From: Epinephelus fuscoguttatus
Taxonomy: Eukaryota > Chordata > Actinopteri > Perciformes > Serranidae
NCBI RefSeq assembly: GCF_011397635.1
Contig: NC_064767.1
Span: forward strand, 22,184,537 to 22,248,536
DNA length: 64,000 bases
Reading direction: 5' to 3'
Shown piece after piece: positions 1-64,000 of the stretch (positions within the stretch are counted from its first letter, which is position 1; each line of letters starts with the position of its first letter). The notes under the pieces were generated by a model. The model saw only the letters and a list, made by a program, of their open reading frames with translations. It did not search any database and was not told the origin of the DNA. The translations under genes were made by a program, and so were the position numbers.

Positions 1-1042
1 TGCCACTCGCCTCTGTGGGCATGATACTGTAGTTCGTAGACAGTCTGTAAACACTGTCGATCATAAAGTGTTATTATTTTGTATATCTTTATCGAAACTG
101 TGGCTAGCTTCCCGTCGTCCTTTAAGGAATACAAAGTGCTGGCCTTGTCACAACGCCCTGTCCTGTTTCAGCAACAGGTCTGCTGTTCGTCTTCTGAACA
201 ACGACAGCAGAGTTTTCACTCATTTTAAATGGCTCCTTTTGCAGTTGGTCGACGCTGCAGTTTTCTCTTCTGCCAACAGGTTTTGATAGAAACGGGCCGT
301 GACTGAGGGAAAGGGCTCCTATTGTCCATTTTGATTATATGAGAATAGGGTTGGGAGGGCAGGGGGTCATAAAAGTAACAGTTTACCAGTGTAAAATTTG
401 TATGTGAGATACATAAGATTCAAAACTAATAAATCATAATAAGTTCCTTTGATGCTTTGTGTCCTTTTTTTGTTGCACAGATCATATTTGTGAGTTTGTC
501 TTGAACTGAAACTTGCAGGTCTTTCATCCCTGTCCTGAGACAAGTGTTCCTGTTGTGACAAATAAAAGGAAGATTATGTCAGTACACAAACAGGTTTGGC
601 ACTGTTAGCATAACTGATAGTGTTGTGGTCATGAACGTTTACAAGCTTTGATCTGTAGTGTTGCATTATGCCTGAAACAAGCCCTTGACACATGGGAAAT
701 GGCATTATACACTTATATCAATTATGTATTTTGTGTGGGAAGTGTATGAGCTAAAGACGTGTTTATAAATGTAGAAAAGCAATTGTTAATAAACTATAAT
801 TTCAGATTTTTTGCATGTTTTGGTTCCTTCGACAGCTACGCATTTAAAAAAAAATGGACGTAGCAGTTTTTCTATTTTTTATTAGTATATTTATTTATTT
901 AGTTTAAATGACCTTTATTGTTTGTTTATTTACAGGCTATATATAAATGTTAAAAAATAAATTATTTAATTTAATTTAATTTTAACATCTTCGTCTGAAA
1001 AAAGAAAAAAAAAAACATCGCCCGGGAAAAGGCGCACACTGA
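1..1042. other. Upstream flank of npm3, no recognised gene
   Basis: I recognise no coding exon here. The sequence is AT-rich and has AATAAA hexamers at 561-566 and 788-793, so part of it could be the 3' UTR of an unseen gene to the left. Both strands are broken by frequent stops, and the open frame at 68-286 shows no domain or motif I know. Confidence 0.4.
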
Positions 1043-1115
1043 TGACGTCACATGCATGCTGTACAGTTTGCGACGCGCTTGTTGTTTTTCGAGGAGGGCT
1101 AATTTCTCTATAAAG
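1043..1115 (+). promoter_or_regulatory. npm3: npm3 core promoter (CRE plus TATA-like box)
   Basis: A full palindromic cAMP-response element, TGACGTCA, sits at 1043-1050. A TATA-like TATAAAG sits at 1109-1115, about 40 bases before the npm3 ATG. The interval has more CpG than the AT-rich sequence to its left. CREB/ATF binding is inferred from the motif only. Confidence 0.55.
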
Positions 1116-1151
1116 TCTTAACAGCAAACCCAACGTCACAGCTTTGACAAG

Positions 1152-4100
1152 ATGTCTTATCACGACGAGGAGAGCTCGGACATCGGACCGGTCGGTCAAT
1201 CCAAGTTGGAGAGCTTCCTGTTCAGTAAGAACCATTGAAACACAGTTTATCAGTTCAGCTCAGGTGGCGCACACGTGGGTCTCCTCTGTGGTGTGTCGAC
1301 AGTGAAGAAGCTGCTTTGATGTTTAGTGCACTAATTTACATGCAATAAAAAAATGCCATTAAAATCCTGCTGGTTTTGATGTGTCTTCCAGGCTGCGAGC
1401 TGTCCTCTAAAGTACCTTTCTACACTTTCCAAGGAGACGAAGAGGAGGACCTGGAGCACTTCCTTGAACTTAGAACAGTATGTACAGTTGCAGCAGAGTT
1501 TGTATAATCCCACTCACTGCGTGCACCACTTCAACGCAGGATTCACATCAAAGTGTGTATTTAAATATCTGAGGCTGTTGCACCATAGTGATGTGTAAAA
1601 TCAGGTAAACCAGGTTTGAATAAATGTCAGCTGACTGAATTCTTCTGATTCCTGCAGGTGTGCCTGGGAGAAGGCTGCAAAGAGGAAAGCAATGTGGTGG
1701 AGGTAACCGCCATGAACCACCAAGGAAAGACTATTTCAGTGCCCATCGCCAACCTTCACACCAGCTGTCTGCCCATGGTACAGTACAGTGACTTCTCTCT
1801 ACGTGCACATTAATGAACAGCACATGGTAGAGACGTGTCTTAACCGTTACCTTCTTTATCTCAGGTGAGTCTCGGAGAGTTTGAGCTGAAGGCGCCGGTG
1901 ACCATCCGGCTGAAGGCTGGGACAGGACCAGTCACTGTCAGCGGGTTACACCTCATAGGTAAGCCCCCCAGTGCAACTAATGGCCCACTGAGAATATATC
2001 TGCTGTATGTGCTCCGTAAGGTTTTATCAGAATACAGTTAATGTTGTTCTCTACGACATTCAGCATTTTTATCAGACCAATAACTCACATTCTTTAAAAA
2101 ATAAAAACAGTCACGTGGGTACACTGCTTTAGAACTGAAACAATGAGGCCTAGTCCACACGAACACAGGTATTTTTAAAACCGAACTTTTTTGGCCTCCA
2201 GTTTTTAAAAAATCTGCGTCCATATGAGCGGTGTAATAAAAATACCTCCGTCCACATGACACCGCAAATTCCACTATCAAGCAATGTAATACACATGCCA
2301 AAGCAGTAGGTGGCAATATAACTCCTAACTGTAAGGCCATTGTAGCCAATCAGAAGGCAGTAAAACGTCATTATCGGAAAAACAACAACAAGCGTACTAT
2401 TATGCAGCAGGAGCAGTCTCCGTAATAGCACACTCTTGCGCCTCTCTTGCTGGATGTGGTTGAGTAGCGTTAGTTGTATGTTACAGCCACAAAGTGCTGA
2501 TATGCTGCTAAATAGCAGCAGTATTTTGTTTAGTTCCATCCTCAAATTGTCTCTCGCACACTCTGGATCGGGTAATAACACAGCTGTTTTCTGTTTACGT
2601 CGCACATTGTGACGTCATACAATGGAGACGAGACAAAATAACTGCGGTTATCCTGTCCACACATGACTACTGACACCGGACTTTTCCAAAAAGTTCACCC
2701 TGGACTCCGGTGACAAATAACTCCGGTTGCAGGGGCCCAAAACTGCGGTTACGTGTGGATGAAAGGCCAAACCGTGAGCAAAGAGTCACAGTTTTATAAA
2801 TACCCACTTTGGTGTGGACAGCCCCTGAGTTAGTTTATGCCCTCATGACCAGTTTATGCTGTTTTATTGAAGTCTAGATTTCTAATGAATTGTATTTATA
2901 CTATATAATATATAATTTCTACAATGTGATTTTAAAAAACTGTTGAATCCCTTTTAAATTTGGAAGATTGATTTCCATTAAAACCACATTTTTTTTTCTC
3001 CCTTGAAATAAAAGTTAATGAAGTTGATTCAATTCTCAGTTCTGTTCCCCATGACGTTACAGTGGTGCACGTTCATGCACGCACAAGCATGCCTATACAC
3101 AAGCCAGGGAAACAGAGCCTGTGATTCCCATGGCATTTTTTCATTGCTCTGATTTGCGCATGTACATGCATACACGGTTCTCATAGCATTTTTTCATTTC
3201 CACTGATTCAGATGTCTTTCAATATAACGGATCAAAGAGAAGTTCAATCCCCTCCGCGTAAAATCAGATATCAACATGGACTCATGCCCCGTCGATCCAA
3301 CATCAACATAATCGGCTCTCCCACAACAATTTCAGCACAGCGAATTGCGAAGTGCAAAAAAATCAAAATAATGCCGGGTAGAGCATGAGCTTGTGTATGC
3401 AGGTGCAGCCGCTCTAAACTTAGAAATATAGCCAGCTCCAGGAATGTTAATTTCTTAACTGTGAGAGCAATCATGTAGGCACATCAGTTTTACTTTCGTA
3501 TTTCCCGATCCCGTTCGGCAGCTCCTCCTTCGGCCTCTTCCAGGAACCAACCCGGCTCGGCAGCTCTAGGCCCTGATGCCTCCGCCGCCGAACCCAAGCC
3601 CCTCGAACCGAGGCAGGCCCACTCCGTGACTCCAGCCAGTGGCTCCCGCAATTCAAGCCCGGACTGTTTAGCCTCCTATACTCCAGATGAGGTTTCTGAT
3701 TCAGTCTGCTCATCTGATGAGGAGTGGGTACCACCGCCAAAAAAAGACAGCTCTGAGGACAAATATTCCAGCTTTCCCGGAGATTATAAGATGGAGAATG
3801 AGGATGATAACCTAATGGAGACTGAGGGGATAAAACGGGTCTCCAGCCCGGACTCTTTAGCCTCCTCTACCCCAGATGAGGTTTCTGATTCAGTCTGCTC
3901 ATCTGATGTGGAGTGGGAACCATCGGCAAAACAAGACAGCTCTGAGGACGAATATTCCAGCTTTCCTGAAGATTATAAAATGGAGGATGAGGATGATAAC
4001 CTGATGGAGATTGAGAGGATAGAATGGGTCTCCAAGAACAAGAGCATCAAGTGGTCACCCTCTGCTGAGCAAATGTATCGTTATGTGCAGGCTCCCACAA

Positions 4101-7100
4101 AACCTGTCCCAGGGCTGACAAAGTATGCCAAGAGAAACATAACGGACCAGCTGACATCCTGCTTGGATTTATTTCTGACGAATGACATGATCCAGCTGAT
4201 CCTCAAAATGACCAACCTGGAAGGCAAGCGGACTGAAAATCATTGGAAAGACATCACTGAGACGGAGCTGAGGGGTTTCCTGGGCCTACTGCTGCTGGCG
4301 GGGGTGTATCGTTCCCGGGGAGAAAGCACCCTCAGCTTGTGGGAGGAGCCGATAGGCCGCCCGGTGTTTCGTGGTACAATGTCCCGCAAAAAATTTGAGT
4401 TAATTGCCATGAAACTCCGGTTTGATGATAAACTGGCCCGGCGAAAGCGGCTCAGTGACAACAAGCTGGCCGCCATTTTGCCCATATGGGAGCCGTGGGT
4501 TCAGCGGCTCTCTCACATGTTCAACCCAGGGGCGGACGTTTGTGTCGACGAGCAGCTGGTTGGCTTCAAGGGGCGCTGCAGCTTCAGACAGTACATGCCC
4601 AGCAAACCAGCCAAGTATGGTATAAAAATCTGGACCCTGGCCGACGTGTCAACATCCTACGCCTGGAACATGGCCATCTACAGCGGCAAGGAGGAGGCAT
4701 CAAGAGAGGTCGGCCAGGGGAAAAGAGTGGTGCTGCAGATGACACAGGGGCTGGAGGGACGCACTGTCACCATTGATAATTTTTTCACCAGCTACGAGCT
4801 TGGCACGGAGCTCCTGAAAAGAAAAATGGCCATGGTCGGCACAGTGCGCAAAGGTAAACCTGAGCTCCCTCCCCAACTTGTCAATGTGTTGGGCAGAGAA
4901 GTGCTCTCCAGCATCTTTGCTCACACAGCGACCCACACTGTGGTGTCGTACGTACCCAAGAAAGGCAAAAACGTGGTGCTGATGTCTACAAAGCACAGAG
5001 AAGCCTCCATCAGCGAGGAGGTCCACAAGAAGCCAATGATTATTCTCGATTACAACAAGTCCAAGGGCGGCGTGGACAACTTGGACAAGGTATGTGCCTG
5101 AAATATATTTAGGGCTTTTATTATTCAGTACTTACTGCAGTTACGTGAAGGCGTTACTTAAAGAATGAATTTGGTTGTGATGAGCAACAATTTTTCCGCT
5201 TGTCCCCCCCTCAGTGTGTGGGCACTTACAGCTGCCGTCGGAAGAGCTCCAGATGGCCCCTGACGCTGTTTTACAACATGCTGGATGTTTCTGCTTACTA
5301 CTCGTACGTCCTGTGGACCTGCCTGCACCCAAACTGGGAAATCAAAAAGAAATACCGCCGCCGCATCTTCCTGGAGCTGCTAGGGAAGGAGCTGGTGATC
5401 CCTTGCATCCTCCAGCGTGAGCGGATTCCCCGCGGGCCGAGTGCCGCTGCTTTCGTTCAAGCAGCCCAGGCAGCCATGGTGGAGGAGAAGGAAGCGCGCA
5501 GCGAGGATGCCAAGGAGGCCAGAACCTCTGCAGAGGTGCCTCCTCTGTCTCCAGGAGCAAAGGCACGACGACCTTGTGAATTGTGCCCAGAGAGCATGAA
5601 GAAGAGCAGGGTGCGCAACGTCTGTGCCAAGTGTGGCAAGTTCCTGTGCAAGGACCACACATGGAAAGGCTGTGGGACGTGCCTTGCAGGAGGACAGTGA
5701 CTGATAGAGGACAGTTTGTCCTAAGTGTACATAGCTAGTTCTTTAGAAAAACATTTAAATAAAAAGAATAAAAAAAACCTGGAGGAATTGAGCAAAAATT
5801 TATATTTTACCAGGGGGAGCATAGCATGACATATTGTGATCATGAGAGGAAATGAAAGGGCTTTTTAAAAATCTAACATCGCACCAAAAAAACAAAAAAA
5901 ACAAATCAGTGTTGTGGGTTATGATTGACCCTCGCCAGACTGAGATAATAACAGTGAAATAGTCTCATTATCTGTTAGTATGTTGAAAATGTTTCACTAG
6001 TTATATATATATTTTTTCCCAACAAATGCAAATAGTGGTATACGATACAAACTGGCATGTAAAGGTTTAACATTTGGTTAAAAAATGATTTAAATTAATT
6101 AAACAGTTTAATAACAAAACATAATAACGAATAAAAACAAACCTGGAGGAACAGACAAAAAAATTAAAGAAAAATGAATGTTTTTTTCTTAGCAGCGCTC
6201 AAAGGTTGAATTAGCTCATCAACAAAAATTTAAAATCATTAAATCAATTAAGTTATTTTTAAGCAAAAATATCAGTCTCTGGTTTCAGTATTTAAATGCG
6301 AGTTAGTAGTTGTTTTTTCTTAGCTTAAGTTATTTTTCTCAACTTAGACCTTTTTGAAATCATTTGGTGGCTGTGGCTCAGAGGTAGAGCGGGTCATCCA
6401 CTCATTGGAAGATGAGTGTTCGATCCCCTGCTTCTCCAGTCTGCATGCCTAAGTATCCTTGAGCAAGATACTGAACCCCACATTGCCCCCGTCGGCTGTC
6501 CATCAGTTTGTGTGTTAAAGCTGTGCAGCAGGTGGCACCTTGTACGGTAGCCTCGGCCACCAGTGTGTGTGAATGGGTGAATGTGACTCGTAGTTCGTAA
6601 GACTAGAAAGTGCAGGTCCATTACCATTTACCAACCAGTTAAACAAAATAAAATAGTGGGCAGCTGTTGCGCTGATCATTGATGCTGCTGTGTATGTCGA
6701 AAATGTAATCCAATTACCTGACAACCAATGTGTTGCTTTGTAATTACCCTCAATAGATGCAGTAAACTTTTGTTTCCCTGCATAATGGTGTAATCGTTGG
6801 GCAACAGTTGGATAACATTTTGATTCTTATGATTCTGAAATACTCAGTTTCTTTATTCAGTTTCTCTATAACTTAATCTCACCTACATGAAAAAGTGAAA
6901 TGCATCTTTGGACCATCAAATGTCAGATTTCTTTGTTAAGATCCAAGACCTTTGACACTTTTTATCCGATTTCTGGTAAGTGTTTTATGTGTATATTGTA
7001 AGTTATTTAACAATCTGCCATGCACATTTATCAATACTTTTATAATTAGACACCTTTTGCTCTCATCACTGGTTGTAATGAGGGCGTGCAGCTGCATATC

Positions 7101-7342
7101 ACTAACTACGCACGAGGTCAATTATAAAGGCAGTTTAAATAAACTGATGTTCTGACCTTTATAATTAAATACCAGGATTCATTTAATTCAAATGTTTTAA
7201 CTTGGTCGTCTGTGTTTTTGCAGCCTCACAGGTCGAAGAGTCGGACATGTCTGATGAGGATTTCGACGATGATGATGAGGAGGAGGAAGAGGAGGAAGAC
7301 ATCACCCCCATTAAACCAGCGAAGAAGAAGCAGAAGCAGTAG
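1152..7342 (+). CDS. npm3: Nucleoplasmin 3 (histone chaperone), five coding exons
   Basis: Coding exons: 1152-1224, 1392-1477, 1658-1777, 1865-1958 and 7224-7342, all with GT-AG borders and matching phases, giving 163 residues. The order is a short acidic N-terminus, the nucleoplasmin core beta-barrel (about residues 20-125, with CELSS, VCLGEGCKEE, NVVEV, VPIANL and GPVTVSG), then an acidic Asp/Glu tract ending in a basic PAKKKQKQ tail. Family members assemble as pentamers and bind histones and ribosomal factors in the nucleus and nucleolus. The SFLFSCELS start and short acidic/basic tail fit NPM3 rather than NPM1, which is longer and has a C-terminal nucleic-acid-binding domain. Human NPM3 is about 178 residues. 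Intron 4 (1959-7223) is swollen by transposons, including a piggyBac gene on the same strand. Confidence 0.9.
2147..2827. mobile_element. hAT-like non-autonomous element in npm3 intron 4
   Basis: The ends are imperfect inverted repeats. The left end (2147-2184) begins GGCCTAGTCCACACGAACAC and runs into GGTATTTTTAAAAC. The right end (2787-2826), reverse-complemented, reads GGGGCTGTCCACACC then GGGTATTTATAAAAC. No transposase frame lies between, so this is a miniature element. A related left end occurs at 32431, showing a dispersed family. Assignment to hAT rests on the general look of the ends; a clean 8-bp target duplication was not found. Confidence 0.65.
3479..5700 (+). CDS. piggyBac (PGBD-type) transposase, two exons, apparently intact
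   Basis: An open frame runs from 3479 (after a TAG at 3476-3478) to a donor at 5089/5090, then continues in phase 0 from 5215 to a TGA ending at 5700; the intron is 5090-5214. Counting from the GTG at 3626 the product is 649 residues. The catalytic aspartates of the DDE/D fold are present at about D308 (CVDEQLVGFKG), D384 (TIDNFFTS) and D484 with D487 (GGVDNLDK), with spacings close to those of canonical piggyBac. The C-terminus has a Cys/His-rich zinc-binding module (CELC...CAKC...CKDH...CGTC). The acidic N-terminus is a tandem duplication of 63 codons. No stop or frameshift was seen in the catalytic domain. The first in-frame ATG is only at 3791, so the true start may lie in an upstream exon. 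AATAAA follows at 5758-5763. Confidence 0.85.
3479..6066 (+). mobile_element. piggyBac-type DNA transposon, right end candidate at 6066
   Basis: The transposase gene is followed by an AT-rich 3' flank. A plausible right terminus lies at 6066, next to TTAA at 6067-6070: the reverse complement reads ACCTTTACATGCCAGTTTG, resembling piggyBac terminal repeats. I could not find a convincing matching left terminus between 2830 and 3478, so the left boundary given is only where the open frame begins. The insertion is sense-oriented inside npm3 intron 4. Confidence 0.5.
6366..6635 (+). repeat. tRNA-derived SINE, fish type
   Basis: The head resembles a tRNA promoter, with an A-box-like TGGCTCAGAGGTAGAGCGGG and a B-box-like GTTCGATCCC. 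It is followed by the familiar fish SINE body (CTTGAGCAAGATACTGAACC, then TTGCCCCCGTCGGCTGTCC) and the tail GTCCATTACCATTTACC. It is diverged and is not a functional tRNA gene. Confidence 0.8.
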
Positions 7343-7683
7343 GCGGAGAGGTCACTGATTGGTTTTTGGAAAGGCTCCACTCACTCACTGATTTGTTTTT
7401 AGGAAATACGTTTTTTTGTACCGGACTGACGCATCTTACAGAGTCACCACTTCTTCCACACAGCCAGGTGAATGCTTAGTGTGGCAGCTGTTAGGTAAAA
7501 GCGCTGTGGGAGGAAGTAACATCATGACGGACTCCGACGTTCACTTAGAGAAGAACTGTTTTTCCTGATAAATGCTACCCAGTGTTTTATACTGTATATG
7601 ATACAGTCACCACTGACAAGGATTTATTGCACCAGTGGATTCTTGTACTGTTTATAGATACTGCTCTTGTAAAAGTAAACTCC

Positions 7684-7726
<43 letters not shown>

Positions 7727-8005
7727 GTGCGTATGTACTTGTCAGACAAAACAAGTTTCCAGATTAATCATAATTCCAGCTGAATGGTGCAATTACACGA
7801 CTCACCTACAGTTTACTTCATGTTCTTGGCGCACAAGAGTATCTCCACTTCCAGATGTTTGTAGTTCCAAAAATACTGTTTTCTATGTGATATGTCAGAA
7901 ATGTGAAGATTTTGTACTTACAATGAATGCAAGAAAACATTTGTTTGTGTCTTCATTTGTCTTCCCTTTGAAATCATGAATAAAATAGTAACTTTTATAC
8001 AGTTT
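7343..8005 (+). other. npm3: npm3 3' UTR
   Basis: Non-coding sequence follows the npm3 stop codon and ends near an AATAAA signal at 7979-7984. It contains the GT microsatellite at about 7686-7732. The exact cleavage point is not visible, so the right edge is approximate. Confidence 0.5.
7686..7732. repeat. (GT)n microsatellite
   Basis: A nearly uninterrupted GT dinucleotide tract of about 45 bases lies in the presumed npm3 3' UTR. Open frames through it are simple-repeat artefacts. Confidence 0.95.
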
Positions 8006-8169
8006 ATGTACCAATATGGTCACTCAAGTTTAGTCGCTTCTTTGAAACACAACACATTGAGAAGATAATAATTTAGACACATGTAGACAAAAGCCAGCAT
8101 TGTGTTTAAGTAGATTTCAAGTAAAATCAAAATCACCTAAATGGAAGCTCATTGAGAAAATAGGTGTAT

Positions 8170-9486
8170 GGGTAAGTTGGGTATTTTTCAACCTGGACAC
8201 TATTTTTGTGTCAAAGTGACAAATGGAGACAACAGTTTTTGAAAGTGGTTGAGTATAGAGCCAAAGGGTTACTGCCAGCAGCCAAAATACAGGCTGCAAT
8301 TCAACCACTCGGGGGCCCTTGTGCACCATCACTTGACCTCTAAAAGTGCTTGTTTTTGCCACTGACAGGCTCAGATTATCATTACGAGTGTCTAACAACA
8401 TTATTGAGACACAGGCCTCATTGTTAAAGAGTAAGATCCTTTTTCTTAACCAGAAACACCCCCAAAAATTGCAACTGACATTTCACTAAGCCCCGCCCCT
8501 TTGTGATGGTCTGACAAGCTGTTGGAGTAAGGATGGAGCCCACACTGTAACTAACTGCACTCCCTGTAGAAATATATTTTTGTAAAAATGAAACAGTGAT
8601 TCCAGAGAGAAGCAGACAGAGGGGTCTACAGTCTGTGTTAGAAGGATATATCCAGGATGTCAAACTGACTCAGCAGCAACAACAGGTTAAAAAGACAAAG
8701 ATAGTTAGAAGCTAAAGCCGAACTATAGGCTACAGATCACAGTGTAAAAGTGAACCACCACATCACTGCTGATCGCCACAGAACACAATGAATATATATT
8801 CAACCAGCTGTGTGGCATCGCAGTGTGTGCAGATGAACGGTGTTTGGCTTCAACCCTGTACTGCTGCCAGCACCCGGACCTCAATCAAACCCTGAACAGT
8901 GTAGGGTTAGCTAGCTAGCTACTGAAGATATAACCTACTGAATGTATACACATGCTGCTTTTGCTTTTTAATGATTATAACAGTGAGAAAAAGACTGACC
9001 CTGCTGTACAGGAACCAGTGAAGGGAAGCAGGGAAACTTTGCTGATATTCAACCAGCTGTGTGTCATCGCAGTGTGCGCAGATGATTGTTGTTTTTTCCC
9101 TGGAGATCCCTGCCCGTCTGGTGGTGGAGGTCTGGGTGCTGGCAGTGGTACAGGGGTGAAGCCAAACACCGTTCATCCGCACACACTGTGATGCCACACA
9201 CAGCTGGCTCGATGTCAGCAAAGTTTCCCTTTATATTCATTGTGTTCTGTGGCGATCAGCAGTGATGTGGTGGTTCACTTTTACACTGTGATCTGTAGCC
9301 TATAGTTCGGCTTTAGCTTCTAACTATCTTTGTCTTTTTAACCTGTTGTTGCTGCTGAGTCAGTTTGACATCCTGGATATATCCTTCAAGCACAGACTGT
9401 AGACCCATTTTCAAAAACTGTTGCAGCCATTACTCACTTAGACACAAAAACAGGGCTGCGGCTAAAAAATACCTGAGTAACCCTTT
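8170..9486. mobile_element. Large foldback element (Kolobok-like), with an arm deletion
   Basis: The left arm starts near GGTATTTTTCAACCTGGAC (8180-8198). Its mirror on the right is read backwards from a TTAA at about 9484-9487. Positions 8635-8815 are almost exactly the reverse complement of 9227-9407, and 8180-8250 pairs with 9408-9480. The right arm lacks about 390 bases present on the left (roughly 8250-8635), so the element is an asymmetric palindrome. The terminal phrase TATTTTTCAACCTGG is shared with the element at 11091. No transposase is visible. Confidence 0.65.
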
Positions 9487-10084
9487 AAGGGGTAACTTGA
9501 GTAGACTTTTCCAACCTGGACTGGTTGCAGTGCTGAATTCCATTAGATGGGTCATCAGGCTCAAAAGAACAATAAGCAATAGAAAAACTACAAAACAGAA
9601 CCATGTGCAGAGAGCTAGACTTATGAATAAACACAAATATTTTCCCGGAAAGCACTGCTCCCTGAGTCAGCTGCTGCTTTGTAAAATTACTGACCCAGCT
9701 GAGAGTAAAGTATTAACAGAGGTTAGCTCATCGGAGTGGCTAAACGGTGACTGCAAATAGCCTGATATCAGTTAAAGATTCATAAAGGCAGATGTGGTTG
9801 TGTCAGGTTACAGTTTATCATCTTAGACATATACATTGAGATCTCATCTGCACTGTACAAACACCCTCATGTAAACATGATCTTTGCAAGGCAGCTGTAA
9901 ACAACAAACCAAGAGCAGTAGATTATGTAACTGGTTCATCTGCAGATTTCTCATTAGAGCTCCTGGTTGAAGGAGACACTTCACACTGAGATGCAATGGA
10001 GCTCCTTAACTCTAATTCTTGTTATGAAGCTATAGAGCTAGACAAGTACAAAGACAGATCTTCCTCATAACATATACTCCACAT

Positions 10085-10775
10085 TTCTTTACACTGGTTT
10101 CCCATCAGGTTCAGGATTCACTTCAAGATACTTGTTCTCACGTATAGAGTCCTCCACGGTCAGGTACCTGAATACATCAGTGATCTCCATCCATATATAT
10201 CGTCAGTGGGTCCCTTAGGTCTTCAGACCAAGACCCTGGCTGTCCCCCACTCCAGACTGAACACAAAAGGTGATCATGCCTTTGAAGTCGTGGCTCCAAC
10301 ACTATGGTACTCTCTGCCATTAGGTTTACTGTCTGCGGTCTCTTAAGAATTTTTTATAAAACAACTGAAGACCCATCTTGCTGTCAACTCTGAAACACAT
10401 TATCAAGTGGAATCAAACTGATTACAGATTTAAAATCCTTCACAACAAAGGTCAAATGCTGGTTAAAAGAAAACCAGAGCTGTACCCACTTTAAGCTGAA
10501 TGCGCTCAAACATTTAAGGGGTATTAGTGTGAGTGTTTTGGTGTGTTGTAGTATGTGCACAGTGGTATGTCTATTGTAGTTGTACTGTGGGATATGTTGT
10601 GATGTTTGTATTGTGGTATATGGGTTGTGGTTTATGTATTTTATTGTATTTTTTTATATTTATATTTATATACTGTCTGTCCTTTTTATTGTGTTGTTAT
10701 CTTGCCGAGGGTACTACACATAATTTCGTTGTGCAATGCACAATGACAATAAAGTCTTCTATTTTTCTATTCTTT
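10085..10775 (+). mobile_element. L2/Maui-type LINE, truncated 3' end
   Basis: Positions about 10103-10350 translate as the conserved C-terminal part of a CR1/L2 reverse-transcriptase ORF (HWFPIRFRIHFKIL, then LAVPHSRLN, GDHAFEVVAPTLWYSLPL). The typical 3' tail CACAATGACAATAAAGTCTTC lies near 10738-10758. The 5' part with the catalytic domains is absent, as is usual for 5'-truncated insertions. The frame breaks after about 10350, so the copy is dead. Confidence 0.75.
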
Positions 10776-11090
10776 TATTGTGCCTGCCATGTTTATAGTG
10801 TATTGTGGTTTTATGATTTTTAAACTGTATATTTTTGATAACATTTTAGGCCTACATGTAAACGCCCAACTAGGGACAAGAGATGAAAATCAGCAATAGC
10901 TATAAACTCTCTGTGCAACACATCAATCCCATAACTCTGTATTGGAACTATGTTAAATTGCTATATCACTAAAAAGTCATCATGGCGTCAGAAAATAAGG
11001 CCTGTTTTCAGCTTTGTTACAGTGCATTTCCAGTTGATCCATGAGGGTTTTTTTAATTTTTATTTAATTTTATTTGTTTATTCTGCTTAA

Positions 11091-12078
11091 AGGATAACTT
11101 CGGTATTTTTCAACCTGGGCTCTATTTCCCCATGTGTATGTGTGCGTATGATTCATAGGTACAACTCGTTCTAAAATTGGTTCAATATTGAGGGAGGTGG
11201 ATACAGCCGGGAGCCGCGAAACGAGCTAAAACGGCAATGGGGGCAAATGCGTCCTGTATAAGTTTGCGCATAAAAAGTGCTTTTTTCGCCACTGACCGGT
11301 TCAGATCACCAGTGCTATCTCTGTAAATAGCATACTAAACGTTTCCCTTACCCTTCACTTGCTCTGGGCTGTGATGTCATCTCACGAGAGCTTTGCTTGT
11401 TGCCGGAAGAAAACAGAGGAGCCATGCAGAGCGCCACTCTGAGTGGCGCTGGTTGTCCCGGAGTACAGCTGGGAGTTTTACTGCATCGACTGAAAACAAT
11501 GGTTCGTGTTTGTGCTTATCCGATGTCGCGCAACACCCCGTACAGCTTTCATAGGCTGCCTTTGTCGGACAGCGAGATGCTGAAGTTGTGGCTAGTTGTG
11601 CTACAAATGGATGCTAACACTCGTGTCCAGACACTGCGCCTTGTAGACCATCGGGTCTGCAGTGCTCATTTCTCCCAAGACAACTACTGCCAGCCAAAGA
11701 AGAGAAGACATCCAATCCCAAAACACCTCTTCCTCAAGAAAACGGCTGCCCCACGAGTAGAGAGAGCTACAGACACAGTGGAGCAAAGCTCTCACAAGAT
11801 GACGTCACACACAGCCCAGAGGTAAAGGAAACGTTTACTATGCTATTTACAGAGATAGCACTGGCGATCTGGTCAGTGGCGAAAAAAAAAAAACACAACA
11901 CGCAAACTTATACGGGACGCATTTGCCCCCGTTACCGTTTTAGCTTGTTTCGTGGAACCCGGCTGCATCCGCCTCCCTCAATACTGCACCAATTTTAGAA
12001 TGAGTTGTACCTATGAATCATACGCACACATACACATGGGGAAATAGGGCCCAGGTTGAAAAATACTGAAGTTATCGT
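11091..12078. mobile_element. Kolobok-like transposon with ~300-bp inverted ends and TTAA target site
   Basis: TTAA flanks both ends (11087-11090 and 12079-12082). The left end begins AGGATAACTTCGGTATTTTT; the right end reverse-complements to ACGATAACTTCAGTATTTTT. The two arms stay matched for about 300 bases (11091-11397 against 11781-12078). A THAP-domain ORF fills the centre. TTAA target sites plus THAP domains are known for the Kolobok superfamily, hence the assignment. No catalytic transposase domain is present, so it is non-autonomous. Confidence 0.75.
11499..11825 (+). CDS. THAP-domain ORF inside foldback element
   Basis: The frame encodes 108 residues from an ATG at 11499. It resembles the N-terminal THAP zinc-finger module of transposases: VCAYP near the start, FHRLP, a Trp in LKLWL, and CSAHF. 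The second Cys of the C2CH signature is not in its usual place (CAYPMSRN, where family members usually carry a second Cys just after the Pro), so metal binding may be lost. The C-terminal part overlaps the right inverted repeat. With no catalytic domain following, it is either a transposase stub or a free DNA-binding protein; expression is unknown. Confidence 0.55.
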   Translation: MVRVCAYPMSRNTPYSFHRLPLSDSEMLKLWLVVLQMDANTRVQTLRLVDHRVCSAHFSQDNYCQPKKRRHPIPKHLFLKKTAAPRVERATDTVEQSSHKMTSHTAQR

Positions 12079-12082
12079 TTAA

Positions 12083-15002
12083 GAAGTAGTAGAATTTTCT
12101 CAACACATAAAGGAACATTTCATCCTTTAGTTTAGCAGAAATGTTTGAATTCAAAGTCAATAAATTTGGAGATAGGTGGTTTTCAATGGACAGAAAGGGT
12201 ATGGAAAATTGAAATCTGAAAAGTAAAGCTGTCAGACAAATGTAGTGGAGTAAAAGGCACAATATTCATCTTTGAGATGTGGTGGAGTAGAGGTATTAAG
12301 TTGCATAAAACAGAAATACTTAAGTAAAGTACCTCTGATTGGTACTTAAGTAGAATACTTGAGTAAATGCTCACCTGCATGAAATCCCTCCTCTCCTGTC
12401 TGCGTGATGACAGGCAGCATGTCTGTGGCACAGTGGGACAGAAGAGGAAAAAAAGTTGAGGGAGAGACTGCTAGACAAGCCCCGCCGCTGAGCACCAGAT
12501 GTCCATGAGACAAGTTTAGTCAAAACAACTAAGTCATGCCAGGTGCTGCCATGGCAACATGAGAAATGACCACCTGTGTGATGCCCTTGATGGCAGCTTT
12601 CTGTTAACGAGGAGACAGGATTGAGGGGGAGGCGCGAACACGAGAAGGTGCAGGGACGCTTTAATCAGAGGAAGATTAAATAGATGATTTAGCATTATTC
12701 ATACTCAAGCTGTTGCCCTGCACTATCCCAGGTGGTTGCCGTCATTGTGAAAGTGATGCCGTTTCCTTCTCTGAGAGGGGAAGGTGATGATTCAAAGGTA
12801 AGAAACAAGACGAGTTGCCCTCAAACGGGTCATGTGACTGATGGAAAATCGATGTGTTACAGTCCTCCGACCAGTTAATGTCACCTTGACACGGAGCAGG
12901 TGCTGCTGCTTCTTATTTTCTGACTCATAAACCACATCCAACTTGGTGCACGCTGAGTGGGAGTTTTGTGAACCTTTACACCCCTTTTATTGGATATAAG
13001 GGTTTTATGGTCCAGCGTCTGTGTGGTGATGCATTAAGTCTTCACCCTCGATGTAGAGGTTAAAGCGGCGTCCAGAGCAGTGCTTGTGTCTGTAGCATAG
13101 GCAGCAACAATCTGGCAGTTAACTCGGTGAAGTATGTGAAGACGTGTCACTGAAAATGAGGCATCACTCACTGCTAAATCAAATGTCTTGAGGGAAAAAT
13201 TCACCCTACATCAAATTCCTATGTACCTGAACTTACCTTTAGGTCAGGCTTTCTTTTCGTGGACACTCTTTTGCCTCAACTTTGAATTATGAATTTCACT
13301 TTACACTTAAACTTCCTATTTCTCTGTCCATATGAAAGCAAGGACCTGACCTTCTCACAGCTCTAAATTAGCATTAAAAGGCACCATTCTCCAAAAATCG
13401 CTTGTGGAATATAAGAAGTCTATCCATCAACCATATGATTAGGATGTACTGTTTACCACAGCACTTTTGGGGGCACACAAATTAAAAAAAAAAAAAAAAG
13501 ACAAAAAGATGGCCTCATTAATTTCAGAGCATTAGGAGAGGGCTTAGAAATGCTGATCTATGGGAGCATTAAAGATCAGCATAGAGTATATGGATTACTG
13601 ATTTCAGTAGGAATGACTGATGACTGGAAAGTACCATAAAGTACAGTCAGAGTAATCAAGTCACTACAAAAGAATACAACTTCAACTTCATGCCAGAGGT
13701 TGACTCATCACTTATGTGGCTGATGCTGAGTCACTCATTTTTAGCTCATTAAAGAACAGAAAAGCTGTGATGAGAGATAAGATGATGCAGCATTGCGGCT
13801 GGCGTACATGATCAAGGTGCTCAAAGACCTGAAGTGACGTTCAATGACGTTCGTAGTTCGCCAGTGGAAGCAAGAGTCGTATAGTTTCTCAAAGTACAGC
13901 AGCTGCTCTCAAGTGTAATACTGCCCGCTCTTAAACACACACACACACACACACACTCATAAACAACATATCAGAGTTCAAAACACTTCCTGTTCATACC
14001 GACTGAGTGAATCCATCCAGATATGTGCCCTGGTTGCCAGGGGCCTGTCATCTGTCCACCTGCAGCTGTCCTCCGGTTCTCTGACCAGGGCCAGGGGTGG
14101 CATTAGGCAGTAGGATACTTCGACAGTGTGTAAAACTGATTAACAGTTTCAGTTATCTAGTAAATGTCAAAGCAGTCCACATTCATTGTTGGTCCACTAT
14201 AGGGAGATAGGTAAGAAGGGCGAGTAAGAACATCAGGTAAAAGGATATCTGCCTCAGTGTGACATCTGTTTGCTCTGGTATGTTATTTGGGACACTTGCT
14301 TAATGTATGCCAGTTGATTTAGTTCATGTCTGACTTTCTACACGGACTTTCAGCTTTGCTTGCCCACCATAGGGATCACCTGGTAAAGACTTAAAGTAGG
14401 TAAACATTCCTGTAATTTTAGTGACTAATATTACACAATCGGTTTTGCTTTTTACCATGACATATAGCATTACTACGAACAAAGATGCCTTGAAGAATAG
14501 ACATACAGCATCAATATACATTTGGCATGGGCTAATACAGTATAAGGTGCTACACTGTCTTTATTATTCCAAAGTAACACTTGCCAAAATATACTCTAAT
14601 GCTATTTGTGACAGTTGAAGGCAGCTTCCTGCTACTCTGAGACACACACTCTGGCTGGAAATCTATTTTCCAAACTCTATCCGATGTTTACAGGCGGGTA
14701 TTAGAACCTGATCCTTCGACGGCCACATTCGAACTCTCGGAAGATAATAAGTCCTCTTAAAGAAGCTAATTACAAGATTGGAACTTATTTATGTTATTGC
14801 TAATAGTGTTACCCACAACCTACCAAATACATGCAGTTATTGCTCAGGCTTATACAGTGTGGTTCTGCTGACAAATTTGAGAAAGTGCATCATCCCTTTC
14901 TAGACTTTTAAATCTCCTTATATGTAGCTTGCAAACTTTCAGTCACTGTCATTATTTTTTGGACACATTGCACCCATGAATCATTTTATTTTGCTTTCCT
15001 AA
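12083..15002. other. Gene-free spacer
   Basis: No exon, RNA gene or recognisable element was found. An AC tract of about 25 bases lies at 13938-13962 and an A run at about 13483-13499. Confidence 0.5.
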
Positions 15003-15674
15003 CCTCTTAAGACCTGAGTTTTTGTTTGATTTGCATTTTTAATTTGTCCTACCTACTTGGGATCATGGGACCCACTAAGTAAAAAAACTCAACATTGTCA
15101 ATGATACTTACGTTGTTTTTACATGGATTAGTGTATTGTGCTCTTACTACCACTAAATGGCACAAAAAAATGTCCACGAATGAGGACAACAGATCTAAGT
15201 TTTGAGTTGTAATGGAGCCAGATCATGTACCATCCCTGGTTTTATATAAGAAGAAGAAAAGATCGTCTGCTGCTAAGCTAATTTATACAGTGTAAAATGT
15301 CATAAGCTCATGCTAATAACGTTAGCATGTTGTATTTGTGAGGAAAACATGTCCAAATAAAGACAAATATTTGTTTGTGAACGCTGTGAGTTAGCCAATT
15401 TCTGTACTTGTGTTTTAAACTGCCTCTATTAAGCCATGTTTAAAGTATGTTTTGGGTGTATTTGGAATCAACTAAACTTCACAGCACTTCACAGAAACCA
15501 TGCTGCTAACCAGTGTTTTGGCGATGTAACTGCAGAGTGACACAGACACACCACTGCACAAGTATAAATGCTCACAATGGTGTAGGGTCTGCTGCACAGC
15601 ACAGGTATAAATCCCGCTTGAGGATCAAGTAAACCTAAAATGTGATGTCCTCATATAACTGAAGGTCCAGGAGG
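15003..15674. mobile_element. Miniature element, piggyBac-like ends
   Basis: The left end reads CCTCTTAAGACCTGAG. The right end, reverse-complemented, reads CCTCCTGGACCTTCAG and abuts TTAA at 15675-15678; the left flank is a degenerate CTAA. Internal phrases such as ATGAGGACA recur as inverted copies. The size (~670 bases) and lack of an open frame point to a non-autonomous DNA element. The superfamily is inferred from the TTAA site and CC-start only. Confidence 0.6.
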
Positions 15675-16523
15675 TTAAGCAGCTCAACATTTTAACACGC
15701 AAGTTAGGCTACTTTAATAATACTTAGCGCTTGAACATGCTTTGACACTATTCTTTATATTGTGATCTTTTACATATGCCATGAGTGAGTTGAAGCTGTT
15801 CAACTCGCTCATTCCGAGATAGTTACAGTGTACATATTATAGTATTTTTATAGTAACTTTTTCTTATTTTTATTGTGGGCTGATGTTTTAATTATATAGC
15901 CTATTTATGTTTTTTACTTTTGCAGTACTTTGCCTTTATTTTTATTTCCTCCTAATATGTTCATTGAATGCACCAAACCCCAAAACAAATTCTTCATAGC
16001 CCAGCTAAGTGATAACCCGCTTAGCAGTAAACCTTTGTCTAATTTTATTTACTGTACATCTACCCAAATCATTCACACATGTTGTAGTCTCTCCAGTCAG
16101 TTCAAGTAAACCAGTAATGCAGATGATTTTGGAAAGTACAGTCACTTCAAACATACCAATGAAACAGAAGAGTCAGCTAACTGGGAGTTTTGACTGTTTC
16201 TGTATCTGTTTCCTGTCGCGTCAGGTCGACTACATTCACCTTGTGTTCACTTTCTGTCGGTTTTATTTTCCCAATGTGACGAAATATCCTCTAAACGAGG
16301 CAGAAAACTGAAGCAGAAGTAGTCTAACTAACCGACACGTGGACATACCTGCACTTCTTTTGAAAAGTGCCACTTCCGAAGTGTATGTGTCAAACTGAGA
16401 AGTGATACAGGCGGGTTTTTGGTGGTAATTACCTGGCTGGGACAACTTCCTGTTTGCTGACTCGTCATCATCACGTCATCATGAGCAGACAGCACAGGTC
16501 AGTCCTTAGAAACGTGTCTCCAG

Positions 16524-16664
16524 TAACAGGTTGTAACAACGTTAGCTGACAAACGTGTATGGGCATGATTTCCGTTGTCAGGTAAGGTAAAGCTAACAGT
16601 TTTTTCCATCATGCTGGACATTGTTATTCATCACAAATTTGTCAGCTAACGTTGTAACCTGTTA
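16524..16664. repeat. Imperfect inverted repeat
   Basis: The left arm at 16524-16553 and right arm at 16638-16664 are reverse complements apart from a 3-base insertion (core ACGTTAGCTGACAAA against TTTGTCAGCTAACGT). About 84 bases separate them. It may be a small hairpin element. Confidence 0.7.
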
Positions 16665-16841
16665 CTAACCTAACCGGTTACATTGAGCGATAGGCCTACA
16701 CTAGAAGGATGCAGTCGAAAACACAGCTAGATTATCATACCCTGTGTGTAACTAATTACGTGCCTTACCCTTACTGATCCTGTAGCTGAAATTGTCTAGG
16801 AGCAGGAGCACGGATGCAAAATACATCCATGAGCAGGAGTC

Positions 16842-16912
16842 ACCATGGATGCAGAGGTCACTTGCAGGTGCCAGATGACCTGGCACCTGCAAGTGACCTC
16901 TGCATCCATGGT
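16842..16912. repeat. Perfect 33-bp-arm hairpin
   Basis: Positions 16842-16874 and 16880-16912 are exact reverse complements with a 5-base spacer (ATGAC). Each arm contains GATGCAGAGGTCACTTGCAG. A partial third copy of the arm (CACTTGCAGGTGCCAG) follows directly at about 16913-16929. Confidence 0.95.
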
Positions 16913-16974
16913 CACTTGCAGGTGCCAGGTGGGAGCTTCTCGCGAGATTTTGAAGGATCTCGTCTCCTCGTTCA

Positions 16975-17203
16975 GGAAAAAAAAAATACCACGAAAAACA
17001 GAAAAAAATACTCAGAAAAACAGAAAAAATGACATCAAAAAAACAGAAAAAATAAATAAATTACTCAGAAAAATAGAAAAAAATTACACCAAAAAAACAG
17101 AAAAATAAATAAATTACTCAGAAAAATAGAAAAAATTACACCAAAAAACAGAAAAATAAATAAATTACTCAGAAAAACAGAAAAAATTACTCAGAAAAAC
17201 AGG
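16975..17203. repeat. A-rich minisatellite
   Basis: Several diverged tandem copies of a roughly 50-base unit are built from ACAGAAAAA, AATAAATAAATTACTCAG and ATTACACCAAAAA. Open frames crossing it are low-complexity Lys/Asn artefacts. Confidence 0.85.
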
Positions 17204-18678
17204 GCTTTTTTAATTTGTCAAGTGAATGCAGTACGCTTCTGTAGTTCCCAACTGGTGGGTCCCGGCCCAAAAGTGGTTTGGTTTGTCTCAATGGACCGCA
17301 AGTGAATCACAAATGTGTCAATTTTTGTAAATAACATTGAAGTGCATTGAACTTCAGGCGCGGAGTGCTGTCTCCTGCTGTAGAGTGAGTGAATAATGGA
17401 CAGCTACTTCACAGATAGTAAACTAGCTTGAAACCATGGCCAAAAACAAGTATGAGGCTGAATATATTAGACTGTGTGGACCTTGAACTAATGACAAAAA
17501 AGAAATCTGGACCCTATGGCTGGACCAATTGCACAGCTGAGAGCTGGTATTCTTCCCCTGGCCATTGAGATTGAGTGATTCAACCACATCACGAAGAAAG
17601 CAGAATATGTGAGTGTGTGATTTGGGTGAAGTGGAAAGTGAGTCCCATTTTTATTCTATATTGTACAAACTATAATGACTTAAGGAAGATAATGTTCTTG
17701 ACTCATTTAAACCCTGACACACTCTGCTGCTCAAATGACCAAAACCTAGAATGTTTTTTTTAATTCTGATGTGTTTAAGTTTGCCAACTTTGTTGCTAGA
17801 GCCTGGACGAGAAGACAACAAAGTTTGTTTAATAAGTATTTATCTTGAGTTCTTTGTTCAGTTTCACATGATAAATGCCTTTGTGAGTGATCCACAAACT
17901 TGGTCTTCCAAAATGATGATTGATGAGTCCATTTCCTTTCCTTTTAACGCTGTCAGAATTTATGTTTGCTGGACTCTGGTCCTGGCTTGCTCCAAATTTA
18001 TGGTGTCTTGTAAGCTTATGCACGCTGAGCATAACTGCTTACATGACACAATAATAAAAATTCCTTCAATCATCCCACATCCCATAGTTTTCTGTTAGTA
18101 TGTATATTTACTGTCTTTACTGTTCCCATGCGGTGCCTGAATAACCATCTGCATAACACTGGAATTTCCCAATTTAGGAACAATAAAGTAGCTATCGTTA
18201 TCTATATGTCCATCTACGTAATTTAGTGTACAGTAACTTACAAAAAAGAGGAAGTTGTGGTATATGTGTGGGAAAGGGAATAACCATAAACTCCACATTA
18301 TTAGTGCAGTACTTGAGTAAAGATATTTTATTAGTTTCCACCTCTGACACTTGCATGTGTCACTCCAGTGTGGTCTGAAGTTACTATGGCAACGGCTGAA
18401 GCACGCCTCTGTATACTCAGTCAATAACTGCATACAGCTGTTCTCCACAGGGGGACTCTGAAATGCCTGCCATATTCACATATACAACTGGTGCAGCTCA
18501 CCTGCACACACCCTTCCTGCTCATTTCACATATATACATTGTGTTTTTGTGTTGCCTGTTTCCCCTCTGCTGAAACCCGACAGAAAACTGGTTTGTGTTA
18601 CAATGATTTCCAACGGCAAAAATAGACCTGGAGATCAATAAACATTGGCCACGGATCTTTGTCTTTGATGTTTTAGTG

Positions 18679-18681
<3 letters not shown>

Positions 18682-18720
<39 letters not shown>
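18682..18720. repeat. (GT)n microsatellite
   Basis: An uninterrupted GT dinucleotide tract lies in gene-free sequence. Confidence 0.95.
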
Positions 18721-18722
<2 letters not shown>

Positions 18723-19316
18723 ACTGCTATCCTGGATTGGAGTTTTGGCACAGATTTCAAAGGCCTTATCAGATGAAGGTTAGCATTCAGCATGGTTGAT
18801 GAATAGCCACTCTGTATGCATTATGCTGCATATGTCCATGTTCCTGTCAGTGTTACTGGGAGGGCTGCTACATCCCAGACTAATAGCACTAATGGCCACT
18901 TATTTATTCCACATACTGTGATACTTAGGCTGCTATGTCAGCCGCTTCTCAGATCCATCGCTGAACTGACGGGACGGTTATGCAAGCTGCAAGCTGTGCA
19001 AACGCATTGGGACTATGTCAATAATATTCATCAAAGTCCTGAGATAGCGAGGAAATCTCCACCCTCGGCGGCTATATATCACCCGTGTGTGATGTTCATT
19101 ACATTCCAGGAGTTATTTTATGATGAAGTGCTTTCTTACATCCAGTTTTTCTTTCTTTTGAATGACTGCTTTCACCCCACCCTCTTTGTGTCTGTATTGA
19201 CCCCGTCTGATTATTCAATCTTAGAACAAAATGATGAATCTACAAAGCCCTTTTCTTTCATTCTAAGAGACTAACGCTAAAATCCAAGGTGATTTAGGGG
19301 CAATCTTTTACTTTAA

Positions 19317-19887
19317 AGGTTCAGTTTGTAGGATTAAATAATGCAAGAAGGCTTTCTTTGGTGTATAGTCTTTGTGTTTTAGTTACCTTAGAATGAGCCG
19401 TTTTTAGCTACATAGGGAGTAGGTCCTCATCTTAGGGGAACACCATGTTGTATTGCCGTGTTTCTACAGTAGCCCAGAATATACAAACCTAACGCTGGCT
19501 CTAGATAAGGCCATTCATGTTTTTGCGCTGGCCACCGCAGTTCAAAGGCCTTCTGCGATAAGAGCATCAGAAAAACACCAATTTGATTTAGTGTAAAACT
19601 GCTTTATAAAAACCCTCTGAGCCTCTGGATCTTACCTTATCAGAGAAAAAAGGTGAGCACACATTAGCAGTTGCGAACAGCGGCGGAGAGACACTGATTT
19701 TTTGTTTTCAGTCTTTTGATCACTGGATCTGTTTGTTTTGGAGAGGAAGAGACCTCTGCAGATAAGGTGGCTCATGGTAAAAACCTCCTGACCAATGACC
19801 ACTGATGTAATTCTTCCAGCTGTTTGCAATCTGCAATCCTCAAGGCTAGATGCCACCAAATCCCCCTTATTCTGACACACTGTTCCT
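19317..19887. mobile_element. TTAA-flanked miniature inverted-repeat element
   Basis: TTAA lies at 19313-19316 and 19888-19891. The left end starts AGGTTCAGTTTGTAGGATT and the right end, reverse-complemented, starts AGGAACAGTGTGTCAGAAT. Internal phrases such as GTTACCTTAGAATGAGCC and CTACAGTAGCCCAGAA are familiar from a widely dispersed fish repeat. It has no coding capacity. Confidence 0.75.
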
Positions 19888-20089
19888 TTAAGACATAGTA
19901 GATGTGTGTAAAATATCCTCTTCTCTATAAAACATCCTCGTCTGACTTATCAGCAGCAGATCTGTGGGTGTGATGTGAATGTTGCAGAGCTATTAGTGAC
20001 ATCTCAGGATGCAAACATCTGTTACAATATCAACATTTCATCAAACGTAAACATTCTCTGAGAATGATAATAAATGTGGGGCAGGAAAA

Positions 20090-20138
<49 letters not shown>
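20090..20138. repeat. (GT)n(GA)n compound microsatellite
   Basis: A GT tract passes directly into a GA tract. Broken CA tracts continue at about 20245-20275 and 20390-20420. Confidence 0.95.
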
Positions 20139-20141
<3 letters not shown>

Positions 20142-20599
20142 AGAGAAAGTGCCCACTCTTACTCCGATAGTACATTTAGCCAGTGACTAAAGCACACAAA
20201 CGACAGCTGCACAACAGCTGACAGTTCCCCATGCATTGATAACACACACACACACATGCACACACACATGTCCTGTTGCAGGCAGGGGCGTGCTGTACTC
20301 ATACATAAAAAGCTCCAACACACCTGCCACAACAGAGCACAGCTGTCAAGTGCATCACCCTTTACCCTATATGTAACCTCACTGCGCGCACACACACACA
20401 CACACAACACACACACAGCCAACTTCTCCACATATATGAGGAAACACACAGTAACTGCCTGACTGTGCACCGACACCTGAGCACACATTCACTCATACAA
20501 CAGGATTCAACTCGCACAAAACCTGCATGAGGCGGCGCAAACCAAACGCACCCTTTTTTCAAGCTTAACGTCTGTGCTAATACAAAGATACAAAGATTA

Positions 20600-22450
20600 A
20601 TGAATTACTACTATTACTGAATTAGACTCTGTAAAAACATGTAGTGGGCATTCAAATAATATTGCTTCAAATAAAAATATATATACAATTTTCAAACTAA
20701 AATAAGACCAAATTCAGCCTTCTTTCACATTTAAATCAATGCTGGTGCTGGTTTTCCAGTTTAAAAATGGCAACGCTGATATAAACATGCTATGAGTGAA
20801 ATTATTTATATGGATTAAATTAATGGTATGGCCTCCTTCAGGATATCTGCTGTATGTTTTATTAATAACACACAGAAGGAACGGTGCTCAAGGGGAATGC
20901 TAATAGGCTTCCACACACAATAAATGTCAGATTCATGCCACACTGTAACTAAACCTCAGCTCCTCCTACTCCTACTCTGCCTCATGGATTCACTGCTGAA
21001 GGGGGCCGGGTACCAGAAATGTTAGTATTCGCTCTCTTGAATTTGAATGAAAAAAGCAGACTGGATAAGAGGAAACAGAGAACGAAACAGGAGGGCAGAA
21101 CATTTTATAACCCATAAATAAGTGATGTGCCTCAGTTGCTCTGTATTTCCCCCCTCTCTCTAACCATTCTTCCCTTTCTCCTCTCCTCCCTCTTTAAACC
21201 CTCCACCCCGCCCCTCAACTTGCTCCATCTATCTCATCGTCTAGCTGAGGGGGAGGGGAATGATGAAAGGAGTATGAGTGACAGATAAGTAGATGACTAT
21301 GCTGTCCCAGCCCTCATTAAAACTCTGCGCTTATATCATCCGCCGCTCAAGCCCTCCTCCTCCTCCGCTGCTGCCACCGCGTCGAGCCCCAGCAAATGAT
21401 ACCCCGGGAGAGGAAGAGAGAGAGAGAGGTGAGGGGAGGGAGGTGCTGCTCATCAGTTATTCCTGTTCTCTGACCTAACTTGACAATGAGCTCCAATAAT
21501 GAGACAAAGAGGGATGAGACAGAGATTTTGCCAGAGACCAGGATGTTGACAAGGAAGTGAACTGTCCTAAATTGGCAGATAATGGGCCTGCTGTGGTGCG
21601 GTCTGCAGCAAATCATTGTCTAAACCTCCTCCTCCTCCGTGTTCTCAGATTCCTCTGAATGCAGGAGATCTCAAACATGCGGTCATCCACTGTCCTTTTT
21701 TTCCCATTTACAAACCTTTGAGCCTATGAATAGATTGTGGGTGACTTGCAGGGTGGGATGCACTGAAATAATAGCTTTTCTTTTTTTTTCTACAGGAAGC
21801 TCTGACATTTCAACTGTAACCCAGTGACTGTAAAAACTAAACAAATCACACAATGTGCCTCTCAGTACAAACAGGCCTTTGTGTCACTGTTTTAAGTGGT
21901 CAAAACCCCAGAGGATGACTTTAAAAAGTGTAAACCAACGCTTAAAATACAACAAAGGTAAATTAATATGCTTGTTTATTTAATATTTTCCACTGATTTT
22001 GGTTTATTCATAATCTTGTATAAAAATTCTTGAAAAACCTGACAAGCATTTGTAGTCCAGTGTGTTTCTAAAGCCACATGGACTTTGGAGTGCATGGAGA
22101 GGCTCCCTGCATGCTTTCAGCCGCAAACAGGAAATAATCAAGAGCTAGGAACTTGCAAGTACAATAAGAGCGTGTTAACAGTCTTTTTAGGCACTGAAGT
22201 CTCTGGAGTCCCTTGACAGGACTCGTGATGAAGGATATGTTGTTTCTTTAGTTCACTGCTTGGATGAATTTTAAGACTACATTATTCACATTAGCACTTC
22301 CAGTCGAATTGATATGGAAAATAAATAAAAATGCAAACTCGTGTCGTCAAATTAGAGCATTACTACTGTCACTGTGATTCAGGAGGTAAACAGGGCTACC
22401 AATGTTATCAGGGCATGGTTTTCCAAAATGGGAAATGTCAAAGTAACATG
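20600..22450. other. Gene-free spacer and presumed trim8 3' flank
   Basis: No exon was recognised. It holds a CT/GA-rich patch near 21150-21440 and ordinary AT-rich sequence. The part nearest trim8 is probably its 3' UTR; a minus-strand AATAAA would lie at about 22003-22008, but the end of the transcript cannot be fixed. Confidence 0.4.
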
Positions 22451-22566
22451 ATCATGAGGAGCTGTGTTGGAGATGCAAACCGATATCTCTGAACCAAAAA
22501 AAATGTGGAAAATTTATATGATAATTCTAATTTAATAGAAACGGAACAAATGCTGATTCTGGTTGG

Positions 22567-25500
22567 TTACTTGGTCCCATAATGCTTGGTTGAAGACTGG
22601 CCGTACAGCCCGTAGAAGTCAGGGTGCCGGGTCGCCTGCGAGGCCTCCATCAGTCCCCTCATGGGGAAATGCTGCAGTGGCTGGCTTGCAGGTAGCGTGG
22701 CATGTGGGGGAAACTCCTGAGACGTCATGGAGGGGAAGGAGTCCGATGCTGGGTACGGAGGCCGGGCGCGAGCAGCGGGTGCCCTGGAGCAGCAGCAGTT
22801 ATTCAGAGTGCACATCAGTACTTTCCTCCCTTCGTACATGGCTTGTTGCGAGGCACCTCCACTGGGGAAATGCGACGGGGGGAATATGGTCCCTGAGTGG
22901 TGGCTAGAGCTGGACCCTAGACCCACCATGTGATGGGCTGCAGAGTCAAGGAGTCGGCTATGGCCGGGGCCACCATTTGGATTCTGGGAGAGGCCTTCAG
23001 AGGAATACATAGATGATGCACGATGGCTCTGATCAGCCAGGAAGGGTTTTTTGCTGCTGTAGATCAGGGGTGGAGGATCCTGGGAGGCGGCGTTTGCTGC
23101 ATTACTCTCCAGGAAAGCCATGCCGTATTTCCTTTTCTGTAGTCCTGAACCAGTCCCCATGTGGGAGCTGGCAGAGCTGCTGTGAGACTGGACAAGCTCA
23201 AGGATGGGTGCCTCATTGAACGGTTCTGAGAGGGGCAAATGGTGGTGGGGCAGAAAGAGATAAGGGTTAATTCTGACCATACTGACATACATATCTCAAA
23301 ATACACTTTTACTAGTTGCAACTTTTTCTCACCTTCCAGCATTTTTCGCATGTTCTTTTCTCTTGTTGAAAGTTCGGTTAGCAAGTGATGAGAGTTGAGC
23401 TGGCCCACTCTGAGTGGAGGGATAGCACTAATCAGGAATGAGTTTGACCTAAAAAAAAAAAAAAAAGGAAGAGGGACACATTAAATACTTTGGACCAGAT
23501 TCAATGAGCAGTTTGCACCCTTGGTTGAGATGCATTCTGCACCTTGACACCTGCGTTTTACTGCAAGACTGGAAGCATACTTTGCTTGTCAAATGACCTA
23601 CATACCTTAAATTAGAACCGCACTATATGAGGAAAATATGCCATATGCAATACTGTTGTTGAATGATATTCGCTGTGATAAATACAGGTGGTGAAGTGTA
23701 CTCAGTTCTGCCTTTCTGCTCCTTTCAGTGTGCTGCTAAATACAAAAAATGACTGAATGAAAATGACTGGCTGAATCAAAAAAATGAAAGGATATTAAGT
23801 CGAACATTCTTCTATTGAACAGACTGAACGTTGAACTCAACACAAAAAGGCACCAATAAAAAAAGGAATGCAATTTTCTATGGATGTTCTCCTTTAATTA
23901 ATCCAAAAATGCCTGACTGCACTATCACAGCCCTTTGCAATGTGTTCACAGTGGAGTTGACATAACGATGACGCCAAAAAATACGATACCGTGCAGCCCT
24001 ACCTTACATGCAACAGTTAAGTATACAACTCTGCTTCATGCATACATATCTTAAGTAGGATTATGCGAGTAATAAGATAAAAAATACAGGGTGGGTGACT
24101 GCATATTCCTCTACTAGAGCCCACCTAAACTGCACAAGTATATGAAAAATAAATTGTGGTTGTGAAGGGAATGAGAGTCAGTGCACCAAGAAAGCATACA
24201 GGAAAGCATCAGCAGTTTAGTTCAAAGTAATGAACAACTTCTTAGAAAGAAGAGAGAGCAGTAATATTAAATATCTACAATATATAACTGTTTAATAATA
24301 GCAAACAACACTTCAGTACTTGCTGACTCGCTGCTTTTGTAAATGAGTTTCTAATTACACAAAGATTGCAGACACTAAATTGCCGCGCACTTCTGTGTAC
24401 CTTCTCACCCAGACTGTCTAATGTATGATTAACATTAAATTAACCATGTACCAGTTAAGTGAAATAAAACACAAGAACAAATGCGTACCTGTCCATTAGC
24501 AGCTGGTAAGGTTTTGTGTTCTGAAAAAGAAAACAAGATGCACAAGTCTTTCAGATCCACTTTTAAACAGCTACTGAGGAGAACAGAGGAACACACAGAC
24601 AGTGGGCCTGCTGTGATCTGTCTCTGCACATTGTGTATATGCATCAATGTTACAGAAAGAGCTTTGTGTGCGACAACGCTTTGACAACATTTGATTCTGT
24701 GGATGCAAACACTGTAAAAACATTGCCAGTAGGTGTGTGAATCATGCGTGTCTGTGTGGCGGTACAGACACGAGTGCATTTGTACCTTCATGAAGTTAAT
24801 GCCGTCTGCTCTTTTGAAGAACGTTTGTACTGAGCTCAGGAGTTTTTCTGCTTCCTGGCGCCTCTCGTTGAGCTGCAAAACCTGCTGGGAGTTTTTCCTC
24901 ACATACATGGTGTAAGTGCTCTCCAGCATCTGCATGGTTTCAGCCTGGTTCGCCTCTAGCAGCGCATGCATCCTCTGATACTGGGCTCTGGCACGCTCCT
25001 TCAGATCAGACACTGCGTCCTGTGCAGAAACAACAAGTTGGGGGAAAGGCTGATTTACAAACACACACACGCTCACACCAATTATACGGGCATGCCCTCT
25101 CTGTTATGTCAAAATGAATCAACCAGCAATGGAAAGTGTGACTCAGCTTTTTGTCATGTCTGAAAAAACAAAATTACTAACAGGTTGTCACTATTCTTTC
25201 TTTAATCTGTCTCCAAATCCTCCAAAGGTGCAATATTAAATCTCTCTATTGCCAATTTAAACAAAGAATTTAACATTTTTAGCATTCAGCATAAAAAAAG
25301 TAAAGACCTGGAATAAAGTAAAAGTGTGCTTCAGTACACAGTAATGAAACGAAGTGTTCTCTTTCTGTAGGTTAAAGTGTATTTTTTCTTACTTCATTTT
25401 GTTGAATCAGTGCTTTTTGAAGTGGGGGAAGTCATTTGCAAAAAGCATTTTCCACCCTAATGCACCAGCCATTCAAAGCTAGAGATAAATTACATTTTCT

Positions 25501-28500
25501 TTTCATTTCGCAACAGTGAACAAAGGTACGGAGTCATTTCATTACAGCGACGTGTGGACGGAATTATTGCACAAAACCCACACGATGACAAATAACCACG
25601 GGACACGTACTGATAATGTTCAGAACTGTGTCTCTGCGAGTACATGAAACGTGTGTGTTGTACTGTACCTTCATCAGTGTCTTGTCTGACTCCAGCTTGG
25701 TGAGCTGCTCATCGATGTTCTGAACACGACCATCCAGTCTGTCTTGCTGCCTCATTAGCATGGCCTGTGGAGAGATGGCACACAAGAGATGGATTAGACA
25801 GATGAACCACAACAGGATCCAGAGAAAAATAGAAAAAAATATATATGTACAAACTCTTTCTTATAACTCAGACCTTTGCTGTGACCTCAGCAAACCTGGC
25901 TGCTATTCATGAGTCACTAAGACAACGTCCTCCACAATCTTGATTGGACGGAGGACAGAACAGCTGCCAGCAGCAACCACATGCATTTATCGATGAGGCA
26001 AGCACAAACAAAGGCAAACACAATTGCACAAATCCATCTCTGATTGCTTCTGAGTTAGTCGGGGACTGTGCTACATCAAGTGAAGTCCATTGTTGGGACC
26101 AGCCTACTTCCTCTGTGGGCTGAATCAGGCTGCAAAAAGAGCCAGAGGCCAGTAAAAGAGCCGGTAAACATAATCCTTCTCCTTTTACTGCAGGAGATGG
26201 AAATCAATCTACAGTCACAGGCTGACAGCTAACTAGGAACAGGGGAGGGCAGGTACGCTTTTTAATGAACTGTTTCTGCATGGGAAAGGCACCATGCCCA
26301 AATAAGAGAAAACCTGCTGTCATGGCAACAAAGCCTTGTGTATGTATTTATATGTGAAAGCTAATGTGTATGTGAGGGAGCAGGAGGGAGCAAAAAGCGG
26401 GGGTGTCTCACTACCCCTCTCTGCTTTCTCATTTTGCCACATGCATTGCTCCCATTGTTTGCATTGGCCTCTGTGTCAGTGACAGATTGTCATGTCTGTG
26501 TGCATAATGCCGGGGTCGGCTCTCGGCTCTCTCCCTCCGCATGAGTGTGCATGGGAGAAAGGGAACGGGAGGAAAAAGTGCAGTTGGGCTCTGCTTGCAC
26601 ATGCCAAGAATGGGCAGAGAGAAAGTGAGAAAGACATACAAAAAAGAGGGTGAAACCAACAGAGGGAAAGTTTGAATCGAAAAAGAGAGATAGGGAGAAT
26701 GAGGACATTCCTGCGGTCTCTAGTGAGCGAGTTTCAGGGTAGCTGCGTTGTGGTATCACAGCAACAGGCCTCTTCAGCTGCTTACAACACTCATGGAGTC
26801 TTATGTACAACAACTGGCTGGCAACTACACTATACCACAATGAACAGTTCCAACAGTCAATCTGATTTCTAAAACAAATCTGCAAAAAAAGGACTCAAAT
26901 GCTAGCCAATACACAATACTACACATTTTCTTCGTGGACTCGGGCTGGCAGTTTTCCCCAGACATTTTTCTGTCTCTTCCAGTTCACATGGTTCACAATG
27001 TAAGGTAACTTGAACTAGGACGCTGGCTTTGGGCGTTTGAAAGGATGCACTAACCAAGAAAAATCCACATAATAAAACACAAAAGTAGTATTTAAAGCAA
27101 GTGATTTCTTTGGGACACAGCATTGGCATACCTGACCAATCAATCACCATACAGTTGTTGGCATATGTGTTAGCAAACAGTAGCCTAACTATGCATACAG
27201 CCGATGGATGTATTATTAAAAGTGTATAACAGACCCCTGAGATGGGGCCCCTTGCATGGCGGAGCTAAAAAGTTTCTAGCCTCAGGGTTATGCAGCCCAC
27301 TGAATATGCGCTGTAGTGTTCCTCCCACTGGCCCCGCCCCAGAGTTCCTACTAGGCTCACAGACTTTATATCGTGATTAAGTCACATATTCTTAAATTTC
27401 TTTTTTCAGCCTATAATAAAAAGAGTCATAACTCTCGAATAAGGTGTCCTGTCAACAGTTTAACACGTCTCTTTTATGGTGGTCTATGGGGAAAATGTTT
27501 TTGTTTTTTTTTTCCCCCACTGTAATACCAGGAATGGCCACCGGGCACAACACACATTCCAGTTCTGTAATACATTCATAATCCAGCCGTATAGGACCAA
27601 CATTCATATTCAATTGGAGCCATGTGTCTAGCCTCCCAACAAATGTAGGTTCAATACTCATTCTTCATTTACCACCAAATCCTCTCTGGCTTCTCAGCTA
27701 AATGCTTCTCAGCAATTGTTAGCTAGTAGCTGTCTGAGCGTCCAACTTCTTATCCACTATATAATGCCTTCAAAAAATCCACTTTGTAAAAAACAGAAGC
27801 ACTGTTCATGGTAGGGCTGGGTAATATGTCCTTAAAATTATGTCACGATATTTTTAGGCTATATCTCGATACGCAATATTTATCTTGATATTTTTAAATC
27901 TGCTCAGAAGCACTCCATTAATGCTAGGACAGGGAGACAAAAAATATTTCTGACCAAATAACCTTTCTGATGCAAAAAAAGTTGTGTGGAAGACCTGTTT
28001 TTTTCTCCCAGAAAATAAAAACACAATGAGATTTCTGATTAATAATCATCAATAATTTGAATATAACCACTGAGTGGGTTACGGCAAGCGTTAAAACAAA
28101 TAAAAAATCTGGTAAGTTAATAAATTTAACTCATTTTATCGAATTCAGCCTTAAAAAAAAAAGGGAAAAACACTATGTATGCCATATCACAATACAACGA
28201 TATCCCAAATCTAAGACAATATTCTAATATCTTGATAATGATGCCCTAGTTCATGGTATGTACACTACTCTCTGCTAACAATCCCACAATGCAATGCATG
28301 GTGAGTAAATACTGCACATCTAGATTGCCGTGTTCCCAATAAGAGTCCATATGAACAAATTCCCTGTTGGGATAATAACAGCCTCGGAAGGGGAAATATT
28401 TTGAGAGCTCCTAGTTCAGGAGTGACTTCCCGTGTCATGAAACACAAACTCATGAGTTCCATGTAAAAACATATTGAGTGTCTATCATACAGGAAGTAGT

Positions 28501-31500
28501 GAATAAGTGAATGAAGGCATGATTTTAGACACAGCCGCTAACTGTGGTAGCTAACTTCAATGTTAGCTGGTAGCAAACTTTGTCAGTCTGCTATTTGGTG
28601 CTGGGCAGGAAGCGCACAGCGGGTTTATCAAAGTCGTTTGTGTCACTACTTGCTGCAGCAGGAAATGCTGCTGATGAGAGCAGTGGGGGTAAACCAAATC
28701 AGTAAAGTTGCCTTATGGTCATAAAACCAAAACAATTAACTGAAAAACACTAAAAAGCTTCATAGAGAGGAGAATAGTGCAGAGTTGGGTGATAATTCTC
28801 TGTGGGTTTGTCACTACGAGTGACCCCTCTTAGATCACACACAGTCATTTAATCTGCTGTTCATACAAAAATATTGATCAGTGCAGCTTTAAGTGCTTAG
28901 AAGAAAACATTTCCAATAATATGATCATGCATTCGTTGCTGCATCCCTGTTGCATTGTCAACGGTCAGCGTTACAGGGGAGTCTCACTAGAAAAATCAAG
29001 AATGCATTTTACTTCATGGTTTGTATTACCGAGGTCAATGCAGTGTGAACACAAGGGATGGGGACTAACCTGAGCTGTTGAAGCAAGCCCAACATCATAA
29101 AATCATCAATTATACAGTTGCTGGGGCAACATGCCTGCCTTTAATTAGCCTTCAGCTAAGTGTATGTTGTTTTTACTTTGGAGGAATGTAACTGACATCT
29201 ACGCTTGCATATAATTTATTTTTTTTTCACAGGCAGAGTACGAGCTCAGGGTTCAGATACTTTCCCTGTAGCCTCAGGAAGCTCAGCATCACGCACCTTG
29301 GAAACTATTCTTCTCAGTTCTGTTTTTTGGGGCATATAAACTAGTGCTTCAATGACTAGTTGATTAATTGAGTGGTCAATTAACAGAAAATTAACTGCCA
29401 ACTCTTTTGATATTTATGGATGGGTATCGGGAATCAACACCTTTAAGGTATTGACCCAAATAACCTAGTATTTAGTAGCACTGAAACTTCTCAAGTCAAA
29501 CAGTTCGTGCATTTGATCTTTTTTATTCCCACCAAATAACCGCAGGAGTTGTTAGATTTAATGTGCCTTGTGACAGGCCCACTATCGCAGCAGCTCCAAC
29601 CCATGATGTCTGTGGTGTGGTGAAGTCAACGCAGTGTATTTCACGATGTTCAGCATGCCAAGATGCAACCCCACAAGTGGTGGTGCAACTGAATGCTTCC
29701 AATCAGACAATGGGTATCAAACAAAGTAGGAAAAAAAGTATGAAATTTAATTTCAAGGGTGCTAGTATTGGTATCATAATCCTTTAAAGCCTGCGACTCC
29801 GCACCAATTTGTTAGAACAGAAGAAGCCTGAGATGAGAGGTGAAACGTCTTCAAGACACTCAAGCATGTCCAGTTGCCTACGATATAGCACTTAGGATTA
29901 CCATGACCTGGATGACTGAGAATCTTCACTAACAGCTTTTTAAACATTACCCAGCCCTGTTAATAATCATTTTAAGTCATAATAATCAAATAAGTCAATC
30001 ATTTGCTTGCTCCATGCTTGTTAAACATGAGAATTTGAAGATTTTCTTTGTCAAACATAATAGTCAGTTGGATAAAACACACCATTCGAAGACATCACGT
30101 TTACTGACAAAACAACAGCGCTGATATAAACCCAGTTTTTGAACAGTGAATGCACTGTACAGCCATGTCACTATGAGCTATTCCTTGTATTGTTTGTATC
30201 AGATGTTAGTTCTATCAGTATGCACATGAGGATTGCGGATGTATTAAGGGAGCACCACTGGCTGAGCAAGTTGTGTTTGATGAATGGTTGGCCATTTCAC
30301 CAAAGCATGACCTGTTCTACTTAATACATCAGTCATGCACATGCAAACCACAAGCACAGCGGTGAGGTGGGACATTGGTGGAATTCATCTTTGGTAAAAA
30401 TGTACCAATTCACTAATGAAACAGGACGAGAAGACAGCGCAGAAACATGTATCCATCCTGTTTGTCAGACCTTAAAGAAACACAGTAGACATGCTATGTA
30501 GCTACTGTTAGCAGCTAACATTACATTCAATCACTTTTGTGCACCTATAGAGGTTGGCCACATGGACATCATGCCCTGACATGAGACTGGCAGTATTCAT
30601 GTTGAAAATCAACAGTGTGGTCCTCAATCATGTGTCATGCACTCATAACACATCCCACACCTGTTCTACATCTCCACACTACCTCCTGCTTATACAGGCC
30701 GTTTCAGCTGAACAGTCCTCTTCAAACAACCCCTAACGGCTGACTCTGCCCTGCACGCTCACGTGGTACCTATTTACTTTGCTGTGCTTTTTGTGTCATC
30801 CAGTTTTTCATGTACTGTGTGTGCAGTACCTTTCAGACAGCACACCTGCATTAATAATAACCTTCTTAACACAGGGCATAAAAGCTCAGGGGTGTCTCAT
30901 ACCTTCTGTGTGACTGTTGTATTGACGAAAACAGGAAAGAACACTTTGTTGGGTTATTGCTGTCGTAAACGGTGCATGAACTGCTTTATGTGACTTGCCG
31001 TCACATAATGGCAACAGCTTCTCTGTGCCTGGATGCTTCTGCTCAACAACTGTGTCTTCCTCATTTTGCCATGTTTCCTCCAATTCCCTTTTTGTCTTGT
31101 GTGCTTGAAATAGCATAAGGGGACAGGAGGGAACTGTCTGGTTGCTGATCTCTCTGTAGCAGCGTGAAAGCCTACCTTTATCAAGATTAAATCCACCAAT
31201 GATCACTTTCCCCACTGTCCTATTTAGGCATCCAGACACCCGCGGGTTGCCAGGAAGCTCATGTTTAAATGAGGAGCCTCAGGCTCAATGAACAGAGAGC
31301 CTCTTTCACAATCAACTGACAACCATTCCCTACGTCTGATGTCAATGGACTGCCCTCAGCATTCTGGGGAACTGACTCACTCCAGCCCAGATACAAGAAA
31401 CTGCAAATGGCAGAGCTTCCATGAGCGATGGTTTCCTGCTGAGGTGCCTGAGAAAACCAAGGTGAGGCTGTGTGGGAGGACTCCTCCTCCGCCTGTCCCA

Positions 31501-34500
31501 GGGACGACATTACCATTATATTACTCCTCCTTTCTCGTCTTAAAATTACCAGCAAGCCTGCAAAAGGTTACTGTAAAAGTCTCCTTGGAGAGCCAAAGAT
31601 AACCAAAGATATGAACATAGCTACATTGGTTTTTCCCTTTTTGTTTATCCCAAAAGCAACAAGAGTGCTGCCAGGGGAATTTAAAATCCTTTTACCAAAA
31701 TAGACCACAGCTCTGTCAAGGAGAACGACCTCTTAGCAAGAAATGTAGAGAAGCCACTCTGGCCTCAAATTACTCGAAGAAATAAAGCAGCACACAAGAA
31801 GCCTAACTTTTGGCCATTGCCACATTTATCAGTGTTAGAGTGCACTCTGCGTCTGAAGGCCCAAGCATGGACAGTGTTAATTTGAGAAGAGCCAGGAACT
31901 CTGACTCCTGGATAACTCCATTTACCCTGCGAACATACAGTTGTGAAGGAACAGAAAGATGGGTGGGTGTGTGCATGTGTGTGTAGAGAGCAGCTGTGGA
32001 AAGGGCTGAACAGACATCTTTTGTCCCAATAATAGCTCTGAACCAGAGCAACAGTTTGCACCAAAGACTTCAACCGATTTAGAACTTTGTGATCCACACA
32101 CTGGAGAGAAATGCGTCTGTAACTTTCCCGACTGGAATAATACGATCACCAAACGTATCAACAAGACCACAACACGGCAGATGCTAAAACTAATCTGATT
32201 CTCACATCCACCCCTCAGCGATAGGGAGAAACAGGGAAGAAATGTGTATAAGGCAGTGTGGGTGGTTGTTTTTTTTACACCTTGCCACTTACATTAGACT
32301 TGTGAGAAAGCGAACCGAGATAACGTACAGACCTGAGGACAATACAGAAGTGGACGCAGCCATGACAACATGGTCTTAAATGCATCCTGAGGTCAACCCT
32401 GCCAAGGCAGTTCACTTTCCACCTACTCTCGGCCTAGTCCACACGCACACGGGTATTTTTTACAACATAGCTTTTTCTGTGCATGTTAGTCTTTTGTCCA
32501 CATTCAAACTGCATTGTAGGTCACTGACCAGAGTCCTTTTGGAAACTCCTTTCAGGGTAAAGATTCTCAGAAAGTCCATTTTCAGTGTTGACGTGTAGAC
32601 AGAGAAAACTAGGTTTTGGCATGAGATGTCAGAGTGTGCTTTGTGAGGCATCACAAATGAGGCGACATTTCATGCAATGGTGGACGTGACAAAAATAGTG
32701 CTGGCTCTAAGCTTGTTAACAGGACTTTTTACATGTTTGTACAGTTACTCGTCGGCTGTACTGAGAATCAGAGGCACCAGAATGTGCTACAGAGGCCACA
32801 TAGTAGCATTGTAGCCAGGTAGCCTTCGATAATAGCTTCTTTTTTTTTCGATTGGCCAACAACTTCATGTTCTTGAGGATAAAAATCGACGACTGGCCAG
32901 CTCACCCAGTGTAAAAGTCCATGGTATGTGTACTTAACTGTAGTTAAAAACCCTTTATTAATACATGAATAACCAAGGCGTTTCGATGATAACACACTGA
33001 TAAAGACTCTGGTCGAAACACGTTGGTTATCCATGTATTAATAAAAGATTTTTAGCTAGACTCTTTGCCCCATCCTTGAAGAGCACCTGATTTTTTTTTT
33101 TTTTTACAACTAACTACACAGAGCCTTAACCCAGCTCAGCACTAACTAGTTTTTCCTAAACTTCGTCTTCTTATGTGCGTAATTGGCCAACATGGCTTTG
33201 GGTAAGGGTTTTTTTAATCTACAATAGAGTTGGTATGATACCAATACCAGTACAAGAACTGCCTCCAATACTTAAAATGCTGGACTGGGTATCAACGAGT
33301 GCACGAATCTATGCACAGATCCGATACCACCTAATTTATCCATTACCTTTAAAGTAGTTTCACACCCAGATAAAATGGCAGAAATCAATTTGCTGCCTGA
33401 TACAGTAGCCTACACAGCAAGCTGCGCCGTGCAGCCATTGGCAACTACTGTTTCAGAGCAGTGAAGAAGAATTGATTTCCAGTAAATAGTAAGAACAGAA
33501 TAGAACGTCAAATTAAATAATAATAGAAAGGTCTATAGCATTTATTCTCTGTATGTATTTGTGAATGCTTTACAAAGAGTTTAACCTGAGTCATGCCATA
33601 CAATGACAGCAATCATTTCACCTTTATACAGGGAGTGTTTACGCAATGGGATCAGATCAGTACTTGGTATCAGCCGATACACAAGTTCAGGTATCTGATT
33701 AGGTATTGGGAAGAAAAAATGGTATTGAAACGTCTCTAGTTTTATGGCTGACTGTTGGTTTGGCATGATCCTGACAGCATTTCAATTGTGTTTTTGCATT
33801 GTCATTTTGACAGAGATTTTGGGGGGATTTTTTGGGAGAACGAAGGAGAAAAATGCCTATTTTCAAAAATGCCCATGTATGTTTGATAATCACATACTGT
33901 AGAATCTATTTTCCTCTTTTCATTCCTTCTTTGTCTTCCTGAAAATTTCCAACCCCTGAAAATGGTTGAAATGCAAAGTTATAAAATTGCTGCCTTGTAA
34001 AAATTTATACAAATCACCACATTTCCTTCTCAAAAACATTATGTCAGATCATTTATGGGCCTCTACAGCCCTACCCGTGTGCATTTCCTCCTGAACAACT
34101 CCTGAAACTGATCAGGGTAGCTAACATAAACAAACCACATGTGGATCCACCCCCACTGCACAGGGGTCACTGTTTCCGGTGGATGCAGATTGCATCACAG
34201 CACTTACCCGAGGGCACAGGGCGGCTAATGTGAAGGCGTGGCAATGTGGAATGGGTGGTTTGATCAAGGTTAAAAGCTGTGTGGGACGTATGCCTGCATG
34301 TGTGTGCTATCATCTACCCCCCTGAGGGGTGGCTTTCACCTGTCCAGTCCTCTCACATCAGAGTAGATTAAAGGCAGAGGCAAAGAGAAGAGGCCTTTAT
34401 AGACTGCTGAACTGAAAGAAATGTTTGCTTTCAGGAATCCACGCAGGAAATCAAATCTTTTGATAGTCACCTGCCTGTCAGCTGATCGTTCCAAGTGAAT

Positions 34501-35109
34501 GGGTGAGTAAAAGGGTATGTGTGGGTGCGATTTATGTACCTGCATTTGTATGCGTTGCGTATCCACATCGCAGACTGTGTGTCTTTGGTTAGTGCAGTGA
34601 GAGATGCAGCAGAATGGACACAGAGCCACCTGCTCTTCTTCACAGTGGAGCAGCCTGTACTCCTCATGACTGGGACAGGTCCAAGCGCTCAGCTCCTCGG
34701 CGTCAACTAACAGGTGTCCCGGGGCTGCACACGGCTGCTGTAGGTGCGTCTGGATGTGAGTTTGGCAACAGGGCTCCTTACAGCGCAGACAGACTTTCCG
34801 CACGGGCAGCGGGGGGCCTCGTCTGCACAGGACACAGTGCAGCACAGCAGGGACCTTCTCAGTGTTCAGCGCGTTAAATCGCTTCACTATGTTGGCGAGC
34901 TTAAAGTTCTTCTCCAGTGTGGGCTTCTGCTCGTAGTCATGGTTGCACTCGGGACAGCGGACCGCAGCGCTGTCTTTGGCCCAAGCCTCAGAGATGCAAC
35001 CCTTGCAGAAGTTGTGCTTGCATGGCAGCTGGATGGGTTCTTCGAAAACATTCAGGCAGATGGGACACAGGAGCTCCTCTTCGAAGCAGTTCTTCCAACT
35101 TTCATCCAT
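22567..35109 (-). CDS. trim8: TRIM8, RING-type E3 ubiquitin ligase, six coding exons
   Basis: Coding exons, in transcript order: 34540-35109, 25669-25764, 24786-25019, 24489-24520, 23333-23448 and 22567-23225. All have GT-AG borders and phases agree, giving 568 residues (human about 551). The RING zinc ligands are C15, C18, C30, H32, C35, C38, C52 and C55. Two B-boxes follow (about 90-190), then a coiled coil spanning exons 2-3, and a Ser/Pro-rich tail with the TRIM8-specific GRKVLMCTLNNC and the C-terminal YGQSSTKHYGTK. TRIM8 has no SPRY domain, as here. It acts in cytokine, NF-kB and p53 signalling in cytoplasm and nucleus. The ATG at 35109 (MDESWKNCFEEEL) aligns with the human start; the longer frame upstream begins with TTG and is not used. 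A minus-strand acceptor at 35143-35144 suggests a separate 5' UTR exon. Intron 1 (25765-34539) carries many repeats. I cannot tell which teleost paralogue (a or b) this is. Confidence 0.93.
27812..28250. mobile_element. Non-autonomous DNA element (TAGGGCTGGGTAATAT type) in trim8 intron 1
   Basis: The left end is TAGGGCTGGGTAATATG. The right end, reverse-complemented, reads CTAGGGCATCATTATC. The inside is rich in cATATCacgat-type phrases (for example CACGATATTTTTAGG and ATCACAATACAACGATATCC), typical of a common fish repeat, possibly hAT-derived. There is no open frame. Confidence 0.5.
29414..29790. mobile_element. Probable hAT-like miniature element in trim8 intron 1
   Basis: The left end GGATGGGTATCGGGAATCAA and the internal TTTAAGGTATTGACCCAA look like the dispersed fish GGGTATCG family. 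The right boundary is estimated from GGTATCATAATCCTTT. Weakly supported. Confidence 0.35.
29808..29930 (+). repeat. Dispersed-repeat fragment, unclassified
   Basis: The stretch contains AGATGAGAGGTGAAACGTCT and ACCTGGATGACTGAGAATCT, phrases I recall as highly repeated in fish genomes. I cannot assign the family or the full length. Confidence 0.4.
32431..32640. mobile_element. Partial second copy of the hAT-like element seen in npm3
   Basis: It starts GGCCTAGTCCACACGCACAC followed by GGGTATTTTTT, matching the left end at 2147. No matching right end was found, so this copy is truncated or strongly decayed. Confidence 0.5.
32954..33045. repeat. Inverted repeat, 33-base arms
   Basis: Arms 32954-32986 and 33013-33045 are reverse complements with a few mismatches (TTTATTAATACATG at the outer edges, GTTTCGA and TCGAAAC at the inner edges) around a 26-base spacer. 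It probably comes from a dispersed element. Confidence 0.8.
33225..33745. mobile_element. Degenerate DNA element in trim8 intron 1
   Basis: The outer phrases TGGTATGATACCAATACC and, at the other end, AGGTATTGGGAAG with GGTATTGAAACGTCTCTAG, plus internal CGATACC and GGTATC words, fit a decayed non-autonomous element of the GGTATCG type. Boundaries are approximate. Confidence 0.4.
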
Positions 35110-35141
35110 GACTTCAGCTGGATCCAAACTGATGCTGTGTG

Positions 35142-36060
35142 ACTAGAAAGAGCAAGAGAGTTAATTTCTAAACATGGATTACAGCTTCCTGCAGGGTGCT
35201 ATCTTTGAAATGTCACCCTTATGGAAATTAAGCCTACATATTTCTACTTCCAAAATGGCACAGAGAGATGTGTGACAAACTATTTAGAGGTAAATGCCTG
35301 TGAGGAGTAGATCATAATGGTACAGGAATAAGCAAATGGAGCACTAGCAGGCGACGACTGACTCCAAAGGCACAGATTAAGTCAAGTGTCCAACCAAGTG
35401 CAACCACAGTGAAACTTCGACAACGCACCCTCAAACTAGTTGCACGATAAAACAATTCACATTACGCACAATGATATTACAACATTTGGCTTGTGAGCTG
35501 GGGAATTCGCGACAGGACGGTACAAGCTGTGGCGTCTCAAAGCAAGTGACAACTTGCTACAGAATAACACTAGAAATGGGACTAATAAAATGTCACGCTG
35601 GGCTACACTGACATTTTATTTTCACGCGAGGACACTCTTTATAACTGTTAATAAAGCATTATAGCAGTGTAATAAAGCATATTAGGTGTGTTCTTATAGA
35701 AGAAAAGCAACGTTACCAACTATTTATTTTCCATGCCGTCGGCGGACTCAGTGCACCTATAATGCCGTAGAGCTTCGCATCCAGCCCGCGGTGAGATTCA
35801 GCTCCTCCGGTTAGGTTTTTGTGTCCGACGCAACGTTCAACACCGGGATTTTATAAAGATTCCCGGCTGGTGGTCGGCTCGTTTCGCTTTCCCGTCAACT
35901 CTCTGACTAATATTTAATGGTAAGTGCAGGCAGACTGTGAGTCGTCGGCTGGGAGCTCAGTGCTTCCACACCGACTGCCCCCCTCCGATAACGTGACCCG
36001 TCACAGAGTTGATACATAGACGGGGAGGAGCCGAGCGGAGGAAGGCGAGGAAACGGCCAC
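35142..36060 (-). promoter_or_regulatory. trim8: Probable trim8 5' region, CpG-enriched
   Basis: CpG density rises between about 35740 and 36060 (CCGTCGGCGGAC, GCCCGCGG, CGACGCAACG and others), against an AT-rich background. A minus-strand acceptor (TTTCTAG) ends at 35143, 34 bases before the trim8 ATG. A minus-strand donor near 35704 to 35710 (GTAACG) could end a 5' UTR exon. The promoter is therefore placed here by inference; no TATA box was identified. Confidence 0.4.
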
Positions 36061-36888
36061 AGCAAACTCTACCGGAGAGACTGCAAATGAACAGGAGACA
36101 TGTGTGTGACCTGTCATTCTTTGCACCACTGGTTCCTAAAGTGGAGGCCCGGCTGGTTGACACAGAGGCCCCCAGGGGCCCATGAGAGGATCGGTGCATG
36201 AGGGGAATTTTAAAGACACAAGCTGAAACAATGTGAGCACCTTCCCTATGTGTGGACACAGTTTACCTGGGATCACTTCATAATATCGCCAATAAATTGT
36301 AGCCAGCAGCTTTATTAATGGCTAATACACTTTCATAATGCCTCTGTCAGGCTCTATATTTTAACTGTTTTATTACCATATAAATGGGTCAACACCAGCC
36401 AACGGGATTTACCACAACCTGGCGACCCAAACTTGCTTTTGGATCCATAAAGCATTAGTAAACTGTTTATTAAACATTAATAATGTCATAGTTTTCTACT
36501 TTAAACCCTTTATAATGAACCCTATTTTAAGATAAGACTGTATTAATCTCCCACTGGGGAAATTCACACATTACAGAGTCAAAAAAATACAAATAAAATA
36601 AAATATAAAATCTATATACACCACATGCACCTTTCACTTAGACAGATATAAGTATATGTCCATGATTTATAGTTGCATGGAATAAATGTATTACACATAT
36701 GGTGTGTATTTTTACTGTAAAAATACAGAATTCTATCAATATTAATGCACAGTAAGTGGTAAAATTTCACACAGAAATGCAATGTTACACTGAAATAAGT
36801 AAGCCTACATATAAATGATACATACAATTATTATTATTACATACAAATATATAATTATCATACATATTTATAACCTACATATTTTACA

Positions 36889-36891
<3 letters not shown>

Positions 36892-36927
<36 letters not shown>
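36892..36927. repeat. (TA)n microsatellite
   Basis: An uninterrupted TA dinucleotide tract lies in AT-rich intergenic sequence. Confidence 0.95.
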
Positions 36928-36933
<6 letters not shown>

Positions 36934-37377
36934 TGATAGATATAAGAATATTTACACAGTATAAATATTTATAATGTGTATATTACATATATAATGTGCA
37001 TTCATATTTTTCACCACACATATCCTCAATATGTAAAGTAAAGTAAACATTATTGGAAATTCGTATTGGGCATAGTGCTACATTTCATTGCTTCACAGCA
37101 CAAGATAAAAACATCATCACAAGCAGAGTTGTGTCACATACAACAGATGTGGACTACATTTAACAATCACAACACAGGGACATACAGAGACGTCTCAAGT
37201 GCAAGAAAAAGTGCCGAGTGCTTGGGCGCTGTGTGTTCATTGCACTAGTTTTTAAACATTGTTCAACAGCTTAATGGAGGCTGGAACAAGACTGTTGCTG
37301 TATATTATACACACACGTGGTTCACAAAAGACAAAGATCCTTATGTGCACACTTGCACTCAGGAACATTATCGTTGA

Positions 37378-37480
37378 AGACTGGAAGATTTAACGCCACC
37401 CCAAAGGAAGACAGAATTTGTTTGTCATGTAGGTGAAGTTGAGAATGAGGTTCACTTCTTGTTATACTGTCCTGTATATT
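37378..37480 (+). pseudogene. Decayed retroelement ORF2 C-terminus
   Basis: Two frames joined by a break translate to RFNATPKEDRICLSC then GEVENEVHFLLYCPVY. This resembles the Cys-rich C-terminal segment of non-LTR reverse transcriptases in fish. Stops and a frameshift make it a relic. The family is not determined. Confidence 0.4.
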
Positions 37481-37969
37481 AAGACATAAGGAATGTACTT
37501 TTCAGTAAGATAACCTCTATCTATGTTGATTTCTTTTGGTTGGATGATGATGATGATGAAAAATTTGAGTTTTGTTTCAGACAGGGAAACTTTTTTTGTG
37601 GCTGAATTTCTTTGCCAGGCCTGGGACAGAAGGCAGAGTATTCTGCTTCTGGACTAAGTAGTAAAATAACATGTACTTTTGACTGTTACTGCAATGTCAT
37701 TGTGATGGTGTCTTGTAAACCCATGAGTGTTGGGCACATCTAAGTGTGCGTGACACAAATAAAAATCAATCGTATAGTATGTGTAACATGTAGGCTATGA
37801 ATATGTGTAATATATTCAGGAATACTACTGCACTTACAGTATACCACATACACGTCACTTGTCAACCACCACAGTGATACTGCATTATGCATTATGGCAA
37901 CACTGTGTTTGTGTGTGAATGACACACATTAATAAAAGCAAAACAGACAAACAGGCTCCTCTGTACTTC

Positions 37970-39365
37970 TGCATTAGTGTTCCATCTTTATTTGTGTAAA
38001 TACCTACACACTTTAATGCACTTGGGATTACAATCAGGCAGTTCAGTCATAAGATAGTAATTACAAAATACCATATCAACGATGTCTAAACTTTACATGT
38101 GTCACTGAATAAAAAAGACAAACGACAAAAATAAGATGCCATCACGTGTTGTATAAGAGTACATTTTGTAAAAAAAGACACTGGAGTGAAAGTAGTCTCT
38201 GCTTTTGTGTTACAATGGAATGACGGTCTCAGAGAAAGACTGAACGCAGCAGCCTTGATTCAAAGTGACTTCTCTTTAACAATCTAGGAGCTGTAGGCAG
38301 CATTAAGAGTCAACGGAGTGTATATGGTCCTTTTCAACACAAGGCACTGAGGAATTTTACTCCAACTCGTTTTCAAGCAGGTCCTACTGAATAAAAAACA
38401 AAAAACAAAAACACGATTCTTATTGATGTGGCCGCTGGAGACAACACTTGAGAGGACACTGCACATGGTTTCCCAGTCTTTGAACACTTAAATGGACTTG
38501 ATCTATTTTGTTTCATAACTTTTAAACACGCATCATCATCATGCGTGAGGAAAAAAAGGAGTCATGTTATGGCACAGGGGAGTAGAGGTGGTTATACCTA
38601 CAGCATCTGCCACATAGCCAGGGAAACATGTCAGATGCTTGTTTGATTATCTCAGACAAACAGGCACTGAATACTTGTAAATCATAGTTGAGCATGTCAT
38701 GTCAATATTACAGAATCATGACTCATTTGACACAGTTAAAACTTTGGTATGACCACAAACACATAAGAGAAAAATGTCCAGCATTTGTAAATACTATACA
38801 CATGAACTCAATTGAAAGAAAAAATGTTCAACATGAGACTTTTGCATCCTTTCTAAGGCCAGTGGAATAAATAGACCTGTTTTTGAGATCAGCAACAGTT
38901 ATCACTTGGGATATTACGTCAGGCGATCACAGGATGCGTTCTCAACTATTTTAGTGACGTATGTTTTGGACCTCAGACCTTGGCAGGCCTGACTGGAGGA
39001 ATGACAACATCCTGTTTTGCCCTTCAGCTAGTGTGTCACCTACAATGATTGTTCTTACAGGTCAACCATCTGGACAGGCTGGTCTGAGGCTGATTTGACA
39101 TTCTCAAGAAAGCATTCAAGCCTTGGAGAAATGTTGTAAACAGTGGGGGTAGTCTGAGAATGCAGTAACAGTCACAAGTGTTTAGATCATCCCTCAGATC
39201 ATTTTCAGGAGTGAAACAGTCTCGGGCCATCCACTGTGGGAACAGCATTAGCGAGCGACCTGACGGCTCAGGGTTGCTGCATGTTCTGGGAGGTCTCCTG
39301 TTCGTGATGGTCCACTCTGGGAGTGTGTCTCTGCAGGTGTTAAAGTTGTCTAGTCATCAAGTGTC
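37970..39365 (-). other. sufu: sufu 3' UTR
   Basis: Non-coding sequence runs downstream of the sufu stop to a minus-strand AATAAA (plus-strand TTTATT) near 37987-37992. No other gene is visible in between. The length (about 1.4 kb) is plausible but unproven. Confidence 0.45.
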
Positions 39366-42300
39366 TCACTGCAGTGGATTATCAAACACAGAGTCTGGTA
39401 GGACAGAGATCTTCAGCTTCTTTTCTGGCCAACTGTACTCCTTTGGTAACTTTGTCTACAGAAAGAGAAAGGATATACTGGGTAAAACACAGAGTTGAAC
39501 AAAAACCAAACAGAAAATAAAAGTTTAAATACAGGGGGTTTTACCAACCTCCTCCCGAGTGTTAAGTTCTTGTAAATCCCCAAGCATCTGCTCCACAAAC
39601 TCCTCAGTCAACAATATCTATATAGGCAGAGCAGAAGGTCACAAAATACATGAAATATGAAAGCACCACCTGAAAACTTGAGTTTATGTGCGAGTCTGTG
39701 TGTGTATACCTGAAGCCAGGGGCCATGGGCTGCATATGGATGCTCTTCAGTAGCAAAAGCTCCTTCAACTCCCGTAGACACAAATGTAATGGCTGTGTCT
39801 CCGTTGATACTTTTGTAAGTGAAGTGTCTCCCATGGAGCAACCGGCCCCTGTAAAAGATTAAACACAACACAGCTTGAGCTACAAATTTGAAGCATGAGT
39901 GTGTGTTTTCATTCATTTTAACCATAACTAAACGCTTATCTTTCCACATGATTTTTATTAGCAAGCTTTTAAAGTTAATATTAAGTTAATATTTTAGTTT
40001 CTGAAAAACATCTTTGTGCTGACTAAAGATATTCACCAGTTTTGATATCTACAGAAACATTTTTTTGCTCGAGGCAACAGTAACAGTCAGCATCTAATGG
40101 AGAAGCTTTAAAGAATTTATCTGTTGCAGGGACGAAAATGAAAATATAATTTGGAGAATGGAACTTATGTTGCATGTTTCTTCATGTGGCTTTATGTGCT
40201 GGTGCCAATTTCCTTGAGTAACTGCAGGCATTTATTAACACTGAAATATTTTGTAATAAATCAACACAGGTACTAATGAAACCGTTCTTTGTATCTGCAG
40301 CCATCATGATAATTTAAATGTGATAGGTGCATTTTACTGGTGGATACAACATATACAGGGTTTTGTGATTAAACCAAAAAGTGATATCACCCTAAATTGC
40401 CAAGAAATTGGTTAGTAATGAGATGTTCAACGCAGTCTATTTCTAATATGACAAAGATGGATGGATCGGATCTTATGAGGTACTTATCTATAGTTAGTGA
40501 ATTACCCTCAGTAGATGATAGTCAGCATGTCCCCAGCTTGGAGAAGCATGCAGGAGTACTGCCATGGAAGCTAAGTAATGTACTGCCGTGGACAGGGACA
40601 GCAGGAAAACATATTTTGGCTGTCTTAAAAATCTTTAACAGTTTAAGTGTAGGCTATATTGAGAACACTTCCACCACTTCATCTTGATGCTGACAGCCTG
40701 TTCTGATGGGGAAGCCATTAACGGCTTCAGTTCCCAAACTATGCTTCCGTCAAAGTCACCAGACTCATTTTAGCTTGTTCAACAGAGAAGCTGCTCTTCT
40801 GCTGCCTTACTCAATTAGTTTGTGCTATTGTGTGACTTTGGTAAATCCGAACTAACACTTTTAAACACATAAATCACAAAAATGATACAACCAAAGTGAT
40901 CGAGGCAGTGCTACATCTGCAGCTCCTGCGTTCAGTGATGTTAAACGACTGTTTTACTCAATGGATTCTGGCTTTAAAGAGAGCAAATTAACAGCTTCAG
41001 TTCCCCTTTAGAAATCGCTGTCTGTCAGCAAATTAAAGAGGTGAGAATATTCTCAGTATAGCGTACACTTTGACTGATATTGATTTTTTTTTTTTAGGTG
41101 GCTAAAATACATTTTGCTGCTGCCCCCTTCCACAGATGTACATTGCTTAACTTCCGAGGTGGTACTCCTTCATGCTCCTCCAAACTGAGGGCATGCAGAC
41201 TGACATCTATAATGTGTAATACACTAACTATGGGTAAGTACCTCATACACTCTCAATCAAAAGATCCAAACCATTCCATTAACTTGGGTCTGGTTGGATC
41301 TGTTGCACAGTGTGAAATGTTCAACTACATCACACCCCATTGTCAATACCATATAATCGGGCCCTTTACACTGTGTTCTCACTCTTAACTCCCAGCACAT
41401 CTCTCCCTCTCACACACAAAGGTCTCTCTGTCAACTAACTTTGGTCTTGTTCTTTCCTCAGACAGAGATTACATAAAGCAGGTTCATCCTGGTCTATTGC
41501 CTGTGCAGCGAGCATCACCAGCGGAGCATTTCTAAAAACCCCACAGTTCCCACTGAACAGTAATTGCTTCGTTGATATTTTGTCCGAGAAAAAAAAACGC
41601 ATTCCAAGAAACGTCAAGTTACGTATAAAGGTGAAAACCAAGCCCAGATAGATATCAGCCATGGGTGTGCAAATTTTATCAGACACAGATCAAATCAGAG
41701 AAAGCCAAAACTCAAATGTTAAGATCCTGCAAACTGCTATGCCCCCATTTTGTTTTGTCACCATGACACATAATGTAATAACTGTTTGTGTCTGCATGCG
41801 TAATTTTTTTTTTTAATTTTCCTCATGTCAACTAACGGCAACTTCATTATAGAGTTTAAGATCACTGAAAATCATAGTTTTAATTCAGCAAAGCATGACC
41901 TTTAGTACTCTAAAGCTACTTCCTCCTGTTTAACACACTTCTTGTTGGGTAGGTGAGCAGTAAAGAGAGTAAGGGTCTCAATCATGGTGTCATTGAACAG
42001 TTATAACCTTTGCTGACTTCTCTAATTCATCAAGGATCAGAAAAAAAGGTAAAAAATAAAAGCAAACCAATTTACACAAAACAAGCCAGACAAATACAAG
42101 AGACCAAAGTCTAGTGGCTCATGATCATGACAGTACAAGATGTTAATATTAATGGCGCCCCCCTTGGCTGAGCTGTACCGTGAGCTTCACAGTCGATGAA
42201 CGCTTCCTTCTGCGCTATGATAAAGTTGGCAGGTGAAGTTCAGAGGAAGGAAAATAGTTCCTACATGAAACTAATTACAGCAAGGTCTGTTATTATCTTG

Positions 42301-45300
42301 AGTAACTGGATCAGGATTTGTGCAAACAGACATTGCTGTTGAGTTTTTCAAATGTCATTTTTGGTGGTTTGAGCTAAACAGGGTGAGTGCTGTCTAGTTC
42401 AATTATATTCAAGAGAAGGCAGACATCTCTACGGCCGATATCTCCAACACCAGGCAGCTCATACTAAAACAATTTAGATAGATAATTAGCACTAGAGGCA
42501 AGAGAAAATATATGTATTTTGAGTCTGGGGTAACTGGCTCTTTCAGTTATAAACCTGAAGGTCAATTTATCTATTTGACGTGTTGCATTTATGGCACCTA
42601 GCCAGCTTTTTACTCAACATTTTGAAGTGGCATTAAAGTAAAAGTAGTGGGAGGAAAGTCAGAGTTTAGTGCCAACTTGCAACATCTGATTTTCTCTGTG
42701 ATATTCTGCCACACCCATCCAACACGAATATCTGGACTGTTTTTTGTTTTTTTTTAATCTCGCTGTCTTCAGGACATTCCAAAAGGGTACATATCTTGTG
42801 TGGGAGTGGAAGAGAGAAATGGTGCAGTACCGCAGGCAGAGGGGCAGCAGTGTGCCTGACTCTTGGTTGAATTTCAGATGGACGCTCTCCAACTGTCGTG
42901 TTCGGACCAACTCATGAGGAACAATAGCTGCTGAACTCTCACTCTCCAAACTGTCCTTCCGACTCCTACGAAACAAACAAAGAAGAGAAAATAAAGCGTG
43001 GAAGGCAACAAAGGGGAAACACAAGTGAGGAAGCCTAATATGGTACACTCAGCAATGAGAGAATGTCTGTCTGTGAATAACAGCTACCGCAAAGGAAATG
43101 GCGGCTCCTTGGGCTTTGTCTGCGAATGGAAATGTACAGATTTCACAACTGCTCTCAAGGAGCCGTCACCTGATTCTGCGGAAGACTTAATTTCCACAGA
43201 AAAATACCAACAATTTAGTGAGAAACCTGAATATTATGCTTGTAGCTAAGAAACAATGGTGATAACAGTTCAGATGTCAGTTGCACCGTGAGTCACTACA
43301 CATGGCGAAGGGAGTTATCCTGGTGCAACCCTAGTGATCCCATTTTGGTGTGTGGGAGGAACACTCACTGAGGTCTCTCGTGGCCCTGTCTCTGGCTGCT
43401 GATGGGTGGTAGTGCTGCCTTGCTGTTAAACTCCAGTCCTTTCCTCAGGGTCTCCCTGATCTGCTCTGTGTCTGTCAACACACAAAGATCAGCATGGAAT
43501 TATCCCATCATGCACCGCTGACAGCATGAAGCCACAACTCCTGTGTACAGATTGGTCAAGCATTCTTGGGTCTTCTCAGCTTTAATTATAGGATCTACTC
43601 TTTTGAGTCCTTTAGGACTTGGCGTACCTTTGTCTGAGAGCCTCCGTGGCTGTGATCCTATGCAGATAGACCGGCTGTCCTCCTCATCCTCTGGCGGTCG
43701 ACTCAGATCGTCCCACGCACACTTGGCGCTGACCCCGCTCAAGTTAGAGCCCTCTGTCTCAATACCCTGGTCCACTCTCTCCTGCTTAGATGAGCAAGAA
43801 ATATACGCAATCATCAACACTAGCTCTCATAAAACTCACACAAGATTATTAAGAAAAGTTATGAGATTCAGAAATGAGAAGACACTGCATAAAGATTTCT
43901 GGGCCAACAGGGGGCACTCAATACTGTCAGAGAGCAAAATAATGTAGTTATGGAAAAGTCATTCTCTATAAAGGGTTCCCCTTAAAATGCTTTATAGATG
44001 TAAAGGTCACTTTGCCTCTGATATCCCAGACAAATCCTTGACCTGTTCCACGCCAGTCCCAGGTGGCACTGCAAGTTATAAATAGCAGTCTATATATATC
44101 TTAATGAATGGGCAATCAGTTTCCTTTGGGTCACCTTCCAGTTAACTCTTCCAAATTTAGCTTCACTTTTTAACCCGAATCCCTTTACTGACCGTCTATC
44201 CAATCACAGGCCATAACTATAAACCTCTCTCATGCTATAATAGTAGATTGAGATGATGGTAAACAATTAATTTGGTAATATAGCAAGCAGCATAAGATTG
44301 CCTTTCATCTAACACACTATAAACACAACACAGTTCACTCTGAGGAGTGTGCAGAACTTAAAAAAAGCCTTACTTGTAGGTGTGGATCAATGTCAAAAAT
44401 GGTCTCCCCTCTCCTCATGTCTGTGATTAGCCAGGGGCCACCAGCTCTGTACACAGGACAATCATCAACATTAGTCCCAGACAGCATTAACCATTAACGT
44501 TAATAGAGTTAAACACAGAGTTAATAAATAAGCAAGTAACTACATGCTACACTTGCTGGTCACAATGTATTAACTTTAATGACTGATGATTTGGAGGCAA
44601 GTGTAAATACTGTGTTACAATAGAAAATAAAGTCGTCTATATTTGATTTGTTAATACCAAACCATGAAATAAGATCTGGTCTGCATTATGTCAAGTAAGG
44701 ACATGTTGGAAAATCATCAGCAAATTCACAATTTTTTCACACGCAAATGCACAAAAGAATGTCTCACGTCAAGTTATATTTACTGCAAATCTAAATGATG
44801 ACTATCCCATCACATACTGGAATTAATTGTACTGACATTTATATTGACATGGCAATCCTGAGTCATGACACAGCAAATTAACATAGCTTGGTCTGAGTCA
44901 CTTGTCAAACAAAGTTAAGCAACAAAGTAAAACCTAAGAATATTAACACAGCCCGATATATAAAGTTTAATTTTTAAATCTAAAACATGGTGTCCTTATC
45001 TGGCTGCATCATGAATTCGTGCCCAGCCATACTCACACTCTGATTCCACGCATCAGCTCCAGGATGCCTTGACCGTTCCACTGCTGGGCCGCCTGTAGCT
45101 CCTCTGTACACACACCCACAATCTATAGGAAACAATGCAGAGCATGAAAGTATACTGTCTACAGTCTTGTTACCTTCTGAGTACTTTTTACTGCTGCTGC
45201 CGTTATCTAACTGACAACAAGAACTAAGTCTTTGAAGTTAATATAAACATTACTAACAAAATTCATCATGTTTGCAGAAAACCATCTGTCTCACATTAGT

Positions 45301-48300
45301 GTACTGTGGCTGTTGATATTTGGTACCATTATATAATATTAACTAAATGTCGCAATGAGTTTATAACAATTCAGTTGATGTGACTTGATGCAAAGACACT
45401 ACAACACACTGATCTCCTGTTGCCATAGAACTGACAATACACATACACTGAATGAACACCTGAAACTTATTTAACTGACGAGATGAGTGTACACACATCA
45501 TTTACTTGACAACAGTAAGTCATTTCTACTTGGGTTTTCATTTCATACATTTATTTAAATGCTTTTATTTTAGTATTTTGGCCTGAAAGCAGACAGAATT
45601 TTTAACTCCCTACACTTTGTTTCCATCTTCAGCCTCACATTGCATCCACGCTAAACAATTTCTGTGGGAGAGGGGGATTTGATTTTCCCTCGATAGCAGT
45701 GACCATCTTGTCATGATAGTTATTATTCATAAGCATTGGTTGTTTTTCATTTCAACCGAGAAACCGCTGTTCCATGGCGTGATGTCAGACAAATCAGTCA
45801 ACTTGGTGGAGTGGGTGGATTCCAAGGTCTGAACCCAGGGAAAGTTTAGCTAAATGCACTGTATCTTATGATAAATATGTGTCCTGCATGATCATCACTA
45901 ATACTAAAATGCAGTGCTACGGTCATCCTCATCTCTTCTGATTCTGGTCCATGTTTTGTCCAAATAGCAGTTATCATCTTTGATTTATTGTGCCAAAAGA
46001 TCCCAAAAGTGCTTGACATGAAGTTGCTTAAACTATGTGAATACTACTCACCTGCAGAAAGCTCACTGTGCCAAATGGCGTTTGAATTGGTTGCATCTGT
46101 GGGTCCTCTGTAAGCAACATATGCTGGATACGAGATTCACTATTGTCCAGTGGGCTGTGCCACGACACATGGTCGCCACTACAAAATGTGTTTTCTGTAG
46201 AAGAGAGAACAAAATGAGAGAATCACTTTTAAAGAACAGTAAAATGTGCTGTTTAAAGCTGTCTACAATACACACTCTATCCTGCAAAGTACATTTTGGC
46301 CTGTACCTTCGGTCACTAGTGGGAAGCAATCCTACTTTCCTAAGTTTCATTATCTGATGGTACAGAATTGCTGAGGGAAAGTTGCAGTAACAGGAAAAGA
46401 GGGGACACAGATCAGCGAGAGAATGAGAGTGAGTAAGTGAGAGAGAGAAAAATCGAGAACCAAATGTGGCAAGAAAAAAAAAACTACATTTCCATTCAAG
46501 GAATCTGTCTGCTTGGGAGGTAACATGCACCCCGTCCAGATTCACTGCAGGAGAAAAGCAAGGGGGAAGATGGCCAGGAATCAGCATTCATTTAGCTCAG
46601 GAGCCCAGCCCACCCACGCGCAAATTGACCCCAGCTGGATAGCAGAGAAGGGCTGGGTGGTGAGGAGAGGGGAGCCTGGAGAGAATAGCCTTCTTCTCTT
46701 TCATGGCTTTTAAATGCCCCCTCCTCTCTCAACCACACTTTCTTGTTCACTGTATAATACACAACTGAAGGGTTTAAAGAACTTAGCAGCATGGTATACA
46801 CCCATTCCACAGAGTATACATTCACACACGACAACAACGATCTTGTTTGCCATTTGTGCAAACAATCCTATTAAAACTGTGAAGGGAAAGAAAGGGGAAA
46901 CTAGACTTCCTGTCAATACCCAGAGCTCCAACAAACACAAATAATGTGTACCAAGACCACAGCCTGCAGCAGACTCCTCTAATCTTGCATGTTTGAATGT
47001 ATCACAGGAAATACAAGGTACCTTTACAAAGAACACATTCTTCACATTCACAAAGACGTGACAAGGAGGCATGCCAACTGCAGCCACAGAGAGTTGTTCT
47101 ATTAAAAATGTGTGCAGATGAATCATTTACTAGACTATTAACAAAGTGTGACCAAATGAAAACAGAAACCATTACTTTAACTTTGTCACACATTTTCCAG
47201 GTGACGGATTAAGAATGTAGGGCTTGAACTAACAATGTTTTTCATGTCACTTTACTGATTAATCAAGTAAACAGTTCCTCCTTAAAAATTCTGACTATGA
47301 GATTTCCAGAGCCCAGATTAATGTCTCAAAATTGCTTGTTTAATCTGACAAATATATAAAACTTTTAACTGAATTTCGATTAGCATGCATTTTTTTAACA
47401 AATCCAGCCATCTATTTACACCAAATGTTTAAATCTAAATTCCCTCATCACTTGAACACTGGAATCTCCTTATTCTTTATCATTACTGCTGCAAAACTGT
47501 GCACAAGAGTTGTTCAAACCAATTTCTAAGTTGTTTAACAATAGAGTATGGCATTAAATTACTTGCCTTGACCTTGAGGGTTTTTTCTTAACGTTTACAA
47601 TCATCAATCATCACTCGTGTTCAACGTCAGCAGATACTACACTGGACAAAATATATACTTCCTACATACAATAATGTGAATTCAGCCTGATTATTTGTCA
47701 TATTTGCATCTTCCCCTACTGTTTACATTTCATATTGCTTTGTATTTTCTACTTATGCTCACTTATTATATTGCTTTCTTGTTTTTGCTCTATCCTCTTT
47801 ACTGCTTCAATGATGCAAATGTCCCTGCTGTGGGACTAATAAGGGATTATATTATCTTTTAATGTGTGGCTTGCTCCATGCAAAGATGCAAAATGTACAG
47901 CTTTGTTTTGTACTCCTCTTAAACACTGTGCTCTTACCTGACTGGAACACGTAGCGAGCCAAGCCCTGCATGAGTTCTGCAGGCCAGGTTGGTGGTGCCG
48001 TCTCTCCCGTCTCTCTTTTGAGTCTAAAGGTGAGTTCAAATCCAAAACCACTGGGTCCGTCTGCCCCTGTGAATCTAATACGCGCACATGCACACGCACA
48101 CACACACACACACAAACTGGGTAAGAAGCTGTACTTTATTTAATAGTAAATCACACTATTTGAGTTAGTAGGTGGTCTACTCTTTAAGAGCTTCTGACAT
48201 GAGCAAAAATGTGGCATGCTTAAAAAGGCTTGATGCAATATGTACAGATTTCCCAGGTTTTTAACAATGCACAAACTAATGAAAAAGAAACAGATCAATG

Positions 48301-49027
48301 CCGCTATTCCTCTCCATCTACCCAACTCCCCCGTGCAACAGCAAGTCAAGTATTTACATTAGCGTACTTACTCATGAACCCTATTATCCCCATACAGGTC
48401 ACTCAGTCCAAAGCTGACATAGTGCCAATGCTCCTGGATGTCCTGAGCTGGACAGCCCGTACTCCTATACATACTGATGTAGTCTAACGGATCAGGCCCC
48501 CCTAACCTGTGAGAAGCATAAAATGAAAACCATCGGCCATGTCAGAAATTGTTATTGTTGTCAGTGCAGTGTGTTTACTCTTGAGTACACCTATATGAAG
48601 ACAGTAAGCTTAGATAGGAGACAATAACTGTGTAAAATTAATAGTAGTGAGCATTTAAATACATAGATTTTAGTTAGAGTGATATAGTTTGTAACTGAAT
48701 CCTCCAACTCCCCAAAACAAAGTAGCAGTTACCCACTGTGTGACTCCTGTACGTAGTTAGCTAAAAAGTTAGCTTAGCAGTCATTAGCTAAACGTCTAGC
48801 CATCACTGCATGAACTTGTTCCACAAACTTCAGGCCCACAGATTTGACAGACCAGCAACAACAAAATGAGGTACCTACCAATATTTAACAATAGCTGTAA
48901 CTTGAAGCGGGTTGGCCTGTTCGGGGTAAAGTCGCCGGCATTCCCCGTAGATAGCCTGCAGTCCAGGGGGAAACGTCGGCACCAGCCCGTGGGCTTGAAC
49001 ACCACTGCTAGGCCGTACCTCATCCAT
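39366..49027 (-). CDS. sufu: Suppressor of fused (Hedgehog pathway repressor), twelve coding exons
   Basis: Coding exons in transcript order: 48879-49027, 48372-48506, 47938-48074, 46052-46194, 45037-45122, 44374-44446, 43628-43781, 43369-43471, 42831-42965, 39710-39848, 39549-39617 and 39366-39455. Phases agree throughout, giving 470 residues (human 484). The protein matches human SUFU closely: IYGECRRLYPEQANPLQV and WHYVSFGLSDLYGD in the N-terminal SUFU domain, LTEDPQMQP and GVSAKCAWDDLSRPPED in the middle, and TGVEGAFATEEHPYAAHG, FVEQML and a PLQ end in the C-terminal domain. SUFU clasps GLI factors in cytoplasm and nucleus and blocks their activity. The exon 9 start SRKDSLESESS keeps the serines that in human SUFU (S342/S346) are phosphorylated by GSK3beta and PKA. 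The N-terminus is shorter than in human, lacking most of the Pro/Ala-rich leader. Intron 9 (39849-42830) is the longest. Confidence 0.95.
40690..41060. repeat. Possible decayed inverted element in sufu intron 9
   Basis: GGGGAAGCCATTAACGGCTTCAG near 40708 and AACAGCTTCAGTTCCCC near 40990 are related words in opposite and same orientations. This suggests a degraded miniature element, but the boundaries are unclear. Confidence 0.25.
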
Positions 49028-49252
49028 GCCACGACCTCGAACAAACCTAGTTCTTCTATAAAAAAAAAAACAGCGTATAAGCAGTTATATTCTGCTTTCT
49101 ACCCCCGCTCAACTAAAACGACACAATCCCAAACCATAAAAAGTCTTACACTACAAATGCAGACCGACGAAATACTGATTTAACTCGGACCGCTGTGCTG
49201 CACTCAGCAGGGACACAGCCTGTTGCTCATCTTTACAAGAAACTACCTCACC

Positions 49253-49354
49253 ATTGGTTGGATGGGGTCGTGACGTAACTGACTGACGGCTTCAAGTGAC
49301 CAATCAGAAATGTTTTTTTTTAGGTCGTGTGGATTTGTTGATAATTATGATTGG
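49253..49354 (-). promoter_or_regulatory. sufu: sufu proximal promoter: CCAAT boxes and CRE-like site
   Basis: ATTGG (inverted CCAAT) occurs at 49253-49257 and 49350-49354, and CCAAT at 49300-49304, within about 330 bases of the sufu ATG. A CRE-like TGACGTAA sits at 49271-49278. No TATA box is obvious. NF-Y and CREB/ATF binding are inferred from motif only. Confidence 0.5.
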
Positions 49355-49480
49355 CTGATACACTGTCAATCAAACAGTGAGCAGATGTAATTTTAGGTCG
49401 AGGCTCCAAAAATTATGGCGTAATTATATTCTTTATTTTAATGAAAATAGCAATACAAAAATGTAAATATACTCTCTCTC

Positions 49481-49583
<103 letters not shown>

Positions 49584-49599
49584 TTTAACCCTGCATTTA

Positions 49600-52500
49600 A
49601 AAAAAAAATACTTGAGTAAAAGTTCATTTATATTATCAGCAAAAATTAAGTAGCCTATTTAAAGTAGTAATTACAAGTAAAAATGGACTACTGCTTGCAA
49701 AAAGAGTTATCTCACTCTCCTGGAGAAAGACCAGTAAACCAAAGTTAATTAACTGGATTAAATAATTATTCATAACTATAGGCCTACCTCTGGAAAAGAT
49801 TACATACATTTGAAGTCATTTTCTACAATTTATGGAGGATATTGATATATATATACCTATTGTATTATATAACTCCATATTCACCGTGGAGTTATACCGT
49901 TTTAATTCTAAAAGTATAACCAGGGACAGGGGTTGCAAATTAGCCATGGCTAGAAACCTGTAGGTATTGCATCTACTTTGTATTTTTCATATGAAGCAAT
50001 GTCTAACGCATTTGTCCTTGTCAAATAAACAAGTAATAAATAGAAATAAAATAGGATATCTGGGATGTTGGCATGAGAGTGCATATAATAGGCTCCTGTC
50101 TATATTTGGGCCACATGGCAGGGGGCCTTATTACATCCCAAATTAATAATAACAAGGAAGGAGTGCCAACTTGTAAGATGAAAAGGATTTATTTCAGAAA
50201 AATGACAATATGAATTAGCAGACACTTATAATGGAAAAAAACAACATGCTAAGGTGAGGTACTTTTTAAAATTAATTTCCCCTGTTACTCATGGCACTGT
50301 GTCTCTCTTTCATAGTACTGAATGCAAGCACAGTGCACTGGTAATGAACCATAGTGTTTTATTACTCAACAGGTTTCTTCACACTACACATGCAGTGATG
50401 CAATAGCAGCCAGCCAACTTTTTCTGCCTATCACCACCACACAGTATAGACAGCCTGGAGCCAGGAAGTCAGGAACCAGGAGTATTAAGAATGAAACCAC
50501 TGCTATGGACCTTACACCTATAATGATGTTCAATCCATGTGGGAGAAATGTGTGCAAATATAGAGTTTATATGGCATGGCATATCAAGGGATAACTTTAA
50601 AACACTACAGATACCTCAAAAATAACTGCTTTAAACCAGTACTATTGTACTTCAGGTCATCAAAGCAACTTATACCTCAACAGCAGCAGCCCATGATCGT
50701 GTAACTGAAAAGGATGTTGGCTGTTGTATCTAATCATATTGTTTATAACTAATCTAACTAACTGCCATCACCATGGCTGCAGATTTTTATAGAGCTAGGG
50801 CTGAGATAACATCTGAATAAAAAGACGTCCACGTGTGTGGGTTGTATAGGGCGTGGTAGCCCTTGGATTCTGGATATATTGTCCTTAAGTGCTCTCACTC
50901 CTTGTACTGTAATGCTTAAATGATGTAGGATTTAAAAAAAAGTTATTAGAGTCAATAAGTTACAGAGGAAAATAATTCATTTTGATTTATTTTATTAACA
51001 ACATGATTCATACATATTTATCAGTCATTTACAAATGGGTTTATTTTATTCACAGTACTGTTACATGCAATTTGAAATGACTTCCTCATTCATCATTTGA
51101 AGAAAAACAATAAACGCAAAATACAAATGAAAGTAACGCGTCGTAAAAACAAGACATGCTGGAATGAGTGTAAACCACACAAGTGTTTGTGCTTTCTTCT
51201 GATGGTCATGATTTCCGCTCTGTGGTGTGGTGTGGTGCAGTAAGGCTGACAAACAAGTACCATGCCAAAAGAACTGAGCCCATAGATGACACCTGAACAC
51301 GCCACCATCTATGGAATTCAGTTCTCATAGTAAAGCACTTATCAAACGTTGGTCCTCGGGTGCCTCTTGATCCTCGAATGGCTTATCATTTGACACAACT
51401 CATGCTCCATTATTAATGCTCTTTTCGACTTAGTTTATGGCCCACGTCTTGACGAAATAAAACCACAATAAAGCCAATTTGCGATCAATAATACAGCATA
51501 AGAACGATGTACATTATACCAGATGCTGAGCAGCATGTTGAGCTGTATGCAGATCTTGTCGTCAGATGATAGCCAGCAGGTTATGAGACTGACTCACCCA
51601 TGACCTTCCCTTTTTCTCAAGAAATGCAGGGTGATGAGATGATAACGTCAGCCCTGCTTCTTTCATAAGAAGATTGAGCAAGAGGCCGTTACTGTATAAG
51701 GTGATATTAAACAGTGACCAATCATAGTTGGCATTTACATCACACAGTAGTGCAGTATGTAATTTAAAACATTGACTTCTTCATAAATTGGCATGAGATT
51801 GAGAGGCATTCTATGAAAGTGAAATGAAACCAAAGTGGAAAACAAACCTCCCAAATGTCGTTATGATTGAATGGACCCAGTGCTGCGGTTAGACTGAGCC
51901 TATGGAGAGTTTCGGGGTCGTCTGAGGAAACCTTCTCAACCTAAGTATTCCTGGAAACGCTTCTCAACCACTGAAATAAAAGTCTGTCCAGTGAGCTGAT
52001 GCAAGCAGTGAATCAGATCATGGTGATAGTGCTCTGGTCGAGGCATGAAATGACTCATCATTTATGGCCGTACACTCCCAGGAAAAGAACTTTGGGACAA
52101 TGTGATTACTGACACCCAGTTGGTCAATGTATCTTTGAACCCTCCAAAGTAAGTTTGAAATTAACCAACCTGAGTTCTTTTACAGTATCTCTTTAAATAA
52201 ATAAAAAAAAAAAACTTCACCTCATTCAAGGCCATATTGACAGTGACACTGCGGCGAGACAATTCCTAAATGTTATCTCAGTCACGGTAGTTTATTCAGT
52301 ATGAGTGTACATTCTTTTAGGATGCATGCAATACAGTACAATGAACTTTCTGAGGAAGGCCACACCTGAACACGTTCAGGAAACTATCTTTCCGGCAGTT
52401 GGACTGGGAAACAACCGGTTCTACGGCCTGTTGCTAGAAAAGAATGAGGGCATGAACTCAGTCTTACTGCCTGCACTCATTTAAACAGCTCTCATATAAA

Positions 52501-54510
52501 TATCTGGCACATTAATACCCTTCATCTGTGCTCACAGAATGTGGAAGTTGTTTTTTCTTGGTAAGTACTCATTTCTACCTCATTTGAATATTTCACAATT
52601 TAAAACATGTTGAAAGTTCGTAGCTTGTACTTTAAAACAGGCACTTTTTACAAGTTTAAATACTGTGTCAAATATTTTTTAATTGACTATAATTTGAGTT
52701 AGTTTCCTACTATATACTTACCCCAGTCATTCACTGAAAGCTTTCTCTCCAGATCTTGAATGTATCAGAAATACGTCTCCTCATAAAGGACTCCTAGGAC
52801 TGAGCTCCAAGCCTTAAACACTCTTTGGCAGTCCCATCTCAACAAAAAGATGTTTGAGTGTTGAATCAGCAGCACGTCTCTCCCAGCTTAATGAATATAC
52901 AGTAAGCCATCCCTCTCCAGTTCACCTGCATGTTCTGCTCACTCTCCCATGTCCTCCAAGTCCCAAGGAAGGATACAGCATACTGTCTGACATTCACAGC
53001 AAAGGACCTTAAATACCACCACCTTTCACATCACACATCAGCCTCCCTCCCTCCTCTCTATCTGTGTTTTTTATACGCTCCCTCTGTTCGGTAAGCCTGA
53101 CAGTCACTTCCCAGTAAGAAGGAAACAGTGGGAGTGGTGAGCAGCACGCCCCCTCACAGTGAATCAACACATAATAGTTTCTGAGGAAAACCATCTGACT
53201 GGCCCTGCCCCCTGTTCCCATAAAGTAAGCAGGGGAAAGGCTGTGTCTTCTCGAGGAACCAGGAATTCCCCCACAGGCCGTGAACAGCTGTCGAGATGAG
53301 AGACGATGACGAAGCCGACACACTGGAAGCTTGCTGGCTGGGCATATGCAAACAGAAACCGTGTTTGGTGTTTCTCTATCTGCGTAAGAGTGAAATAGTG
53401 TTTAACCCTACAGTATATTTACATAATAAGTAAGTGGAAATTCTATCCACACACTGTGGGTGTCGAAATGCTCAGTCATGTTTGAGCTGGTGACACTATG
53501 TTTCCTAGAAAAGTCTTTTATCTTTGCTAAATATTATTCATCAGAAGGGCAGTGTGTGCCACTTGCGTCATGGGCATGTTTATGATGAGATTGATTCATG
53601 TGAATATTTGTGTAGCTGGAGTCGATTTATTCTGGTGAGGTCTGATAGGGGTGTATTCAATAACACAGCCTACCTAAAATAACTCTGTTTGCTCTCCGCT
53701 CATAGTCAAACACGAAAGGGATGTGATACTGATTGTGTTCAATCAGCTGAAGATGATAGGACTGGGTCAGCATGGTAAAAAAACCACAGCTATTAAAAAC
53801 CTAGCTGACAGTAAAAGAGTTTCGTTGTTTGGTGACCTTGTAAAAATCCTCAGATTTCCTCATCCTCTTTACCTAGTCACCTCAAATACGAGAAACTAGT
53901 CTTGATTTCAAGCAAACTTCCTCAGAGAAAAAGCCCTGTCAGATTAATTCAACTGACTTCCTTGATCTGGACGAAAAGGGGAATCCAACGGTTTAGGGAA
54001 AAATTTCAGCAAAGTTCCCTTCCTGTACTCGGACGTGTAATTGCACATACTTCTTGGATGTATACACTCATTGTGTGTCACGTCTTTGTTTTGCAATGGA
54101 GCACACCCAGATTACGCAGTGACATTAACTGGAGGTAAAACCCCCGACAGAATCAAGAGGAGCCATTACTTGAATAGGAGGTACAGAGACCCCATAGAGT
54201 CCCACCGTTGATGTGCAGTGACTCTAGAATCCACTTTCAAACTACATCCTTGGGCTGGTGGGATAAGTTGCAATTGACATTTTGCGCTGGACTTCAGAAA
54301 CAAGCCTGGCTTTCATGCTGCTGTTTGAACACTGGGGAAATCACTTGCAAAGGTCACTGAGCCCATTTCCTTTCTTTCCTCCCCATGCGTCTAAAGACCT
54401 GTAACAGCCCCTTTCAACTGCACTTCACTTACCAGCAGACATATTCAAATGTCCATATAGGAAGTGAGAGAAGGTATAGGTGACCAAAGACCAAACAGGA
54501 GATAAGACAG
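49600..54510. other. Spacer between sufu and mettl18, no recognised gene
   Basis: AT-rich sequence without recognisable exons or domains. One TATA-plus-ATG-plus-donor arrangement near 52495-52560 is reported as a finding. The end nearest mettl18 is its 3' UTR, with a minus-strand AATAAA at about 54516-54521. Confidence 0.45.
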
Positions 54511-54663
54511 CATATTTTATTACAGCTTTTCCTTGTTTCACCATGGTTGCTGTTACATATCACGCACAAGCTTCAAATAAAAATGAAGTCCTGATATGAA
54601 TTAGGATTAAACTGTGCAGTGATTCCTCCTCAAAGTGGAAACAGACATTTTTTTTTTTATTAT

Positions 54664-57600
54664 TCAAGTTGCTTTTACAGTTTTAAAACGTAGGACTACT
54701 ACATGTCTCTGAAGTCCTTCTTCCCCGTCCCACCGGTGATCCAAAGAGAAAACACCCCTCTGCTCCACAAACGTCTCAAACAGGTGCAGCCCACCACCTA
54801 CACCAAAGTAGTGGGACTTGGTGGCGAGGTAGATGAGTCCATCTGGGGCGAGCAGTCTGTGGAGGGTCTCATGTAGCACTGGGTAGTAAGCAGTGTTGTA
54901 TATTGTCTCTGAGGTGAATATAATGTCATATTTGGGATGTGGGTTCTCCTTTTGAAGCAGAGCAAGAAACGTGCTCCAGTCACCGGAGAAAAATCGACAC
55001 TTGGCTAGTACTGGGTTTTGGGATAGGTCAACGGCTCTTATCTTAGGGGGTGGGTCGTCATCTTTTACCTCCTGTTTCGCTTTCATCTTCTTACAACCAC
55101 CTTCCTCCTGGATTTTCCCCTTTCCCTTCCTTTCTTTGTCATCTTCACTGTCCACTTCATCATCCTCTTGGCAGTTAAGCATTACATTTGGCACTGTGAG
55201 CTGTTCAATAACTGTACTGTTATAATCTTGGAAGTGGACCTCCCTGGCTCCTCTCTGCAGAGCCAGTATTCCCAACAGCCCCGCGCCACAGCCCAAATCC
55301 AAGACCGCCTTCCCCCCAAAGGTCTCTCCGTCTTTCTCAATCAGCTCCAGAAGGTCGTAAGTGCACTCCCACACTTTCAGCCCCCCCTCGTACACGCCAG
55401 AGATGAGATCAGACCTCTGCTCAGCGGTGCGCGAGAGAATTTCCTCACCGTCATCTCTCTCGGAGGCTGTCTTTTCGAAAACCGTCTCATTGAGGAAGTG
55501 AAGAGGGGGAAGAGCTCCTATGGTAACTGTTTCAGTAACAGCATCCCTGAGGAGGAAGTGTGGGTCAGATGGCTGAACGTGCTCTTTGGCTTCTTTTGCT
55601 GGCTCTGCTGGTTTGGTATCTTCCTTCACCTGAAAAACACAAAACAGTGTGAATGATTGTGTGTGTGACAGGTCTGTGTGAATATATGACTACAATTCAT
55701 AGAAAACATGTGCCTCAAGCTGAAAATATCCCGGCTTGACAAACATTTGGAAGTACAGATATATAAATCAGAAAATATGCCTAGGATGTGACGCTGGAGG
55801 CAACTACTCACGGCACAGGAATGTTCAGATATAAATAATCATGGTGCTTTTGGGTGTTCAGAGGAATTTCCTACGAATTGTGGAGGTCATAAGTATGCTG
55901 TGTTGTGGGCTGTCAGTGTTTTGGACAGAAACACTGTTCATGTTTTATTAAAACAATTTTAATATCACTGTCACTCACTTTGGTACTTTATTGAGTTACT
56001 TTTAATTCCGATATCACTGACGTGAGGTTGAAACATTCACAAAACTAGACTACACTGACACTGGGTCCAAACTCCAAGTTTCAGCTGACATGACTCACGT
56101 GAGATCTGCTTTTGAGATTAATTTTGTGACATCAAATGAAGCAGATGATCTGTTATTCAGTCTGGGATCTTATGAACATGTAACAACTTGAATCTATACG
56201 AATGCATAGCAGTGCTGTCTTTGACTGGATATTAACTGGTTTACAATTATGCTATAGACTATCTACTTTATTTTGTTTGTTTGTACGTGTATTTATTAGT
56301 TACAAAATGCTCTTTACACTGTAAAATATGATCTATTAGAAAAGGACTGGATGACTGGCTGATGAATCTAAGACATGAGACTGTTACAAATCAACCATGT
56401 GATTTACTGTGTGACCGAAACACTGTTGCAAGTACAGCAAAACTCCAGATATCATGTGTGGCTTAGTCGTCAAACTGCTCATGTAGTCACACTTTCAGTT
56501 TAAATAAAAATTCCTGATTTTGTTTTTTTTCTTACATGCCTCTGAACTTTGACGTCAGACACTGCAATGTCGACTCACACAGTCAGCTATCAGAATGACC
56601 TTGTATGGTTTCTGTGATGACTTTTTATTGACATGCCTCTGCCCTGTGACATCATGGCTCATGGGCAAGGAGATTGTCAACCTACACTCTCTAGAGGAAG
56701 CACACCTACCTTACATTTCAATTTACATTGGTAACTGTGTTGAAATCATACAGTGGAACTTGCTTCATGCATAGTTCTTGTGTGTGTGTGTGTGTGTGTA
56801 CCCCTGACGATTTCTGGTCCATTCAACAGCATATTTTCCTACTACTATAACAGGAGACAGGTCTATATTTAAGCAATATTACGCTCGAGGGTGTGCTCAA
56901 ACGTCATTTGTGGCACTTTAGTGACGCGTATGGACCTCGGTGCAAGCGCCTCGGTCCTGACCGCATCACTGTTTTGCCACAAATGATGTCTAAGCACACC
57001 CTCGATTGTAATTGCGATAAAACAACTATTAACAGTAACAGCGTTGCCATGGATATGGCGGAGTAATATTTTTAGTGATGAGCCAGGTGTGCTGTTATGC
57101 TGATTTGAGCACAATTTAAATGTCTTGTCGACCAATCAGATTGCTTGGTCAGAACTACTTGTTGTATAATTATATTTGTATATTAGGCTATCTAATATTT
57201 TCAGGATTGTGAAGAGTTTTTCTTTAGATTTTAGGCCATATTTATGAATTCATATAGATCGTGTGTGTGTTTAGTATGAACCAAAGCAACAGCAGCAGCA
57301 GCCTCATCTTTTTTAAACAAATCCATCCATTTAATAGCCTTTTGGTTTTGCTCTGGCAGTTACAATGTTGCCATGTAATATTTTTAATGATGAGCCAGGT
57401 ATGCAGTTATGCTTATTTGAGCACATTCTAAATTTCTTATTGACCAAATAGATTGCTTGGTCGGAACTACTTGTTGTATAATCATAGTTGGATAAATCTT
57501 AAAATCAATACTCTTCAGTCCTCTGATTTAGTCTCAACTCTCCTCTGTAAAAGGAAATGTCTGTAAAGATAAATTATCTGTCATTATTCTAAATAAATAC

Positions 57601-59000
57601 CACATCAATTATTAGTGTATATTGAAAAACTGTATAATTGTTCGAGAATTGTTTATCTTTAGTCATCTCAAGTTTATTTTTTATTACTTTTTTTATTGAA
57701 TCCATTTTAACGTCTGGAACCTCCCGTCTGCATTGAACTTGAGATGCATCCGCGTTGAGGACTTGGCTCAGATTCTGGAGTTAATCTCTTATCCTGAATC
57801 CTCCTGAAGGAATGTGATCCCGTTTAATTCGGCGGTGAGAACCTCTTGCGACTGCATGCCTTTGCTGAGGTTGACCCCAGTGGGATTCGAGCCCTGGACC
57901 TTCTGAATGGAAGATGAGTGCTCCAACCACTACACTAGGGAGTCCTCATTTTACTACTTTTCTTTTGTTTTTTATTAAATCTGTTTCATAAATTAGGATA
58001 TTGACCCCTTGAATTCATGCCTATTGATGTATAAATTCATAAGGGGTGAATACCATGATGTGGTAGTAAGTGGACCTTAAATCATTCTTTTTTTTTTTTT
58101 AATTTTCACTTTTACTTTCACAAGCAATAAGTTAGTGTTTTGCTTTCTTTGCTTTATACTGTCCAAGACTTACTTGTTCTCCTATGATCTATAAATGTTA
58201 ATGCAATGCTGATGTTAGGCAGTAATAATAATAAGGTTTACGCCTATCATTATGGCTAAATATAGCACGCACAAAGCAGACTTTATGAAAACACCACCCA
58301 TCTTTAAAGCCCTCTACACTGAATTTTTGTTGCACTGTTACTCCCTAAAGTGCATTAAATCTAAATAAGCAAAGGAACTGCTCAGCTCTGTCGGAATTTA
58401 CAAATTAACGGGCACTTAAAATAATACCTTTCACTTTCAAATGAAGACCAGTTAACTTAGTTTTGTATTATTTCTGTTGCATTATTTATAATTTGTATCT
58501 TTATTTATTTATTCCAAGTATTTTAATTTTTCCTTTATTATAATTTATCATTTTTTCTCTCTTTTTTTCCCTACTCAGTTTCAAGCCCATTTACTCAATA
58601 ATATTGCCTTATTGTTGTAATTCTAAATTGTTAAATAAAGTTTACATAATAATAGGTCTAAGCCCAGTGAGGGTCCTCTTCTTCCTTCACTGCCCCAAGC
58701 CCTCATAAAACCATACACGCCACTGCATGCACATTATGTTCCTTTTTTAAATAACGACCTTACCCATGCCACCAGGTGGACTGGCATACGTCTCTAGTCT
58801 AAACTAACTATCTCACATTCATTTGACAGCTTTGAGCAGTTTGAGTAACTTAACCTAACACACACTATTAGCGAGCTAACGTTAACGTTACTCACAGATT
58901 TAGCAGCATTGCCTTTCTTTCCGTTTTGCAGTTCATTTTCATCCACGTCGTCTGGCTTTGTTGTTAGTGCTGGAACATCGAAGTTAAAGCTAAATGACAT
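54664..59000 (-). CDS. mettl18: METTL18, protein-histidine N-methyltransferase, two coding exons
   Basis: Exon 1 is 58896-59000 (ATG at 58998-59000) and exon 2 is 54664-55629, joined in phase 0 across the 3.3-kb intron 55630-58895, giving 356 residues (human 372). The N-terminus MSFSFNF resembles the human MTFQFNF start. A seven-beta-strand methyltransferase fold follows: GVYEGGLKVWECT, SAM-binding motif I VLDLGCGAGLLGI (about 144-156), HFQDYNSTVIE, ETIYN, and the family signature SHYFGVGGG near the C-terminus. METTL18 methylates a histidine in ribosomal protein L3 and so tunes translation elongation. A highly charged Asp/Glu/Lys insertion (about residues 190-232) sits between motifs and has no close counterpart that I recall in human. 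The start lies 5' to a short shared promoter with zdhhc16. Confidence 0.93.
56882..57005. repeat. Long imperfect hairpin in mettl18 intron
   Basis: The left arm beginning CTCGAGGGTGTGCTCAAACG pairs with the right arm ending TCTAAGCACACCCTCGA over about 59 bases with roughly a dozen mismatches and a loop of only a few bases near 56944-56948. It belongs to the dispersed repeat cluster that continues to about 57482. Confidence 0.85.
57036..57482. repeat. Direct repeat pair of a dispersed element
   Basis: 57036-57171 and 57356-57482 are diverged direct copies (GTTGCCATG, ATGAGCCAGG, TTTGAGCAC, and GATTGCTTGGTC with GAACTACTTGTTGTATAAT). The unit ends look like a DNA-element terminus, but I cannot name the family. 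Confidence 0.75.
57873..57945 (-). repeat. tRNA-like sequence (SINE head or tRNA pseudogene)
   Basis: On the minus strand a 72-73 base stretch has a nearly complete acceptor stem (GACTCC against GGGGTC), an A-box-like TAGTGTAGTGGTTGGAGC and a B-box GGGCTCGAATCCC. The T stem pairs poorly and the anticodon loop is irregular, so a functional tRNA is unlikely. Confidence 0.55.
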
Positions 59001-59400
59001 GATGACTGACAGCGCTGCACACAGCTAGCTTGAGGTTGGAGAGTCGGTACCACCGCTTACTGCAGGATCCACATGGCGAGCAGTCTGTCGTGCTGTGGCG
59101 TCACTCAGCAGAGCCGCTCCGTGTAAGAACTACAAGTCCCAGAATGCTGAGAACCGCTCTAACCGAGCCCTAACTTGTTAATTTTTTTTATTAATGGAAT
59201 AGAGTAACCTTTTCTAGTCAAGTGTAATTAGGTTTAGAGGCATTTTTTGAGAAACCATCCTTTCTTGAAACGACGTCTTTAATTCCTGACTCAAACTACC
59301 AGGATGCATTTCGCCGCGATGTCTGCGCAAGCGCACTAACTCGGGATCAGGATTCAGATCTGTTAACTGTCACAAGAGGTCCATGATCCTGCCCTTCTTC
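59001..59400. promoter_or_regulatory. Bidirectional mettl18/zdhhc16 promoter with ZNF143-like and NRF1-like sites
   Basis: The two genes diverge within about 450 bases. ACTACAAGTCCCAGAATGC at 59129-59147 closely matches the long ZNF143/THAP11 consensus. TGCGCAAGCGCA at 59324-59335 matches the NRF1 consensus. A related partial word ACTACCAGGATGCA lies near 59296. TATA boxes are absent, as in many housekeeping divergent promoters. Factor binding is inferred from sequence alone. Confidence 0.7.
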
Positions 59401-59492
59401 GCTGATATGTGGCATTAATCCCGTTTTTGCTTTCCTTTTGAAAATGTCGACAGCAGGGCTGGTTTCGACAGGTTCCTTGCCTTCATAGAACA
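59380..59492 (+). other. zdhhc16: zdhhc16 5' UTR exon with short upstream ORF
   Basis: The exon ends at a donor AACA/GTGAGT (intron from 59493). It contains a 15-codon upstream ORF at 59444-59488 (MSTAGLVSTGSLPS, stop). The intron runs to the acceptor at 60855-60856. The transcription start is not visible, so the left edge is approximate. Confidence 0.55.
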
Positions 59493-60613
59493 GTGAGTAT
59501 TACCCTAAAATATTTTTAAAATGTTATTAAATACCACAGCGCAGCGCACAGCGTCGGGAAAACACAGTAAACAGACATCCATACAAAAGGGATTTGGGAG
59601 CAGGACTCTGTAGGACTGTTTACAGGAGTGAACATTATGGACACATTAAATGTTCAGGCTTTCACGAGGCCGTAGTTTAGCTTATTGTCTTGTAATGGTG
59701 TTTGAAAAATAGCCTTACATTGTCTGATGGTGTTAGGCTGAATGCTACTGCTGCTGATAAACTCAGCTCCACTTCAGACCACTGCACCCCTTACACCTGA
59801 GGTGGCTGCAAAACCTCCACCCAGACTCCACCCTGTCTGGAATGCAGCAAAGCAACTAGGCTTTAGCACATTTACCTGATAGCTCGATTGTTCAACTGTC
59901 AACTGATTGTTTGGTTGCTTGTATATCTATGTTTTATTCAAGTAAATGGTCTGGGCTTTTGATCTAGCTGCACCGTTAAATGACAGCTGGATAAAGTTGA
60001 AGTATCACTTGGCACAGACGGATGTCTGATATAAAAATAACTCAGCAACAACAAAAGAAATCCAAGTTGACTGGCTCCCAAATTCAGCCTTAGGTAAGTT
60101 TGATATGATGTACTGGAACAGAGTGGAAACCAGTAGTCAATTGACAGACAATTAATTGGTGGCTATTCAGGTAATCGATTAATTGTTTTTGTCGTTTTTC
60201 AAGCTTAAATGCCAAACATTGTCTGCTTACAGCTTATTGTCTGCAAGCAATTTGGCATAGTTATTATTTTTCTCTTTTGTTATATTTTCTTTGTGCCTAT
60301 ATATATACCAGCAACTTTGACGTGATCCAATTTTGGGGAACAAGAAAGTGTTTCTGGTTCTGATTCTAATTTTTGTGTCTTAGGGGATAGTAACTTTAAT
60401 ATCTTGGTTTTGGATTGTTTGTCAAACAAATCAGGTGGTTACCTTGTGCTTAAGGAAATTGCCATGGACATCACTATTTTTCTACAAATTTACAGACCAA
60501 GAAATTCATTTATTAACTTAGAAAATATAAAGCAGATTGTGTGAAAATGAAAATAATTAGGATCTATAAATATGAGTTATACATGCCATTAGTGTTTATA
60601 ATAAAATAGTCAC

Positions 60614-60785
60614 GGGTTGCTCACTAGCTCACCTGATAGAGTGGGCGCCCCATGTACAAAGGCTGCAGCAGCTGCAGTTTTGATTCCAACCCACTGCCCT
60701 TTGCTGCCCGTCATCCTCACTCTCTCTCCCCTTTTCATGCTTTATCTGTCCTTTCTAATAAAGGCATAAAAAGCCACCACAAATA
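60614..60785 (+). repeat. tRNA-derived SINE in zdhhc16 intron 1
   Basis: The sequence carries A-box-like TAGCTCACCTGATAGAGTGG, a decayed B-box (TTTTGATTCCAAC), the spacer CCCCATGTACAAAGGCTG, and the tail CTAATAAAGGCATAAAAAGCC. I recognise this as a common acanthomorph SINE. Confidence 0.8.
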
Positions 60786-60873
60786 TCCTTAAAAAACAGT
60801 TACATTTGGTTAATTTTTGTTTTTGTGTGTGTTGTCGTTTCTTTACTTTCTTTTAGGTGTGTGCACATCACAG

Positions 60874-61026
60874 ATGCAGGATGCGGTGTTGTCCCAGCTC
60901 AGCACTCCACCTGCTGCGGTTTGTGCGGTTGCGGTCATGCACCAGGAGAGGAAGGATCACACTGCCCTTTTGGATAAGGGAATTATGGGCTTACATGAAA
61001 CTGCTGGTGAACTCACTTTACTTTAA
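60874..61026 (+). other. Out-of-frame upstream ORF overlapping the zdhhc16 start
   Basis: An ATG seven bases before the zdhhc16 ATG opens a 50-codon frame (starting MQDAVLSQLSTPPAA) that overlaps the coding region. Its context (C at -3, C at +4) is weaker than that of the main ATG (A at -3), so leaky scanning is likely. Function is speculative. Confidence 0.5.
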
Positions 61027-63893
61027 CTCCCTCACAGACTCAGATGTGGTTTTTGACTCAGTCTTTGAACCAGTGTTTTGGACTGTGGATTATATCACAC
61101 GCTGGTTTGGCTCGGTGAGTGCGTGGGTTTGTCTGTGGGCTTTTTGGTTACAGAGAGTTTAAAAGTTTTCCTCTGAGGAAAGTTCTCTACATGTGTCCCT
61201 TATCTTTGCCTCACAGGTGTTTGTCACTTTGGTGGTGATACTGACGAGCTCCGTCTTGTTGGTAGCCTATCTGGTCCTACTGCCTATGGCCCTCAGCACG
61301 TACTCCCCTGGATGGATTGCGTGGCACCTTTGTTATGGCCACTGGAACCTCGTTATGATTGTTTTCCATTACTACAAGGCCGCCATGACTTCCCCAGGGT
61401 ACCCCCCTACAGTAAGATACCAAGTACACTTTACTGCAGAACCACAAAACTTTACTAATCTGGGTTTGAATTAAAGTTATACCTGGTAATGCAACATAAA
61501 TGTGTTCTTTCAATCAGGAAAAAAATGACAGTCCTTTTGTGTCATTCTGCAAAAAGTGCATCATGCCCAAACCAGCAAGAACACACCACTGTGGCATCTG
61601 TAACAGGTGAGTCAGTGTCATTTTTCTTTGTTTCTGGTATTGTCCTAACATGTAATTTTGCAATCTCCATAGAAAGCTGGGGTAGGCAGAAATCTGGAAG
61701 GAAAAAAAACAAAAACAAATGGAAGAATCTGAAAAGACACCTTCCTCCTGCAGCTCTCCCCTCTCTGTCCTAAACCTCTTCCACCAGACAAGTACATGCA
61801 TATGCACATGCTTCCTACAGGATTCCAGTGTTTCCTATACATTTTATAGAGCTGCACATAGCTCATTTGTGCAGCCACCCATTGCCCCTTTCTCCCTGCT
61901 GCTGTGGGGGCGTCTTCCCCATGTGGACAGTGAGCAGCAGCTCAAGAGACGGACTCAAATTCAGCCAGAATCTGTCAGCAGCATTTTCTGTCCACCTCTG
62001 AAACACTTCACTGATATTGACACATTTTAATTTGTTTGTTGTTGGACTCTCTTTTTTAAAATCCGCCTTCCTTTTTTGGGTTGCTTTGCAATGTAGGCAG
62101 TTGTTACTAATGCTGGAATAGCAACTCTCTATGCAAGACTTTGTACCATTACCAGGCTTTCACAGAAGGGGCGTGCATGCACATCTGCATTTGCAGAACA
62201 GCCAATAGCAATGCATTCTCTTGGAAAATGACCTGTGATTGCCTCAAGTGTCCAATCGTGGCCTAGATTTTCTAAAGCCTCAAAACAGAGTCAAGAGAAG
62301 GTGCAGAAATCGAGCGTTGTCTCAGGCCACTTTAATTACAATGTGCTCAAAGTGTATTATGGGATTTTTGTTCAATGAGGCCAAAATTAAACTTTCTACC
62401 CCAGCTTTAACTGACTGAAATATCTTTATCGACCAATATCCTTTCGACTGCTTAGTGGAATTCATTGGATTTACAGGGGACAGACCTGGTTAGCAACAAC
62501 TCTTTTGGTGGCAGACTTTTGGGTGCCATAACTTAATGTTAAGCAAGAAAAAACCTGCAGAGTTGTCTGTTAGGTGTCAGAATTCATATTTTCTTTTTCT
62601 TTTTGCAGGTGCATTCTGAAAATGGACCATCATTGTCGTATCCTTTGTGCAAATATTGTTTCAAATATTGTATTTTGATGTGACTCTGAGGAGATGGTGG
62701 TTTTCCTTAACGCCGGCATCTCAGCTTGGCTAAATAACTGTGTGGGCCATTTCAACCACCGGTACTTCTTCTCCTTCTGCCTCTTCATGGCCATGGGCTG
62801 TGTCTACTGTAGCATCAGTGGCAGAAACATGTTCCTAGATGCGTACAATGCTATCGAGGTAAGATGCTCAGATTGCTTGGACTGCTGCTGCCTGTGGGCC
62901 TATTTGCGGTTCTGTGCTTGGAGGGATTGTTGGGTTTTGTCTGTTACTTTTTATCCATGTTTGGCGTCTTTCTCTGCGGGGCTTAACTGTTCCTCACTGA
63001 CACTGTCTTGTTTCTGTCTTTAACACTCGGGTTTCTGTGTGCGGGCTCTTCCATTAGCGCTTTAAGCATATGGATGCGGAAAAGCCAGGGGTGCCAGTAA
63101 CAGGGATGGGACTTCTCATAGGGCTTCTCCCCCCTGGGCAGGTACAAATGTACACAGACACTAAGATGATTAAGCTTAAGTGTTTTTTATTATCTGTTAT
63201 GTAACATGTGCTCTTTTCATTTATGTCAAGACCACCTATCAGACAGCTGCACCTCCGTACACCTTCAAGGATAAGATGATTCATAAGAGCATCATCTACA
63301 TGTGGGTGCTCACCAGGTAAAATACACGTTTCATCTTGCACCTTGCTATACATAGCATACCATGCCATCTGCTGCTACACAAATCCATTATTCAAAGCAG
63401 GTTATGTGTATGAAGTGGTTTCACATTGGAAAAATGGCACAATTAAGGATACTCAAACTTATTAGTATGGATACCAAATATGCTAAAAAGTCTCAGTGTG
63501 CTGCTGATGGACACAGTTGTTCCACAATGCAGTGTACAAAGGCAATGTAGGAGCTGCAGAGGTGTAACAGCTAGAGGGATACAAATGTATGAAATGTTTG
63601 GAAAACCATTTTAGTCCCTCTCTGTCAGCTATTGTTGGCAGATGCGTCATGACTTACAAAATAATACAGTACAGTGATTTCTATCAGGCCAACTCCAAAC
63701 ATGGTGCACTGCATATTACGCATTCTTAATGCGGCAGCAGATCAAATATAATGTCTTTTGGTCTCTCAGCACTGTGGGATTGGCCCTGGGAGCCCTGACC
63801 TTTTGGCATGCAATGCTCATATCCAGAGGGGAGACCAGCATCGAAAAACACATCAACAGCAAAGAGACAAAGCGACTGGCAAGACGAGGACGG
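60881..63893 (+). CDS. zdhhc16: ZDHHC16 palmitoyltransferase, partial (C-terminus beyond window)
   Basis: Coding exons: 60881-61114, 61217-61411, 61518-61606, 62609-62637, 62725-62858, 63058-63141, 63231-63316 and 63770-63893. Phases agree, giving 325 residues; the next exon lies past 64000. Membrane segments lie in exon 3 (VFVTLVVILTSSVLLVAYL) and in exons 6 and 9. The Cys-rich domain reads CKKC...HHCGICNRC then DHHC and WLNNCVGHFNHRYFFSF, with the catalytic DHHC encoded by a 29-base microexon. DHHC enzymes form an acyl-cysteine intermediate and transfer palmitate to substrate cysteines; mammalian ZDHHC16 is an ER enzyme known to palmitoylate ZDHHC6 and phospholamban. Exon 7 (RFKHMDAEKPGVPVTG...) is a loop segment I do not recall in the main human isoform. 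The ATG at 60881 aligns with the human start. Confidence 0.92.
61675..62406. mobile_element. TTAA-type miniature element in zdhhc16 intron 4
   Basis: The left end is AGCTGGGGTAGGCAG and the right end, reverse-complemented, is AGCTGGGGTAGAAAG next to TTAA at 62407-62410; the left flank is a degenerate AGAA. It has no coding capacity. It belongs to a repeat family common in fishes. Confidence 0.65.
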
Positions 63894-64000
63894 GTAAGCT
63901 TGTTCAATATATCAAAAGCTAAAATAATTCAGGCTGTATTAAGTCAAGGGAAACCCCAAATCAAAAAACAGTGTCTCCAACATTCTGCAGCTTACACTAA

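Follow-up and report, generated by a model that had tools for sequence, protein, structure and literature searches.

The window, a 64,000-nt stretch of contig NC_064767.1 of Epinephelus fuscoguttatus, contains on the + strand a five-exon npm3-like gene. Its exons 1–4 (1152–1224, 1392–1477, 1658–1777 and 1865–1958) are separated from exon 5 (7224–7342), which encodes the acidic tail and includes the stop codon, by a last intron of 5,265 nt. A Pfam Nucleoplasmin match (E 5.7e-34) places a nucleoplasmin core domain in the gene product; the name npm3 is taken from a preliminary description, where it was given from the sequence alone, and another nucleoplasmin paralogue is conceivable. Known nucleoplasmins are pentameric. 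The coding sequence amounts to 373 nt at the end of exon 4, which is therefore in phase 1, as described earlier; a good donor (TAG|GTAAGC) is located there, at 1958, and exon 5 joins exon 4 in phase through an acceptor scoring 5.65.

Within the last intron lies what appears from its sequence to be an intact transposase gene of the piggyBac superfamily. The exon map and the open frames bear out its sense orientation, as given in the preliminary description; the full piggyBac protein claimed there is indeed open to its end and retains the catalytic aspartates, but it is encoded by two exons. Exon A lies in a + strand frame open at 3479–5089, whose first in-frame ATG is at 3791 (tataagATGG), both points being as previously described. 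A GT–AG intron of 125 nt (5090–5214; AAG|GTATGT ... CCCCTCAG|TGT) follows, and exon B (5215–5700, + strand, stop codon at 5698–5700) encodes the end of the DNA-binding region and the C-terminal cysteine-rich domain. The frame is open throughout both exons (698 codons), and two AATAAA signals (5758–5772, + strand) start 58 and 67 nt past the stop codon. The frame at 3479–5098 gave a Pfam DDE_Tnp_1_7 match (E 1.9e-66), and exon B alone gave no Pfam match. Residues 88–589 of the 594-aa protein aligned with residues 98–593 of the 594-aa chain of PDB 6x67 (E 2.1e-75), labelled ‘Transposase’, which we take to be the Trichoplusia ni piggyBac enzyme. With the 125-nt intron removed, the junction (LDK|CVG) aligned to 6x67 without a gap, and the alignment reached the end of 6x67, the cysteine-rich C-terminus being present. 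The codons of the catalytic aspartates start at 4547 (DEQL), 4775 (TIDN), and 5075 and 5084 (GGVDNLD), and in the same alignment the four residues correspond to D268, D346, D447 and D450, as numbered in PMC2533014. The protein thus resembles 6x67 in its length from ATG 3791, its four aspartates, its cysteine-rich C-terminus and the similar length of its leader, but differs from it in a clearly diverged sequence, a leader with a tandemly duplicated 63-residue unit and an intron-interrupted gene. A piggyBac-derived coding region split by an intron is also described for PGBD5 in PMC3902484; however, PGBD5 has seven exons, whereas the present gene has one intron and keeps the catalytic aspartates. 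No relatives were found in the IMG/VR and GTDB genomes, non-animal collections in which none was expected.

Translation of the transposase most likely starts at ATG 3791, which lies in a good context (AAGATGG) by general rules and yields an acidic leader of 87 aa, compared to 97 aa in 6x67. With two training sets, the codon signal in the transposase frame was strong at 3791–4030 (z 3.97 and 3.77) and modest at 3653–3790 (z 1.74 and 2.14). In contrast, 3479–3652 showed no coding signal, its codon score being lower than in shuffled sequence (z −1.93 and −2.43), and was open in 30% of shuffles of its own composition. The earlier proposals that this segment is coding and that an outside start codon is needed were thus not upheld, ATG 3791 giving 594 residues, exactly the length of 6x67, its best-matching PDB chain. 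Against a start at 3791, the frames of two out-of-frame ATGs, at 3687 and 3717, overrun ATG 3791 and end at 3813, and a scanning ribosome would need to get past both to reach it. The duplicated acidic segment noticed near 3654 proved to be an in-frame tandem duplication of 189 bp within the leader (3653–3841 and 3842–4030, + strand; 90% identical). The copies differ by 14 nonsynonymous and five synonymous changes (dN/dS about 0.67), spread as 8, 6 and 5 over codon positions 1, 2 and 3, so that no clear constraint on the duplicated leader was apparent. Also against a start at 3791, protein-like duplicated sequence lies upstream of it, so that the protein before duplication probably began further upstream; 3653–3790 was open in just 8% of its own shuffles.

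Splice sites were scored with general frequencies and no fitted model. Donor scores obtained in this way are poor discriminators, since three of the four real npm3-like donors scored poorly. Real npm3-like acceptors, four in number, scored 3.88–8.02, and the transposase's own acceptor at 5214 scored 4.53. By this yardstick, the best acceptor ahead of the transposase body was 3543 (AG 3542–3543), which scored 6.45, above the real exon 5 acceptor, and fell in the top 0.44% of the 4066 + strand AGs. Joining exon 4 to this site is out of frame, with a stop after eight residues (TAG 3567–3569) and a 132-residue product; exon 1, exons 1–2 and exons 1–3 joined to it likewise end early, at 32, 63 and 103 aa. 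The + strand stretch after this acceptor (3544–3652) is probably the 5′ UTR of the transposase. The AG at 3562–3563 (+ strand), which the preliminary description had chosen to join exon 4 to an exon from 3564, exists and is in phase, but it was not borne out as the likely site and is weak, scoring −3.46, a value equalled or exceeded by 36.6% of the 4066 + strand AGs.

A chimera comparable to human CSB-PGBD3, in which exons 1–4 would be alternatively spliced in frame to yield the Npm3 core, the acidic leader and the full transposase, is possible on the sequence, though we regard it as unlikely. Acceptors in phase with exon 4 are present at 3521, 3563, 3635, 3686, 3704 and 3875, and together with the AATAAA 58 nt past the stop codon they are consistent with such a product, which would comprise 808 aa via 3521, 794 via 3563, 753 via 3686 and 690 via 3875. 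However, in-phase AGs are expected by chance, accounting for nine of the 24 AGs in 3477–3790, and one as good as 3563 occurred in 1842 of 2000 mononucleotide shuffles of 3465–3790. The sites at 3875 (5.56) and 3686 (4.40), equivalent positions at which each duplication copy has an acceptor-like CAG|ATGAGG, score within the range of the real npm3-like acceptors and 5214, and in-phase sites scoring at least as well as 3686 were scarce in the shuffles (144 of 2000). The scores of 5214, 3686 and 3875 are so close that trap sites can be ranked only loosely. AG 3521, scoring −0.73, has a branch-point-like TTTAC 29 nt upstream and no intervening AG, which also speaks for the chimera. Against it, no branch-point-like motif was found 16–70 nt before 3563 or 3686, and the sole one in that range before 3875 has AGs in between, both being weak tests, since the real acceptor 5214 also has none. 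The precedent itself, as described in PMC2268245, has an in-frame acceptor lying 7 nt upstream of its first Met, and a demonstrated fusion mRNA. The locus has in common with it a sense piggyBac in a host intron, upstream acceptor(s), a downstream poly(A) signal and possible in-phase joining; it differs in that its best-scoring acceptor is out of frame and an intron interrupts the transposase. The earlier analogy with CSB-PGBD3 fits in its exon-trap anatomy and in-phase acceptors. However, both arguments for an npm3–transposase fusion fail, since a well-placed ATG is available within the transposase itself and the acceptor chosen was unremarkable. Among the literature matches listed, which cover subscription journals thinly, none reported an npm3–piggyBac fusion. 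The one match listed for npm3 with piggyBac concerned a Plasmodium nucleoplasmin.

The older start upstream of 3653 implied by the duplication could instead have been supplied by a 5′ exon of the element's own in 2830–3480, spliced to 3522, 3544 or 3564, the N-terminus then being element-encoded, which we consider quite unlikely. The region is CpG-rich (observed/expected 0.89 at 3151–3650, the 98th percentile, with a window median of 0.38), as is the promoter region of the npm3-like gene, and it contains a 58-codon ATG frame at 3212–3385 and, at 3377, a donor (CGG|GTAGAG) that is by arithmetic in phase with 3522 and 3564. However, the donors in 2830–3560 all score low (best 1.26; −1.27 at 3377), on a matrix by which three of the four real npm3-like donors also score below 0.1, and the frame at 3125–3385 showed neither a coding signal (z −0.22 and −0.82) nor a Pfam match.

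Domestication of the transposase as an immobile protein that selection maintains for a function in the host, whether or not it is fused to npm3, has a similarly low probability in our view. The 698 open codons and the four retained aspartates agree with it, but a young copy would be just as intact, and the duplicated leader copies show no clear constraint. The lack of a recognisable left terminal repeat would also fit. A possible right end lies at 6051–6070 on the − strand (ACCTTTACATGCC, adjoining TTAA 6067–6070), a candidate without statistical support, and no left end matching it was found. Among TTAA sites of 1959–3660 compared with those of 5701–7222 over 18 nt, no convincing pair of terminal inverted repeats was found, the best agreeing at 12 of 18 positions, a figure with no null distribution, and being AT-rich in look. 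Because no left terminal repeat was found, mobility of the element is unproven. With at most one mismatch, TTAACCCTT was seen 14 times, compared to 19.2 expected. A match to a terminal-end pattern drawn from the candidate right end itself, its first base being set to the CCCTT start, was rejected, since the best match of a pattern built from that right end is no evidence. No inverted-repeat pairs of at least 14 nt were found in a suspected small element at about 2150–2825, and Rfam at gathering cut-offs gave no match in 1–12000. Finally, a portable 3′-terminal exon pair, by which exon 4, alternatively spliced to 3686 or 3875, would tether a histone-chaperone core to the catalytically complete transposase, with retention of 5090–5214 as an on/off control giving a form that ends in ...DKVCA and is without the DNA-binding C-terminus, is highly improbable.

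The explanation that we favour, and consider likely, is that the element is a piggyBac copy arranged like the exon trap known from PGBD3, with ATG 3791 as a start codon of its own. A piggyBac-superfamily copy with a two-exon transposase sits in sense within the last npm3-like intron. The 5′ part of its mRNA probably comes from the CpG-rich 3050–3650, transcribed from its own promoter or by npm3-like transcription, and the npm3-like transcript would normally be spliced from 1958 to 7224, around the element. Some npm3-like transcripts may be trapped, since the element offers both a poly(A) signal and sequences resembling acceptors; use of 3543, the trap site with the highest score, would yield a truncated, 132-aa Npm3 core from a probably unstable mRNA, and no fusion protein.

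RNA data could separate these outcomes by junctions from 1958 to 3522, 3544, 3687, 3876 or 7224. The locus illustrates how readily an in-phase AG hints at a fusion. Should transcripts confirm that the join is in frame, the locus would add a further vertebrate case of piggyBac–host fusion by exon trapping, and one in which a transposase with its catalytic residues kept would be tied to a chromatin chaperone.

The presumed npm3 gene, with a Nucleoplasmin domain (E 5.7e-34), lies on the forward strand in exons at 1152-1224, 1392-1477, 1658-1777, 1865-1958 and 7224-7342, and its last intron (1959-7223) holds a piggyBac transposase that runs in the same direction and looks intact. The first open frame of the transposase (3479-5101) matched Pfam DDE_Tnp_1_7 (E 1.9e-66), and the remainder of the protein comes from a second open stretch (5149-5700), the two being connected in frame by a GT-AG intron at 5090-5214 (AAG/GTATGT, CCCCTCAG/TGT). 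The joined protein aligned with residues 98-593 of 594 in its best match, PDB chain 6x67 (label 'Transposase'; E 2.1e-75), which we take to be the T. ni piggyBac enzyme, and the junction was gap-free. If 5090-5214 were retained, the protein would end in ...DKVCA, minus the C-terminal DNA-binding part; P elements, which are controlled by intron retention, offer an analogy. Counterparts of the aspartates D268, D346, D447 and D450 were all kept in the alignment with 6x67 (numbering as in PMC2533014). Because introns in the transposase domain are described as absent from most piggyBac elements (PMC3902484), the 5090-5214 intron is mildly unusual.

The preliminary description held that coding must reach upstream of ATG 3791, with a start borrowed from npm3. 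Translation from ATG 3791, however, would suffice, giving 594 residues, the chain length of 6x67, with 87 residues ahead of the first aligned WS motif versus 97 in 6x67. The context of this ATG, tataagATGG, is favourable under the Kozak rule, though out-of-frame ATGs at 3687 and 3717 that read past 3791 count against a start there. Insect piggyBac has an acidic disordered leader of about 100 residues, deletion of which reportedly reduced but did not abolish transposition (PMC9499001). A codon score trained on 1198 codons including the transposase body, and thus circular for that body, or on 684 codons from host genes only, gave z values in the transposase frame of -1.93 and -2.43, respectively, for 3479-3652, 1.74 and 2.14 for 3653-3790, 3.97 and 3.77 for 3791-4030, and 3.57 to 6.75 for the body. 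The frame stayed open in 30% of mononucleotide shuffles for 3479-3652 and in 8% for 3653-3790. The former segment, GC-rich and Pro/Ser/Ala-rich in this frame, showed no sign of translation in the codon score or the shuffle test. A 189-bp duplication (3653-3841 and 3842-4030) also speaks against a start at ATG 3791: the start of the unduplicated ancestor probably lay upstream of the unit. Constraint cannot be read from so few differences between the copies: 19 sites, 14 nonsynonymous and 5 synonymous (dN/dS about 0.67, and about 0.57 upstream of ATG 3791). Considering the length and context of the ATG 3791 product and the duplication, an upstream start may be the ancestral state, yet it is unnecessary for the present-day transposase frame.

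Acceptors, named by the last nucleotide of the AG, were scored from general vertebrate frequencies. The true npm3 acceptors scored 3.88, 6.18, 8.02 and 5.65, and that of the transposase intron 4.53. AG 3563, proposed earlier as the fusion acceptor, is indeed in phase with npm3 exon 4 (1865-1958, ending in phase 1) but scored -3.46, a value equalled or bettered by 36.6% of 4066 plus-strand AGs. Its presence is almost uninformative, since 9 of the 24 AGs within 3477-3790 are in phase and 1842 of 2000 shuffles matched or exceeded its score with an in-phase AG. The top score within 1975-3980 belonged to 3543 (6.45, top 0.44% of AGs); joining exon 4 there is out of frame, with a stop after 8 residues (132 aa in total), and exons 1, 1-2 or 1-3 spliced to it also met an early stop each time. 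The in-phase site 3521 scored -0.73, with a branch-point-like TTTAC 29 nt upstream and no intervening AG, and could compete with 3543 under the first-AG rule. Two further in-phase candidates are duplicates of each other, 3686 with a score of 4.40 and 3875 with 5.56; 3686 is somewhat above chance, as 144 of 2000 shuffles had an in-phase site no worse than it. Given these scores, phases and shuffle tests, an in-frame npm3-transposase fusion is possible on sequence grounds but not favoured.

The CpG observed/expected ratio of 3151-3650 was 0.89, at the 98th percentile against a window median of 0.38; a promoter would be consistent with this value, as would a young insertion with little methylation. 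At the candidate right end, ACCTTTACATGCC adjoins TTAA at 6067 and resembles CCCTT, the start that a survey of piggyBac repeats reported to be the best conserved (PMC10813416). TTAACCCTT-like sites in the window were not above chance (14 observed, 19.2 expected), and a left partner for this end was sought and not found, nor was a further copy of the element within the window. The element's 3' flank carries a repeat of about 46 nt (5759-5802 and 6121-6166; 83% identity). Adjoining the piggyBac, 2147-2825 has ends alike by eye (GTCCACAC / GTGTGGAC) and is possibly a small non-autonomous DNA element; no inverted pair of at least 14 nt was found for it, and 32431-32476 holds 46 nt related to its start. 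Also in the npm3 last intron, 6362-6610 is tRNA-like and SINE-looking by eye (GTGGCTCAGAGGTAGAGCGG...); ARAGORN found no tRNA within the window. Elsewhere in the window are a frame with a THAP domain (11331-11822; E 5.6e-10), a minus-strand RING-finger frame (34336-35142) that with a second minus-strand frame (24435-25103) is presumably TRIM8-like, and a minus-strand methyltransferase-like frame (54664-55689; Methyltransf_16, E 3.5e-10), which we take to be METTL18-like.

The authors describing CSB-PGBD3, a human host-piggyBac fusion, proposed that acting as 3' terminal exon traps lets piggyBac elements survive, the transposase being closely preceded by an acceptor and closely followed by a poly(A) signal (PMC2268245). 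The npm3 locus shows the same layout, with two AATAAA signals starting 58 and 67 nt past the transposase stop. Unlike CSB-PGBD3, its top-scoring acceptor is out of frame, and the trapped portion would itself carry an intron. The fusion-protein claim, resting on the weak splice site AG 3563, is unproven, and a fusion protein is superfluous for explaining the transposase reading frame, though in-phase sites better than AG 3563 exist and keep the fusion testable.
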